Assembly (NCBI GenBank): GCA_030849465.1 | Contig: JARVLF010000007.1 | Coordinates: 310,001 to 374,000, forward strand | Direction: 5' to 3' | Source: Moesziomyces globuligerus | Taxonomy: Eukaryota; Basidiomycota; Ustilaginomycetes; Ustilaginales; Ustilaginaceae | DNA: 64,000 nucleotides | Shown here: positions 1-64,000 of the stretch, piece after piece | Layout: each line of letters begins with the position of its first letter | How positions within the stretch are numbered: position 1 is the stretch's first letter | Notes under the pieces: generated by a model | What the model was told of the DNA's origin: nothing | The model's database searches: none | The model's input: only the letters and a program-made list of their open reading frames with translations | Made by a program: the position numbers and the translations under genes

Positions 1-260
1 GAGACGTGCGCGTAGAGCTGGTCGTAGGTCGGCTGGACCGCCTGCGCCTTGTCGAAGAGCGCGCGCGGGAAGGGCGAAGGGAGCAGCGAGAAGGGCGCGT
101 GGATGGCGCTGTCGCTCGCGGGTGCAGCAGAGGCGTCGACGGGGACAGGGCGATAGACGATGCCGTGGGCGAGCGCATAGTCGGTGGCCTGCGCCGAGAG
201 ATAGTCGCGGCTCGCACTCGGAAGCGCCGGTGGCCACGCTGGCAGGTTTGGCGAGCTCAT
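1..260 (-). CDS. GSH2: Glutathione synthetase, N-terminal fragment (cut by window edge)
   Basis: Reading the reverse strand from the ATG at 260-258 gives 86 codons open to the window edge. The peptide starts MSSPNLPAWPPALPS and contains DYALAHGIVYRP and HAPFSLLPSPFPRALFDKA, followed by QPTYDQLYAHV. This matches the N-terminus of eukaryotic glutathione synthetase, where a 'HAP..L.PSPFPR..F..A...QP.YN.LY..V' block precedes the ATP-grasp fold. The enzyme joins gamma-glutamylcysteine and glycine in the cytosol using ATP, the last step of glutathione synthesis. The ATP-grasp and substrate-binding residues lie beyond position 1. The gene is divergent from MED31 with 331 bp between the starts. No intron is visible in this part. 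Confidence 0.82.
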   Translation of the reverse strand, partial: MSSPNLPAWPPALPSASRDYLSAQATDYALAHGIVYRPVPVDASAAPASDSAIHAPFSLLPSPFPRALFDKAQAVQPTYDQLYAHV

Positions 261-591
261 TGTTGGCGCGCGAGTTTGATGATGGATGGTCGGCAAGAAG
301 CTGACGAGGAGCCGAGAAGAAGTGGAGAGTTCGATGCAGCCCGTGCGGGCGCAGCAGGGGATAGCATCGCGCCATCCGAAAGCGCATCTTGCGAAAGCCA
401 AAGCCAACCTTTTTTGTCGGCTTATTTCCGAAGGACCCTGAAAGTGCACGCACGGCTCGGCCGGTTTGGGTCGTCTCCACCATCACACGTCGGCGTCGGC
501 GCCCTCCGAAGCTTACCGTCCCAGAAGTCGGCTACTGCGCAGATCCTGAAACGGGAACTCAGGACGAACTACCTGCTGAATCGCCAAGTCG
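261..591. promoter_or_regulatory. Divergent spacer GSH2 / MED31
   Basis: These 331 bases separate two divergent starts and must hold both promoters and leaders. I see no TATA-like box or recognised element. ORFs crossing it are low-complexity shadows of the GSH2 frame. Confidence 0.5.
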
Positions 592-1029
592 ATGACAATG
601 GAAGCTGAGACCGCCGCTGCTGCGGCTGCAACGAACCTCGGCAGCTCCGACATCGACGCCAAGTTGCGGCAGGAGAACCAGGCGGCGTTCTCGCGTGATC
701 TCGAGTTCCTCTCGTCGCTCGCCAACCCTTACTACCTCAACCATCTCGCGCTCTCGGGCGTGCTCTCGTCGCCTTCGTTCCTGCGCTACCTCAAATACCT
801 CGACTACTTCCGCCATCCGCGCTACGTCAAGTACCTCCAGTATCCTCACGCGCTCCACTTCCTCGATCTCCTGCAGACGCACAACGACTTCCGCCTCGCA
901 TGCAGAGATCCAGCTTTTGTCGGCGAGGTCATGGCGAAACAAGTCGCCCACTGGGCAACATGGCGTGACCCGGATGCAAACGCAGACTCGGACCCACCCG
1001 AGTCATCACACACTACCGCTGAGGCCTAG
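592..1029 (+). CDS. MED31: Mediator complex subunit 31 (Soh1)
   Basis: A 145-residue intronless protein. Residues ~30-125 are the conserved MED31 core: FLSSLANPYYLNHLA, then FLRYLKYLDYFRHPRYVKYL and YPHALHFLDLLQ. The Tyr/Leu/His-rich helical pattern is characteristic of this small, highly conserved Mediator middle-module subunit, which acts in RNA polymerase II transcription in the nucleus. The first ATG (592) is followed by a second at 598, and either could be used. A short Ala-rich N-terminus and an acidic C-terminal tail (residues ~128-145) extend beyond the core. It converges on the YMD8-like gene with a 152-bp gap. Confidence 0.95.
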   Translation: MTMEAETAAAAAATNLGSSDIDAKLRQENQAAFSRDLEFLSSLANPYYLNHLALSGVLSSPSFLRYLKYLDYFRHPRYVKYLQYPHALHFLDLLQTHNDFRLACRDPAFVGEVMAKQVAHWATWRDPDANADSDPPESSHTTAEA

Positions 1030-1181
1030 CTTCGCCTGCATCCTCCAATATACCCACTGCCATCACACACAGTCTCTCCGCAACGCGAGTCACACATCTC
1101 AGGGCGAATCGCAGCCGAGCGTCTAGGGGGTCTCGGTGTTGCTAAGAGGGATAGCATCGTGCACATTGATGGCGCAAAAGG

Positions 1182-3065
1182 CTAACGCAAGTGCGCATGG
1201 TGATGTTCTTCCACCAGTCCCTGACCCGTGATCCGTTCGCCCGACGTGCTCCATCCATCCATTCCTGCCTCCTCTTCGATCTTGCGCAGACGTTCGCGCT
1301 CCCGCTCGCGCTCCTCCTCGGTCATGCGCGCCGCGTAGGGTTTCGAGACGATCTCCTGGCTGATCCGTTGTGTATCGAGCTCCAGCGCATCCGACTCGCC
1401 CGTGTTCTTGCGCCTCGCTCCCTTTCTCCGCTCGTGATCCTCGTCAAACAGCAGACTGTCCTCGTCCTCCTCGGCGCCGACATGCTCGTAGCCGCTGCCA
1501 CGTCCAGCTCCGCGCGATGCCCCTGTCCGCTGTCCACTACCGCCCGCGCCGGCAACGCCGCCAAAGATCGAGCTGGCACGCGAGCGGATGCTCTCGCCGA
1601 GTTCGTTGAGGCCGGCGATCTCCTGGCCGACCGAGTCGGCGCCGCGCGTGATGAGGCGGTACTTGAGCAGGTTGTACAGCGCGATGCCCAGCAGCGTGAT
1701 GCACAGACCGGTCACGTTGATCGGCGTGAGCTCGTCGCCGAAGACGCTGCTGGCCAACGCGATGGTCAGCACCTCCTTGAAGATGCCCGCTACGCTCAGC
1801 GTCACCACGCTCGTGCGCTTGATGAGCGCAAACTCGGCGAGGTTCATCCCGAACGCCAGGATGCCCGGCGCACCGATGAGCCCGATGGTACGCAGCGCGT
1901 GCGGCAGCGTATCAAAGTAGCCCGACTTGGCCGCAAAGATGGCGTGCCACGACTCGAAGATCGCCGAGAGCGATATGAGGAGGACACCCATCACAGGCGC
2001 GAGCCAAAAGATGGTGGCGATGGGATTGTTCATGCCCATCTCGTCTCGGTCCAAGAGCATCTGCGTCAGCGCCCATCGCAGACCGCCCAACGCAGAGGCC
2101 GATAGCACCTGCACTGCGCCGACGAGGACGAACTTGGTCTCTGCTGCGACCATCATGACGACGCCGATGGTGATGAGCGCGATGATGCCGATGAGGCTCC
2201 AGCGGATGACCTCGAGCCCGAAGAGGAAGGCGAAGAAGAGGACAAAGGCGAGGTTGGAGCTCTTGCACATGGTGTAAAAGGTGAGCGTGATGGTCTTGAG
2301 GCTCGTATTGGAAAGGCCGATGTCGAGCGCCGTGGCCAGCGCGCAGGGGACGACCTTGGAGACCCAGTGGATCGCCGAGGGCCGCGAGGTGGTGCCGTTG
2401 GGTCGACGCGGCACGAGCTGCGGAAAGAGCTTCATGGCGGAGCTGCTGAGGAGGAACTGCATGAGCATGTGGAAGCTGGTGACAAAGAGCGGATAGGAGA
2501 AGTTCTTCTTGTCCGTCGAGAACATCCACTTGTTGTACACCGAGATGAGCGTGGAAAAGGTGTACCAGCTGAGGATGAGCAGCACGTTGACTACGGCCGC
2601 TTTCCAGTACGCGTCCTGGCGTTCCTTGAGCGTCCCGCCCTGCCGACGTTCTAGCGAGCGCGTCGAAGGGATGGCGGAAGCCTGTTCTGCAAGTCTCCAG
2701 TAAGCGCCCGGATCGAGCGAGTGGCCAAAGGCGCTGGAAGGAGTGCGGTGGCCTGTGGAGGTGTCGACATCGTCGTGATACGGCGTCGAAGTGCCGTTGG
2801 TGCTGCTGGTCAACGGCTGCGACTCGGCCTGATCATCGTCGACATCGTTCACATCGACGCGGTCTCGCAGTCGCGATGCTGTAGGCTGCGCCTTGGCGGC
2901 GCGTATTGTGTCCGAAGAGAGCTTGGGGGACGAGGCGGTGGCGAGATCGTTCGAGTTGCGCGCCGACGAGCTGCCTGTCGTCGGGAAGAAGATGATATCG
3001 GACTCGGACGACTCGACGGATCGGTCGGTCGAGACCGAGCGGGCGTCCGCTGGTGGCAGGCTCAT
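1182..3065 (-). CDS. Triose-phosphate-translocator family (DMT) sugar-phosphate/nucleotide-sugar carrier, YMD8-like
   Basis: A 627-residue protein with a hydrophilic, Ser-rich N-terminus (~150 residues), then a TPT/DMT membrane domain at about 151-470 with roughly ten hydrophobic helices. Landmarks are STLISVYNKWMFS in the first helix, LKTITLTFYTMCKSSNLAFV in the middle, and a late KRTSVVTLSVAGIFKEVLTI helix typical of the family. The closest subfamily I recognise is fungal Ymd8 / animal SLC35C2, Golgi or ER proteins thought to move nucleotide sugars or sugar phosphates. The substrate cannot be read from the sequence. The C-terminal ~155 residues are charged and low in complexity, and probably cytosolic. 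The ATG at 3065 is the first in frame and no intron is needed. Confidence 0.85.
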   Translation of the reverse strand: MSLPPADARSVSTDRSVESSESDIIFFPTTGSSSARNSNDLATASSPKLSSDTIRAAKAQPTASRLRDRVDVNDVDDDQAESQPLTSSTNGTSTPYHDDVDTSTGHRTPSSAFGHSLDPGAYWRLAEQASAIPSTRSLERRQGGTLKERQDAYWKAAVVNVLLILSWYTFSTLISVYNKWMFSTDKKNFSYPLFVTSFHMLMQFLLSSSAMKLFPQLVPRRPNGTTSRPSAIHWVSKVVPCALATALDIGLSNTSLKTITLTFYTMCKSSNLAFVLFFAFLFGLEVIRWSLIGIIALITIGVVMMVAAETKFVLVGAVQVLSASALGGLRWALTQMLLDRDEMGMNNPIATIFWLAPVMGVLLISLSAIFESWHAIFAAKSGYFDTLPHALRTIGLIGAPGILAFGMNLAEFALIKRTSVVTLSVAGIFKEVLTIALASSVFGDELTPINVTGLCITLLGIALYNLLKYRLITRGADSVGQEIAGLNELGESIRSRASSIFGGVAGAGGSGQRTGASRGAGRGSGYEHVGAEEDEDSLLFDEDHERRKGARRKNTGESDALELDTQRISQEIVSKPYAARMTEEERERERERLRKIEEEAGMDGWSTSGERITGQGLVEEHHHAHLR

Positions 3066-3709
3066 TCCGGGACAACGAGCGGCGCGATGCGTCCGCGCGT
3101 CGACGGGGATTCCGGAGGCGACACGAGCAGGGTGGAGAACGACTTGGAAGCGGCAAGACCTCTACCTGAACATTGCTGCTAGTCTTCGAAACAGACTCTT
3201 GTTGGTGGCGCGGCAGCTCAGCGCTGGGAGACGACGTGATCGCGGCAGCGGCGGAAGCGGCAGCGGAAAGCCGAGAAGGGCGATGTTGGCGTAGGTTGTG
3301 TGGAGTGCGTCCAGCACGCCGCGGGGTTGGGGTTCTCGGGATGCCACCTCCTCGCACAGGTCACGCTCTGCTTGCACTGTACACTGCATTCACAGCTAAA
3401 GCTCTCGGCAAGCGAAGCGTGTCGCTTGCACTCGACCCCACCCTGTCGCGCCACAGACGCTCTCGTCCGTTCCGAGACCCGCGCTCGCACCCTAATCTAG
3501 AATCGGGCTTCCATGGCCAGTCAGGCGCATCTCGGCGGCTGCACCTTTTCGGAAATTGCTCGAGCTAAATTTACAGTGCGACAGCAACGCCGATTTCACA
3601 GTTGGCACCGAGCCCCACCTGTCTAGTAGAGCCCCCAAGGGTGTCTGCTGAACATCACTTGCCTCGCGCAACCAGGCGCCTATCGACATGCATACATTCC
3701 CAATCATCA
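3066..3709. other. Spacer between SDR gene and YMD8-like gene
   Basis: 644 bases holding the 3' end of the dehydrogenase transcript and the promoter and leader of the YMD8-like gene. No RNA gene, repeat or convincing small ORF was seen. Confidence 0.4.
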
Positions 3710-4660
3710 TCAAGATCCGAACCAAGAGCCGTGCGAGAGGTGCAGCACCTGGCCCGTCATGATGTTGGAGGCACCGGCATCGGCGAGGTAGACGTACGTG
3801 GCGCCCATCTCGGCGGGCTGGCCCGGACGGCCGTGCAGCGACACGCCGCCGATGCCCCAGCCCTCCATGTTGTCCTTGCTGCGGCTCGCTGGCTGCAGCG
3901 GCGTATACACTGGGCCTGGAGCCACTGCATTGACGCGGATGCCCCTCGCAGCCAGGTGAAGCGCCATGCTGCGTGTAAACGAGACGAGCGCACCCTTGGT
4001 CGAGCTGTAGTCGATCATCGCCATGCTGCCCTTGTACGCCGTCACCGAGCTCGACTGGATGATCGTCGAGCCGCGCTTCATGTGCGGCAGCGCAAACTTG
4101 GTGAGCGCAAACGCGCCCAGCACGTTGCTGCGGAACGTGCTCTCCGTCACGCCCAGATCGAGCTCCTCGAACCGCTCGCACGGCACCTGCTTCGAGGCGT
4201 TGTTGACCAAAATGTCGAGCGTGCCCCACTTTGCCATGTGCTTCTCCACCACCGTCTTGCAGTAGTCTTCCTTCTCCAGGTTGCCCGGCACCCGAAGGAT
4301 CTCCTTGGTGCCCATCGGCGCCTCGCCGACGAGCCGCTCGACCGCATCCGCGTCCTTCTCCTCCTCCGGCAGGTAGGCAATCGTCACGTTGGCACCCTCG
4401 CGTGCAAAGAAGAGCGCAACGCTGCGGCCAATGCCACTGTCGCCACCCGTGACAATGGCCGACTTGCCCTCGAGCTTGCCGGTGCCCCTGTACTCCTCGA
4501 GGTACGGCTTGCCGTCGCGATCCCACTTCTCCACCTTGAGGTGCTCGGCCAGTGGCTCCATCGACTCGTCCTCGCCTGGCAGGCACTGCTTCTGTCCCTT
4601 CGGATAATAGTTCGGGTAGGCGGTCACCACACCGTCGTCCTTGGCCTCTTGTTGCGACAT
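3710..4660 (-). CDS. NADP-type short-chain dehydrogenase/reductase (SDR)
   Basis: A 316-residue protein with a Rossmann fold. The cofactor motif TGGDSGIG lies near residues 67-74, DILVNNAS follows, and the catalytic set is Ser in IIQSSSVTAYKG with Tyr ~216 and Lys ~220 in DYSSTKGAL. The leading block YPKGQKQCLPGEDESMEPLA is typical of a bacterial and fungal SDR branch often labelled 'glucose/ribitol dehydrogenase' or YhdF/YdaD-like, associated with stress; the substrate is unknown. The frame is open to 4789 only through a GTG, so the ATG at 4660 was chosen. There are no membrane segments, so it is probably cytosolic. A TATA-like tract lies about 110 bp upstream. Confidence 0.93.
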   Translation of the reverse strand: MSQQEAKDDGVVTAYPNYYPKGQKQCLPGEDESMEPLAEHLKVEKWDRDGKPYLEEYRGTGKLEGKSAIVTGGDSGIGRSVALFFAREGANVTIAYLPEEEKDADAVERLVGEAPMGTKEILRVPGNLEKEDYCKTVVEKHMAKWGTLDILVNNASKQVPCERFEELDLGVTESTFRSNVLGAFALTKFALPHMKRGSTIIQSSSVTAYKGSMAMIDYSSTKGALVSFTRSMALHLAARGIRVNAVAPGPVYTPLQPASRSKDNMEGWGIGGVSLHGRPGQPAEMGATYVYLADAGASNIMTGQVLHLSHGSWFGS

Positions 4661-4765
4661 GTTCAAGATAGTGGTGAGAGGGAGGGGTATCGAAGAGTGG
4701 TACTGTATGCCAGGAAAGACAAAGGAGGGGGGCCACGACAATGACAACGTGGGAAGCGGGCGAGA

Positions 4766-4783
4766 TATATATGCGAGCACGTG
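4766..4783 (-). promoter_or_regulatory. TATA-like tract with adjacent CACGTG E-box upstream of SDR gene
   Basis: On the reverse strand a CACGTG palindrome (4778-4783) sits six bases upstream of an alternating TA tract (4766-4772), about 106 bp before the SDR ATG. The arrangement fits a core promoter with a bHLH or bZIP site, but this is by position only. Confidence 0.4.
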
Positions 4784-7423
4784 AAGCACTCCTGCGCGCT
4801 CAATGTGCTACTGCTCAGCTGCAGATTGCGGAGCTCGGCCCCTCGTCATCTCAGTCCTGTCCAAAGGGCCAAACCGAACGACGCATCGCTTTGCCTGCTA
4901 CGACCAGCGGGCTGGCGCGCAACAGCAAAAAAAGCATTGTCACGGCGACGCACGAGGCTTGGCTTCATTGCTGAGTGAGGATCCAGGCATGGCGGCCATC
5001 GTAGGCTGTGATAAAGATCTTCTCAGCGGCACGTGTGACTCGGGCAGTCTGAGATCCAAGCTCAACGGCCGTGACAGCAGAGACCACAAACCAAGGGAGT
5101 GGATGAATCATCAGGAGGCGTCATCGGATGCGGGGAGGGCAACCGGGAAGAAAATGTTGAATCAGACCTTTCTACATTTCGCCGCGAAGAGCGTGGCGCA
5201 TCTTCCACGTGGCAGATCCATCAGCAGTTCGCTGGAGAGAGTGCCTCTCCCGGAGCCGCTGTCGCACGGAAAGCCTGGCAGGAGCGATGCAGCCAAAGCG
5301 GTCGATCGATTTGTGGGCAATCATCCGCGATGCTCAAGCTTGAGCTTGAGACTTCTGGAACAGGTCCACGCACGGATGCTGCATGCCGACGACGGTGAAG
5401 GATCTCAGCAGTTCAGCTCGCGCGTGACCGAAAAACGCGGATGCGTGATCGTGATCACCAAAATCTGAGACAAATCGGGCAGGCCGCCAGGTGAACCTGT
5501 GTTGGGAGTTGGAGCTCGAACGGCTGATCGCCATGATTTGGCTGACGGAAGGCGCGCCACCGTGGCAGAGAGTCGCCGCCCAACGCATGCTCCGTGGAGC
5601 CCTCTGCGATTGCCTTGCCTCTGTTCGTCGTGCATCGAGCTCTGTGCAGTGCTGCGCGAACTTGCCGGTGTCCCGAAGCAGGGAGGCCAGACCCGCTGCG
5701 CTGCATCTTGCAAGCTCAGAGCGTCTCGGGCCTCTGGAAGAGTGCGGAGCTTTGTTCTTTCCGATTCTTCGTTTTGCAGAGGCTCTGTCTACAAGCTGAC
5801 CGGTGGCTGCTCGTCAAGCCTGCATTCAGTGCTGTGCCGGAAGCCAGAGAGATCTTTTATTTATTTTTGCGTTATAGTTGCCAGATGCAATCTGACTGAC
5901 GTTCACCAGTCTCTGGCCGCTCGAAAATTAACGTCGACTACTGTACTGTCGAAGAAAAAAAAAAAAGCTAAAATCTATTTGGTGGGATTTCCTCTCCGCC
6001 GCTCCAGCTGTCCAGTGGGCCGTCTCGCTTGCATGTGCTCGTTCCGTGCGCGGGTGGGCAGCGGAGCGCCTGCACCAAGAGGGCCTCTGCCATGGAGCCG
6101 CTGTAGCTAAGCGAGCACCAGATGGGCGGAGGCGTTTGGCGGTGCCTCTGTGCGTGGAAGTCGAAAGTCGCTTCGTGCATTTCATCCCGCCCGGTCATCA
6201 CCCAACAACCGCCCGGCCCAGCCCCGCCCCGCCCGCCAAGGCCCCCATGCCTGTGCTTTCTTGACGCCTTGCCTCGAAGCTACAGCTACAGTAGCGTGGA
6301 TGGACACGTCTCGCGTCGACCCTCGCCTGACTCGCGCTTTTTTTCTGCCCTTGTCGTTTTTTTCCTCCGCTGGTCCGGCCGCGTGCAGAAGCCTCACCTG
6401 CCCCGTGCCCGACAAGGATCTCACTCTGGGCCGGCCCCGCTCAGTCTGGCAACACGGTGATCCGCAGCGTGATCCCGCCTGCAGCTTCTGGGCCTGCTTG
6501 ACTCGCATGGGCCTTTCAAATCTCCGCCGTCCGCTGTGCAATTTCGACACAACCGCAGCCCTCCCAGCTGCTCTTGCTGCCGTTGCTGCCCAATCGTGAT
6601 TCTGGATCTCGCGCTGGAGCACCCAGCAAGTGAGGCGCAGCAGCCTCGCTCGGCACGCACACGACGGCCCAGCTGCGGGTACCTCTGCCTCGCGACGTGT
6701 GCGTCTGCGTATGCGCCTCTGTGCATTTGCATCCGTGTCTGAGTCGACGTTCTGCCTCGCCGTGGCGACCGAGCTTTTTCGCTCCATTCCTGCCTCGTCG
6801 CTTGGCCTGGTTGGCTTGGGCCGTTCGATGCTCACGCTCCGCCGCGTCTGGCTCGGTCGGCTGTGCCTGCCCAACGCCTCGCTCGCATCTTCTTGCAACC
6901 TCTCCACCATCCATCCCTCGACTCCCTCCATCCACACAACGGCACCGCTGGCCACACCGTGACTCGGGCCATCCGCCTTTCGCTCTCCTACGAGACAGCG
7001 ATCTGCGTGCCTCTGTCACACCAGCCTTGCCCTTTTCACAGCACCCCTTGTCGCCAGCTGGTTTCTTCCGATTTCTCTGTCTGATCGCTTTCTGCACCCT
7101 TTTTAACCGCCATTCGTCTGTCAACCTTGCCTTGACCGCGCACTCCGAACGGATCGCCTTCCGCCTCACGCATCACCGTCGAAAGCGACCTTTCAGCACG
7201 TGTTTCGGGCCATCCGAGTTTGCAGGCTCCTACACTTGGCGGTATTCGATTACTCTGCACGCCTCATCTGCCGCAGCGTCTTCGGTGCCTTTGTCAGCGC
7301 CGACCACAGCTTTCGGTACATCCGGGGCAGATCGTTTGCGTGTGATCGTAAGCTTCCTACCTCCACCCGCTACGTCTCGTCGAAGCTCGTCATCCTTGCC
7401 CGACGTGGCAGTCTCGTGCAGCC
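4784..7423. other. Long spacer and probable CYC8 leader
   Basis: About 2.6 kb with no supported gene. It contains an A-run near 5954, a CACGTG at ~5205 and another at ~7199, and increasingly C/T-rich sequence from ~6180 to 7423. The pyrimidine-rich part is probably promoter plus 5' leader of the CYC8 gene. Open frames here (for example 4803-5468) show no recognisable protein features. Confidence 0.45.
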
Positions 7424-10400
7424 ATGCCGCCCTCTTCGAGACATAGCGCCCATCCTTCGCACCATCCGCGAGACATGCATCTCTCAGGGCCACCAGGTGG
7501 GCCTCCGCTTCAAGGCGGACCCGGCATGCCCGCCTCGGGTCCAGGAAGCCAACCTCTGCATCATCCGCACTCTTCCTACGCCCAGTCGATGCCGCCGCCG
7601 CCCGGCCTGCCTCCACACGCCATGAACGGTGCCAATGGCCCTCCCTCTGGCCCTGGAGGTCCGCCTCCTGGTCGTCTCGTCATGGCAGAGGGTCCAGGTG
7701 GCGCAGGAGGACCCCCACCCCCACCTCCGCCTCACATCCCCCGATCTTCTTCGGCGCAGAGCCGCATCATGGACGGTCCAGGTGCATCGGGTGCTCCTTC
7801 CTCGGGTGCCGGCGCCTCTTCGTCGCCCGCGCTGCAGAAGCTTGCGCTTGCCAACGAAGCCGCTTGGGTCTCCGTCGGTGCAGCTGCCGAGACCATGGAA
7901 GACTACGACCGCGCGCTCTCCGCATACGAAGCCGCGCTCCGCCACAACCCGTACTCGGTGCCTGCCCTCAGCGCCATCGCTGGCGTTCACCGCACCCTCG
8001 ACAACTTCGAAAAAGCCGTCGACTACTTCCAGCGTGTGCTCAACATCGTTCCCGAGAACGGCGATACCTGGGGCTCCATGGGCCATTGCTACCTCATGAT
8101 GGACGATCTTCAGCGCGCCTACACCGCCTACCAGCAGGCGCTCTATCACCTCCCCAACCCTAAGGAGCCCAAGCTCTGGTATGGCATCGGCATCCTCTAC
8201 GATCGCTACGGCAGCCTCGAACACGCCGAGGAGGCCTTTGCCAGCGTTGTCCGCATGGACCCCAACTACGAAAAGGCAAACGAGATCTACTTCCGTCTCG
8301 GCATCATCTACAAGCAGCAGAGCAAGTTCCCCGCCAGTCTCGAATGCTTCCGCTACATCCTCGACAACCCGCCCCGCCCGCTCACCGAGATCGACATCTG
8401 GTTCCAGATCGGCCACGTCTACGAGCAGCAGAAGGAGTTCAATGCCGCCAAGGATGCTTACGAACGCGTGCTGGCCGAGAATCCCAACCACGCAAAGGTG
8501 CTCCAGCAGCTCGGCTGGCTCTACCACCTCTCCAACGCCGGCTTCAACAACCAGGAGCGCGCCATCCAGTTCCTCACCAAGTCTCTCGAGTCCGATCCCA
8601 ACGACGCACAGAGCTGGTACCTCCTCGGCCGCGCCTACATGGCCGAGCAGAACTACAACAAGGCTTACGAGGCGTATCAGCAGGCTGTCTATCGCGACGG
8701 CAAAAATCCGACCTTCTGGTGCTCCATCGGCGTCCTCTACTACCAGATCAATCAGTACCGCGACGCCCTGGACGCCTACTCGCGCGCCATTCGCCTCAAC
8801 CCGTACATCTCGGAAGTCTGGTTCGACCTCGGCAGCTTGTACGAGGCGTGCAACAACCAGATCAGCGACGCCATCCACGCCTACGAGCGTGCCGCCGACC
8901 TCGACCCCGACAACCCGCAGATCCAACAGCGCCTCCAGCTGCTCCGCAATGCCGAGGCCAAGGGCGGCGAGCTTCCCGAGGCGCCGGTACCTCAGGACGT
9001 CCATCCGACCGCATATGCCAACAACAACGGCATGGCTCCCGGTCCACCTACCCAAATCGGTGGTGGCCCCGGCCCGTCGTACCCACCCCCTCTCGGAGGT
9101 CCTCAGCTCGCCGGTACCGGTGGTGGTCGTGGAGACCTCGGCGAGCGCGATTTGCCCGGCCCTGGCCACTTGCCTCAGTCTCACTCGCCCCCGCCGTTCC
9201 GCGGCCCCGACGACCGTGGCTCGCGAGGACCGCCCCCTGGTGCGCTCGCTCCCATGGCTCCCGGTGGGCCTGGCGGCTACTCGCACTCCCGAGTCCCCTC
9301 GCCCGGCCCGCCGCGTATGGACGCATACGGAAGGAGGATGGGCTCGCCACCACGCCGCTCGCCACCGCCTCCGCTTCGCTCCGACATGCATGATGGCCAT
9401 GGACCTCATGCGCATGGCGGCCAAGGCCACGGCGACTTCCGCGGTCCGCCGCCGATGGGCGCCAGTGGCCCAGGCGGGCCTCCTCCGCCGATGGATCACT
9501 ACGGCCGACCCATTGGTGGTCCCATGAGCGAACGCGAACGAGAGATGGAATGGGAGCGCGAACGCGAGCGCGAGAGGGAGCAGGCGGCTCGCGGCTACGG
9601 TACTAGCGGTCGCGTCACGCCTAAGCACGAAGCAGGCTACGCGCGTTCGCAGCATGGCAGCAATGCGCCATCGCCAGCCTTTGGTCGGCCTCCCGTCTAC
9701 GGCCGGGATGAGGGTCGCGACTACTACAGCAATGGCCACCCGGGCGCTGGACCTGGCGGGCCACGCGGCGGCTACGAACGCGGACCCCCGCCTGGCATGC
9801 GCTACGACGAACGAGGCCCTCCCCCGCCTCACTTTGAGGATGAGCGAGGTCACGGTCCTCACGGCCACCCGAGCGAGGGCCGATACGGTGGCTACGGCGA
9901 TACCATGGACGGTCCCCCCGGCGCGAGGGGACCACCACCGCCTGGGCTGCGAGGACCTACGCCCGAATGGGAGCGCGCCCGTGCTGCGGAAGCCGGCGCT
10001 GCGCCCGGACACGATGGTCCGGACAGCAGGAATGCCGGCGGACCTGTAAAGCCTCGTCGCGCGCCCAAGGCCAAGGACGAGGTCGACGCGGCGGGTGCGC
10101 CGCCCTCGCCCGCACCTTCGGCAGCTGGCAAGAAGGGCAAGCTGACGGGCTCGCGAGCCAGCTCACCGTGGTCTGGCAAGGGTGTCGCAGCGGCTAAGAA
10201 CGGCAAGGGCGGTGCTGGCGGCGCTGCCGCCAAGAAGGGAGTGTCGACGCCGCTGCGTTCGCGCGACGACCAGGCCGGCTCGAGGCCTGGCTCGCCGGCG
10301 GAAGGTGTTCGGGCCCAGCGCGAGGTGTCGCCCGCCAGCTCGGACGGCAGCAACGAGCCGCTGGCCGCGCGGGGACCTGCGTCGCGCGTCGTGGACGAGG

Positions 10401-11116
10401 ACTACGACGAGGGTGCGGCTGACGCCCTCATGGGTCTCGCTGGAGCGGCCTCGGTGTCTGCCTCGGCTGCTGTGCCGGCCGCGGCTGCGGATCGCACCAA
10501 CAGCCCCGACAAGCGGCCCGAGAGCTCGTTGGGCAAGCGACCATACGCCGAAGACGACAAGAGCAGTGCTGGTCCGGAGGATGCGATGTACAAGCGCGCC
10601 AAGAGCGGCAGCGGGTCGGGACCGGCAGGACCGGCGCCTGCCGAGAGCGGCAACGGCCCCGCGGCGTCGAATGGCACGACGGAGGCTGCCAAGCCCGAGC
10701 CGGCGGCCGAGCTTTCGGAGCGCGAAGGGTCGAGCGGTGTCGTTCGCGAGGAGGCTGGAAGCGAGACGGTGACGACGCCACCCAATGCGGCCACGCCGCC
10801 GTCGGCTAAGGCGGTGCCCGAGACGGAGCAGTCGATGGAAGTGGATGCGCCCGAGCCGGCCAAGCCAGCCGAGAGCGCGCCGGCCAAGGATGAGGCTGCC
10901 GCCGAGGCCAAGGGCACGCCAGCGCCTGCTCTGGCATCTGCTCCTGCGTCTGCGTCTGGTTCTGGTTCGGGCGAGCAAGCCCACGCTGCGGAGAAGGGCA
11001 GCAGCAACAGCAGCGGTGCCGAAAAGAACCAGCGCGACGAGGCCGAGGACGACGACGGCCGCGAAGACGAGGAGGGCCAGATCCACGAGGATCCGCCCGA
11101 GAAGCGCGAGGCGTAG
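7424..11116 (+). CDS. CYC8: General transcriptional corepressor Cyc8/Ssn6 (TPR protein)
   Basis: A 1230-residue intronless protein. Residues ~146-510 form a continuous array of about ten tetratricopeptide repeats, for example ALSAYEAALRHNPYSVPALS, then AYQQALYHLPNPKEPKLWYG and CFRYILDNPPRPLTEIDIWF. That order and wording are diagnostic of Ssn6/Cyc8. Cyc8 pairs with Tup1 and is recruited by DNA-binding repressors to silence glucose-, mating- or stress-controlled genes. The N-terminus is Pro/Gly/His-rich. After the TPRs come a long Pro/Gly-rich disordered stretch, a short Glu/Arg helix (EREREMEWERERERERE near 705-720) and an Ala/Ser/Glu-rich tail. A second in-frame ATG lies at codon 18. It converges on the Bni4-like gene. 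Confidence 0.94.
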   Translation: MPPSSRHSAHPSHHPRDMHLSGPPGGPPLQGGPGMPASGPGSQPLHHPHSSYAQSMPPPPGLPPHAMNGANGPPSGPGGPPPGRLVMAEGPGGAGGPPPPPPPHIPRSSSAQSRIMDGPGASGAPSSGAGASSSPALQKLALANEAAWVSVGAAAETMEDYDRALSAYEAALRHNPYSVPALSAIAGVHRTLDNFEKAVDYFQRVLNIVPENGDTWGSMGHCYLMMDDLQRAYTAYQQALYHLPNPKEPKLWYGIGILYDRYGSLEHAEEAFASVVRMDPNYEKANEIYFRLGIIYKQQSKFPASLECFRYILDNPPRPLTEIDIWFQIGHVYEQQKEFNAAKDAYERVLAENPNHAKVLQQLGWLYHLSNAGFNNQERAIQFLTKSLESDPNDAQSWYLLGRAYMAEQNYNKAYEAYQQAVYRDGKNPTFWCSIGVLYYQINQYRDALDAYSRAIRLNPYISEVWFDLGSLYEACNNQISDAIHAYERAADLDPDNPQIQQRLQLLRNAEAKGGELPEAPVPQDVHPTAYANNNGMAPGPPTQIGGGPGPSYPPPLGGPQLAGTGGGRGDLGERDLPGPGHLPQSHSPPPFRGPDDRGSRGPPPGALAPMAPGGPGGYSHSRVPSPGPPRMDAYGRRMGSPPRRSPPPPLRSDMHDGHGPHAHGGQGHGDFRGPPPMGASGPGGPPPPMDHYGRPIGGPMSEREREMEWEREREREREQAARGYGTSGRVTPKHEAGYARSQHGSNAPSPAFGRPPVYGRDEGRDYYSNGHPGAGPGGPRGGYERGPPPGMRYDERGPPPPHFEDERGHGPHGHPSEGRYGGYGDTMDGPPGARGPPPPGLRGPTPEWERARAAEAGAAPGHDGPDSRNAGGPVKPRRAPKAKDEVDAAGAPPSPAPSAAGKKGKLTGSRASSPWSGKGVAAAKNGKGGAGGAAAKKGVSTPLRSRDDQAGSRPGSPAEGVRAQREVSPASSDGSNEPLAARGPASRVVDEDYDEGAADALMGLAGAASVSASAAVPAAAADRTNSPDKRPESSLGKRPYAEDDKSSAGPEDAMYKRAKSGSGSGPAGPAPAESGNGPAASNGTTEAAKPEPAAELSEREGSSGVVREEAGSETVTTPPNAATPPSAKAVPETEQSMEVDAPEPAKPAESAPAKDEAAAEAKGTPAPALASAPASASGSGSGEQAHAAEKGSSNSSGAEKNQRDEAEDDDGREDEEGQIHEDPPEKREA

Positions 11117-12272
11117 GCGCAAAGATCCGAGGCGAAAGTGGCGCCGTGCAAAAGGCGCATCTAATTCCAAATGTAACAGTGTTCCCTTTAGAGCTGGCTG
11201 GTGATACCGAGTGCGAGTGGTGGCGATGGGAGTGGCGGGTGGTGATGATATGGTCAGAGGTGGGTGGGAAGGATTTGGATAAGTGAAATTTTTAAATGGA
11301 GGAGGGGTGTTTATTTGGGGGAAAATGGGGGTTGATAAATTGCAAATTGGGATGATGGAGTTGCGCTCGTCAGGGATTGTGATGATGCGATGGTAGTTCG
11401 TCTGGTGGTGGGTCTAGAGGGTGAAAGAGAGCAAAGAGTGCCGGGAAAGGGTGCGAGTCAGTACCGCTCTGGCTGGCGCGCAGGAGGCAGGGTGGAGCTC
11501 GCACCGCCCTCCTAAACGCTAAGGAACGCGACAAAACACAGCAAAGCACAGCGGAGCACAGCGGAGCACAGCGGAGCACAGCGGAGCAAGGCCCGGTGCA
11601 AGGTCGCAATGTCGCAAGCCGTGATAAGCGCTTCAGAGACCAGGACCAAGAGGCGCTTCACGGACCCCGGGACATCCGCGTGCCGGTATACCTCGGACGC
11701 CATCTCAGTGTTGAAAGCCACGACCGCAGTCAGCTCCCCAAACTTGACAGACCTCGCACTCTTCTCGTCGTCGCCCGGGTTTAGAGACTCACACGACGTC
11801 CGCCAGTGAACACCTCAGCGCACCTCATCTTGCCATCCACGTTCCGCACCTTGACCTTCACCCCATCCCCGACAGACTCCGCCGTAAGCCACACACAGAT
11901 CCGCTTCAAAAGCAAAGTCCCAATCCCAACCAAACCAACCCATCCCTCAACACTCACAGTCCCCACATCACAACCGCCACCCTCTTCCTTTTTCCCACCA
12001 CGCAACACACACCGGCGAGAAAAGACAGCGAGAGAGCAAAAGCGTTGAGAGAGATACGATCGAATGTGAATGTGTGTGTGCACGAGAGCGATTGAATAGA
12101 ACAGACAGCCATTGAGATGTGGAAGGAGAGAAAGACCAAGGAGACGATGGTAAAAAGAGACACGAAGACCAAACCCCAGTCGGGCAGGAGGATCCGCAAC
12201 GAGTCGCGATCGTGGCGCAGCCACACGAGACGCAAGATGCAAGACCCAGCCACGCGAAAGCCGCGCATGGCT
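11117..12272. other. Convergent spacer CYC8 / Bni4-like gene
   Basis: 1.16 kb between two convergent 3' ends. AT-richer sequence at ~11280-11350 is a plausible 3' UTR or polyadenylation zone for CYC8. A 10-bp tandem repeat lies at 11541-11590. No gene is supported here. Confidence 0.5.
11541..11590. repeat. 10-bp tandem minisatellite (GCGGAGCACA unit)
   Basis: Five head-to-tail 10-bp units. The first (GCAAAGCACA) and last (GCGGAGCAAG) diverge slightly and the three central copies are identical. It lies in the convergent spacer outside any supported gene, so its length is probably variable between strains. Confidence 0.9.
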
Positions 12273-15173
12273 CTAGACGAAAAAGTGCGTGTAGATGCGG
12301 CTCGAGGGCGCCACGGCCATCTCTTCCATCTTGTACGTGTTGAGCTCCTCCTTGATGCGCTGTGCGAGCAGCGGCGTGAGACGGTTGCACGTCGCCTGCT
12401 CGCCGCGTCGGTCGTAGACGGTAGCGGGCCAGGTCGAGTGGAAGATCAAGTCGTCGGCAAAGACGAGCTTCTTCTTGGGCTGCGTGGGCGCCGTGACCGA
12501 TCGCTGCGGCGCAAAGTCGGTGCTGGGCATGTCCATCATGAGCGAGAGCGTCGGCATCGACGAATTCGAGTGGTGACCCAGCACGCCGCCCGCATGCTGG
12601 ATGGAGCCGGGCGAGGCCGACCTGGGCGGCATCTCGCCCGAGCGCGAGCCTGGTCTGGACGACACGGGCGAGTCGGTCTTGGCACCAACGCCGTCGAGGC
12701 GTTCCACGCCGGCCGTGTTGCTCGAGAGATGCGTCATGGGACCCGCAGCATGCAGCGCCGACGACGCCGCGGCCGACTGGGGCGCATCGTACGAGTTGGC
12801 GCGGATGCGACCGGCAAAGGGCTTTTCAAAGCCGCCGCTCAGCGAGAGATCCGGAGTGGAGGCGGTCTTCTTGAGGATGCCCTTTGGGTTCTTGAACTGC
12901 GCCGCACTTGCGCGCGAGCGCTCGATGCCCTCGCCCCAGTGACGCAGGCTGTCGGTCTCGAATTCGTCGCCCGACTCTTCGCCACCGAGGCCGCCAGCGG
13001 CCGGCATGTGCGGTGGCTCGAGCAGTTCGCTGTCGAACGACGTGTCAAATCCGCCTTCCTCGCCGTAGGGCATGGAAATCTGCGGCGGCACGTCCGAAAC
13101 GATCGGCTCAGCGCCCGGCTGGCCGTTGGCACCCTCGCCGTAGTGCTCCGGTTCGGCGTAGGTGGTTTCGAGGCCGGTCGGAGCATCCGAAGTGATCGAG
13201 CTGATGCTGCCGCCACCGCTGCTGCCGAACTTTTTACGCCAACCGCGCTTGGACTTGAGGCGCTCCTTTTCCTTTTCGATCATCTTCTGGCGGTTCTCGC
13301 CCGCTTCGCGCGCCCTGGCTTCGGACTCCTGACGCTCGCGCGCAGCACGCGCCTCAGCTTCCGCTTGCGCCTGCATCTGCAGCTGATGCTGACGGACGTA
13401 GGATGCGGCAGGCGTCATTCCAGTGTCGACGGCACGCGCACTCTCCAGCTCCACCGTGGCGTGCGTGATGGAGGCCGAGGCAGGGATGCCCTTTTTGCTC
13501 TTGCTCGCTTTCTTCGACTTGGTGTTGATTGCCGAATCGTCCGAGGCGGTGGGCATGCCGCCGAAGGCATCGCCGTGCATACCGTCGCGGCCCTCGCGCT
13601 CCTTGTCCTTGTTGAACATGTTGGTGAGGCCCATGAGCGAATGGCGGCGTGCCAGCTTGCCGAGGTTGCCCACTTTGCGAAGCATAACCGAAGCGCTCGA
13701 GACGGTGGAGGAGATGGAGATGTTGTCGGTGGAAGAGTTGAACTTGCGGTTGAAAATGCTGCGCTTGCCCTCGTTGTTGTTCGAGAGCGGAGGCCGTGTG
13801 CCCCTGCGCGAGGTGATCGAAGCACCGGAAGAGCCGGGGAGCGCAGCGCCGTTGTCGGGGGTTCGCGGGGGCGAGGTGGAGCGTGTGGATCCGGTGGATG
13901 CATTGGTGTCTCCGGAGGAATTGGGCAGTCCACCAAGCTCGCGGCCGGGGATGCCGTTGGGACGTCGCACGCCAGTGGCGGATGGGGCGCCGTACGCGCC
14001 GTTTTCGTGGATGTCGTTCATGTTGGAGAAGGAGAGAGCCTTTCGAAGCTTGCTCGAGAGACCGGTCTTCTTGGAGGCTTTGGGAGCGTAGCCAGGCATC
14101 GGCGTCGAGCGACCGCCGTCGACACGGTCATCGTCGCTGCCCCCGTACACGGCCTCCTCGTCGTCATCCTTGGCGGTCTGTCGCGAGAGAGGCGAGGGCT
14201 TTTTGGACGCAGCCGGGCTTGGTTGCGTCGTGCGTTGCGAGGCGTTGATGGATTGAAGCGAGGCAGACGAGTCCGAACGCTGGTGAACGGGTTGGCTGGC
14301 AACAGGTCCGGACGCAGCGGTGGCCGTTCGCGATGAGACGTCAGACGCCAAGGACGACTGGCTGTTGCTCCGTGGCGGAGCACTGCGGAGGTGTGCAAGT
14401 CCACCCTGCGAAGAGGGTGCGCCAGTCACATTCTTGGAAGAAAGCGACGAGCCGAGACCTGGTGCGGAGGCCGAGGGAGGGATGGCCGCGAAGCCGCGTT
14501 TGCGCTCCGCAGCAAGCATGGGGGAAGTCTCGCGCGACGAAGTCTGCGAAGCAGCGCTCGAGGTGCGCAAGCGAGGTGCAGCCGCGTTGGAGCCGACCGT
14601 GCCTGCGCCGACAGTTGGAGGTTGTGAGGGTCCAGATGGGAAGTTGTGCACGTTGGTGGCACCGATGTCCGAGTTGCCGCGTTGGGTCCTGCGGTAGGGG
14701 TGGAAGCCGCCAGCAGACGAGACGGAAGAGGAGGCCGAGTGTCCGGAGGGAGCGACTTGGCCGAACTGGCCTGGGCTCATGGGGTGGCCGTTGAAGCTCC
14801 TCATCTGGTTGAGCTGAGGTCCACCTGCGGCGTACTGGCCGGCGGGGAAGGGCGGCAGCACCTGGTTGCCTTGCTGCTGCTCACGACGAAAGGTGTCATT
14901 GTAGGTGATATACTGAGGTCGCTGGGGTGTGGACGAGGTGCGACGTCGGCTGTCGGGCCCGGGAGCGATGTCGCTGGCGGGAGCGTTTTGCGACTGCTGC
15001 TGCTGCTGCTGCTGGCCGTAAAAGTGCTGAGCCTGCAACATTTGCTGGTATTGCAACCATGCAAACTGGTTTTGCTGGTTCTGCTGCTGGTGATGTTGTT
15101 GGGCGGTCATGTGTGGATAGTAGCCTGGCGTCGATTGGCCGAAAGGCTGGGGTTGGAACTGACTGCCAAACAT
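12273..15173 (-). CDS. Bni4-like bud-neck scaffold protein
   Basis: A 966-residue, mostly disordered protein. The N-terminus is Gln-rich (poly-Q at ~15013-14993) and the middle is Ser/Pro-rich. A basic coiled-coil-like stretch contains AREAGENRQKMIEKEKERLK. The last ~65 residues are highly ordered in character: LVFADDLIFHSTW, YDRRGEQATCNRLTPLLAQR and IKEELNTYKMEEMAV, ending in YTHFFV. This C-terminal signature is the part of Bni4-type proteins conserved across fungi. In yeast, Bni4 tethers chitin synthase III and the Glc7 phosphatase at the bud neck through a V-x-F-type motif near this region; here KKLVF is a possible degenerate version. The start is the first in-frame ATG (15173); an upstream TTG extension was rejected. 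The N-terminal two-thirds carries no recognised domain. Confidence 0.68.
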   Translation of the reverse strand: MFGSQFQPQPFGQSTPGYYPHMTAQQHHQQQNQQNQFAWLQYQQMLQAQHFYGQQQQQQQSQNAPASDIAPGPDSRRRTSSTPQRPQYITYNDTFRREQQQGNQVLPPFPAGQYAAGGPQLNQMRSFNGHPMSPGQFGQVAPSGHSASSSVSSAGGFHPYRRTQRGNSDIGATNVHNFPSGPSQPPTVGAGTVGSNAAAPRLRTSSAASQTSSRETSPMLAAERKRGFAAIPPSASAPGLGSSLSSKNVTGAPSSQGGLAHLRSAPPRSNSQSSLASDVSSRTATAASGPVASQPVHQRSDSSASLQSINASQRTTQPSPAASKKPSPLSRQTAKDDDEEAVYGGSDDDRVDGGRSTPMPGYAPKASKKTGLSSKLRKALSFSNMNDIHENGAYGAPSATGVRRPNGIPGRELGGLPNSSGDTNASTGSTRSTSPPRTPDNGAALPGSSGASITSRRGTRPPLSNNNEGKRSIFNRKFNSSTDNISISSTVSSASVMLRKVGNLGKLARRHSLMGLTNMFNKDKEREGRDGMHGDAFGGMPTASDDSAINTKSKKASKSKKGIPASASITHATVELESARAVDTGMTPAASYVRQHQLQMQAQAEAEARAARERQESEARAREAGENRQKMIEKEKERLKSKRGWRKKFGSSGGGSISSITSDAPTGLETTYAEPEHYGEGANGQPGAEPIVSDVPPQISMPYGEEGGFDTSFDSELLEPPHMPAAGGLGGEESGDEFETDSLRHWGEGIERSRASAAQFKNPKGILKKTASTPDLSLSGGFEKPFAGRIRANSYDAPQSAAASSALHAAGPMTHLSSNTAGVERLDGVGAKTDSPVSSRPGSRSGEMPPRSASPGSIQHAGGVLGHHSNSSMPTLSLMMDMPSTDFAPQRSVTAPTQPKKKLVFADDLIFHSTWPATVYDRRGEQATCNRLTPLLAQRIKEELNTYKMEEMAVAPSSRIYTHFFV

Positions 15174-16070
15174 GGGTAGCAGGATGCAGAGACGTGAGAG
15201 CGGTGGGCCAACTTGAATTCGGAAGCTGGATAGCTGATCCAAGGGCTAGCAAAGGCGGAGGACCGTGGCGCAGGAGCGCCGGAGCGTATGCAGGCTGGGC
15301 GGAATAAGCGGCTCGACGTGCCGAGGCGGGGATGTGCGGCAGGAACGATGCAAGATAGAGCGCTGCTCGGTATCTAGAGGGTCCTAGAGCGGTTGACAGA
15401 TTTGGGTGAGGAGCATGCAGGTGAATGCCAGGGGTGGAGTACGATGCGGACACGGGTGACGGAGGTCTGCGAATTGGGTTGAATGGGCCGATGGCGGCGA
15501 GCGTGGAGCCAGGGTGAAAGGTGAGCGGGGCTGCTATGGATTGCAGATGCAATGGCGGGGAAGAGTGCGTGCGATCAGGATCGAGAGGGAGCTGGCATGC
15601 AAGAACGGAATGGGCGAGACGTATGCAGGCGACGGGGAGGCTTGAGGACCGAGCGGAAGCGGAATCTGAGGATCCGGAGAGGGATCAAGGAGGCCAATAG
15701 GGAGGTGAGACGAGAGGAGAAGGAGCAAGATCCGACTCGGAAGGGGTTGATGGCGTTGAGCGCACAGTCAAGCCAGTGCTATGCAACTGTTGGCGGTGGC
15801 GAGCTGGACGTGATGGGGAAGCAACCGATCGATCCGAAGCCGGTCGACGTTGGCTGAAGGTGGGTTGAGGGGGGTGGGGGGTCGTGGCGAAACGGAGCGA
15901 GGACCAGGAAGGAGGAGCGACAGGGAGATGAAGAGAAGAGATGGTGGAAGGGCAAAGGGGAGGGAAGAAGCGATGGCGAGGTTCGAGCGGGAACACGAGG
16001 TCGAGCGGGAGGCGCGTACGAGTGAATTCGAGTGGCTCTGGCAGCACAGCAAAGTGAGTCTGAGCGAGGT

Positions 16071-16114
16071 GAGCGAGTGAGTGAGTGTGTGTGTGTGTGT
16101 CTGTGTCTGTGTGA
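16071..16114. repeat. (GAGT)n-(GT)n microsatellite, copy 1
   Basis: GAGT repeats run into a GT dinucleotide tract and end with CTGTGT units. A similar compound repeat occurs about 135 bp downstream. Confidence 0.85.
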
Positions 16115-16245
16115 GGCTGCGAGGCAGTGGGCCAAATGAGGCAGCCAAGCGGGTGTCTGGCAGAGGGGCGCAGCGGGGCGGCAGGGGCAAATCACGACTC
16201 GCACACACGCAGCCAGCCAAGCTCAAGGCAAGCCCGACGGAGCAG

Positions 16246-16277
16246 GGTGAGTGAGTGAGTGAGTGTGTGTCTGTGTT
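16246..16277. repeat. (GAGT)n-(GT)n microsatellite, copy 2
   Basis: A shorter repeat of the same GAGT-then-GT design as the tract at 16071-16114, also ending in CTGTGT. Confidence 0.8.
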
Positions 16278-17022
16278 GGAGCGGAGCCGATGTGCCGCTT
16301 CGATTCGAATCCATGATTTTGACAGGCGTCGGAGCACGGCACAGCGCTCGCTCGCAGCGGGCGGCAAAAAGTGCAAAAGCAGTGCACAGCGGAGCGAGTG
16401 CGCAGCTGCTGCCGAACGCGCGAGCGAAATCCTCGCACCAGCGCGGCAATCAGCAGCCGGCCAGGGGCACGATTCAGGGCCACACCGAGACAGTACAGCC
16501 AACCAGCCAGCCTCGGGAGCAGACACGCAGTCACGCGCCCCACCATCTGCCGCGAATCACGCACCTGTCGCAGGCCATCCATCACCACAACGGCGACTTT
16601 TGCCTCTCGGTCTAGCTCGCCCAATCGCTTCTTCCAATGAGTGACGCACGTACACACACAAACACAAATGCACAGTCCGCTCTCCTTTCCGAAAGCAACA
16701 CTTTTGTGCATGCGGGAAGGCGTGCAACAGTGTCTGTCGGCCAGCACGGAAGCAAGGCGAAACGGAAAGGGGGGACCATGCAATGCAGCCAGCCTCACTT
16801 TGGCCCCGCCCACAGCCCGGCCCAGCTGCTCAGCTCGATCTGAACCGTCGCCTCTGCCCGCCTCGCCTCGCCTCGCGCTCCGCTCGCCTCGCTCCCGGCC
16901 CAGGCCAGGCTGGTAAAGCGTCAGCTGCATCAACAGCGAGCAGGTCGAATGGGATTTGCGATTCGAAATTAGCTGGCGCTGGCTTGCAGACAAAAGCGTG
17001 GGCGGCGGCAGTGCGTGTCGCC

Positions 17023-17053
17023 GGGCGTGGGGCGTGGGTCGTGGGTCGTGGGT
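17023..17053. repeat. GTGGGTC / GGCGTGG tandem motif cluster
   Basis: Consecutive GGGCGTGG, GGCGTGGGTC, GTGGGTC and GTGGGT units lie in the non-coding spacer. G-rich direct repeats of this size could be clustered zinc-finger binding sites; that is inference only. Confidence 0.5.
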
Positions 17054-18767
17054 TTGCTCTGCAAAGGGCCAAAAAAAAGTGTTGGTCTTACGAGCAGTGT
17101 GAGTGTTCCATTTCTGGGAATCGGTTGGGGCGAGCGCTCTCCCCGTTGGTTCGGCTGCTGCCGATGGACGTGCAAAGCTGACAGGCCAAGGGTTTGCGCG
17201 TTCGAACCGAGCTAAGCGAGCCCGACAGCCAAGCCCCGGGCTGCCTTTGCGACCTTAGCTCAGTGCCCATCCGCCTGCACCCCCAGCGCGAGCGGTACAG
17301 TAATGTTACTTGCACTGAGTTGGCGAATGCAAGCCCACACGCCCTCTCACACTATAATCCTCTACGCATGCACGATGCGCACCCGCACGCCCACAGGCCC
17401 AGGCGATTCCATCAAACCATGCAGCTTCGCAGCAAAGCCGACCTCGTCCATGCAGCGCCCCACCTCTCATTCACTCGCTCCGCAGTGCAAATCCCATCAG
17501 CCTCAGCAATCAAAGCTCGCTCTTCGTCGGCCGCGTTTGTGGGGGGAGAAGGGGGAGAGGGCGATTTCTTCTCGCGGTGGTGGCTTGCAATTTTGATCCA
17601 CGTCCGCCGCAAACAGATTTCACATTCGATCGACGCGCCAAGGCCGTGGCCACGCCCACCGCTCGCCGATCGATCGATCATCCAAGTGACCCCCTGGCCC
17701 GCTCTGGCTGATATCAGCCGAGCTGCCCGAGACTCGGCGGGCTCGTCGCCGTTGACTGTGCGTCCCCGCCCTCCGGAGTAGGCTGTGTGCATGGAGCAAG
17801 ACAGCCTCGGGGGCCGAGCCGATGGATTCCTCAGAGAGGCCCGATGCACAGCAGAGCAGAGAGCGAGGTCGATTCCAATGTCGGTGCTTCGCTCACGGGC
17901 TGGCTGCGGTGATCACTGCACTCGCTTCACCGTACCCATGATGCCCATCCGTCCATATCGTTCCGGGCGAGAGAGCAAACACGCTTAAAGACGGCATTGC
18001 CGACGCTCGGAATTGATGGCGTGCGTGCGCCATGCGACGGGAGATGTCCGGCTCCACTTGCTCGCAGCTCAGCCACAGCATCGGAGGCCATCGCTGTGCG
18101 GCTGTGCAAAGCACAAAAGAGCAGCTGTACAGTAGTTCATGCGCCTTCCTGCACGTTGGCCAGCTGCTTTCCAGGTCCTCTCACAGCTTGCGAACGGCCT
18201 GTGTCCAACGACGCTGCTTCCAGCCCTGTTCTCCGCCCAGTTTCGTCATCGATTTGGTCCCACCACGCGCTACGCCTGTCTCCACCCGTGTCTCGCGTTG
18301 CCGCCATGCACGCCGCGCTGGGCCTTGCAGCAAGTGAGGTCGAGCTCCCCAGAGGCGTCGCTGCCTCTCGCTTCCACATGCGTGTTGGATTTTCCCTTTT
18401 CTGCTTTTTGGGATCATTCGACTTGCACCAGCCTCCGTGCATGGCTGCTTTCTCGGCCCCCGCCTGCGTTCCAACCTTGGACTCGCTGCGGCCAGTGCAC
18501 ACAGAGCGGCGCGATTTTCAAAAATAGGAAATCGTCACCCTGGCCCTTCAGTCAGCCTTCACGTCGTCATCTCTAGCCGCTGGGCACTTTTGAAAGGGCA
18601 GCCCCCCTTTTTTCGACGCAGCTAGAGTCAGATGCAGAGCGCAGCTCAGACACGAGGGCCGTGCAGTTGCGTGGTCCGCGCCCGTTCAAGCGTGGACGAC
18701 TCCACTTTTCTGCCCGGATCGCCTGGTCCAGCCGCGGGCAAGAAACGCATCCGCTTTGGCGGCGGCG

Positions 18768-18822
18768 ACTGCTGCTGCTGCTGCTCCTGGTGCTGGTGCT
18801 GGTGCCGCTGCCTGCTGCTGGC
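18768..18822. repeat. CTG/CTGGTG trinucleotide-rich tract
   Basis: Runs of GCTGCTGCTG followed by CTGGTG units, in the putative leader of the oxysterol-binding protein gene. Confidence 0.7.
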
Positions 18823-19522
18823 TACTGCCGCCGCGGCCCTTTCGATCCAGCTCATGTCATTTTCATGGGCCCCTATGGCCTCACGGGTCCAATCGCCCGC
18901 TGCGCTTCCCAACGCTGCATTTTGCAGCAATTGCACAGAGCCGCTGCTGTCCGGCCCACTTGCCCCGTGCCATCCACTGACGTCGACTGCCTGTTCGGCG
19001 CCATCTCCGCTCTCCACTACCATCAGTTGCCGTTGGGTATACCTCCTACGACTCCACCTTCCTACCCAACTTCGCTTCTGCGCGGCTGCCGTCGTTGTTC
19101 GTCGACCCGTCTCCCCCGCACGCTGCTGTAATCCGCATCCCACCAATCGCATTTATCTGGCGCCAATCCCACTTCCCTTAACCTTTCGTTCGGAAACGCC
19201 CAACGCCTCCTCATTGCTCTCGACTTCACTTCGGCGGCGCACCGTCATCGTTTCCGCCTCTCTTACACGCTTTCGTCGTTGTTCAGCTCGAACATCATCC
19301 GCCGCGCAAGGAGCAATCCACAGCAAGCTTGCAAGCTGGACCGCTAATTGCACTCCCGTTCGCTCGTTTGGAAACCACGTGTTCTGCTTTTGGATCCGCC
19401 TGCATCCGTGACGGCCTTGTACTGCCAATCAAAGCGACTCTTGAGCATACGATTGCGCATCGAATCGCCATCGTCCCAACTCTCCACAGACACCCATCCT
19501 ACATCCGTCCGCCCTCTTCACC

Positions 19523-20722
19523 ATGGGTCTGCTCGATCACGTCGGCAGCGCCGTCTCCGGCGCCAAGTCGCACATCAAGCCTTCCAAGGAGGATCGCCCA
19601 CCCGAGGGCGCTTCCGCCGACGACACCGAGGAGCTCGACGAGGAATCTGGAAACATCCTCATGTCGCTCATCGGCCAGCTCCGCATAGGCATGGATCTGT
19701 CCAAGGTGACGCTCCCAACGTTTGTGCTCGAGCCCAGGTCCATGCTTGAGCGCATCACCGACTTTATGTCGCATCCTGACCTCATCTTCGGCGCCGGCAA
19801 GCTCGACTCGCCCGAGGAGCGCTTCCTCCAGGTCACGCGCTACTACCTCTCGGGCTGGCACATCAAGCCCAAGGGTGTCAAGAAGCCCTACAACCCCATC
19901 CTCGGCGAGTTCTTCCGCTGCACCTACAACTACACGGACGGCACCAAGGGCTACTACATTGCCGAGCAGGTCTCGCACCACCCACCCATCAGCGCGTACT
20001 ACTACGTCTCGCCCGAGAACAACCTGCTCTTCTACGGCGAGCTCAAGCCCAAGTCCAAGTTCCTCGGCAACTCGGCCGCCACCATCATGGGTGGCGAAAA
20101 CCGCGTCGTGCTGCTCGACCGCCAAGAAGATGGCGAATACCAGATCTCGATGCCCAACATGTACGCGCGCGGCATCCTCTTCGGCCGCATGGTGCTCGAG
20201 CTCGGCGACACGAGCAAGATCCGCAACGACGCCAACGACCTCAGCTGCGACGTCGAGTTCAAGACCAAGGGCTACTTCACGGGCACCTACAACGCCATCG
20301 GCGGCAAGGTGACCAAGGGCCACAAGGCGGTGGGCGAGATCACGGGCAAGTGGAGCGACTCGATGGACTACAAGGAGTCGAGCACGGGCAAGGTGGAGGA
20401 GCTCTTTGACGCGCACAAGGCGACGTTTGTGCAGAAGGAGGTGATCCCCGAGGACCAGCAGGAGGCCAACGAGTCGCGCAGGTTGTGGAGCAAGGTGACC
20501 GAGGGCATCAAGGAGAAGAACCTGGACAAGGCCACCGAGAGCAAGAGCGCCATCGAGGAGAAGCAGCGTGCGCTCGCCAAGGAGCGCGAGGAGAGCGGCA
20601 GCACGTGGTCGCCGCGCTTCTTTGTCCAGAAGGGCGAAAAGTACTACCCGAACATCGACGCGCTCCCCTCGGACGACTACCGTCCGCCGGTGGTGGTCGA
20701 GTACTTTGCCAAGCTTTCGTAG
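19523..20722 (+). CDS. Oxysterol-binding-protein-related lipid transfer protein (short ORD-only, Osh6/7-like)
   Basis: A 399-residue protein made almost entirely of an OSBP-related domain. LRIGMDLSKVTLPTFVLEPR near residue 60 forms the lid and lipid-contact region. KKPYNPILGEFFRC contains the PI4P-binding Lys and Asn, and the family fingerprint EQVSHHPP is at ~148-155. There is no PH domain, ankyrin repeat or FFAT motif, as in yeast Osh4-Osh7. The 'LPTF.LEPRSMLE' wording is closest to the Osh6/Osh7 branch, which exchanges phosphatidylserine for PI4P between the ER and plasma membrane. A lysine-rich helix (~320-360) precedes the C-terminus. The ATG at 19523 has a good context (CACCATGGG) and no intron is needed. 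Confidence 0.93.
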   Translation: MGLLDHVGSAVSGAKSHIKPSKEDRPPEGASADDTEELDEESGNILMSLIGQLRIGMDLSKVTLPTFVLEPRSMLERITDFMSHPDLIFGAGKLDSPEERFLQVTRYYLSGWHIKPKGVKKPYNPILGEFFRCTYNYTDGTKGYYIAEQVSHHPPISAYYYVSPENNLLFYGELKPKSKFLGNSAATIMGGENRVVLLDRQEDGEYQISMPNMYARGILFGRMVLELGDTSKIRNDANDLSCDVEFKTKGYFTGTYNAIGGKVTKGHKAVGEITGKWSDSMDYKESSTGKVEELFDAHKATFVQKEVIPEDQQEANESRRLWSKVTEGIKEKNLDKATESKSAIEEKQRALAKEREESGSTWSPRFFVQKGEKYYPNIDALPSDDYRPPVVVEYFAKLS

Positions 20723-21371
20723 AGCAGCGCGCATGCCTCGACTGCGCACGATGGATCCCCCTTTCCTACCCTAGACTCTTCTGGTCTGGCAGCTCTGCGT
20801 AGACGCTCCTTGTCGCGGTTCTCCCCGTCGATTGCCGCTACTGGCTCGGCCTATACTTTCCCGTCCTCGTGTCCGTCTGTCACTGTGTGCTTTCGTTGCT
20901 GCAATCGAATGCAATCGAATCAATGCATTTTATATTACCGAAGACTCCGCTTGCAGTGTGCGGAATGGTCGGGATGCGGTGTTGGAGCTCGCTGGTGGAT
21001 GGGCCAGGGAGCGCACGGTTGCGAGGCGTGGGTCCACTAGGCCGAGAAAAGCGGCGTGACAGTCGCGTAAATGGAGAGGGGACGCGTTGCGACGCGTGAA
21101 TCGCGTGCGGCGTAGGCGTGAAGGAAGGAGGCGTAGAATTTCATGTAGCTCAGGGCGTTGCTTGCATGCATGCTGTGATGGAGCATGTGTCAAGCTGTCG
21201 TGCCTTGTGCAGCTTTCCTTTCAGAGATCACGATCCCCACCACTCTCGACCTTGCACGCTTGTCCTCTCCTCTTTGGGATCGACCGACGCCTGCGCAGTA
21301 CCTCATTTATTGATATCCCCCTTGGATTCGTGGATCACTTCGACCTCCTACCCTGCGTTGACACGGCAACG
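20723..21371. other. Spacer between oxysterol-binding protein gene and Dif1-like gene
   Basis: 649 bases of 3' UTR and leader. The frame of the downstream gene is open back to 21087, but only through a TTG and with an Arg/Cys-rich sequence unlike protein. No other feature was seen. Confidence 0.4.
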
Positions 21372-22295
21372 ATGAGCACGTCGGATGTTCCGATCACGGC
21401 GGGTGGGGCGGCGACGGATTACTCGCGCGCGTTCAAGAAGCACTTTGGCGATCGACCCACGGCGTTTGCGCTGTCGGAATCCTCCCGGCCGTCGTCGGCA
21501 GCGTCTATAGCGAGTTCGGTGCAGCCGATGGTGGACCCGGCGTGCATTTTCGATCCCTTTGCTGCCTCGTCTTCGACACTTTCGAGTGCTGCGAATGGAC
21601 CCAGGCAGCAAGCTGCGGTTCAGAGCAGTGCACACGGTGTCGTGGATGTCGAGACGCACAACCAGCTCCAAAACTTGGGCTACCGCATCCGCTCTCGAAT
21701 CAACCAGGGCTACAACCGCACTCAAACCTCGCTCGACCCCTTTGGTTCGAATCACTCCACCGATCTTATGCGCTCGGAGCGAGAGATTCTGACCAACGTC
21801 ACCAATACTCGCCGCGCATGGAGCCGCGTGCAGAGCGCACCCTCTTCGGGCGCAGCCGACTTCAATGCCCTCAGATCTTCGCTCAACACTGAGGATATGG
21901 ATACAGACATGGCGGAAGCGATGACCAAGCAGACCAACCAAGACTACGCGGCGAAGCGCTCGCGCGATGATGACGACTCAGACAGCGAGGTGTCGGATCG
22001 ACCGACGTTGCAGGCCACCCCGAACGAACGCCGCATCGCCAGGCTTCCCACGCTCTCGTTCTCGTCGTCCATCTCGTCCAGCACCTCGTCGGTCTTTGAG
22101 CCGTCGGCCTCGCTCCAGCCGACCACCTCGCGGACCTTCGCACGCACACACAGCTCGGCTCACTCGCCCTTCCCACCTTCCCAGGTCGTCGATGCCACAG
22201 ATGCGCAAATGGACTTCGACCCCGCACCCCACGACAAGCTCCGACCGCATTCGGGATACGACTTTTCTTCGCACTTCAACAGCACAGACTTCTAA
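21372..22295 (+). CDS. Probable Dif1/Spd1-type ribonucleotide reductase regulator (PF08591-like)
   Basis: A 307-residue hydrophilic protein, probably disordered. The only family-like block is at ~100-118, reading LQNLGYRIRSRINQGYNRTQ. It resembles the Hug-type core of yeast Dif1 (a 'GMRIRQRVDQGY'-like segment as I recall it) and of the RNR-inhibitor family that includes Spd1. Those proteins control nuclear import and activity of the ribonucleotide reductase small subunit and are destroyed in S phase or after DNA damage. The N-terminal SRAFKKHFGDRPTAF and a basic-acidic patch (AAKRSRDDDDSDSE, possible NLS) are other visible features. The length exceeds the yeast proteins. ATG 21372 is the first in frame. 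Similarity rests on one motif recalled from memory, so confidence in function is moderate. Confidence 0.5.
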   Translation: MSTSDVPITAGGAATDYSRAFKKHFGDRPTAFALSESSRPSSAASIASSVQPMVDPACIFDPFAASSSTLSSAANGPRQQAAVQSSAHGVVDVETHNQLQNLGYRIRSRINQGYNRTQTSLDPFGSNHSTDLMRSEREILTNVTNTRRAWSRVQSAPSSGAADFNALRSSLNTEDMDTDMAEAMTKQTNQDYAAKRSRDDDDSDSEVSDRPTLQATPNERRIARLPTLSFSSSISSSTSSVFEPSASLQPTTSRTFARTHSSAHSPFPPSQVVDATDAQMDFDPAPHDKLRPHSGYDFSSHFNSTDF

Positions 22296-22513
22296 CACAC
22301 CTTTCCCCCCTTACATAGATTTCCACCCCACCGCCTATACCCATCCTCTTCCTTCTGTTCTCGTCTCTCGCATACAGCTTTTTAACATCGCATCGCAAAT
22401 CCATCCCATCTTGCTTCTTTCGCGTCCGTGTTATGATCCGAAAAGAGTATGTGCATTTTTGGGCAGTGATGATTATGGTATACAATGATTCTTGGGCATG
22501 GGGTTGGATATGT

Positions 22514-23650
22514 TCAGCCGACGAAGCGGAAGCTATCGGCCTGGACGTAGTATTTGGCGCTGAGGATGATCTGAGCATCCTTGCCCGTGGTCGACGAGAC
22601 GGCGACGCCTCCTTCGGACGTCGGGACGAGCTGGGCGATGTTGGTGGCGTCGACGAGGACAAAGTTCTGCGAAAAGGCGCGTGGATGCGAAGAGATGGGT
22701 GCGTCCGGGTCAAAGTTGCCGCGATTGCGGTTGGCGCCGTGCGTGGAGGACGTGGCCGACTTGGGCGCCGACGAGGCGGATGCGAGTGCAGACGCCGACT
22801 CGGGCGTGTGGTGCGCCACGGTCCCTGAGACAGTCAGCATCACCGAGGGCGCCGTAAAGTTCGCTATAGCATCGCAGACAGAAATCAAAGGTCAGCATAG
22901 TGAGGCTAAGCACAGAAGAGCGGGAGAGCGGGAGAGGAAGGGGAAAAGCCAGATGGGAAAGCGGAGGGAGACGATGTATGCTTCATATACTACTCGATAC
23001 GACAGTGGACCTTGGATGCGAAAAGTATCGAACCCTTATGAAAAGCGTCGCAGCCCATCTCCTCTCGGCGCACCGGAGCGCGCAAGTTGAGTGGACCAGG
23101 ACTTTGCTCGTTCTCGCCTCGAGCGCGGCAAGCAGGTCGGCAAGGTGCACACGATGATATCCTGCTCCCCTGACCTAGGCGGGCGCTACGACTCGGTCGA
23201 TGCCACACGAGTAGGCGGAACAAGCCCCGCGATTACAGGCCCTTGTCCAGCTCGTCGCGTCATCGACCGTGGAAGAGGCTTTCGTTGCACGTGTTTTCGA
23301 GTAATAGAGGAGGAGGAGCAGGGGCTGGGGTTGAATCGAGACTTACCTCCCTCGACGGCGCCTCCTAGAGCGTGGCAGTCGAATGTGTGGACCTCGTGCT
23401 TGCTGCCGGGCATGCTGTTGAGCATGGCCGAGAGCTCCTGTTGGCCGCTCACAGGTGTGCCGTTCCATACGATCGACGAGTTGGGCAGGTAGAGTGTCGG
23501 AACGAGATTGGTGCGCTGCGGCGAATCCGAGGCTGCGTAGTACGCCGATACGAACGTCTCGGCTGCCTTGGCAGCAAAGTCGGCGAGACGTCGGCTGTCC
23601 GCGCGCCTGTCGGCTGCGGGACCAGTGGGCACCGGACCTCCGGTTGCCAT
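22514..23650 (-). CDS. NTF2-like mRNA export factor (Nxt1/p15-like), two exons
   Basis: Model: exon 1 is 23650-23347 and exon 2 is 22863-22514 on the reverse strand, with one 483-bp intron (GTAAGT donor, TATAG acceptor). Phases join as G|CG, giving Ala. The product is about 217 residues. Exon 1 has the NTF2 helix (AAETFVSAYYAASDSPQ), LVPTLYLPNSSIVWNGTPVS and HEVHTFDCHALGG. Exon 2 supplies the strands VMLTVSGTVAHH, RAFSQNFVLVDA and AKYYVQADSFRFVG. The ending closely follows metazoan p15/NXT1, which pairs with the Mex67/NXF1 receptor to export mRNA through nuclear pores. An Ala/Ser/Asn-rich insert of roughly 40 residues between two strands is longer than in p15. The start is the first ATG in frame. 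Confidence 0.83.
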
Positions 23651-24364
23651 CGTTTCCGAGCTGCTGGCTCTTCGGGCCCAGAAGACGGGTGGGCTCGGAG
23701 TGAGGGGTGGTAGGAGCACGACGAGGCGAGGTGCGGTCAAGCTCGACGTCCCAAATTTGTCCAACACCTGCACCCTCGACTTCCGAATTCCGAAGTCAAT
23801 GGCAGCATGTCGTTGTGGAGAGCTGAGCCAGAGGTGCTGAGCCAGTGGCTAGGCCAGAGGCAGAGCCACAGCACAGCGTATGGGCAAATCCAAAGGGGAA
23901 AATCAGTCGCAGGCCACAGAAGGACCCACCGAGGCGATCTTCTCTGACCCTAAAGCACGCCATGCCCGCCTCCGGCCAGTCGAAATTCACGCCTGCTCTG
24001 CAGCCTGCAACGCCGGTCGTGCGCCACTCAACTGGCCTCTCGCCCTTTGGCTGGGCCAAAGTGACTCGGCTCACAGCCCGCTCTGCCCCGCTTGCACGCG
24101 GCACTCGTGAGCTCAAAATGAGCAGCAGAGCCACCACGGCCAACACTCTGGCCCAACGCTCGGTGATAGATCGCCTCCAACACCACGTCTTCTTCGCTCC
24201 ACACCACAAACCCGTCCTTCTGGTCACTGCGACCACGCACCTCCCACCGACACACGCAGAGCCATCTCACGCTCGCCCATTCAAGGGCCCACAACATCTG
24301 CATTCTCTCGTCGGCCTCCTCACCCGCTTAGCTCCGAACCTGCTTGGCGGCCCTCACGACCAAC
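23651..24364. promoter_or_regulatory. Divergent spacer NXT1-like / PLP-lyase-mevalonate kinase
   Basis: 714 bases between two divergent starts, holding both promoters. No strong TATA box was seen. The sequence near 24170-24364 is C/T-rich, as expected of a leader. Confidence 0.45.
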
Positions 24365-27241
24365 ATGTCGAGCCATCGCGACGCCTTCAGCGTCTCTTCC
24401 TCCCAGGCATCTACCGTCACTCCCTTCCACACCGACGTCGCCTCCTCCGTCGCTTCGCTCGACTCGTCCATCCCCACCTCGCCCGAGCCCTCTGACAGTG
24501 GCGACGATGTCGACATCAAGCTTCCCTTTGTCTCGCACAAGGACCGACGCGGCCCCAATGGCTACCGCTTCGCCACGCAGTGCGCCACCGTAGACGATCC
24601 CAACCACAAGGACCAGTATGGCTCCTCGTCCACCCCCATCTACATGTCCGCCACCTTCAAGGGCCTCCCCGGCGCCGAGTTCGACTATTCGCGCTCCGGC
24701 AACCCCACCCGCTCCATGCTCCAGCACCACCTCTGCCAGCTTCAGAACTGCAAGTACAGCTTCGCCGTCTCCAGCGGCATGGCCTGCCTCGACGTCGTCA
24801 CGCGCATCGTCAAGGCTGGCGAGCGCATCATCGCAGGTGACGATCTCTACGGCGGCACCAACCGTCTGCTCGGCTACCTCGCTTCTCACCAGAACATCCA
24901 CACCGACCACGTCGACACCACCGACGCCTCCAAGGTCGAGGAGATGCTCCAGAAGCGCGCCGCAGACGCCGCCGCCGGCCGCTGCGGCAAGGTCAGCATG
25001 GTCCTCCTCGAGACTCCCACCAACCCTTGCCTGAAGATCTGCGATCTGCAGCGATGCGCCGCGGCCGCCAAGAAGTGGGCTCCTGACGCCGTCGTCGTCG
25101 TCGACAACACCATGATGTCGCCCTACCTCATGCGTCCTCTCGAGCTCGGCGTCGATGTCGTCTACGACTCGGGCACCAAGTATCTCTCGGGTCACCACGA
25201 TCTCATGGCCGGCGTCATTGCCTGCGACCGCGACGACCTCGGCAAGCAGATCGCCTTCACCATCAACTCGATCGGCAATGCGCTCACTCCCATGGACTCG
25301 TTCCTCCTCCTCCGCGGCATCAAGACGCTCGCTGTGCGCATGGACCGCCAGCAGGCCTCCGCCATCACCGTCGCCCACTATCTGGACTCGCTCGGATTCA
25401 AGGTCAACTACCCCGGCCTCGCCTCGCACCCGTCCAAAGCCGTGCACGACAAGCAGGCGGCCGGGCCCGGCTCGGTGCTCAGCTTCGTCACGGGCGACAA
25501 GGCGCTCTCCGAACGTATCGTCGGCGCCACTCGACTCTGGGGTATCTCGGTCTCCTTTGGCTGCGTCAACAGTCTCATCTCGATGCCGTGCCTCATGTCG
25601 CACGCTTCCATCGACCCCAAGGTACGCGCCGCCCGAGGCATGCCTGAAGATCTCATCCGCCTCTGCGTCGGTATCGAGGACGAGCGCGATCTGCTCGAGG
25701 ACCTCGAGAACGCGCTCCTGCAGGCCGGCGCCATCCGCCGCAAGCGCTCCAGCCGATCCGCCCAGCTCGGCTCCACCACCGACAGCTCGCGCGCTGCCTC
25801 GCCAGATCCGATCGCCTACGAACGCACGCCTCTGCACACCGAAGAGCTCGCCCAGGACGACAAGGTCGGCGGTTTGGTCGACGACATGAACCGCGCCAAG
25901 CTCGAGACCCGCGGCGGTGAGGGGGAACCTCGCCTGGCCCAGGATCACCCGCCGCCGCCCACCTCGCTCGTCGTGAGCGCGCCCGGCAAGGTGATCCTCT
26001 TTGGAGAGCACGCCGTGGTGCACGGCGTCACCGCGATCGCCGGCTCGGTCGCGCTGCGCTGCTACGCCAGCGTCTCGCCGCGCGAGGATGGCAAGATCTC
26101 GCTCGACTTGCCTGACCTCGGCGTGGTGCACACGTGGAGCATCACCGAGCTGCCGTGGTCGGCGGTGCCCCATTCGATCCAGACCGGCGGTGCGGTTCCC
26201 GACTCGCTCGACGCAGGCCTGGTGAGCGCCATCGAGAAGGTGGTCGGCAACACGGTCAACGAGAGCGAGAGGAGCCACGCTGCCTCGATCGCATTCCTCG
26301 TGCTCTACATGTGCATTGTAGCGCGCAAGACCGACGCCCGTGCGCAGGCATTCGTGCTGCGCTCTGCTCTGCCCATCGGCGCTGGTCTCGGATCGAGCGC
26401 AGCGCTGAGCTCGTGCCTGGCTGCCGCACTCAACATGCTGTACGGCCGCATCCCGGCTCCTCAGGCGGGCGCCAATGAAGTGGCAGCCGAGCACTCGGCT
26501 TACGTGAACCAGTGGGCCTTCCTCTCGGAGAAGGTGATCCACGGCACGCCGTCCGGCGTGGACAACTCGGTGGCCGTCCACGGCGGCGCGATCGCCTTTA
26601 CGCGCGCGCACCCGAGCAACACGCTCACAGCCAACAAGATGGAGAAGCTCAAGGGCTTCTCGTCGTTCCGCTTCCTGCTGGTCGACAGCTGCGTGGGCCG
26701 CGAAGGCAAGAAGCTGATCGCGCACGTTGCCGCGCAGAAAGAGGCGGAGCCGGCGCGTGTCAACGCTGCGCTCGCCCGCATCCAGACTATCGCCGACCGG
26801 GCCAAGCACCTGCTCGGCGGCAGCTCGGACGTCGGCCGTGCCTTCCAGGTCGCCGCCCTGCACGAGCTGGTCAAGCAGAACCACACGGAGCTCGTGGGGC
26901 TCGAGGTGTCTCACCCGGCGCTCGAGCTGATCAAGAACAAGACCGAGGCGTTCGGTGCGGGCGAGCTGGCAACTAAGCTCACGGGCGCCGGCGGCGGAGG
27001 CTGCGCGGTCACGCTGCTGCCGGACGCGTTTGAGGCCAGCAAGGTGCACGAGCTCGTTGACGAGCTGACCAATGCAGGGTTCAAGTGCTACGAGACGCGC
27101 GTCGGCGGCGACGGATTCGGCGTCCGCGTGCCGCAGAGCGACGAGGACGCAGCGCAGGCCAAGCTCCGCTTCCAGGAGGTCAACGTCAGCGCCGAGCTCG
27201 CGCAGTGGGCAGAGGCACAGGACGGATGGGTGTTTGCCTGA
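24365..27241 (+). CDS. Bifunctional fusion: cystathionine lyase-type PLP enzyme + mevalonate kinase
   Basis: One uninterrupted 958-residue frame with two complete enzyme domains. Residues ~50-460 are a Cys/Met-metabolism PLP enzyme: FDYSRSGNPTR, the VSSGMACLDVV region, DNTMMSPYLMRPLELG and the Schiff-base motif SGTKYLSGHHD with Lys ~272. This resembles cystathionine beta-lyase (Str3 type; cystathionine to homocysteine). After a ~75-residue Ser/Arg/Pro linker, residues ~533-958 are mevalonate kinase (Erg12 activity; mevalonate to 5-phosphomevalonate): SAPGKVILFGEHAVVHG, the GHMP loop PIGAGLGSSAALSS (~669-682), HGTPSGVDNSV and KLTGAGGGGCAVTLL. All key motifs look intact. The frame extends seven codons upstream only via TTG, so ATG 24365 was chosen. 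An internal ATG near 25887 lies in the linker and could start a separate kinase. No stop or intron separates the halves. Confidence 0.92.
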   Translation: MSSHRDAFSVSSSQASTVTPFHTDVASSVASLDSSIPTSPEPSDSGDDVDIKLPFVSHKDRRGPNGYRFATQCATVDDPNHKDQYGSSSTPIYMSATFKGLPGAEFDYSRSGNPTRSMLQHHLCQLQNCKYSFAVSSGMACLDVVTRIVKAGERIIAGDDLYGGTNRLLGYLASHQNIHTDHVDTTDASKVEEMLQKRAADAAAGRCGKVSMVLLETPTNPCLKICDLQRCAAAAKKWAPDAVVVVDNTMMSPYLMRPLELGVDVVYDSGTKYLSGHHDLMAGVIACDRDDLGKQIAFTINSIGNALTPMDSFLLLRGIKTLAVRMDRQQASAITVAHYLDSLGFKVNYPGLASHPSKAVHDKQAAGPGSVLSFVTGDKALSERIVGATRLWGISVSFGCVNSLISMPCLMSHASIDPKVRAARGMPEDLIRLCVGIEDERDLLEDLENALLQAGAIRRKRSSRSAQLGSTTDSSRAASPDPIAYERTPLHTEELAQDDKVGGLVDDMNRAKLETRGGEGEPRLAQDHPPPPTSLVVSAPGKVILFGEHAVVHGVTAIAGSVALRCYASVSPREDGKISLDLPDLGVVHTWSITELPWSAVPHSIQTGGAVPDSLDAGLVSAIEKVVGNTVNESERSHAASIAFLVLYMCIVARKTDARAQAFVLRSALPIGAGLGSSAALSSCLAAALNMLYGRIPAPQAGANEVAAEHSAYVNQWAFLSEKVIHGTPSGVDNSVAVHGGAIAFTRAHPSNTLTANKMEKLKGFSSFRFLLVDSCVGREGKKLIAHVAAQKEAEPARVNAALARIQTIADRAKHLLGGSSDVGRAFQVAALHELVKQNHTELVGLEVSHPALELIKNKTEAFGAGELATKLTGAGGGGCAVTLLPDAFEASKVHELVDELTNAGFKCYETRVGGDGFGVRVPQSDEDAAQAKLRFQEVNVSAELAQWAEAQDGWVFA

Positions 27242-28239
27242 ACGTCAATCCTTTGCTGCAGGGCTTGGGCGATTCTTTAGCTTTCCGTTTCTTGTGTAGA
27301 AATTCCACGTTTCGATGCTCGAGATGCTGTGTTGCTGCCGTGTGTGCATGGTGGGTTTGGATGCGGACAGTGCTTTGCAGAGCTTGCGAAACAAAGAAAA
27401 CGAGGGCCTGCATGAGCGCAGGGTAAGGTTCCCACGCCTGTGCAGGTCAAGCTCCGGTGGCGGAGGCGCCAAGCGGAGAGAGCGGTTGGTGGGTCGAGAT
27501 GAAGCTGAGCGGCACGATGCATAACGACAGCCGCGCTGCTTCCGGAAGCTGCGCGAGGTTGGGTTGGAAGAGCGCCCTTTGTGTCCACCGAGCTTGTCGG
27601 CATCGCCGTGCGCGACCGGAGGAGCCGACATATAAGTAGCAGCAACACAAGGCAGAGTAGTTTGGGGGTGCACCCCCTCGAACCTTGTTGATCAAGCTCC
27701 TCAGATCGGCGTCGCGCTCTTCACCACCGTCTCTTTGGGTTGTTCCACAGCTGCTGGACTCAGCTTCTTTCTCCGTTTCGCACGTCCCGCACGTTTCGCA
27801 CAAACGCCGATCTGCGATCCGACAGGTGAGGCAACCTACGGGAGAAAGACGCAGACGTCGTGGACGTGTACCTTGTTCGTTGCTGCGCGTGCTCCGCTCG
27901 ACGTCGGCTGCCGTCGCTCGCCCTTTGTCGTTATCCGGTCGATTGGCAATGACCCCGTTTCTCCGCTCCGCCTGCACTACGCTGACCGACATCGCTTGTT
28001 CCGACTGCCCGCAGCCCACGACTCGACGATCCAGGTAGGTGCATCCACCCCCAAACCTTTCCGCACATACGGGGGCTCCGATGCGGGATCGTAGCCTATA
28101 AGAGCCCCACCCCATCCCTATCGTCCCTCATCGAGATCCCCAGTTTCGCCTCTTTCGAACCTCACGATACTAACGTCTGCTCTCTCTTCGCATCTAGAAC
28201 CTCGATTTCACTAGAAAATCTTCTCGCTAGGTAGACACG
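27242..28239. other. Spacer upstream of secreted barrel protein gene
   Basis: About 1 kb of 3' UTR, promoter and leader. A TATAAG at 28097-28102 is 138 bp before the next ATG, and another ATATAAG occurs at ~27630. Open frames across it lack protein-like features. Confidence 0.45.
28097..28102 (+). promoter_or_regulatory. TATA-like box for secreted barrel protein gene
   Basis: CCTATAAGAG lies 138 bp upstream of the ATG at 28240, a usual distance for a fungal TATA box with a short leader. The assignment is by motif and position only. Confidence 0.45.
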
Positions 28240-29181
28240 ATGACGTTCGCTCGGCTTCAGCGCATGGTGGTCATGTGCACGGTGGTGGCAGCTGGTCTGC
28301 TCGCCGTGCACGTGGCCGCCCTCCCCACGAGCCAGGCTCACCGGATGCACCTGGCTCACAAGCGCCACTTTGACGCCCGCGCCGAGCACGACGATCTCGA
28401 GGCCCAGGTGCATGCGCTCGAGGCGGCGCTTCAGCACTACGCCGAGTACGGCGATCAGCAGAGCCTCCAGACCTACCTCGATGGCATCGGCCACGGCTCG
28501 AACGCAAGCGAGAAGCCCGCCCCTGCTCAGGACGTGAGCCAGGGGAAGCCTCAGGCCGGTCAGCCTCAGCCCAAGCAGAACGCGGGCGAAGACTGCGAGG
28601 ACCAGGCCAACGTCCCGCCCAAGAAGGAGCCCAAAAAGGCGACCAAGCGCCCTGGCAATGATCAGCCTCAAACCCAACCCCATCTTCAGCCCAAACCCAA
28701 GCCTCAGCCTCAGGCTCAGGCTCAGCCGCAGCCTCAACCTCAGCCGGAGCCGAAGCCGAAGTCGTCGGGTCAGAGTCAGGATAACGGATCGATTGACGGC
28801 TACACTCCTCCGTCGTTCGCGACCTCGGAGGCGCCGTCGACCACGTCGCTCTACCGATCGGTGCCGTTCAAGGGCAAGGCTACGTTCTACAACACGGGCA
28901 TGGGCGCGTGCGGCGTGACCAACTGCGACAACGATCCGATCGTCGCCGTCTCCAAGGACGTCTTTGAGCAGTACAATCCGAGCTCGGGCAATCCGAACCA
29001 CAACTCGCTCTGCGGCCGCCGCATCGAGATCAGCTGGAACGGCAAGACGGCGCACGCCTTTGCCATGGACGAATGCCCCACCTGCGACGACCACAGCCTC
29101 GACCTCAGCCCGCAGGTGTTTGACAAGCTCGACCTCCGTGACAAGGGCGTGCTCGACGGCATCTCGTGGCGCTTCATCTAG
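28240..29181 (+). CDS. Secreted RlpA/expansin-like double-psi beta-barrel protein
   Basis: A 313-residue protein with a signal peptide (hydrophobic core MVVMCTVVAAGLLAVHVAAL, likely cleavage before ~LPTSQA). A possible Kex2 site follows (AHKRHF), then a Gln/Pro/Lys-rich linker encoded by CAGCCT-type repeats. Residues ~208-313 are the barrel: GKATFYNTGMGACG, FEQYNPSSG, SLCGRRIEISWNGKTAHAF and DECPTCDDHSLDLSP. The HSLDLS motif and paired cysteines are typical of RlpA/barwin/expansin folds. There is no C-terminal carbohydrate-binding domain, so it is not a full expansin; members of this type in fungi are called riboflavin-aldehyde-forming-enzyme-like, usually with unproven activity. It is probably extracellular or in the cell wall. 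The 3' end converges on SEC15 with a 111-bp gap. Confidence 0.88.
   Translation: MTFARLQRMVVMCTVVAAGLLAVHVAALPTSQAHRMHLAHKRHFDARAEHDDLEAQVHALEAALQHYAEYGDQQSLQTYLDGIGHGSNASEKPAPAQDVSQGKPQAGQPQPKQNAGEDCEDQANVPPKKEPKKATKRPGNDQPQTQPHLQPKPKPQPQAQAQPQPQPQPEPKPKSSGQSQDNGSIDGYTPPSFATSEAPSTTSLYRSVPFKGKATFYNTGMGACGVTNCDNDPIVAVSKDVFEQYNPSSGNPNHNSLCGRRIEISWNGKTAHAFAMDECPTCDDHSLDLSPQVFDKLDLRDKGVLDGISWRFI
28700..28756 (+). repeat. CAGCCT-type in-frame hexanucleotide repeat
   Basis: Imperfect CAGCCT/CAGGCT units encode a Pro-Gln/Ala-Gln linker in the secreted barrel protein. The repeat keeps frame, so copy changes would only alter linker length. Confidence 0.75.
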
Positions 29182-29292
29182 CGTGCCACTCGCTTGTGCA
29201 CAATCAGCTCGGCTGCGTTGATCGTTAGCCAGAATCCAAGAGTCGACCCGAACACCAATGTGATTGCGATGTGATTGCGGTGGCGTGCGGGG

Positions 29293-31686
29293 CTATCTGC
29301 GGAAGGCGGGAGAATTGAGGACGCGGACGAGTGCGTCCTTGTCGCGCTGCCGCTTGGCCGCGAGTTCGGCCTCAGCAGGCACGCGGGCGTGCGAGCGGTA
29401 GAGTCGGTCGAGCAGCGTGAGCAGCTTCCTCGGGTCGACGGCCGCGTACGGCCACGCGCCCACGCCTGGCTGTTTGCCGCTCTGAAGCATGGTGACGTAC
29501 TCGACGACCTTTTCCTGCCTGACCACGGCGAGGGACTGAAGAATGTGCGCAAAGCCCGCCGGGTCGATATTGACCTCGGCCGCATTGCTCACCAAGAAGT
29601 CGACATCGGTCTGGAGCACGTCGAGTCCTGCCGGATTCACCGCCGTCGCCGCATCCGGTCCCAAGAGCTGACGATCAAGCAGACTCGTTGCCAGATGCTC
29701 GTACGCCGCCTTGTACACCTTGCTCTTGACCGGCGTGGGCAACAAGACGAGGACCGACTCCATCATGGTGCGTAGCCACTCGACGGTATCCTGCAACCAA
29801 GCCGAGACCCTCCCGCTGGCGGGCGTGCGCGGCGCAAAGTCGTACTCGGCAATGCCCAGGAACTGGTCCAGCTTGGCGGCAAAGGCGCTGTTGATCTTGG
29901 ACTCTGCGATGCGCAGCGTGGCGACAAAGTGCTTGCTGGCATCGAGCTGGAGCTTACCGCCGCGTCCGTGCGGCGCGCGCAGCGCGGCCAGCAGATTCTC
30001 GAGCTCGAGACAGGCGAGGTTGAAATGCTCGGCATTGACGACGATCTGGGCGATCTGCGAGAGGTTGATCGCCGCGGTGTTGTCCAGCGAACGTCGGATG
30101 CCCGTCGAGACCTGCTGGATGAGCAGCTCGTCGAGACTCTTCTTTAGGATCTCGTCGATCTCGCGGTGGTTCTGGGAGAAGCTGAATCCGTCCGAAAAGA
30201 CGTAGTACTGATCCACGAGGTTGCGCATGTCCATGCAGCAGAGCGGATAGGTCTGCGAGAACGGCAGCGAGAGCGGGAAGGTCGATGCGCGCAGCTGCTG
30301 TTCGTCGCCCGGTTGCAGCCAGCAGACCGAGAGGACCTTGTTGAGCTCGTCGGTGTTGTGCACGACCATGGGCTGGTGCTGCGTCTCGCGCATGGCCTGT
30401 TGAAAGTCGCGACTGAACCGATCGCGCAGCAGCTGCGCATACCGCTCGAAGAGCGTCAGCAGCAGCGCGTTGAGCTTGGCCACGGGGAAGGAGAAGCCCT
30501 CGAGCGTCTGGATGAAGGTCTGGATGGCCGCCTTGGCGGCGACGTACACCTTTGTCTCGCTGCAGTCGCGCAGCGCGAGCGAGACGATATCGACGACGCG
30601 GCTGCACATGCTGTCCCACAGATCGTCCACCTCGGCCTCTGCTCGGAAGCCGGCCGGAGTGGTCTGGATGACGTGGTGCTCGACGAGGAAGAAGCCGACC
30701 ATCTCCTCGAGCAGCGGCGGAAACGCCGGACTGGCAGCGTCGAACGACAGTCCCTGGTTGAGCAGCAGATTTGCCTGGGCGCGGCGATCTTCCTGGTACG
30801 ACATCTGGAGCTCCTCGCGCAGATCGAGCGCATCGTAGATGTGGATGCACTGGTAGAGCGGCCGGAAGTCGATCGCTACGGTGTCGTTGTCGACAAAGTT
30901 GTGCTCGGTGCGCTCGTTGACCACGAGCTCGATGGCCGAGTTGAGCTTGGCGAGCCTCAGTAGCGGATCGCGCTGTGCCTTGATGCGCCACCGCTTCTGC
31001 CTGGTCTCCATTGCATCGAGGGCGAGTTTGCCGACGGTCCGCGACTTTTCGCGCGCCTCGAAGAGCCATTCCTTCATCTCGCGTGTCACTGCGGCCTTGA
31101 CTTGGTTGCGCATTTGTGGGATCGAGTCCATCATATGCTTAGCAAACTCGTGATGCAGGACCGCTCGCAGATGCACCGACTCGAGCTCCTGCAAGCTGCG
31201 CAGCGCCGCAAAGTATTTCTTCTCCTGAATCAGGCTGTCGACGCGGTTGGCCAGGTCAAGCACGCGGAGGGATGTGTGGAGCGAGGCGATGGCGTCGTTG
31301 ACGTTGGCGGCGGTGCGCTGCGTCTCGAGCAGCTGGCGCTTCTTGTTGCCGAGTGAAGTGCCGCCTGCCTGTACGTCTTCGTTGAGCTCGCCGATGCGAT
31401 GCTTGAGCGTCACGGTGCCCGAGCGCACCTTGAGCAGCTTGTCGACCGCGGCGACGAACTCGCTGTGATTGGCATCGCAGACTGCCTCGATCTCGCTGTC
31501 CTTGTCGCGGACAAAGCTCTTGAGGTGGCGGAGGAAGGCGTCTTGTTGGCGCGCCTCGTCAAGCGACTTGATGATGGGTCCGAGCTGCTCGAGGTTCTCC
31601 TGGTCCGCATCAAGGTCGGAGAAGAGGGTGAGCTGCTGAAGCTGCGCCTCGAGCGAGACGAGAGGTCGGCGTGGACGAGCGACCAT
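29293..31686 (-). CDS. SEC15: Exocyst complex subunit Sec15
   Basis: A 797-residue intronless protein. The N-terminal coiled-coil part contains VDKLLKVRSGTVTLKHRIGE, ANVNDAIASLHTSLRVLDLA and KYFAALRSLQELESVHLRAV, followed by SIPQMRNQVKAAVTREMKEW. This order and spacing match Sec15/EXOC6. The C-terminal helical domain includes DVLQTDVDFLVSNAAEVNID and ends near SHARVPAEAEL. In the exocyst, Sec15 is the effector of the Rab GTPase Sec4 and links secretory vesicles to the plasma membrane at growth sites. I first considered COG4, but the N-terminal block is Sec15-specific. The start at 31686 is an ATG at the beginning of the conserved coiled coil. Confidence 0.92.
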   Translation of the reverse strand: MVARPRRPLVSLEAQLQQLTLFSDLDADQENLEQLGPIIKSLDEARQQDAFLRHLKSFVRDKDSEIEAVCDANHSEFVAAVDKLLKVRSGTVTLKHRIGELNEDVQAGGTSLGNKKRQLLETQRTAANVNDAIASLHTSLRVLDLANRVDSLIQEKKYFAALRSLQELESVHLRAVLHHEFAKHMMDSIPQMRNQVKAAVTREMKEWLFEAREKSRTVGKLALDAMETRQKRWRIKAQRDPLLRLAKLNSAIELVVNERTEHNFVDNDTVAIDFRPLYQCIHIYDALDLREELQMSYQEDRRAQANLLLNQGLSFDAASPAFPPLLEEMVGFFLVEHHVIQTTPAGFRAEAEVDDLWDSMCSRVVDIVSLALRDCSETKVYVAAKAAIQTFIQTLEGFSFPVAKLNALLLTLFERYAQLLRDRFSRDFQQAMRETQHQPMVVHNTDELNKVLSVCWLQPGDEQQLRASTFPLSLPFSQTYPLCCMDMRNLVDQYYVFSDGFSFSQNHREIDEILKKSLDELLIQQVSTGIRRSLDNTAAINLSQIAQIVVNAEHFNLACLELENLLAALRAPHGRGGKLQLDASKHFVATLRIAESKINSAFAAKLDQFLGIAEYDFAPRTPASGRVSAWLQDTVEWLRTMMESVLVLLPTPVKSKVYKAAYEHLATSLLDRQLLGPDAATAVNPAGLDVLQTDVDFLVSNAAEVNIDPAGFAHILQSLAVVRQEKVVEYVTMLQSGKQPGVGAWPYAAVDPRKLLTLLDRLYRSHARVPAEAELAAKRQRDKDALVRVLNSPAFRR

Positions 31687-34000
31687 GGCGTGCGGAATTC
31701 GTGCTGTCCCGCGGAGCTATCGGTGGGTTGGGTGTGGGAACGCCGCCAGTGCTTTGCTTGGGGCCAGCGTCGCAGTGCTCAGAGGGATGCGACGGTGTTG
31801 TTCATGATCGCATGCCGAGCATCGCGTCTCGATGGCAAGCGAAGAAGCGAAGCGGGACGAGAGGCTGAGCGCTCTGACAGAAAGGTGTTAGGTGGAGCGG
31901 AGTGATGCTTCCAGGAGGCCGAGTGTGAGCAGATGAGAGTGGTCCTTGCGCGGTGTGGGAAAAAGACGAATGCCTGTTAGGTCTACATTTCGCGTTCCGT
32001 CGAAGCCATCAGTGGTTTAACAGTTTGTGGAAATTTTGGACGTGGCTCCTACCGATCCGACATCTTGGCGGGATGTGTCTGCGGAACGCGCCTTGGAACG
32101 GGACGGGCTAGCCGAAGGCGTCGAAGGGTTGGGCGTAATAGTCGCGTGGACCGGCCTAAGCGAGAGAGCATCGGCGTCCAAGTGCAGCGCGACCCGTGGA
32201 ATGTGCCATATCGCCCTCCAGACCGCTCCGCCGGGCTGGAAGCGCGCCGCAGAACAGAGGCGCTGAGGTCGACCAGGGTCTGAGATGCGCGCCGTCGATC
32301 CTGCGATGCGCCCTCTGCACGGGTCCACGCTACTCGCCCGATGTGGGAAGGATCAGCACACGCAAGGAGGCCCCTTGCCGAAGGCGTGGTAAAAAATAAA
32401 AGGAAAGGATCCCGTTGGTACACGTCGATCCTTTCCGCTTCTAACGGTGGTACTGGCCGTGCTCCTGCTGGGCTTGATGCGATGCTGCTTGGCGCTGCTG
32501 CACGAGTGCAACGGCGACCGAAAGCATAAATTGCATGCACGCTTGGGATCGTATGCAGGTCGGCGTAAAGGATCCGCAGAGCCCTGCCCTTCCTTAGGTG
32601 TGTCCTGCTTTGGCACCTTCGGGTGGCATGGCGGCCCGGCGCACGCGAGCCGTTGGAATAGCGCCGTGACAGGTCTCGAAAATCCCAGTTCTAGCGGCGC
32701 TGGCCGTCGCGTGAGTGGCAGAGCAACAGTGAGACCAACACCGGATTCCGCGTGGGTTGGATGCGCCCAGAGCGCGGCATGCACAGAGGCCCAGGCGGTG
32801 GCAACGAATCCCGCTGCACTGCTGTCAAGCTGCGTAGCAACCGGTCCAATTCCAGCCAGCCTCTCTCGCAAGGTTCCCGCGGCTTGCCACAAACGCCCGC
32901 TCTCTCGCTGTCAACATCGCCACTCTCTTCGGTGGGGTTTGGCTGGCTGCTGCGTCGACTGCAGTGGGCTTCGGGTCGGGACCGACCATTCATCTCCAAA
33001 GATCACAGCTGCGATTGAACTGCGGTGCTTCAATGCACGAGCGTGGCGGCGAGGCGCCAAGAGCGTCCGGCCATGCATATTTCTTTCGGAGGTGCCGCCG
33101 TACCAGTCTGTCAGCCGCATCACTCGCCTTCGGTCAAGCCGACGGAGGCTTCGCCCAAGCCTGTAAACGGCATATGCAACCCACCTTGAGCGTCGCCCGT
33201 TCGGCCCTTCCGATGCTTGACTGCTCTGCTAGCTTAGCCAGCCAGCCACAGAGGCGTAAGAGTCGATCCTCCACGCTCCCAGTGCATAACCGACCGTCCC
33301 TTGACCCATGGCTCGAGCTATATCACCTCGCCTCCTCATCGTGCCCCAAAGTGATCTTCCCCTCCTCCTTCCCCCCTCCCGCTCCCCCCCTCACTTCCTC
33401 TTCCCTGCAGCGTCTGTTCTGCTCGTACCGTAATTGCCCTGATCCCCTGGTCGACCTCGGCTATCGCCTCCGACGTTCTGCGCACGTCCACGACGCCGAC
33501 GCCGCCGACCGACACGGCGCGCGGGCGCACAATCCACTTCGCTTCCGTACGCCAAACCCATAACCGAGCACGCCCAAGCTGCACTGTCGACATCACGTCA
33601 ACGCCCTCGCTTCCACCTATCTGCCATTTCGGCCGCCTTGGATCCCTGCTGCCTCGCTCTCGTGGCCACCATGCAAAGCCACCCTCCGCCAAAGTAGGGC
33701 TTATGATCGACAAGCGGATCGTCGCAATGCAGACAGATCCCGGCTACTCGTACCCTCACCTGCCATAGATACCACCTTTGCCGCAAGGTATCGCAGGCAG
33801 CGCATATATCTACTCGGACAAGCTGTCTCGGACTGAGACACATCCCCTACCTTTGCTGTGTTTCACCTCTCTTCCCACCGTCCCACATTCGCTTTGCTTT
33901 CGTCGTTCTCTTTGTGTCCTACGCCTCCCATCACTAGATCGAGATCTTGCACATCGACTGTTCGTCGCCGAGACGCTCTAGTCGAGCTCACGTTGGAGCC
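31687..34000. other. Long divergent spacer SEC15 / large unrecognised gene
   Basis: 2.3 kb without a supported gene. A strong pyrimidine tract at ~33345-33415 ends in CTGCAG, which looks like a 3' splice site, so a 5'-leader intron is possible. Open frames here (for example 32447-33166 +) have no recognisable content. Confidence 0.4.
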
Positions 34001-37000
34001 ATGCATCACTATGGAGCATCGCTCAGGAGCTCGCCAGCCTCCAGCGCCGATTTCTCGTCCCCCGCACTTCCCGAGCTCAGCCTCGACGCGTCGCTACAGC
34101 GACTCCATCAAGATGAGGACAACTCCTCCGCCTCCGTCTCGTCGATCGCTCGCTCTAAAGTTTGGCTTCACAGCCGCACCTTCGAGCACGAGTTTGCGCA
34201 GAATGTTGCCTCTCCACCAACTCGCCACCATTCGCATCCATCGCTCGACTCGATGAGCTCCGAGGCAAGCTCCGCCTACCGTTTTCCAAGCACGAGCGGC
34301 GAGCCTCGAGCACCATCTCACTCGCCCAGCCAGAGAGTCATCGACGTGCCCTCTTACGAGCCTGCAACACAAGCTCGTCCCAGAACAAGCAGAGGTCTCT
34401 CGACGCACAAACCTTTTCTGTCCTCCTCGTCCCGCGCCACATCCATCGCATCCATTGCCGAGGTCACCGCAGATCGAGCAGAGCAGCCTCATCCAAACAT
34501 CTCCTTCGGCACCCCTTTCGCCGACCATGCATTTGCTCCTCACCTGCAACAAGAACACGACGACGATACCACCACAACCGACCCTCACCGCGCAACGTCC
34601 CTATCCAGCACCTCCTCACCGAATCAAGATTATAGACGTGGAGCTGTACCTGCGCCTCCAGGAATCGCAAAAGTAGCTGCGAATTTGCATGCGTCGCCAG
34701 CATCGCCGCCACCGGAGGCAACATCAGCCTGGACAATTCTGTTTGCACCTTTCCCGCAGGATAGCAACGAGACGGCCTCATCGCCAAACACGAACGATAC
34801 AAATTTCCTTCTGCCTCTCTGCTCATCCATCCACGACCAGACCAAGCTTCTCAAGCACCATCTCGGCAAGCAGTCCAATGCTGGCTCTGACGACATCCGA
34901 AGTGGTGGTCAGAGGCGGTCTCGGGATTGCGTGGTGGAGTGCTACCTGGATCTCGGCTCTGTCTCCGTTCTCGACACAAATGCTTTCGCTCGCATCACGC
35001 CACAAAGCTGGTCGATCATATTCAAGCGATACATCCAGGAGGAGACTGCGCAATTAAGCGACGTCAAGAGCGCCTCACCACTGCCATACCTCAACCGCGA
35101 AACCGGGCTCCCGATTGTCGCCGTCATCCGCTACCGTCTCAGACCGGCATCACAGAACGCTTCTCCGCTCACTCCGCAAAACCTCAGACAGCACCAAACG
35201 GTCCAAACGTCTGAGCCTCCGAAGTCCGGGCTCCTAAAAAGGCCAGATTTCGATCAGGACAACTTTCGCGCATGGGGTCGGAGAGAGTCGGAAATGACCG
35301 TTTCTCTCGCGACCGCAGGCAGGATCGGTGTCTCGTCTGCTATGGCTCCCAGTCGGAGCTATCCAGGCAATCCGAGGACACCGCTTCGTAAGAGTCCCCT
35401 GCCGTATTCGCCGAGGACGGCGAAGTTTCCATACGGTAGGCCCTCGCTCAGTGCTGCGATGATGTCGAATGAAGCTGTGTCGAGCAGCGACCTCGCGCAT
35501 CATGCTAACGCTCGACTTGGATCCGCCGAAAACAAGCTGCGATCTCTATCTCTGGCTGCTGCTTATCCTCTCGCTGCAGCAGAGGGCAACGCTGCGCAGC
35601 CATACGAACACGCAGAGGCAACGAGCCCGAAGAGCAAAAATCCCGGCAGAGACTCTCGCAAGGCTCCAAGCGGTCTTGCTGGAGCTTCCGGAGTCAGAGG
35701 CGAGTCTGGCGACGCTCAAGGTGGGATAGCCGAGTCGCGAGGGTACCAGCAATCATCCAGAGGCTCAAGCCATAAGAGCTTCCCGTCGCACGGCACGTCG
35801 TTCTCCACACACTCGACGCGGTCTACAAGCATCTACAGCAGTCTCGGCCACATGCGCACCCAGAGTGGCCAGGACGATTCCGACACCGACTCGGATCACG
35901 ACGTAGAGCTAGGGCGTCAGTTCTGGACGCAGCTCTCGAATCTCGGTGAGCAGGTCTCCCGCGAGAAGGAAGATGGTCCAAGTCTGCCCTTTCCTCCTGG
36001 TCGAGACGGGGCAAGAAACGTGTCGATATCTTCAGCTGTCTCCGAAGCCTCCTCAGTCTTCGAGTTCAGCCCTTTGGGAATCCTAGTTCCCACGGACGAC
36101 GTCGACATGGCACCTAGCGCTGAGGATTCGACTCCCTCGCCCAGGATCGGAAGTGGCCTCGCTCCAGCCTCATGCGAATCCGATGGGCGGAATCAGCTGA
36201 ATGCTTTCACGCCGGCAACGGACACAGACAGCTCACAGCCGTCGCTCGTACTGAGCAGACGCAGAGCATACAGCTCGATGGTTCCCCTGACCGGTTGGAG
36301 AGCTGGTGATGCCGACCTGCTGCGTAACGAGGAGCGCGATGCAGACTCCATCAGTCAGCTTCCCCACATCTTGCTGCTCGAGTCTCGTGGGGACGCTTCC
36401 ACGGGCGTTGACCATTCTGATTTGATCACACCCACCGTGACCACGTTTCAAGGACGCGCTCGCGCACAGTCGTTTCAGCCCAACTCGAACTCCTCTTGGC
36501 CACCTGAGGGCACCTACATGGCCAGCCCCGGAGCGAGGTCGGCCCGAAGTCGCCGATCGGACCCACAGGATATCTGGCACGAGGCTGTGCATCAATTGAA
36601 GGAGCGTATTGGCCGGTCCGAAGACCAAGCAGCCGCTGGTATGTCGCGATCGAAACGTCCGAGCTTCAGTCCGCGTGTCGAGGCCAGTGCAAGCCGGAGC
36701 AGTGCTGTATCGGCTCATGCATCATCGCCGACTCGAAGCAGGGAAGCATCGGCGTCGATTCCCGAAGCTGTCTCACCACAAGTGGAGAGCTCTCCACTGC
36801 CAGGCCTTTTCTACGAGACATGGGTCGAACGTGCGGATGGGGGAGTGGACGGAGACCTGGGACGTCGCGGATCCGCATTCCAGGTCTCTCCACAAGATCA
36901 TCCTGCTACACTGCCGGTCGACACCAATCTGAGACCTCGCGCCATGTCGCCGTCGACCTCGGCTTCTTCGGGAGCGACGATGCTCGGATCTGAGTCTGCC

Positions 37001-37810
37001 GGCAGCGAGTCTTCGCTCCGAGTCCTCCGCGATTCGGACTGGCCGGTGCCTCACACTCGACCTCCTCTTCCGCGATCGACGACAGGCACAGTGCTACCAT
37101 CGGCAAGCTTTTTGTCCGTCTCGTCTCCGTTGCTAGGCTTCTCGAGTCCAGAAGCACACTATCCAGTTGCCGACCGAGAGAAAGCTGACTCTGACGCAGT
37201 CCGGGCGAGGTTGGGATCTTCGCCCATGTTGCGGGCGCTGACGGCACCCACGAACACGAGCTTGGCTTCAGAGGGAGAGGGTAAAGAGAGAGAGCCGGCG
37301 CCAGATGACCTTATTGCCGGATGGGCCGAGCTCGCGCAGCGTCTCGAGTCGCCTGGATCCATGCGCCTGCTCTGCCTGGCCGCATCAAATCTCTCACCCA
37401 CTCGGCCCCGGCCACCGGAGGCGACCAGTAGCGGCACAGCACTCATGATCGTGCCATCGTCAGAGTCGATCGTGGCGCTCGGCTCTGCGTCGGTATCGAT
37501 TGTGCCATCGGCCACATTCGGTCCAGCTTCGGCAGGAGGAGCGAGCATCGTGAAGGGCAAAGGCAGACTCGATCTCGAGGCCGGAGCAGGATTCCCGCGG
37601 CCGCGTAGACTTGCTCGCAAGAAGGCGACCATGCTCGGCCCGATCCGCATCTCGCCGCCACCGGTCGCCACTTCTGATGAGGTCCAGAGTGCCGGCGAAG
37701 AGCTCGAGTACGAGGAGATGCCGGCACGCGCGGCTACGCGAGTCAAGCGGTCGCTCAGCAACATTTTCGAGCTTCCATCGCCCTACCACAGGACGGATAC
37801 GAATCCTTAG
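34001..37810 (+). CDS. Large Ser-rich protein of unknown function
   Basis: A 1269-residue frame that I do not recognise. It is rich in Ser, Pro and Ala and mostly disordered. The most protein-like block is residues ~241-381: SAWTILFAPFPQDSN, FLLPLCSSIHDQTKLLKHHL, then DCVVECYLDLGSVSVLDTNA, ITPQSWSIIFKRYIQEETAQ and GLPIVAVIRYRLRP, which could fold. The C-terminal part has an acidic patch (EELEYEEMPAR) followed by a basic segment (RVKRSLSNIFELPSPYH). No signal peptide, membrane segment or zinc-binding pattern was seen. The frame is open to 33947 only through TTG, so ATG 34001 was chosen. It may be lineage-specific, and small introns cannot be excluded. Confidence 0.7.
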   Translation: MHHYGASLRSSPASSADFSSPALPELSLDASLQRLHQDEDNSSASVSSIARSKVWLHSRTFEHEFAQNVASPPTRHHSHPSLDSMSSEASSAYRFPSTSGEPRAPSHSPSQRVIDVPSYEPATQARPRTSRGLSTHKPFLSSSSRATSIASIAEVTADRAEQPHPNISFGTPFADHAFAPHLQQEHDDDTTTTDPHRATSLSSTSSPNQDYRRGAVPAPPGIAKVAANLHASPASPPPEATSAWTILFAPFPQDSNETASSPNTNDTNFLLPLCSSIHDQTKLLKHHLGKQSNAGSDDIRSGGQRRSRDCVVECYLDLGSVSVLDTNAFARITPQSWSIIFKRYIQEETAQLSDVKSASPLPYLNRETGLPIVAVIRYRLRPASQNASPLTPQNLRQHQTVQTSEPPKSGLLKRPDFDQDNFRAWGRRESEMTVSLATAGRIGVSSAMAPSRSYPGNPRTPLRKSPLPYSPRTAKFPYGRPSLSAAMMSNEAVSSSDLAHHANARLGSAENKLRSLSLAAAYPLAAAEGNAAQPYEHAEATSPKSKNPGRDSRKAPSGLAGASGVRGESGDAQGGIAESRGYQQSSRGSSHKSFPSHGTSFSTHSTRSTSIYSSLGHMRTQSGQDDSDTDSDHDVELGRQFWTQLSNLGEQVSREKEDGPSLPFPPGRDGARNVSISSAVSEASSVFEFSPLGILVPTDDVDMAPSAEDSTPSPRIGSGLAPASCESDGRNQLNAFTPATDTDSSQPSLVLSRRRAYSSMVPLTGWRAGDADLLRNEERDADSISQLPHILLLESRGDASTGVDHSDLITPTVTTFQGRARAQSFQPNSNSSWPPEGTYMASPGARSARSRRSDPQDIWHEAVHQLKERIGRSEDQAAAGMSRSKRPSFSPRVEASASRSSAVSAHASSPTRSREASASIPEAVSPQVESSPLPGLFYETWVERADGGVDGDLGRRGSAFQVSPQDHPATLPVDTNLRPRAMSPSTSASSGATMLGSESAGSESSLRVLRDSDWPVPHTRPPLPRSTTGTVLPSASFLSVSSPLLGFSSPEAHYPVADREKADSDAVRARLGSSPMLRALTAPTNTSLASEGEGKEREPAPDDLIAGWAELAQRLESPGSMRLLCLAASNLSPTRPRPPEATSSGTALMIVPSSESIVALGSASVSIVPSATFGPASAGGASIVKGKGRLDLEAGAGFPRPRRLARKKATMLGPIRISPPPVATSDEVQSAGEELEYEEMPARAATRVKRSLSNIFELPSPYHRTDTNP

Positions 37811-38077
37811 CCTTCAAATCATCACTGAACCTGCATCAATGCAAGGACAAGTCGAATCATGTTGTCGGGACCGTAAGATGTGTGCCGGAAGATTCGGACG
37901 GTGGTGAGCGCGCTACTTGAAGTCTACATTTGAAGTTGGGTCTCGCGTCTCGGAATTCGGGTTCAGGAATATTCGGATGTCGTTCGACGCTCTGCGCACA
38001 CTCCGCTTTCCTTCCGCGCTCGGTCCATCCTTCTTTCCTCGAAGACCATCTTTCACGTCCATACCGAGTTCATCACG

Positions 38078-38999
38078 ATGCCGGTAAGCCCGCCTGACGC
38101 TCTGCATGTAGACAGCAAGACAGATGCTGACGGATAGCGTTCGACTAATTTGGTGGAGCAGCGTCTCGCACTGCAACTCAAGGCGCAGTTCACCAACGTC
38201 ACCGGGCTGCTGCCCGCCGACGAGGACTACACGCTCATGCTCAAGCTCAAGTGCACCTCGTGCCACGAAGAACACTCCAAGCTCGTCGGCGTCACGCCTT
38301 CGGACGAGCACGAAATGACCAAGGGCGCTCGTGGGTCCGCCAACCTCGTCATGAGCTGCAGCGTAAGTCTTTCCGAAACCAGCACACCGTCGGAATCCGC
38401 CTGGTTTCTGGCCTTTTGAGAGGCTGCAATCGACTGACAAATCTATCTTCCGATGATCGTGCAGTTCTGCAAGAAGGAAAGCTCGGCAAGTAAGTCATCT
38501 TGTCTAGCTCCTGGAAATGTGTAGATGGACGTTGTGCTGATGGCTTGTTTGCGTTGCGTAGAATTCGAGGAGCCGACGGCAAAGGAGCCACTATGGCGTC
38601 CGATCGAGGCGGAAGAAGACGCCGGAGCTACCTTCCAGACGCTCTGTGTGCTCGACTTCCGTGGTCTCGAACCCGTAGGCTTCGTGCCAACCGTAAGCAC
38701 CCTCCTCCCAGACGTCCCGCACCAGCCACCGACATTGTCCGCTCACCTTTCCACTGTCTCTCTTTCGGCTCGTAGGGAGAGTGGAAGTGCAAGGGCACCG
38801 AGTCCGGCACTGTGTTCGACGCCGTCGAGTTTGACGACGGCACCGAATGGATGGACTACGATGAAAAGGTACGTCCCACAAGCGCACAGGCGATAGAGGA
38901 ACGAGGAGGAAGTGCTGACGATAGATTTGGCGTGAACAATAACAGGCGGGTCAGGAAGTCAGCATCATGGAGCTCGAACATCGATGGCAGCGCGTCTAG
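38078..38999 (+). CDS. DUF866/CZIB (UPF0587, YCR090C/C1orf123-type) zinc-binding protein, six exons
   Basis: Exons 38078-38083, 38162-38362, 38465-38489, 38562-38692, 38776-38868 and 38946-38999; all introns are GT-AG and short, and phases agree. The product is 169 residues: MPRLALQLKAQFTNVTGLLP, LKLKCTSCHEEHSK, NLVMSCSFCKKES, KEPLWRPIEAEE, TLCVLDFRGLEPVGFVPT and GEWKCKGTESGTVF. Two CxxC pairs, CTSC and CSFC (the latter built across an exon junction), make the zinc site typical of this eukaryotic family of ~160 residues. The molecular role is poorly known; the human member has been linked to metal handling and copper chaperone partners. Exon 1 is only six bases (ATG CCG), which restores the family's 'MP.(L/F)AL.LKA' start. 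No single long frame covers the gene. Confidence 0.9.
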
Positions 39000-39641
39000 A
39001 CAAAGGGACATGCCAAAAATGCAAACAACTGCAACAAACAAAGGGATGTACGGCCTGTGCAGGACTGCATGAAACACGACCGGTGCTGAGACAGCCATGG
39101 TCGGGTCGTGAATACAGGGCCTCGAACGCCGCTTAGGCCTCCTTCGAGGCGCAGACTGAATAAAACAGTCCAGGATCGCCCGCGGTACAAGAACACAGGG
39201 AGAAGCATGGGTCTACGACGAGCTGAAGCGAGGCAGCTGCGATCGACACTGCGGCGGCGAGTCCGACGGAGGAGCGAAGTGCCGAGCGCGCCCACTCCTC
39301 GTATGGAGCACCCTGCATTTCGAGGACGCCATGTTGTGTTCCGCATCGAGGAGGGACCGCGCCCACTTCATCTCGTCTGCTTGCCACAGGGGCACAGTCC
39401 CCTCCCCACCCCTATCGCAGCACAGCGACTCTGAGTCTCTTCTGCACTCCCCACCCTCCCGCTGACCCCCGATGTCCATAACTTCGAGTGTACAGCTCCC
39501 ATCCTTCATCGTTTTGCATCCCTCCCTTCTACCTCCACGATCCCCTCTCGCTCCTTTCACCTTCAATTCCGGCAAGCTCACTCTTTTCGCTTGCAACCTT
39601 CTCTCTACTTGTCTTTAGATTCGGATGGAAGCCTGATCACG
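39000..39641. promoter_or_regulatory. Spacer and C/T-rich leader upstream of tyrosinase gene
   Basis: 642 bases. The part from ~39400 to 39620 is strongly pyrimidine-rich, which is common directly upstream of highly expressed fungal genes. No TATA box was seen. Confidence 0.4.
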
Positions 39642-41493
39642 ATGGTCTTCCTCCGTGCTGGTCACTTTGCCAGCCTTGCTGTGCTGCTCGTCCTCGCTCT
39701 CACCTGCGTTAGCGCCGAGCTAGACGGTCGTCTCCACTCGCATCGTCGAAGGCTCTTTCTCACCCAGCCCGTCAAGGAGGATGCGGTCTACAAGACCGGC
39801 GCGCTCATGACCTGTCTCGGGCCTGCTAACGCCATGCGCGCAAATAAGCCGAGGATCAAGGAGCTCATCCAGGCCAATCCGCATCCGAGCAGCGACCGCG
39901 TCTGGTTTTCGCTCCGTCCTAGCGTCTGGGGCTTCGAAGCCGTCGATGCGTCCGAGGACGATTCTTGGAGCCCCCTAATGCGGGGCCAGGTGGTGACGGC
40001 CAAAATCGCCTCCAACCGCGCCAGGCTCACCCACTGTCTCAGGCAGGAGGGTCTCGCTGCTCCGGTGTCGTCTGCGGTCCCGCGCGGAAGTGCGGATGGG
40101 AGCCTCAGTTCCGGCTCTCGGGGTAAGTCTTCTCCAGCCTTATGAACGGGTGTGCGTTGAATCAAGCTATTGACCCCCGACGTGTTTGTCTTTTTGTGTA
40201 TGGTCATCAGGGGCCCATGCTGTTCCTGAGAGCAAAGCAGCTCCAAAGATGATCAATGCTGCTCCGGCTGGGGACTTTGCGACCGATGTCCCGGGTGGCC
40301 CAGCAGTTGGAGCCACCACTCCTCCAGTGGCTGGCGCGCCCACTGTTCCTGGACAGGTCAATGGTTCATCTGCGGACGGCTCGAAGCTGGGACCCGCTAT
40401 CAAGGGTGCAGACGGCGCGCCTGCATCTACGCTCAGTGCTGACGACCAGGCGAAGGACGCTGCGATCGCTGCTGCGCTCGAGCAGGCCAAGACGTCTGGA
40501 TTCGGTCAAGGCATGCCTCAACTGGCGCAGAACATCACGACAACACCCGTCAGCACGTGCAAGAAGTATTTGATCCGCAAGGAGTACTCGACGCTGACGG
40601 TCAAGGAGAAGACGCAGTATGTGAATGCGCTCAAGTGCGTGCAGCGCAAGCCGTCGCGCTTCAAGTCGGATCCGGGCTGGAACGCGATGGACGACTGGAC
40701 GCTGCTGCACATCCGCATGATGCACTACGTCCACTTCACCGCCTACTTCCTCCCCTTCCACCGTGGCTTTTCGGCGATCGTCGAGCGTGATCTCAACGAC
40801 TGCGGCTTCCCCCTCGGTCTGCCGTGGGTCGACTGGACCAAGACGGCGGAAGATCCGAGTGTCAATGCGATCTTCGACTCGAATCCTCGCTACGGTCTTG
40901 GAACCAACGGTCGCGGAACCAACAGCAGCTGTCCCTGGCATACGGGTCGCGAAGTCACCGATGGCGCCATGGCCGGCCACTGGTTCAACGCTCCTTTCCG
41001 CCACAAGCTCTGCCGGCAGTTCAACAACCTGGATGTGAAGAATCCCAACGAGCACTTTGGCGCCAACTGCACCACGTTTATCAGCGAGAGCTTTGTCAAG
41101 GGCTTGGCGGCGACGCACAACGACGGCAGCTTCTTTGACTTTTCCTCGGCCGTCGAGATCTCGCTCCATCTGGCCATGCATACCAGCTCCGGAGGCAGCC
41201 TCGCCTGGCTCTCGACCTCGGCCAACGACTACGTCTTCCACTCGCACCACGCTTTCGTCGACAACATCTGGAACTCCTGGGCAAAGAGGAATCCCAAGAA
41301 CGCTCGCGCTTTCCACGGTCCGCAGAAACAGCAGAAGGGCGGCGCTCATCCACCTTGGACTGCAAAGAGGACGGATCCGATCAACTACACACCGCTGGCA
41401 CCGGACGTCACTGTCAACGACCTCCTCGACCACACGAGCGGGAAATGGGGAGGCCGCATGTGCTACAAGTACGACCGAGACATCGACTTGTGA
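39642..41493 (+). CDS. Secreted tyrosinase-type copper oxidase with long N-terminal extension
   Basis: Exon 1 is 39642-40122 and exon 2 is 40211-41493, with an 88-bp intron (GTAAGT...CATCAG) and phases joining as G|GG. The product is 587 residues. A signal peptide (HFASLAVLLVLALTCVSA) is followed by ~300 residues before the copper domain. CuA: HIRMMHYVHF...FLPFHRGF (first His ~327). CuB: HLAMHTSSGG (~480) and FHSHHAFVDNIW (~504). The six-His pattern matches tyrosinases, which oxidise phenols to quinones in melanin formation or protein cross-linking. An FLPFHR in place of the commoner FLPWHR, and the extra N-terminal region with YKTGALMTCLGPANAMRANK, are unusual. The real start is ATG 39642; an upstream TTG was rejected. 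Cysteines in the N-terminal part may form a separate module. Confidence 0.9.
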
Positions 41494-44400
41494 TTTGACG
41501 TCCCCCGTCCGGCCTGCCTCCATTTTTGTCTGACCCGCCCCGTCGTCTCGCTCCACAGCAAGGACCAACCCACCTAGCTCCTACCTATTTGCACCTGGCG
41601 ATTCGTTTCGTTCTTGACCTTCATGCCGCTATCCTTCCTTTCAAGCACCTCCACTTCTCCCCGAGCTTCGACCTGTTGCACTTTTAACCGTCTTTACCCC
41701 ATCCGTCCCTCGTGTGAGCATGGTGAAATGGAAGCGGTGGAGTCCCGGTGTCGACAAGCACGTTCCGGGCCATTTGTGATTGTTTGAATTTTCACGCTGT
41801 TAGACTTGGATCTGGACTGGTCCGAAAATCCGGCATCGCGAGATCCAAAGGAAGAAGGACGCCGAGATCGATGAGGGGTCCTCGGCAGCGCGCGAACGTG
41901 GAGAGTGTTATCGGAGCGGATCTCTACCCGGGCTCGCGGCGTGCGGCACGCAAGCGAAGATCGCGGTGGCTTGCCAAGGGGCATTGGACGTCAGAATCTC
42001 ACGTCGTGGCGGGTGCCATGCCGAACGCGCGGACGCCATGCCCATCGAAGCGCTGCTGGGCGGTGCTGGCGTGGAGCGTGGCGGGATCGGAGCGCCGAGG
42101 CGAGGACGACGAAGCCGCCAACGTGGACAGCGGATACGAGCGCGGGAGGCAGACGATGAGCAAGCGTGTCAACGCATTTCGTGGCGAGAGCATGAACCGA
42201 AGCCCATGCTGCGCAGCGTGGGGACGCGATGTCGGTGGAAAACGCACGCCGAGTGACGTTGAGGTTGCGAGACCATCGCTGCTCAACTCGGCTGGGATCT
42301 GAGATGCTCGCAACCGCGTCCTAACGGATTGCAACGAGGGACGTGCAGGGACCACGGCGACATGGACCGGGAGAGCATGGCCATACGGCAACAGCTTTCG
42401 CCCAAAAGGTGAAGCGCATCTCCGACGGCACTTCCGAATAGCACGTCTTGTTTCAAGCTGCGACGGCTTCCCGCGACACGGAGCGCAGCGAAGGCAGCGA
42501 TTGCGTTCGCAGCAGACCCGCCAAGCGCTTCTGAATTCAAGGGCGGAGGGCCCAGGTCGGAGCGCCGAATCGAGATGCTCCGTTGCACGGACGTGCACTT
42601 CGATGGCAGCCTGGCCCCTCCCTCGCCAGGCCCAAAGTCTCGCGTAGCGCTAGCCGTGTCAATTCTTCCTCGAATAAGGCTCATCCCCCTACATCCGGCC
42701 GGCACTCGTAGAGCTGGCCCGGTCGCACTCGTTGCCTCACCCATCGGACGGAACGCTCTGAACATGAAAAGAAGCATTGCAATGTTGTTGCAACCATGGC
42801 TGCGCAATGGCGTACTGCGGGCCCTGCTCAGGGTTTGCATATTGCCATTGTGAATGCGATCACAGAAAAGCGATGCCGTACCTGTCTCGCGCTGGGGTGC
42901 TGGGTGCTGATTACTCGAGATTGGAAACGCGTGTGTTGGTTTGGCCTCCGTGCTGTTGAGGTGACGTTTCGGACTTTGCCGCTTGACGTGAAGCGGAGCT
43001 GCCTCGTTTTTCACGGACACCCTGCCCAACGTGGTTGACAAATTCGCTTACAGCCGGCAGCAAATTTTCCACCCGTCTTTGCCCTTGGCGCCTTGCTGTC
43101 GCGATGTTCGACTCCTTATCTTGGGCCCAGCCCGCCCGTTTCCAGTAGCCATGCGTCGAATCCGACGGCAAGCCCGACTCGAGTGGCTTGGATCCGAAAG
43201 CGAGGAATGTGCTTCGCCGGGGCAGGTTCGGGTCTTGATCGCATGATGTGTGATTCCAAGCGCCATGCAAGCGAAGCAGAACTCATGTGAAATCGATGGG
43301 TGCATGGTCGGAAAACGTGCCGGGCAGCTGGGTGCATCGGTGCGTGGTTTTTCCCTGTGATAGCACGCAAGCTGCACGAGGGGCGGCTGTGGGAAGAAAA
43401 GTGCAATTTGCCTCCCGTCGCTCGTGTACCTTTTTTTCCTTCTTCTCTATCGCGGCAGGCCGGCGCGCCGGATGCTTGGCCTTGCGCTTCGCTTCCATCA
43501 GAGGTGGCGGAAGCCCAGCCAGGTGTGGCGAAATCGGAATATGAAGAAATTAAAGAAAGGAGAAAGGAGAAAGAAAATAGGCCAAGCTCCGGAGTCCAAA
43601 GCTGTTTCCACGTCCGGTTCTGACGTCTCGGAACCCTATCTGCAGGCGAGCGGCGGCAGCTTGAGCGTGCATGCACCCCAGCCTCCGATGCGCTTTGCGA
43701 GCGAGAGGTGGGCGGGCGGTTGCACGAGGACGGTCGCGTTCTCATGCAATCGTGCTTCTCACGCTCGGATTTCCCGCCGCCAAGCGAACCGAAGCTCACC
43801 CTGCTCCCCGTGAATGTGTGAATGCTCTGCAGTCCCATACACCCCCTCGACCCTTGCCCTTCCGCCTCGCCTTGGGACCGTCGGATGAGCAAATGCAGAT
43901 GGACACGAGACAGCACGGATGGCGACAGCCGGTGTGAGACTGTATTGTGGGCGGCTTACGAGGTAGAATTCGGGACGTTGAGGCTCCAGCGGCTCGATGG
44001 CTTGTGGTTGATGGCTGATGGCTCGTGGCTGGGGTGACCTGTAGATGGCTTGCTTATCCTGCACGCCCTGGGCTTCCCGTGAACCAAGACTGCCTTCGGC
44101 TGGTTCCGGCTCGGAGCTGTTCCCTTCCCTCTCCCACACTCGCCCCTGTCCCCCCGCACCGTCACCATCCGGCTCAGCCGACACCGAACCAGTCGGACGT
44201 GCGGCGCAGCTTCATTCCTGCCTTTCACACACAGCACTGCGCAGTTCCGATTCGGCCTTTGTTTGCAGCCCGAGCGGCATTCATCACGTCGCCCATCGTC
44301 GGATCACCGGCTTTCACCTCTGTCAGCACCCTTCCCGATAACGGCCGCATCACGACCACTTCATTTTGAAGCACCAGCCTCTTTCCGACCTTGATCGTCA

Positions 44401-44869
44401 CTTCGTCTCGTCCTCGTGGTGCTCATCTGCATATGCTTACGACCCCACGCGATTCGGCACTTCTCTAGGTCTTCGGCACGCTCAGACCCCTCCTGAGATC
44501 TGTTCACTTAGTCGAACCCGACCCCGGCATCATCCTCACGACTCCAAACGCTCCTGGCTGCATCAGAACCCTTCCGACTCGTCAAAGATCACCGAGTCGA
44601 TCTTCAGTCGTCGCCCTTATCCCCATCTTTCGCGATCACAGACGCCCATCCTATCCTCGCCGAATAGGACGAGATCTTGCCCTACCACTCCACGTCAACG
44701 GTCAGCTGCACTTGATACCCAAAAGCCTGGTTCGGCAATCCTTGCCCTTGCATCGCTGTCGCCTGCTGCTTTGAGCGGAGATTGCTCGGTCAGCTTTGCC
44801 TCGGGAGCTTTACGTCCAACACGGTAGCGAGCTTGCGTAGTTACGTTCAGCGGTAAGGCATCTCTCAAC
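41494..44869. other. 3.4-kb gene-poor spacer
   Basis: No supported gene. Reverse-strand frames at 42283-43041 and 43116-43916 lack family features; the first begins at TTG. The last ~800 bases before 44870 are C/T-rich and probably the leader of the next gene. No repeat longer than a few units and no tRNA cloverleaf was noticed. Confidence 0.4.
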
Positions 44870-47242
44870 ATGGCAGCATCAACCACCATCGCACCACGCT
44901 CGTCCAATAGCTCAGGGTCATCGACCCCTTGGCTATCGCCCGAGCCATCGTCCAGTGCCTGGAGACACTCGTATTCCAACTCTGCAGACCTCAGTCGACG
45001 CACCAGCTCCGCTTCCACCAGCATCCGAACCAGCATTCCCGGCTCGGAGTCGTCGACCTCTCGGGATCCACACGCGCACGAGTGGTGGGAGCACGTCCTC
45101 CCACCAGGCCAGCTTGCTGAGCGTCTCCGTAAAGCACAGCGATCGTCGAGCGCTTCGCGTCGTCGAAACAACCCTGCACTCGCAAACGCCACTCCTTCCG
45201 AGCGAAGCGCTTGGAAGAGGTTATCTGGCCTGCCGAGGGAGGACGGCCATCACGATCGCTCGGGCTCTTCGACCGCTACCTCGAGTCGTCGCTCCTCCTT
45301 CCAAGGCACCGCATCGACCCTGCCTCGCTCAGCCTTGCGTACAGCTCACCGCCACGCTGAGACAACCGGTTTCGGCCATAGCCAGACAAGCCAGCCCGTG
45401 TCCAGCGCTGAAGTTTCCAGCGACGAGTACACGGCAAGCCCCACCGGTCGACACAGCCCTCTCAACCACGTGCATTTTGCTTTCCCCAGTGGAATGCCGT
45501 CGTCCTCGCACCACGGATCGACTCGTATGGCTGGCGTCCAAACCACTAGCAACAGCCCTGAGCTCGTGTCGTCGCAGTGGACCGCAGCTTCATCGACATC
45601 ACCTCCGCACACTGGCACCAGCAGCTCGTTTGGCCGACGCATGCGCGTCATGAGCGAGGATGGCATCGCTTCGTCGCCTTTCGCCGGCTCGCACGGCTCT
45701 TATCGGCTGCCCAGCTCGCAGTCTGCCATCCACCTCAGTCACTACGCGGTCACGAGCGAGGCCAATCGCACCTGGACGACCTCGGCCGCCGACCGAGCCC
45801 GACCCTCGTCTGTCCACAACTCGCTGCCGGATACACCGGAGCTCAGCTCGGACGAGACCTGCGACGGCATCGATTTCACTGCCTCCACCACCACTACGCA
45901 GCGCACTCGCAGGATCAGCACGACGAGGACAACGCTCCGATCCACATCCCGGCTCGCCTCGCCCCCGACCATTCTGCGCTCGGACTTTGATCGACCGGAC
46001 CAGCCGTCGTGCTCGGTGGGTCAGGGAGACGCGGGCGATACGCACACTGCGGCTCGTCCGGAGCGCCACGTTAGCTTCGACGCCGCGCCTGCAGTGCCGA
46101 GGCGAGCCAGTGTGCACGACTACACTGAGCCGCTCGCCTCGAGTCAGTCGGCGTTCAGCTTCGGCAGCATGTCCGGCCGAGAGTATGTCAGTCCCTTTGA
46201 CACGCTCCCTCCACGCTCCAACAGCACGCGGCGTGCGCGTCAAGGTGTTCGTGTCAGCGGTCGACGATCCACCAGCTTCTCGCTGCCTGGAAGCCGCCGC
46301 AACTCGATGCGCGAGGACGCGCCGTTTGAATTCGGCGCTGCGGGCATGTTTGCGGCCGGCGCGAGCCACCGACGCACGACGTCGGTGCCCGACGCGGCTC
46401 TGCTCGACAGCCTCAACGTGGCGCACAAGCAGCTGGCATCGGCGGGCAACCTGGCCATGACGCTGACGCGGCAGCTCTCGGCGCCGCTGCGGCCCGTGTT
46501 CCAGATGACGCTCTTCCTGAGCATCTCGAGCATCACGGTGCTCTCGCTCGCGTGCTTCCTGTGCGCGAGCTACATGCTCACCGCGTGGGACGATGTGGGC
46601 AAGCGCTCGCAGAAGGTCGGCGAGGTGGCGGGGCGGACGCGCCACCAGGTGGGGCGGACGCTCACGTGGGGGATGCGCATGCTCGGTGCGCCCCAGATGG
46701 ACGCAGCTGCTGCTGAGGCGCCGGGTGGGGATGGGGATGGACGGAACGAGGCGCGGGCGAAGAAGGCGGAGGATGCGCCGCGAGGCGCGGCGGCGGCGGC
46801 GGGACGTGCGATGCTGTGGCCGGCGCGGCTGGCGTGGTCGAGCGCGAGCACGGTCGCGTACCGCATGACGCCTGCGGCGGTCTCGTCGATGTTTGCGCAC
46901 CGCGCGCCGGGCAAGGCCAAGACGAGGACGGGTTCGACGTTGCCGCCGCGCCCGCCGCTGTCGACGCTCTTGCCGTCGATCCTGTTTACGCTCATGCTCG
47001 CGCTCGGCGCCGGGCTGACGAGCTTCCTTGCCTCGCGCAAGGCGGCGGCCGAGGCGGCGCGCGCGGGTGCGGGAGGCGCCGCGCATCCGTACTCGGTGCC
47101 CGAACGAGGCTCGGGCCCCGAGGTGCAGTACGTGCACATGCCGGCGGCCTCGCCGTTTGCAGCCCCGCATGGCGTGAGGGCGCGCCCAAGACACGGCTAC
47201 GTCACCCCCGAGCGCGTGCCTCAGTCAGCAGCGGTTCATTGA
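44870..47242 (+). CDS. Predicted two-TM membrane protein of unknown function
   Basis: A 790-residue protein I do not recognise. The first ~540 residues are Ser/Thr/Arg-rich and hydrophilic, with one compact patch HEWWEHVLPPGQLAERLRKA at ~69-88. A hydrophobic helix at ~541-574 (FLSISSITVLSLACFLCASY) is followed by a polar Ala/Arg-rich loop. A second helix follows at ~698-722 (SILFTLMLALGAGLTSFLAS). There is no N-terminal signal peptide, so a large cytosolic N-domain anchored near the C-terminus is likely. Many Arg-x-x-Ser sites suggest kinase regulation; this is inference. The 3' end converges on the nucleoporin gene. Confidence 0.75.
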   Translation: MAASTTIAPRSSNSSGSSTPWLSPEPSSSAWRHSYSNSADLSRRTSSASTSIRTSIPGSESSTSRDPHAHEWWEHVLPPGQLAERLRKAQRSSSASRRRNNPALANATPSERSAWKRLSGLPREDGHHDRSGSSTATSSRRSSFQGTASTLPRSALRTAHRHAETTGFGHSQTSQPVSSAEVSSDEYTASPTGRHSPLNHVHFAFPSGMPSSSHHGSTRMAGVQTTSNSPELVSSQWTAASSTSPPHTGTSSSFGRRMRVMSEDGIASSPFAGSHGSYRLPSSQSAIHLSHYAVTSEANRTWTTSAADRARPSSVHNSLPDTPELSSDETCDGIDFTASTTTTQRTRRISTTRTTLRSTSRLASPPTILRSDFDRPDQPSCSVGQGDAGDTHTAARPERHVSFDAAPAVPRRASVHDYTEPLASSQSAFSFGSMSGREYVSPFDTLPPRSNSTRRARQGVRVSGRRSTSFSLPGSRRNSMREDAPFEFGAAGMFAAGASHRRTTSVPDAALLDSLNVAHKQLASAGNLAMTLTRQLSAPLRPVFQMTLFLSISSITVLSLACFLCASYMLTAWDDVGKRSQKVGEVAGRTRHQVGRTLTWGMRMLGAPQMDAAAAEAPGGDGDGRNEARAKKAEDAPRGAAAAAGRAMLWPARLAWSSASTVAYRMTPAAVSSMFAHRAPGKAKTRTGSTLPPRPPLSTLLPSILFTLMLALGAGLTSFLASRKAAAEAARAGAGGAAHPYSVPERGSGPEVQYVHMPAASPFAAPHGVRARPRHGYVTPERVPQSAAVH

Positions 47243-47734
47243 ACGCACGTCTGTATGAGGACAATTCGATCGCGTTGATGTGCGAACAAGTCGTGGTGGT
47301 CGGTGTGTGGTGTGCGGCGTGTGAGATGAGGTGGGAGGAGGTGGGAGGAGGTGAAGGTGTAAAGCTGGGATCTGGATGAGGTGCGGAGGTGGTGGCGTTG
47401 CTGAGGCGGCTGGCTCTGAGCAGGGGTGGCGAAGTGCGGTTCGGGGACGACTGGAGCGAGGGCAAGCGGGGCTGGTCTACGGCGTCAGAGGACTGGTAGT
47501 TTCCGTTGTGATGTCGGGAAGCGGTTGAGTGGTGGAGTCGTCGAGTCGTAGAGTCGTGAAGCGGGGGGGCTGAAAGGAACCGCCTGGTTCTGGCTCTGTT
47601 CGTTATCGCTGCCCTCATTCCGTCTCACTTCGACTGCAACCTCAGCTCATCCACTCTGCATCGACTCAGTTCCTGCACAGCGGATCTTTGCATCATGGTA
47701 TTTCGAGTGTTTCGAGGCTTGACGCAGCCGGGTT
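47243..47734. other. Convergent spacer, two-TM gene / nucleoporin
   Basis: 492 bases between two 3' ends, with GT-rich sequence near 47270-47350. No gene or RNA was seen. Confidence 0.4.
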
Positions 47735-50700
47735 TTAGCGGCGTCTCTGTCTAAGCGGTTTGATCTGGCGCTGTCCGTTAGCAGCTGGACTTGCGCCCTG
47801 AGCTGCAGGGCTCGCGCCGATACTAAACAGGCCAGGGTTAGCTGGCATCTGAGGCAGCGATGGCGCATTGGGCGCTGGACTTCCAAAGCTAAACCCTGTC
47901 GAGGTTGCCGGCGCCGCCTGACCGAATCCAGCCATGGGCGTTTGCGACTGGGACTGGGCGCCGAATGCAAACCCACCCGGAGTTGCAGGCGCCGCCGGCT
48001 GAGCCGGCGATCCAAACTGAAACGCTCCACCCGGAGCTGCAGCCGGAGCTCCCGCTCCGAACTGGAACGGCGAACCGCCTGGCGTGGTCGGTGCAGCCGC
48101 TGGAGCAAGGAACGGCGAAGCAGGTGCCGAACCTACGCCGGGCGTGGTCGAGCCGGGCGCGGATCCAAAGGTAAACGACGTGCTCGGCGCCGTCGTCGGT
48201 GCGGGCGAACCGAAGCGGAACGTTCCCGCGGCTGCGCTCGGACTGGGCGCCGCTCCAGCCGCGGGCGCACCAAACGTAAACGTCGACGAACCAGCCGCAC
48301 TCGGCGCAGGCGATCCAAACGTAAATCCACCCGTAGCCTTGGCCGGCGTAGCCGATCCAAACGAAAACGTAGGTGCTCCTCCCACCGCCGTCCCGCCCGC
48401 GGCCCCCGCGCCCGACGTGGGCGAAGAAACACCTTTCTGCGGCGAATCATCCATCATCTCTCCGCCCGTCGACTTGGGCGTCGCGAATCCAAACCCACCC
48501 ACCCCCGCAGCCGAGCTCGTCGACGCAGCAGGCGTACCGAACGAAAACCCACCCGACGCCTTGTCCGCCCCACTGCTGGCAGCAGGCGCACCAAAGGTGA
48601 ACGATCCCGTCGGCGTGCTCGTCCCCGACCCACCCGTCGAGCCGGGCGCAGACCCAGCCGCCTCGCCAGCCTCGGGCTTGGCACCGAACGAAAACGTCGT
48701 TGCCGGCTTCGGATCCGCTGCAGCAGCGCCGAATCCAAACCCACCCATCGCGGGCTTCGCACCCTCGCCTGCCGGCTTGGGCGCACCGAAGCTAAACCCA
48801 CTCGAGGCCGGAGCACCGCTCGAAGCCTCGGCCTTGCTGCCAAAGAAGTTCGGCACGCCTCCCTGCGGTGCATCCGCCTTGGGCGTGGTCAGACCAAACC
48901 CAGCCGCCGCCGGCACAGACGCAGGCGTAGGCGCGGGTGCAGACGCAGCAGCGGCCTCGACGGGCTTGGCAGCGGCGGGCGCGCCAAACGCGAAACTCGG
49001 CATGCTCTTCTTGGCTGCGGGCTCGTCGTCGTCTGCTGCGCCGCGCTTCGCTCCTCCCGACGCCGGCGCACCGAAGCTGAACCCGCCCGCACCCGCCGCG
49101 GTGCTCGACGATGCGCCGAAGAACGACGGCTTGCTTGCCGCTGGTGCCGCCGGTGCTGCCGGTGCTGCCGGTGCTGCCGGTACTGCCGGTGCTGCCGGTG
49201 TCTCGGGCTTCTTCGCCTCGCTCGCAGACGGCGCAGGCTCTGCGGGCTTCGCCCCGAACCCACCGAACGGTGACGCAGCTGCCGCTGGCATCGCTGGCTT
49301 GGCGCCAAAGCTAAAGGCCGGCTGCTTAGCCGGTTCGGCCTTCGCCTCGGACGACGGCGTAGCGCTCGCTGCAGGCGCGCCAAACGAGAAGCCACCCGAG
49401 CTCGGAGCCGCCGCTGCTGGCGCGTCGTCAGTCTTGGGTTCGAACTTCTGCATCGTGCTACCGAAGAAGTTGGGCACCGGCCCGTCCTTCTTGCCCTCGC
49501 CAAGCGACGTCGAGGCGGGCTGGGCGGGCTTGCTGAAAAAGTCGGACGTCGGCGCCGCCGTGGTCGGCTTCTTGCCCTCCGACGCGGCGGCGCTGCTTTC
49601 CTTGCCGGCATTCGTCAGCGTGGCGCCAAAGTTGAACTTGGGCGGTTCCGCCGGTGCCGCCGGCTTGGTAGGTGCAGGGAACGAGAACGACAACGGCTTA
49701 GTCGGCTCTGGCTTGTCCGTCTTGGTGTCGCTGGACGCCGACGAGTCGAAGCCGCCGAGTCGGCCGAGCAGAGAACCGCCCGCGGCAGAAGCATCCTCCT
49801 TGCTGCCTTGCGCCTCCTTGGCCGCATCCGCCATGGCTGGCTTGGCAGCCTCGGCATCGGCGTCCGTGGGCTTGGCGCCAAACGAGAAGTTGGTGGGGAA
49901 CATGTTGGTGGGCAGCTTGATCTTTGCGAGCTCGGTGGCGTCCGGCAGGCCTTCGTCTTCGTCTTCGTCGTCCCAGGCGCTGAACTTGCCCGAGCTCTGA
50001 TGGGTGCGCGACGTCTTGGCCGCGCCCTGGCGCAGCGAGCTCCTCTCACGCGGCGCCGCCGGATCCGCAGTCGCCCTCACGGCAAAGTTGTCCTTCTTGG
50101 CCGTGCTCGCCGGCGCCTTGTTGGCCGCCGAGAGCGCGATGCGGTGCGAGGCAGGCTTGGGCGTCTCCACCGGCGCGGCGGGCTGTGCGCCACGCAGAGG
50201 CGTGGCTTTGAGCGCCGACTTGAGCTGGGTTGGGCGTCCAGCTTTGTCGTCGTGCTTGACCGGTGTCTGGACCGCTGCATCCGCCATGGGAGTCTGCTTC
50301 TGCAGTCGTCTGGATCGTCGGATCGGCTCGGGTGGCGGAGAGGGCGGCTCTTCGGGCTCTTCGGTCTGTTCCGAACGCATGTCTTCGTCCGAGACAGCAG
50401 AGCCTTCGATCTCGGTAGCATCCTCCTCAATCTGAGAATCCTTGACCCCCGCAGGGGCATCTCGCTTGAGCCTAGCTCGCATGCCCCCCTGCTCGTCGGC
50501 GGCGGACTGGATCGCCTTGGCCTTGCGGAGGTATCGGGTGTAGGGAGCGACGCCGACGGTCGGCTTGGCATCGTGCGACTTGGCATTCCTAGCAGTCGAG
50601 GCCGGCGCGTCCGAGATGGGAGCGGGCACGTTGATTGACGTCGGCCTGGCGATGCCGATACCGACGCCGCGGGCCGTGGCAGTAGGCTTGCGCAGCGTAT

Positions 50701-52315
50701 CGAGCACGTTCAACAGACGCTCTGCCTCGTTCTTGGGCGAAGGCAGCTTGGGCTCTCTAGCCTTGAGCTCTTCGTGGCTGATGAAGCCGAGCTCTGGATG
50801 CCAGACCATCCTTCGCTTGGACGGGGTGCCTGTGGCGGCCGAATCGCCGTCGACGCTCATGTCGATGTCGCGCTTGCCTCGGCGACTGGGCGTGAGCGAC
50901 TCGGTCTCGTCCATCACGCTGCCGCCGGCGACGGACGGGGTGACCATGGCGTCCTCCGACGGCAGACCGATGCTACGACGCACGGCGGGGTTGACACCCG
51001 GGAGCGTGCGCGTGGAGAGATACTCGCGCATGAGCTCGTCGCCAAGCGAGGGGTTGGAGGGCGCGGCGAGGTTGATGCCGTTCCAGTGGCGCTTGCGGCT
51101 GGGCGAGTTGGTTGCCGAGAGAGCAGGCGAGCCGGATCGGAGACCGACGCTGCCGGCTCGGGACGTGCGGCCGGGCGTGCCCGCGTCGCTGAAGAGGCTC
51201 GAGCGGAGATTGGGGCGGCTCGAGCGGTAGAGGCTGCTGCGTGCCGAGATCTGGAAGGGCGAGCTGGAGGGCGGCAGACCAAAGGCACTGTCGGTGTAGC
51301 GGACCTCGTTGCCGTAGCCAAACGCGCTGAACGAGTTGGAGTGGCTCAAGGAGGTGGAGCCGGACTCGGACATGGCATCTTCCGGACGGAGGGATGAGCC
51401 GCGGAGAGCATAATGTTGGGAGCGAGGGCTTCGGAGCGTCTGGTAGCTCCTGGAGTGGTACACCTGAGCGGGACCCGGCGACGCGCGGCCGGCATCGCTG
51501 AGCACTTCGAGCGAGTCGTTGGGGTCGGCGGCCGAGCGAGAGGCGACGTCGAGCATGCGCTTGGAGCTTCGCGTGTTCCAGGAGGATGCGCGATCGGCGT
51601 CGAGTTCGGCCGGCTGCTTGTGCAGAGAGGAAGGACCCGCGCGCGGGCTGGTTGGGGCGAGAGAGTAATGTTTGCGAGTCGGTGGAGGGGCGTTGGCGAG
51701 ACGAGACATGGAGGCGGATGCCGGGATGCTGGATGCAGGCGGACGAAGCTGGCTCTCTTCGTCGTCGTGGACGTTGGAGCGTGTGCGAAGGCCGGCGGCG
51801 AGACGCTCGCCCACGGCGCGGGCCGCGCGCGTAGGCGCGTCCTTTTCGTGCTTGGATTGTTCTGAGTCAGGCGGAAGCGAGGCCTGTGCGGCGGCGCGAC
51901 GACGGGCGATGGAGGAGAGCGAATTGGTGCTGGAGGAGGTGGGCATGCCGAGCTCGGGTTCGACGGCCGCAGAGGCGCCTGTGAGCCACGCCAAAGGTCT
52001 GGAGACCATCTTGCGGACGCTTCCAAAGAGGGCGCCGGGCGAAGCTGCGACGCGGAGGGGGGAGAAGGCGGAGTGGGTGGCAGCAGGGTTGGAGGGAGGT
52101 GCGAGCGTCTTGGCGGCGGGGGTGGCAGGCTGGGCTGGGGAGAAGTCGGAATCGGCGTGAAGGGAGGCGTTGGAGCCGGAGGGCGTGATGCCGGACGATG
52201 GACGTGCATAAGGCTTCAAGGAAGAAGAGCGTTTCTGGCGTGCCAGGACGCGAGCACGCGCTGGACCCGCGAGGGGCTTGGCGGGCGAGTCGGGGTACTG
52301 CGCTGGGAAGTCCAT
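47735..52315 (-). CDS. FG-repeat nucleoporin, Nup1/Nup124/Nup153-like
   Basis: A 1526-residue intronless protein. From residue ~800 to the C-terminus it carries dozens of FSFG/FxFG-type repeats (FSFGAP, FTFGAP, FQFGSP, NFFGS) separated by Ala/Pro/Thr-rich spacers, the phase-forming transport repeats of nuclear pores. The N-terminal half has SVRKMVSRPLAWLTGAS at ~98-115, a possible membrane-binding amphipathic helix. HPELGFISHEELK and KNEAERLLNVLDTLRKP lie near 515-535, resembling the conserved segment of basket nucleoporins Nup1, Nup60 and Nup153. A basic tail ends RQIKPLRQRRR. The function would be importin docking at the nuclear basket. The choice among Nup1, Nup2 and Nup60 is inference. 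The ATG at 52315 (MDFPAQYPDSPAKPLAG) was chosen over a non-ATG extension. Confidence 0.85.
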   Translation of the reverse strand: MDFPAQYPDSPAKPLAGPARARVLARQKRSSSLKPYARPSSGITPSGSNASLHADSDFSPAQPATPAAKTLAPPSNPAATHSAFSPLRVAASPGALFGSVRKMVSRPLAWLTGASAAVEPELGMPTSSSTNSLSSIARRRAAAQASLPPDSEQSKHEKDAPTRAARAVGERLAAGLRTRSNVHDDEESQLRPPASSIPASASMSRLANAPPPTRKHYSLAPTSPRAGPSSLHKQPAELDADRASSWNTRSSKRMLDVASRSAADPNDSLEVLSDAGRASPGPAQVYHSRSYQTLRSPRSQHYALRGSSLRPEDAMSESGSTSLSHSNSFSAFGYGNEVRYTDSAFGLPPSSSPFQISARSSLYRSSRPNLRSSLFSDAGTPGRTSRAGSVGLRSGSPALSATNSPSRKRHWNGINLAAPSNPSLGDELMREYLSTRTLPGVNPAVRRSIGLPSEDAMVTPSVAGGSVMDETESLTPSRRGKRDIDMSVDGDSAATGTPSKRRMVWHPELGFISHEELKAREPKLPSPKNEAERLLNVLDTLRKPTATARGVGIGIARPTSINVPAPISDAPASTARNAKSHDAKPTVGVAPYTRYLRKAKAIQSAADEQGGMRARLKRDAPAGVKDSQIEEDATEIEGSAVSDEDMRSEQTEEPEEPPSPPPEPIRRSRRLQKQTPMADAAVQTPVKHDDKAGRPTQLKSALKATPLRGAQPAAPVETPKPASHRIALSAANKAPASTAKKDNFAVRATADPAAPRERSSLRQGAAKTSRTHQSSGKFSAWDDEDEDEGLPDATELAKIKLPTNMFPTNFSFGAKPTDADAEAAKPAMADAAKEAQGSKEDASAAGGSLLGRLGGFDSSASSDTKTDKPEPTKPLSFSFPAPTKPAAPAEPPKFNFGATLTNAGKESSAAASEGKKPTTAAPTSDFFSKPAQPASTSLGEGKKDGPVPNFFGSTMQKFEPKTDDAPAAAAPSSGGFSFGAPAASATPSSEAKAEPAKQPAFSFGAKPAMPAAAASPFGGFGAKPAEPAPSASEAKKPETPAAPAVPAAPAAPAAPAAPAASKPSFFGASSSTAAGAGGFSFGAPASGGAKRGAADDDEPAAKKSMPSFAFGAPAAAKPVEAAAASAPAPTPASVPAAAGFGLTTPKADAPQGGVPNFFGSKAEASSGAPASSGFSFGAPKPAGEGAKPAMGGFGFGAAAADPKPATTFSFGAKPEAGEAAGSAPGSTGGSGTSTPTGSFTFGAPAASSGADKASGGFSFGTPAASTSSAAGVGGFGFATPKSTGGEMMDDSPQKGVSSPTSGAGAAGGTAVGGAPTFSFGSATPAKATGGFTFGSPAPSAAGSSTFTFGAPAAGAAPSPSAAAGTFRFGSPAPTTAPSTSFTFGSAPGSTTPGVGSAPASPFLAPAAAPTTPGGSPFQFGAGAPAAAPGGAFQFGSPAQPAAPATPGGFAFGAQSQSQTPMAGFGQAAPATSTGFSFGSPAPNAPSLPQMPANPGLFSIGASPAAQGASPAANGQRQIKPLRQRRR
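49141..49200 (-). repeat. 9-bp tandem repeat (GCCGGTGCT unit) inside nucleoporin CDS
   Basis: Nearly perfect 9-bp units encode repeated Ala-Ala-Pro in a spacer between FG motifs. The repeat keeps the frame. Confidence 0.85.
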
Positions 52316-53136
52316 GTTTACTGCCGAGGCGTGGATGTGATGCTGGTGAGTACTGTAGTCGAGCGCACGTTCAGAGCGAGAAGCAAGCGTGATGCATGAG
52401 CTCCGCGCGGTGCTGGAATGAAGATGTGGCGGCGCACGAAGGTGGGTGGGGGGGTCGCGCCTGCAGATCCAACGGGCGTTGCAGGGATGCGGTGGGTGAT
52501 GTGTGCAGCTGCCGTGATCTGCAGATACGGAGAAGCAGATATGTCTGGACGGAGCTTGCACCCTACTTGCACGCCGGTGAATGGCGCCAGGTGAAGCGTG
52601 TTGGTGGTGGATGAGCAGATGACAGCCCCGCCGGAAGAACGTCCAACCTCAAACCAGTGCGACGCTCGTCAGCGCAGTGGGCGACAGCCGAGCCGATTCA
52701 GCTGAGCCTCGGTTGCTTTGGGAGCCCAACACGCGTCTGCCACCCGATCCACACCAAATTCCAAAAAGGCGCAAGGAGAAAAACTCGCATCTGCTCGCGT
52801 GCCAGTGCGCTGCGTGTTTTTGTCGTTCTTCGGATGGGCGTGCTCTTACCCCTTTGCGCACCAGCAACGAAAAAAATCGCGGATGACGACAACCTTGGAT
52901 CCAGAACCAGCGTCACGCTGCTAAGCCTCCCGATGGCACCGATGACAACCCCAACCTTTTCCCGATGGCATCGCCCTCGCCTTCCGGCTTCGCGGCCTAA
53001 GCGGTTGCCGCATCAGTTAAGCACACACCTCCACAGACGCTAACGTGAAACTACCTCTGGTCCTAATCTCCAGCCTTACTTCTTCCACCTGTCCCCATTG
53101 CCTTCCAGCTCCCAAGACGAAGCCACAGAATACAAG
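52316..53136. promoter_or_regulatory. Divergent spacer nucleoporin / DUF423 gene
   Basis: 821 bases holding both promoters. Nothing beyond A- and T-rich short tracts was recognised. Confidence 0.4.
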
Positions 53137-53614
53137 ATGGTCTACCACATGCTCGGTGCATTTGCAGGTCTCTCGGGCGCCATCGGTGTCGGGCTCGGCG
53201 CCATCGGTGCGCACGCCATGAAGGGCAAGCTCAACGCCTACCGTAACGTATCCCTCTCTTGCCTCCCTCAGTCCCATGCATTCTCGCTGTATCTTGTGTG
53301 CTGACTCTCCGGACTGTGCTTGACTTTGATTAGAGATGGGCGCATGGAATACCGCGACGCAGTACCAGCTGCTGCACAGTCTGGCGCTGCTCTACACGCT
53401 CGGTCTGCCCAAGACGGGCTCGGCGGTCGCGGCCAGCTACGCCTTTGCTACGGGCATCACCTTCTTCAGCGGCTCTATCTACGGCCTCTGCCTGACCAAG
53501 CCCGATAACCCGATCCGCAAGCTCCTCGGTCCCATCACGCCCATCGGCGGCCTCTCGATGATCGCCGGCTGGCTCCTGCTCGCGTACGCCAAGCGTCCCC
53601 GCTCCCTCCGCTGA
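53137..53614 (+). CDS. DUF423/TMEM256-family small membrane protein, two exons
   Basis: Exon 1 is 53137-53242 and exon 2 is 53334-53614. The 91-bp intron uses GTAACG as donor and TTAG as acceptor; reading phase demands this donor, since the GTATCC five bases downstream would shift the frame. The protein is 128 residues with about four hydrophobic helices: GAFAGLSGAIGVGLGAIGAH, QYQLLHSLALLYTLG, FATGITFFSGSIYG and PITPIGGLSMIAGWLLLAYA. The order 'GA.GAHA...W.TA.QY...H..AL...G..FFSGS.Y...G.....P.GG' is the DUF423/TMEM256 signature, found in bacteria and mitochondria-bearing eukaryotes. The biochemical role is unknown. It is probably a membrane protein of the mitochondrion or another organelle. 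Confidence 0.9.
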
Positions 53615-54037
53615 AGTGTCACGTAAGATACAGACATACTCTTGTGCTTCTTGTATCGATCCGAGCTGTGTCGTGTCCATCGCTGTCATCCTGGTGTCGG
53701 TCGCTGATGATATGGCGATCAGACAATATACGAGTGGCAGAAGGCCAATAATTGTTAGACTTTGGCTTTTACTCGGACAGTACTTGAAATTATTGCCGTG
53801 CGAGAGGATGGGGAGCCGAAGAGGCCCGCGGTGCAATTTCGAGTTGGACGATCGCTTCCGAAGATGCGGATTCGAATGGACGGGCGCGAAGGAAGCGGGC
53901 GTGCTCGTCGGCGCCAGTCCGCCAGTCCGCCAGCCAGGCCGCAGGCCGCTGTTGTCAGTCGCTCCTGCGCATCTTCACCTTGTCGCTCTTCCACATCTTC
54001 AGTATCCCCACCTACCGAACGTCAAATATCGTCCATC
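53615..54037. other. Spacer DUF423 gene / ATP15
   Basis: 423 bases of 3' UTR and promoter. Three tandem CGCCAGTC units lie at about 53912-53933. No gene is supported. Confidence 0.4.
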
Positions 54038-54629
54038 ATGTCGGCCGCTTCCTGGAGAGCTCACTTCACGTACGTCGACCACCATCACCATCACTCCAAA
54101 TCTCGGACATCCAACACCACGTAAACATTCCACCTATCGACACGCAGGCATGCTGACTTTTCGACACTCTGGCACGTGTCTTTTTCCTTCGCTTCTTTTC
54201 TGATACAACAGCTTCAACAAGTACACGGCCATCTGCGCGCGAGCCACCCGCCAGGCCCTCAAGGAGGAGGAGCGTGCGGCTGCCGAGCGCCGCGGCTTCA
54301 TGGCGCTCCGCTACCAGGAGTGGAAGGACGGCAAGGCCAGCGAGAACGTAAGTTGTCATTTCGAACCCAGCTCGACGTAGGCCCCGTTGCCATTGTAGCT
54401 GCCAGCGCATCACGGCACATGCATCGCAGCGACACCGGTTGAAGGAAAGCACTATGCCTGCAGGATGCGGCAATTTGTTGCATCTGTGGGCATGTCCTGG
54501 CTAAATCAGGGTTCAGCAACTGGGCGCATAGCATGTAAAGGAACAGAGAATGCTGACGACGTCCTTTGCTTGCACATTTGAAATGGCCATCAACAGCAAA
54601 ACCTCTTTGCTGAGGAGAAGAAGCAATAA
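54038..54629 (+). CDS. ATP15: Mitochondrial ATP synthase F1 epsilon subunit, three exons
   Basis: Exons are 54038-54069, 54212-54347 and 54597-54629; donors GTACGT and GTAAGT, acceptors ACAG and AACAG, and phases agree. The product is 66 residues, the usual size for this small central-stalk subunit. It reads MSAASWRAHFTFNKYTAICA, then RATRQALKEEERAAAE, RYQEWKDGKASEN and QNLFAEEKKQ. The 'W+...F..Y....A...R.ALK...+...' and 'Y..W.+GK' layout is that of eukaryotic epsilon (yeast Atp15). It sits at the F1 rotor foot in the matrix. There is no cleavable presequence, as is usual for the family. Exon 3 was chosen because it alone gives a short in-frame end behind a CTGAC branch-like site. Confidence 0.82.
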
Positions 54630-56107
54630 GCGCGCAGCCCCCCCGCACCATGATTGGTGGCCAGTGACGCTTCGAGGTGAACGGCACTCGTGCGTGTCGC
54701 TCGGCACGCATACACTGCTTGCTGCCCGGATGACAATGCATGCTGCTCGTGTCGCTACACGCGCATAAAAGGTGCCGCGAACATTGTCTGCAATCCAAGC
54801 CACTTAGACCCCGTTTCTTCGAAACACAAGCTGCGGGACCGGCAGAACCAAGCCCCGCGCATGAGCCCAAGATCACGATCATCGCACTTTGAGGGGTCGC
54901 GCGGTCCAGGGGGAAGATGTGGATCCTACTCGGTCTTTTGAGAGTTGACGGCTGAGATCACGGAGACGGATGGCAATGAGATCCGACCAGGTCTGTCGGA
55001 TATGTTAGCCTCGAGCGGGGCGGCGCGGTGAACCGATGCGATCGACCCGATCTGCATCCCTCGGATTGAGGATAGATGAGATTGCAGCGATACGTGTGCA
55101 GTAGCAAGGCTGCGAGCCAGGACACTCGGAGGCTACGGCTCGGTGCGAGCCATGCTGAGTCGAGTCGAGTCGAGTCTCCCTTCGCAGCGAGTCGATGCCG
55201 GTCCTTCTGTCAGGGCCTGGTCTTTCGGCAGCTCCGACCAGCCTGCCCGCCCAGGGTGAGAGAGCTGGCACTGTACTGTAATGTCATTGCGCGAAATTTT
55301 AAAGTGACTGGAGAAGGATTGAAAGCGAGCATTTCAAAGTGGCGTGTCCACGTTCGCACTTGGTCACCTTGGGCGGCTCGCCAGGGTCCAACTGCCGACT
55401 CTGGGCATGTCGAGGACTGCGAACGTGGACACGATCGTGCGACCTCTGCACGCCCCCGCCAACCCGTGCGTGCCATCGCGACCCCACTGTGCACTAGCCC
55501 GTCTGCACTTTCAGGCGTCAGACCTGGCAAACATCCATCCGACAGCTGCAAGTTGTTGTCGCTGGCTGTTGCGTGGAGCTGCGTGGAGCAAGAGCGACAG
55601 AGCACGGCACACGACGCGAATTTACCTGCCTTGACCCAGTCATGAGACGCAGCACGCCGTTGTCGGACTCTCCGAACAGTCGGTGACCTTGCCAAACGCT
55701 GAAACGTCTCGCTTCATGTGTGGCCGCTCAGCACTGCATCAGCCGTACCGACTGAGCACCGTGATGCATCTGTGATTCCTGAGCCGAGAAGAGTCACGGT
55801 CCTTCTGATGCCCCCCTCGCCCGAAAGTCCTCGGCTGATGCGATCCCCTACTCGCCCCTCCGACCGACTTTCTTCCTCCCTCGTCCACCAGCAGCTATCT
55901 ACGCCCAAGCTCCGTTCTCAATACTCGCCGCCGACAATCTTACTGACTGGCTTCCGACGTGATCACTCGTCTTCTCGCTCTCCGAGTAGCCCGAGGTGCC
56001 CGAGGCTGCGCAGCTGTTGCTCTGCGACGGGCGAGAGTGTCCCCAACCCCTCCTGTTCTCGCGGCTGGAATACAACAGCGCAAGACCCAGCGCAACGTCG
56101 GCCGATC
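54630..56107. other. Spacer and leader upstream of bHLH gene
   Basis: 1.48 kb with no supported gene. Four perfect GAGTC pentamers lie at 55157-55176. The downstream frame is open from 55718 via GTG, with ATGs at 55808 and 55838, but the translation is Ser/Pro/Arg-rich and leader-like until 56108. Confidence 0.4.
55157..55176. repeat. (GAGTC)4 tandem pentamer
   Basis: Four exact head-to-tail GAGTC copies in non-coding sequence upstream of the bHLH gene. Confidence 0.85.
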
Positions 56108-58060
56108 ATGATCTACTCGACCTACCGACCGCCAGCACCTGCGCCTCCGCCCTCCGAGCACGCACACCTCGACCGCGGCTACGCGAGCTACGCTGCGCCG
56201 CAGAGCATGGCGTCGACGAGCTCGATGAGCGCGAGCGCCGACCGCTTCGAGCACCGCACGCACACGCTCATCGCCTCGCTGCTCGAGAGTCGGCTGTCGG
56301 CGCACGCGCTCGTGCGCGACTGCGCCGTCATCGGCATCCCGCAACCCGGCGGCATCGTCACCACCTCGACCCCCGCTCATGCTCCCTGCGTCGGTACGGT
56401 GCCCGTCGCCTTTGTCGCGCTCAGCGCCTCGGGGCGCGAGCGCTCGGCGCACGGCGGCGAAAAGGAGTCGAAGCGCATGAAGCTCGAGCTGGTCAAGTGG
56501 CTCGTCGACTTTGCGCCGCCCTTCAAGCCGATGAAGGGCAAACTCATGTTTCTCGACTCGATCCCGCGCGGCGCCTCTGGCTCGCTGCTTCGACACCTCC
56601 TCGTCGATAAAGCCACCACACCCCCAGCCCCGGGCCCGGACAAGGGCTTCTTCAACACCGTCCTTGCCGATCCCACGGTCGGCTCGGTGGGCGCCTCGCG
56701 AGCGGGGTCGACTACCCACGATGATGCGCCCGCCACGACGGCGGTGGGCGCGCCCAAGAAGGCGGTGCGCGATTCGAAGCGGCGCGCGACGCACAGCCAG
56801 ATCGAGCGGCGTCGGCGCGAAAAGATCAACGATCGGCTCGTCACGCTCCGCTCCATCGTGCCCGCCTGCGCGCGCGAGCTCGCCGAGCGCCGTCGACAGA
56901 AGCAGCACGACGACGACGAGGCCGCGCGCATCGCCGCTGGCGGCACGCCCAAGACCTACATCGACGCTGCCACGGGCAAGCCCAAGCGCAAACGCAACCG
57001 CAAGCGCGCCGAAGCCAAGAAACCCACCGTCGGCGCTGGCGGCGAGGAGGAGCTCGGTCTGCACAAGCTCGAGGTGCTCACGCATGCGATCAACTACATC
57101 TTTGAGCTCAAGGCGCAGATCCACCGGTTGGAGACGGGCAACCTGCCGGAACACGTGCCGACGGCGGACAATCCGTTTGGCGTGCGCAATGCAGACGGCT
57201 CCTTCCGCACCGACGCCAAGCTCGAGGACGAACCGGGCCAGGGTGTGCTCCCGCACTCTGGATCGGTGGAGAGGAAGATGAAGCGCGAGGACGAAGAGGA
57301 GGAGGAAGATGAGATCGAGGACGAGGCGGAGGAGGCGGAGGATGGGGAGGATGTAGAGGGGGATGATGAGCAGGATGGGTCGGATGAGGACGAGCCGCTG
57401 CAGCGACGCTTCAAGAAGCACATGGCTTCGGCAGCTTGCTCCCAGCCTGCTCCGGCGTCGGGGGCGATGCGGCGATATGCGCGGCGGGAGACGGCCTACT
57501 CGTCGTCTTCGTCGCGTACGAGTGCGGATGTTTCGCCTGCCTTTTCGCTCGTCCAAGCGAGTCCTGGTTCTGCGCTGTCGCCTGCCACAACGCTGACGTC
57601 TCCGATGATGAGTCTGTCCGCCGAATCGCCCATCCTGCTTCCGGACTCGGCGCTGCCCACGTACGCTTCGAAGCGCACACCGAGCTTCCCTGTCCTACCT
57701 TCTTCAGCGCTACCTCTGCCGGCCGCGACGACGCAGGCTGCAGGCAGACGCGAGTCGAGCAGCTTTTTGTTCAAACACCTCAGCCTCGCTTCGCCCAACT
57801 TCCCCGCATATCCACATGCGACCAGAAGGACCTACGGCGAGGAGAGCGAGGTGCGCGCCACTCCTGGACTCGCAGATGCCTCGGACGCAAACGCTGCCCA
57901 ACTGCTACTCAACTTTTCCACCTCGCCCGAAATCGTTCGCCCTCCCCGCGGATTGGCTTCGCCTCCCCTGCTCGCACTCGATAGTCCAACCCGCAGAAAC
58001 GACGACGACGCTCTCTCCGACAAGACCATAGACGACCCCCCCGCAGATATCACCGCCTAA
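56108..58060 (+). CDS. bHLH transcription factor with degenerate ANL (acyl-CoA synthetase) C-terminal-type domain
   Basis: 650 residues from ATG 56108; an ATG at 55808 would add 100 leader-like residues. Residues ~47-169 look like the C-terminal subdomain of adenylate-forming enzymes (AMP-binding_C): VRDCAVIGIPQPGG, TVPVAFVALS, LELVKWLVDFAPPFKPMKGK, and FLDSIPRGASGSLLRHLL. The last block aligns with the A10 motif P-K/R-T-x-S-G-K, but the catalytic Lys is Ser. Residues ~223-343 are a bHLH: THSQIERRRREKINDRL (H-E-R pattern of CACGTG-binding class B), a very long basic loop, then EVLTHAINYIFELKAQIHRL. A long acidic run follows (~400-440). The Ser-rich C-terminus may activate transcription. It is probably a nuclear regulator; target genes are unknown. 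The gene converges on SWR1 with a 147-bp gap. Confidence 0.88.
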   Translation: MIYSTYRPPAPAPPPSEHAHLDRGYASYAAPQSMASTSSMSASADRFEHRTHTLIASLLESRLSAHALVRDCAVIGIPQPGGIVTTSTPAHAPCVGTVPVAFVALSASGRERSAHGGEKESKRMKLELVKWLVDFAPPFKPMKGKLMFLDSIPRGASGSLLRHLLVDKATTPPAPGPDKGFFNTVLADPTVGSVGASRAGSTTHDDAPATTAVGAPKKAVRDSKRRATHSQIERRRREKINDRLVTLRSIVPACARELAERRRQKQHDDDEAARIAAGGTPKTYIDAATGKPKRKRNRKRAEAKKPTVGAGGEEELGLHKLEVLTHAINYIFELKAQIHRLETGNLPEHVPTADNPFGVRNADGSFRTDAKLEDEPGQGVLPHSGSVERKMKREDEEEEEDEIEDEAEEAEDGEDVEGDDEQDGSDEDEPLQRRFKKHMASAACSQPAPASGAMRRYARRETAYSSSSSRTSADVSPAFSLVQASPGSALSPATTLTSPMMSLSAESPILLPDSALPTYASKRTPSFPVLPSSALPLPAATTQAAGRRESSSFLFKHLSLASPNFPAYPHATRRTYGEESEVRATPGLADASDANAAQLLLNFSTSPEIVRPPRGLASPPLLALDSPTRRNDDDALSDKTIDDPPADITA

Positions 58061-58207
58061 AACCCCACCTCCAACGCTCACACCTGCCCTCGCTCGCACA
58101 CACACTACGGTCGCGAGAAACCACGAATCATGAACGCATCTTGGACCATCATTGCATCGCCATGGTCTTGGTAGGAAAGCTGATCGAATGAGTGGTGGTG
58201 AGAGGAG

Positions 58208-61200
58208 CTAGGCGAAAAAGTCCCAATCGCGCTCGACAAAGGCGAGCATGTAGTCGTCGATCGTCCCGCCCTCGTCGTCGTCTTCTTCGTCGTCCTGACC
58301 ATGGACGTCTGCCAGTGCCTCGGCCGGCTGAGCTGACTGCGTTGGCTGGACCTGGGAAGCATCCGTGCTGGCTTCTGCAAAGTCGGAATCGTCCTGCACC
58401 ATCTCCTCCCTCGCAGCCAACGCGGCCTGTCGATCCTCCTCGTCCTCTGCATCCAAAAAGGCACGCTCCACCTCGCGCCCCGACTGCTCGGCTTCGCTGA
58501 CCTTGACCTCGACATCGCCGAGCCTACCTGCGTCGTCGAGCATGTCGCGCCAGTCGATGCGCTTGGCCAGCGTCTCGGTGTTGAACTCGCCCTGCTGGAT
58601 CACGACGCTGTCGAGCAGCCGCTTTTGGTTCGCCTTGCGCAGCATGTTTTCCTCGATCGTATGCTCGGTGACGAAGCGGTAGATGTGCACGTCGCGTGTC
58701 TGTCCGATCCGATGCGCCCGATCCATACACTGCGCCTCGATCGCCGCGTTCCAATCCAAGTCGTAGAACAACACCGTGTCCGCGCCAGTCAGGTTGATGC
58801 CCAGACCGCCCGACCTCGTCGACAGAATAAACGCCGAGATGCGCAGATCCCGGTTGAACTTCTCGGTCAACGCCTGGCGCTGCTCAACCTTGGTCGCGCC
58901 GTCTAGCCGCAGGTAGCGATAGCCGTGGTAGTTGAGAAACGACTCGAGAATGTCGAGCACGCGCGTCATCTGCGTAAAGATGAGGATGCGATGCCCGCCC
59001 TCCTTGAGCCGACGCATCAGCACGTCCAGCTGCTGCAGCTTGCCGCAGTCGTACTGCAGCAGCGACGCGTCCGGAAACGCAATGTGCAGCTTGACCGCCA
59101 CCGGATGCACCGTATCGAATTCGGGCGCTACCATCTCGGGACACCGGTACGGCTCCAGTCCAGCCAAAGCCCAGCGGGGCATGTCGACCGCGACCGCACG
59201 CGGAGTCACAAAGGCAAACCGATCGATCACCGGCTGCAGATTCTCGCGCCGCGTCGCGCGAGACTGCACGATGCGGAGCAGGTTGTCGCATCGATCCAGA
59301 TAGCCTCGTCGATCGCCTTCGTGGTTCTCCAGCGGCTCCAGACGACCCGACTTTCCAGCCTCCCGCAGCATTCGGATGAGTCCGGCACCATACACCGGCC
59401 GCTTGGTGCAGCGGTACTGGTTGATGTAAGCCGCGTGCTTCCAGCGCTCCTGCTCGTCGACCAGCCGCCGCTGCTCGCGCGACTTGGCGAAACCCTCGAC
59501 GGTCCACGTATCCAGCTCCCGTCGCTCGGCCACCGTATCGCGAAAGTGCGGCAGCTTCTTGGCCGCGTTGAGTCTGCGCAAGTCGCGCGACTCGATCGCC
59601 GTCAGATGCTCCTCGCGCTGCGTAAAGCGGAAATTGGTCACGTCCAGATCGACGTTGCCCCACACGTCGTCGCGCAGCAGCTCGCGCCTCACGAGCAGAT
59701 CCTTGATCTCGTAGTCGGCCACGACAGACCTCGACATGGCAAAGCTCGTCACGATCGGACGCACCTCGAACAGATCCGGATGGTTGCACACCTTGCGCAG
59801 CTGCATCAGACAGTTGATGATGCTGAGGTAGTTGCCGCTCGCCAGGCTCTCGCGCGTCTTGGCCCTCGACATAAAGTCGTTGTACAAGAAACGCTGGCGC
59901 TTCGACAGCCGACACGCGATCACGTGCTCGTATTTGCTCGGCAGCTCCTTCTCCACCTCGCTCTTGAGTCGCCGCAGCAGATACGGCCGGAGCACCGCAT
60001 GCAGCTTCTGCACCATCGCGCGCGTCTCCTCGTCCATGCTGTTGCCGCCCTCGATCGCCTTGTCGAGCGGGTTGGAGAACCACTCCTGGAAGTCCTTCAT
60101 GTTGGCAAATGCACCGCCGCCGGGCAGCTCGCTGACGCCGTGCGGCATGAGGAAGTACATCAACGACCACAGATCCATGAGGTTGTTCTGCAGCGGCGTG
60201 CCCGTCAGCAGTAGACGTCGCTGCGAGTTGAAGCCGAGCAGCGTCTGCCAACGCTGAGACCGGAAGTTCTTGATGTGGTGAGCCTCATCGAGCACCAAGT
60301 ACACCCACGGCTTGCGGCGAAAGATGTGCTGATCCGCAAGAACAAGCTGGTAGCTGGTGATGCAGACGTTGAAGCTGTTCTCCGTGTTCCAGCCGATTCG
60401 CTTCTCCTTGCGCTCCTTCTGGTTGCCGTAGTACGAGAGAATCTTGAAGCCGGGCAAGAATTTCTTGAACTCGACTTCCCAGTTGAGCATCACACTGGTC
60501 GGGGCCACGACGAGATGTGGGCCCCAAACACCCTTGTCGCACGCGAGGTGCGCCAGCAGAGAGATGGTCTGGATGGTCTTGCCCAAGCCCATCTCGTCGG
60601 CGAGGATGCCGTTGACGCCGTTGGCGTACAAGCTTGCCAGCCATTCGAAGCCGATCTGTTGGTAGGGACGGAGCTGGCCTCGGAGCAGGAAGGGCTGACG
60701 TGAACGAGCCGCGATCCGATCGGAAGAGACGATGGACGAGGCTCGTGTCATCGACCGGCGGCTGCTTTGACGCCCACTCGTGGCTGCAGATTCCGCATCG
60801 CTGTGCTCTTCGCCCGATTCGTCGTGCTCGTCTAGCAAAGTGAGGGAGGCTGGTCGATCCTCATTCGAGACCAGCTCTTCGTCGGATAAGCGAGTGTCCT
60901 CCTTCAGGGCGGGTTCAATGTCGTCTGGCTTGGCATCAGCATCTGATGTCTCTTCCTTTTGCTGGCGATCGGGTTTGTCCGGCTCTGCTTCGCTTGCATC
61001 GGCTTGGCTAGACTCGTCGCCGCTGGCCGCCTGCTCCGCGCCATCCCCGTAGCCATATCTTTTGAGCAGCTCTTCGATGGGTATATTGGCATCCGCTTCG
61101 AGCCCGGCATCTTCGCTGTCGTCTTCTTCGTCTTCTTCCCACATCTGCCGTTCGAGCTCTGCGTCCTCGTGCTCCGCGTCGTCGGCGCCGCCGACGGCGA

Positions 61201-63688
61201 AGTCCACGTCATCAGCTTCCGCTTTGGCAGCTCGTGCATCTGGAGCCGGAATCTTGGCTGCGCCCCTGGTTCGCCTTGTCGATCTCTGTGGACGGTCCGA
61301 CCTAGGCGCGGGTACAGGACTCAAGCCTCTCTCGACGGCAGCTGGTGTTCCCGCACTTGGTGTAGGTGTCGCGTCGTCGGTGATGCTGACTTGTGCAACG
61401 GCTGCTGGTGCTGCTTGGCCCGAAGCAAGTTCGGAGACATCGTGAGTGCCTTCGGCGACCTCGGCAATATCCTCAGCTGCTTCCGTGTCACTCTGCTCGT
61501 CGCCGACATCAGATTCGGCTGGCTCGGCTGAGCCATCGCTTCCGTAGCTGGTGCGATCGCTGTCTTCGTCCATGTCACTGTCGGAAAGTGCCTCAGGCTG
61601 GGTCGTCGTCATGACCTCGTGCTGCTTCTTGAGCATGGCAGTGCTTTGCTCGAGGATAGCGTTGAGCTGCTCCTTGTCGAGCTTCTCTTTCTCAGCCTTT
61701 TCGGCGGCTGCTTTGCGGGCCCGAACCACGTTGACGGCCAAACGCCACTGCTTGAGCACTTCACGCAGCGTCCACTTGGCCAAAGCCCGGATGCGTTTCT
61801 CCTCGGCCTTCTTCTCGCGCTCGGACGTCCCGAGCTGGCGTTCCCAGTGCTGAGCAACCATGCGAGCCACCTTGCGTGCGTTTTGTCGCCTGACTTTGGC
61901 AAATTGTCGCATGGGTTGGTAGTTCGCAGCCACTGCGTCAAGCAGATGGTCGTGATGCGACTTGGTCCGTGCGACCTTGCTGGGGACGTGGCGTGCTGAT
62001 GCACCGGAGTCAGGATGGATCGGCAGGCCGGCACGCCACCTCTGGTCCATTTGGAGGTATATCTGAAGATCGTTGGCCTCGACTTCGGCCGGGTGCTTGC
62101 CACTGTCGCCATCGCGCAAAAGGTCGAACGAGGCCCACAGAGCATCGATGTCGCCTCCAAAGCGTTTCGGCGTCGGAACCTGATGCGGAGCAAGGACGTG
62201 CAGCGGTGGAGGGTGCTCGGGCAGAGGTCGAGGTCGGTGACGCAGAATGAAGGCATCGAGTTCGTCGAGCGCCTTGCTCTTTCGGGGGCCGCTGCGCTTT
62301 GCGGGCTTAACCGTAGAGTCGTCGTCTGCGAGCGAAGATTGCCTTTTCCGTGAGGGTCCCGCCGTGCGTGATTGCTTCTCTTGTCTTTTGACTCGGCCCT
62401 TGCTACCTTTCCGGTTGCCAGCCCTCTTGGATGTTGCTTGGTCATCACTCGTGTCCGAGTTGCTGCTTTCGTCCTGACTTGCATCGTCGCTGGACGCGTC
62501 CTCAGTGCCGGCGCGATGTTGGGGCTCGGCGGGGTTGGAAGAGCCACGAGTCGGGAACCTCTCCGAGGAACGGCGCTTATCGCCATTTTTCGACGAGGGT
62601 GTATTAAGGCTGGTTGGGCTGCTGGGAGGAGGTGGCCGTTTTAATGAGAGGCTTTCCAGCCTGGCATTGACGCGGCGTCGAGTGACACGGCCGGACGTGG
62701 ATGCTTCGGCGCCCGAGCCGGCGTCGTCGAGGCTGAAGCGAAGGTCATGGGCGTGTTTGAAGGTGGTGAAGACGTCGCTCTGGTCGTTGCGCGCCACATC
62801 AGGGTCGTAGCCGACCATGGTGACGAACTTGGTGAGATGAAAGAGCTCGCGAACGAGCATGTCGTGGCGGTCGTGGACCTCCTCGAGTTGGGCCTGTGCC
62901 ACGTCGGCCTTCTCGCGTCTGCGTCGATCGAGGATGACTGGCAAAGGCGCGTCTGCATCCTGCGCCGCCACGGGGGTGATCAGTGGCTTTGGACGAGGTG
63001 TGAGCTGCGCGTGTGGGAGAAGCTCGGCCTCATCGTCTTGGCGGACTTGGTCCGGATCCGAATCTTCTTGCTTGACTGCCGATTTGCTCCTCGATCTTGA
63101 TCGATTTGGCGGATCGGAGGTTGTCGAGGCACGGGCCGACCCATTCTGAGCTGCTTCATTTGGAAGATCAGCGTCGAATTCTTCGCTGGCATAAGGTTTG
63201 GTCGAGGTGCTTGGCGTTGGACTGAGCCTGGCGCGGAGCGTATCGGCTTCCCGCGGAGGTGCGGAGGACGGCGTTGACCGAGACTGAGACGCCCTTCGGT
63301 GGCTTGTCAGGTCCGCCTTTCCGCCGCCATTCACTGCGGTGCTGCGTCGAGGTCGGCGAGCCCGGCCAGGAGTACCGCTGCTGTTTTGCTCGTCCACCTC
63401 GCCGTCATGTTGTCCTAGCTGGAATGCGGGCCCTGGACTGGAGAAGGCGAGCTCTGCAGCAAGGCGCTTCCTCTTTACTGGCATCCTGCCATCGTGGGGA
63501 GATGCGGATCTTCCGCCTTGCGCTGGCTGTCGCTGAGACGCTTCAGCTTGCGACGAGCCGCCATTCGTATCCGCGGCGGAGTGTCCATTCTCTGTGTCCT
63601 CGTGGGCGACATTGGTGGAGGGTCCGGAGCTTACATCGCTGGCCGTTGTTTCTGCATGATGATGAGGTTGAGTGCCACCAGAGGACAT
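58208..63688 (-). CDS. SWR1: SWR1 chromatin-remodelling ATPase (H2A.Z deposition)
   Basis: 1826 residues, intronless. A disordered acidic/Ser-rich N-terminus (~580 residues) precedes an HSA-like helix (~590-680, KVRRQNARKVARMVAQHWER). A long acidic stretch leads to the Snf2 ATPase: LRPYQQIGFEWLASLY near 1003, Walker A DEMGLGKTIQT at ~1028, DEAH-type VLDEAHHIKN at ~1133, and TGTPLQNNLMDLWSLMYFLM. The helicase lobes are split by a long insert, as in the INO80/SWR1 class. The second lobe ends STRSGGLGINLTGADTVLF and AHRIGQTRDVHIYRF, followed by ANQKRLLDSVVIQQGEF. Swr1 exchanges H2A for H2A.Z at promoters. The frame runs on to 63799 through GTG only, so ATG 63688 was chosen. Confidence 0.95.
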   Translation of the reverse strand: MSSGGTQPHHHAETTASDVSSGPSTNVAHEDTENGHSAADTNGGSSQAEASQRQPAQGGRSASPHDGRMPVKRKRLAAELAFSSPGPAFQLGQHDGEVDEQNSSGTPGRARRPRRSTAVNGGGKADLTSHRRASQSRSTPSSAPPREADTLRARLSPTPSTSTKPYASEEFDADLPNEAAQNGSARASTTSDPPNRSRSRSKSAVKQEDSDPDQVRQDDEAELLPHAQLTPRPKPLITPVAAQDADAPLPVILDRRRREKADVAQAQLEEVHDRHDMLVRELFHLTKFVTMVGYDPDVARNDQSDVFTTFKHAHDLRFSLDDAGSGAEASTSGRVTRRRVNARLESLSLKRPPPPSSPTSLNTPSSKNGDKRRSSERFPTRGSSNPAEPQHRAGTEDASSDDASQDESSNSDTSDDQATSKRAGNRKGSKGRVKRQEKQSRTAGPSRKRQSSLADDDSTVKPAKRSGPRKSKALDELDAFILRHRPRPLPEHPPPLHVLAPHQVPTPKRFGGDIDALWASFDLLRDGDSGKHPAEVEANDLQIYLQMDQRWRAGLPIHPDSGASARHVPSKVARTKSHHDHLLDAVAANYQPMRQFAKVRRQNARKVARMVAQHWERQLGTSEREKKAEEKRIRALAKWTLREVLKQWRLAVNVVRARKAAAEKAEKEKLDKEQLNAILEQSTAMLKKQHEVMTTTQPEALSDSDMDEDSDRTSYGSDGSAEPAESDVGDEQSDTEAAEDIAEVAEGTHDVSELASGQAAPAAVAQVSITDDATPTPSAGTPAAVERGLSPVPAPRSDRPQRSTRRTRGAAKIPAPDARAAKAEADDVDFAVGGADDAEHEDAELERQMWEEDEEDDSEDAGLEADANIPIEELLKRYGYGDGAEQAASGDESSQADASEAEPDKPDRQQKEETSDADAKPDDIEPALKEDTRLSDEELVSNEDRPASLTLLDEHDESGEEHSDAESAATSGRQSSRRSMTRASSIVSSDRIAARSRQPFLLRGQLRPYQQIGFEWLASLYANGVNGILADEMGLGKTIQTISLLAHLACDKGVWGPHLVVAPTSVMLNWEVEFKKFLPGFKILSYYGNQKERKEKRIGWNTENSFNVCITSYQLVLADQHIFRRKPWVYLVLDEAHHIKNFRSQRWQTLLGFNSQRRLLLTGTPLQNNLMDLWSLMYFLMPHGVSELPGGGAFANMKDFQEWFSNPLDKAIEGGNSMDEETRAMVQKLHAVLRPYLLRRLKSEVEKELPSKYEHVIACRLSKRQRFLYNDFMSRAKTRESLASGNYLSIINCLMQLRKVCNHPDLFEVRPIVTSFAMSRSVVADYEIKDLLVRRELLRDDVWGNVDLDVTNFRFTQREEHLTAIESRDLRRLNAAKKLPHFRDTVAERRELDTWTVEGFAKSREQRRLVDEQERWKHAAYINQYRCTKRPVYGAGLIRMLREAGKSGRLEPLENHEGDRRGYLDRCDNLLRIVQSRATRRENLQPVIDRFAFVTPRAVAVDMPRWALAGLEPYRCPEMVAPEFDTVHPVAVKLHIAFPDASLLQYDCGKLQQLDVLMRRLKEGGHRILIFTQMTRVLDILESFLNYHGYRYLRLDGATKVEQRQALTEKFNRDLRISAFILSTRSGGLGINLTGADTVLFYDLDWNAAIEAQCMDRAHRIGQTRDVHIYRFVTEHTIEENMLRKANQKRLLDSVVIQQGEFNTETLAKRIDWRDMLDDAGRLGDVEVKVSEAEQSGREVERAFLDAEDEEDRQAALAAREEMVQDDSDFAEASTDASQVQPTQSAQPAEALADVHGQDDEEDDDEGGTIDDYMLAFVERDWDFFA

Positions 63689-64000
63689 GAAGGTGGAGCG
63701 GTGTTGCCGAAATGCAAATGCAGCTGCGGCTGTTGCACGCAAGAGCAGCTCCTCTGCCTCTGCAACGTGCGCCTCTCGCCAAAGATGGATCTGCGCCACG
63801 CCGCACGCTCTGGAGGATCACGCCGAGCCTGGATGAGATGCTGAAGCTCGAAATTTGTTGGGCCCGGGCGATGTTCCGCAGATTGGTGGGTTCCGAGTGG
63901 CTACGGGTGGCTCATGGAATGTGCCGAACCTGAGCTTCTGATCCGACGGGAGCTTGGCCGCGGCTGAGCAGCGTGAAAGCAAACGATGCGGGCGGTGGGA
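63689..64000. promoter_or_regulatory. Upstream region of SWR1
   Basis: 312 bases to the window edge. The SWR1 frame stays open to 63799 without an ATG. No other element was recognised. Confidence 0.35.

Follow-up and report, generated by a model that had tools for sequence, protein, structure and literature searches.

Cystathionine beta-lyase (CBL) and mevalonate kinase (MVK) are enzymes with no metabolite in common, and their occurrence in a single open reading frame (ORF) of the smut fungus Moesziomyces globuligerus raises the question of what this gene encodes and why its two parts stay joined. The frame lies in a 64,000-nucleotide stretch of contig JARVLF010000007.1, here called the window. 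The gene is very probably the smut member of a bifunctional CBL-MVK protein of basidiomycetes, in which each half would work as an enzyme of its own, joined to the other by a flexible tether. The fusion is already known, having been published in 2012, and is widespread in basidiomycetes, not a local oddity.

The gene and its two halves

The frame runs uninterrupted on the plus strand from the ATG at 24365 to the TGA at 27239-27241 and encodes 958 aa, in the order complete CBL, 78-residue linker and complete MVK. Its features, in window coordinates, are the following.

24365..27241, plus strand: coding sequence of the CBL/MVK fusion, 958 aa plus TGA; the best 13 matches cover 99-100% of the query
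24365..24592, plus strand: N-terminal extension, residues 1-76, upstream of the start of the Pfam match (77); low model confidence
24593..25717, plus strand: CBL domain (Cys_Met_Meta_PP, residues 77-451)
25178..25180, plus strand: codon of K272, the presumed PLP-binding lysine; K in 119/119 fusions
25736..25969, plus strand: interdomain linker, residues 458-535, 78 aa, from the alignment; largely low model confidence
25886..25888, plus strand: in-frame linker ATG (M508), candidate internal start; unconserved, M in 19/119 fusions
25907..25918, plus strand: TRGG linker motif, residues 515-518; in the linkers of 31/119 fusions
25970..27238, plus strand: MVK half (residues 536-958), containing GHMP_N (662-741) and GHMP_C (830-895)

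The Pfam domain Cys_Met_Meta_PP matched residues 77-451 with 403.7 bits against a cut-off of 27, and GHMP_kinases_N (662-741) and GHMP_kinases_C (830-895) both scored over their cut-offs. Among the NCBIfam models, TIGR01329 (eukaryotic-type cystathionine beta-lyase) gave 510.3 bits for the whole protein (cut-off 487.5) and TIGR00549 (mevalonate kinase) 198.6 bits for the C-terminal half alone (cut-off 163.05).

We checked 17 motif positions in an alignment of 119 fusions, comprising 118 relatives and the window protein, and 14 of them were invariant: Y108, R110, Y162, D247, K272 and R432 in the lyase, and K542, E548, S677, E722, S730, D733, T873 and G876 in the kinase. The variable positions were S137 (S in 102, C in 9, T in 8), G672 (G in 77, S in 42) and H726 (H in 118, Q in 1). 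We take K272 to be the PLP-binding lysine and Y108, R110, Y162, D247 and R432 to be the active-site Tyr, Arg and Asp of CBL; K542, E722 and D733 are presumably the catalytic Lys, Glu and Asp of MVK, and S677 and T873 parts of its GHMP motifs. Judged by this alignment, the PLP lysine and the active-site Tyr, Arg and Asp are present in the CBL half, as are the catalytic Lys, Glu and Asp and the GHMP motifs in the MVK half, and both halves are probably catalytically active. Domain matches, family models and motif alignment thus agree on the two-enzyme fusion in a single ORF, with catalytic motifs intact in both halves, that the earlier note had proposed; the linker, put there at about 75 residues, measures 78 (458-535), and the PLP lysine placed near residue 272 is indeed at that position, with K in all 119 fusions.

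A sequencing error hiding a stop codon, which that note had named as a possible refutation, is very unlikely: the 13 best matches to the full protein (P0002-P0014) are 951-963 aa long, with 85-92% identity to the query across 99-100% of its length. That an assembly or reading-frame artefact has united two adjacent genes can be dismissed almost entirely, since many species have full-length orthologues, which lie on various contigs and come from various sources. Nothing was found in favour of such an artefact.

The copy number of both enzymes was assessed in the 18.5 Mb genome (24 contigs) by six-frame profile searches of the best candidates, a design that could miss a second copy if it were strongly diverged or interrupted by introns. 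GHMP profiles found five loci, namely galactokinase, homoserine kinase, diphosphomevalonate decarboxylase, phosphomevalonate kinase (its best family, at 319.1 bits, under the cut-off of 376.95) and the MVK of the fusion. PF01053 gave eight matches at seven loci, of which the fusion alone passed the CBL model (TIGR01329). The others were a cystathionine gamma-lyase/synthase-like protein (under all cut-offs shown), an O-acetylhomoserine sulfhydrylase (over its cut-off), a second, weaker gamma-lyase-like protein, a divergent member with BesB and gamma-synthase as best models, a cysteine-desulfurase-like protein and a 5-aminolevulinate-synthase-like stretch. Hence, no second MVK or CBL over a curated cut-off was found among the best six-frame candidates of this genome. 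This speaks, together with the distribution of the invariant motif positions over both halves, against the idea that one half is a relic and the protein a single active enzyme, which we consider highly improbable. No observation in favour of a relic was made.

In the predicted structure, two folded halves are connected by a low-confidence linker, with pLDDT below 50 at residues 1-78, 80-113 (within the lyase domain), 396-412 and, in the linker, 467-480 and 492-524. The nearest solved structures by sequence are 1ibj (Arabidopsis) for CBL, and 2r3v and 1kvk for MVK; the kinase half has the mevalonate kinase fold. For the lyase half the prediction has flaws, with low confidence at residues 80-113 and 396-412 and a Foldseek rmsd of 10.2 to 1ibj. 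With a pTM of 0.51, the predicted model fixes no arrangement of the domains relative to each other. The halves would fold separately, joined by a flexible tether. The N-terminal one would serve as the cell's CBL, converting cystathionine into homocysteine, pyruvate and ammonia (STR3/metC step), and the C-terminal one as its MVK, converting mevalonate into 5-phosphomevalonate (ERG12 step). Mevalonate kinase is a dimer. With the lyase described as a tetramer in the accessible text of PMC11506715, the assembly may be a lyase tetramer bearing kinase dimers.

Distribution and origin of the fusion

The search with the full-length protein, suggested earlier as a way to map the clade that carries the fusion, scored 8000 candidates, of which 858 proteins had E values of at most 0.001. 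In the best 120 of the 858, a listing whose ranking and length window favour fusions, 118 proteins contained more than 80% of both halves, and the other two were partial (P0033 and P0095). Among the matches listed, fusions were present in all three basidiomycete subphyla: Ustilaginomycotina (including Malassezia and Tilletia, with Ustilago, Sporisorium and Pseudozyma as best named relatives), Pucciniomycotina (Sporobolomyces, Rhodotorula, Microbotryum and Mixia) and Agaricomycotina (Cryptococcus, dacrymycetes, mushrooms and Bartheletia). Taxonomic placement was checked for Bartheletia, Mixia and Jaminaea and is assumed from general taxonomy for the other genera. No name from Wallemiomycetes or Entorrhizomycetes was noticed among the matches listed. 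As the genes are fused in the 13 best matches, the possibility that they are separate in all close relatives, raised as another refutation, does not apply.

Searches with single halves leave out proteins of fusion length and are therefore a fairer test for separate enzymes. Among the matches listed, the named non-basidiomycete proteins in both half searches were single enzymes, presumably from Ascomycota, Mortierellomycota, Mucoromycota, a glomeromycete, a zoopagomycete and chytrids, and 14 non-basidiomycete species names occurred in both searches, providing unfused MVK/CBL pairs. Of the 120 proteins listed for the MVK half, 33 were closer to the fused set: 13 had a CBL segment, five more a CBL tail, 11 began within the kinase and are uninformative either way, three (P0125, P0136 and P0153) began with sequence that looks, by eye, like the linker in another protein that bears the junction, and P0130 alone was without explanation. 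Correspondingly, 18 of 120 in the CBL-half search were closer to the fused set, of which 15 continued into kinase sequence, two ended within the lyase and only P0252 was without explanation. Apart from the 13, none of the 120 listed MVK-half matches showed a CBL segment; apart from the 15, none of the 120 listed CBL-half matches showed an MVK segment. The two unexplained proteins are both listed with 27,861 bases as the longest contig, and they stand beside Jaminaea (Microstromatales) in the two trees; they may represent one locus, either a genuine split or the halves of a broken gene model. In the rust Austropuccinia psidii, a 510-aa model (P0343) spans the lyase into the kinase.

The MVK tree had 57 rows. 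A branch with a support of 100/99 separated 38 rows of basidiomycete type (26 fusions and 12 short) from 19 others, comprising 14 named unfused rows and five further rows. Within the 38, Pucciniomycotina (99/95) and Agaricomycotina (97/93) were recovered, and Ustilaginomycotina weakly (82/28). In the CBL tree (46 rows), drawn with a midpoint root among the fusions, the 14 unfused outgroup rows formed one side of a branch with an SH-aLRT of 100. The window protein grouped with the basidiomycete fusions in both half-trees. By label, the fused rows are not one group, with 11 changes needed in the MVK tree and six in the CBL tree, because short rows (12 MVK and six short CBL models) sit among the fusions. 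We read these short rows as probably cut gene models, a reading that may not hold for every one of them. With the short rows so taken, and since one strongly supported branch parts the basidiomycete-type rows from the others in both trees, a single fusion event in the basidiomycete ancestor would be the simplest history. One fusion in the basidiomycete ancestor was also the conclusion in PMC3342255, according to the portion available of that paper.

Retention of the fusion

Could one ORF still give two products, through cleavage of the linker, or through a promoter within it or premature polyadenylation that yields separate enzymes as well? The linker is long and of low model confidence, and the CBL half is far slower evolving and has a stronger bias towards C-ending codons, as if more highly expressed. 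Compared with the window protein, the lyase half was 96-99% and the kinase half 77-88% identical in P0002-P0005, P0007-P0009, P0013 and P0014 (97.7-99.2% and 83.1-87.5%, respectively, in the subset P0002-P0005 and P0007-P0009), and the C-ending share of C- or G-ending fourfold codons fell from 83% in the CBL half to 55% in the MVK half. However, the same 5' to 3' fall was seen in 10 of the 10 window ORFs of at least 450 aa, of which the fusion and Sec15 alone were otherwise checked as genes; the gradient looks general, and we rejected unequal expression of the halves as a deduction from codon bias.

MVK also outpaced CBL in the 14 unfused species (12 mortierellids, Absidia and Bifiguratus), although the smut ratio is the higher one: the median MVK/CBL distance ratio was 6.5 in 13 Ustilaginales-type fusions and 3.7 in the unfused species, and the excess persisted at matched CBL distance (8.2 versus 5.3 at distances below 0.05, and 4.9 versus 3.5). 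A general effect of fusion on the rate asymmetry was discarded, as the median ratio was lower in the other fusions: Exobasidiomycetes 3.9, Pucciniomycotina 3.2, Agaricomycotina 2.3, Malassezia 1.4. Neither the codon bias nor the rate contrast is clearly fusion-specific. An internal start in the linker, for which the earlier note had pointed to an ATG near 25887 (actually 25886), did not hold up either: the position is M in only 19 of the 119 aligned fusions and a gap in 86, and 60 of the 119 linkers are without any Met. Taken together, two separate products seem unlikely.

A somewhat better, but still doubtful, candidate is an idea already raised in the earlier note, namely coupling of the pathways: the fusion would have been kept across Basidiomycota as a cross-pathway regulator that links the supply of homocysteine/methionine, and with it of S-adenosylmethionine (SAM), to the earliest kinase reaction in sterol synthesis. 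The lyase would sense or reflect homocysteine/methionine status and alter the kinase, or isoprenoid feedback acting on MVK would work in the opposite direction, so that the supply of SAM is matched to sterol C24-methylation. Fusions are indeed kept in all three subphyla, and 12 positions, five in MVK and seven in CBL (e.g. W948 and D268), are fixed in at least 93% of fusions and at most 15% of unfused relatives, spread over both halves as an interface might give; these positions may, however, be plain lineage markers. The linker also argues against coupling, ranging from 32 to 128 aa (median 46) over the 119 fusions, and sharing, in those compared rows that belong to neither Ustilaginales nor Exobasidiomycetes, 17-44% identity with that of the window protein, as do the lack of a fixed domain arrangement in the model and, from pathway knowledge, that of a shared metabolite. 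The TRGG motif occurred in 31 of the 119 linkers, all named carriers being Ustilaginomycotina.

Two further features of the C-terminus were considered and set aside. A lost peroxisomal tail finds no counterpart in the unfused enzymes, as an SKL-type C-terminal tripeptide was present in 0/102 unfused CBLs and 0/119 fusions. A conserved tail acting as a docking element was dropped because Trp within the last 12 residues is found in unfused MVKs as well (81/87, versus 117/119 fusions); a two-Trp pattern, present in 113/119 fusions and 1/87 unfused MVKs, was derived from the fused set itself.

We tentatively favour, instead of metabolic coupling, a one-way ratchet together with co-expression. The fusion may be retained mainly since it is the sole source of both enzymes, and a split would have to supply the kinase with its own promoter and start at once. 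Its immediate effect would be co-expression in a fixed ratio, not channelling, because neither enzyme uses the product of the other. If the P0130/P0252 pair is a genuine secondary split, as it may be, the ratchet idea would be weakened.

Where the fusion is the sole copy, removal of one gene should hit methionine and sterol synthesis together, and a mutant phenotype ascribed to methionine could stem from the kinase half.

Comparison with known systems

The earlier note knew of no standard fungal annotation with this pairing, a view at odds with publications from 2012 and with two database names: among the matches listed, P0032 and P0092 are called 'cystathionine beta-lyase/mevalonate kinase', and many other listed fusions merely 'cystathionine beta-lyase'. 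In the available text of PMC3342255 (2012, the Ganoderma lucidum genome; cited as Liu et al. in PMC4129116), the fusion is named metC-MVK, is reported from basidiomycetes only, in 12 of them with the exception of Laccaria bicolor, and averages about 886 aa; seven of the species examined there carry a 16-aa insertion within the MVK part. In the basidiomycetes analysed, it was the sole MVK, and no other gene had the CBL entry as its best match. PMC3468542 (2012, Magnaporthe STR3) describes, in the sections accessible, a C-terminal MVK domain on the STR3 orthologues of all Basidiomycota examined except Postia placenta, and a stand-alone MVK was not found in basidiomycetes; the MVK similarity was called weak (30-40% identity) and the function left open. 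The reason for the lasting union across the phylum is likewise left open in the available parts of both papers. The fusion report is repeated in a later genome paper (PMC4129116, consulted in extract), and a mycelial unigene (transcript assembly) of Pleurocybella is a fusion according to the text at hand of PMC3720577. A functional study of the fusion was not found in searches of open-access literature, and nothing on the fusion was found in the accessible portions of PMC1903366, PMC11506715 and PMC5109733.

In Ustilago maydis, Mvk1 (UMAG_05496) is named as the smut mevalonate kinase in the accessible text of PMC7396576, which does not mention a lyase half there and gives it as the sole pathway enzyme not predicted in KEGG. 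Mvk1 is probably an orthologue of the fusion, and the fusion may explain such annotation gaps, with names that mention CBL alone and, in the available text of PMC7396576, an MVK missing from the KEGG prediction.

Compared with metC-MVK as described in the available text of PMC3342255, the smut protein has the same domain order and is longer (958 aa versus the reported average of about 886), and nothing essential differs. It likewise shares the architecture of the basidiomycete STR3 orthologues in the accessible sections of PMC3468542, while its MVK half here passes the curated model TIGR00549. Each half is homologous to the separate STR3/metC CBL and ERG12 MVK of other fungi, where the two enzymes are two proteins.

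Neighbours and codon usage of the fusion gene

The gene that fuses cystathionine beta-lyase (CBL) to mevalonate kinase (MVK) has the following neighbours in the window:

23189-23848, minus strand, NTF2/Mtr2-like protein
28234-29178, plus strand, protein whose double-psi beta-barrel match falls below threshold
29296-31686, minus strand, exocyst subunit Sec15

The antisense strand of the entire fusion gene also carries a stop-free frame of 974 codons (24320-27244, minus strand), and GC-rich codon choice has probably produced this frame as a side effect.

Codon usage was compared between the first and second halves of ten ORFs within the window that do not overlap and are 450 aa or longer, most of them candidate genes only, and in all ten the fourfold codons moved from C-ending towards G-ending. 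This shift possibly represents a gradient along smut genes. Examples from the set are:

58211-63688, minus strand, ORF
47738-52315, minus strand, ORF
7424-11113, plus strand, ORF

Linker, relative rates and protein length

Across the 119 aligned fusions, the linker is variable apart from a TRGG motif, which is located at 25907-25918 in the window and is found in 31 of these proteins. In 13 smut-group proteins (from P0001-P0018), the evolutionary rate of the kinase half exceeded that of the lyase half by more than it did in the unfused species, i.e. fungi with separate CBL and MVK, even at matched lyase distance, where the median kinase/lyase distance ratio was 8.2 vs 5.3. Additionally, among the matches listed, the fusion proteins of Malassezia psittaci and M. 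yamatoensis (P0034 and P0035; 1249 and 1210 aa) exceed those of six other named Malassezia (830-863 aa) by some 350-420 aa.

Separate and possibly linked genes elsewhere

Separate MVK and CBL models (P0130 and P0252), for both of which the longest contig given is 27,861 bases, group with Jaminaea and are the sole candidate for a secondary split among the matches listed. In the outgroup Mortierella sp. GBA30, the longest contig given for the unfused MVK and for the unfused CBL (P0196 and P0263) is 140,356 bases in each case, and the two genes may therefore be linked there; for the remaining mortierellid pairs compared, the contigs given differ within each pair.
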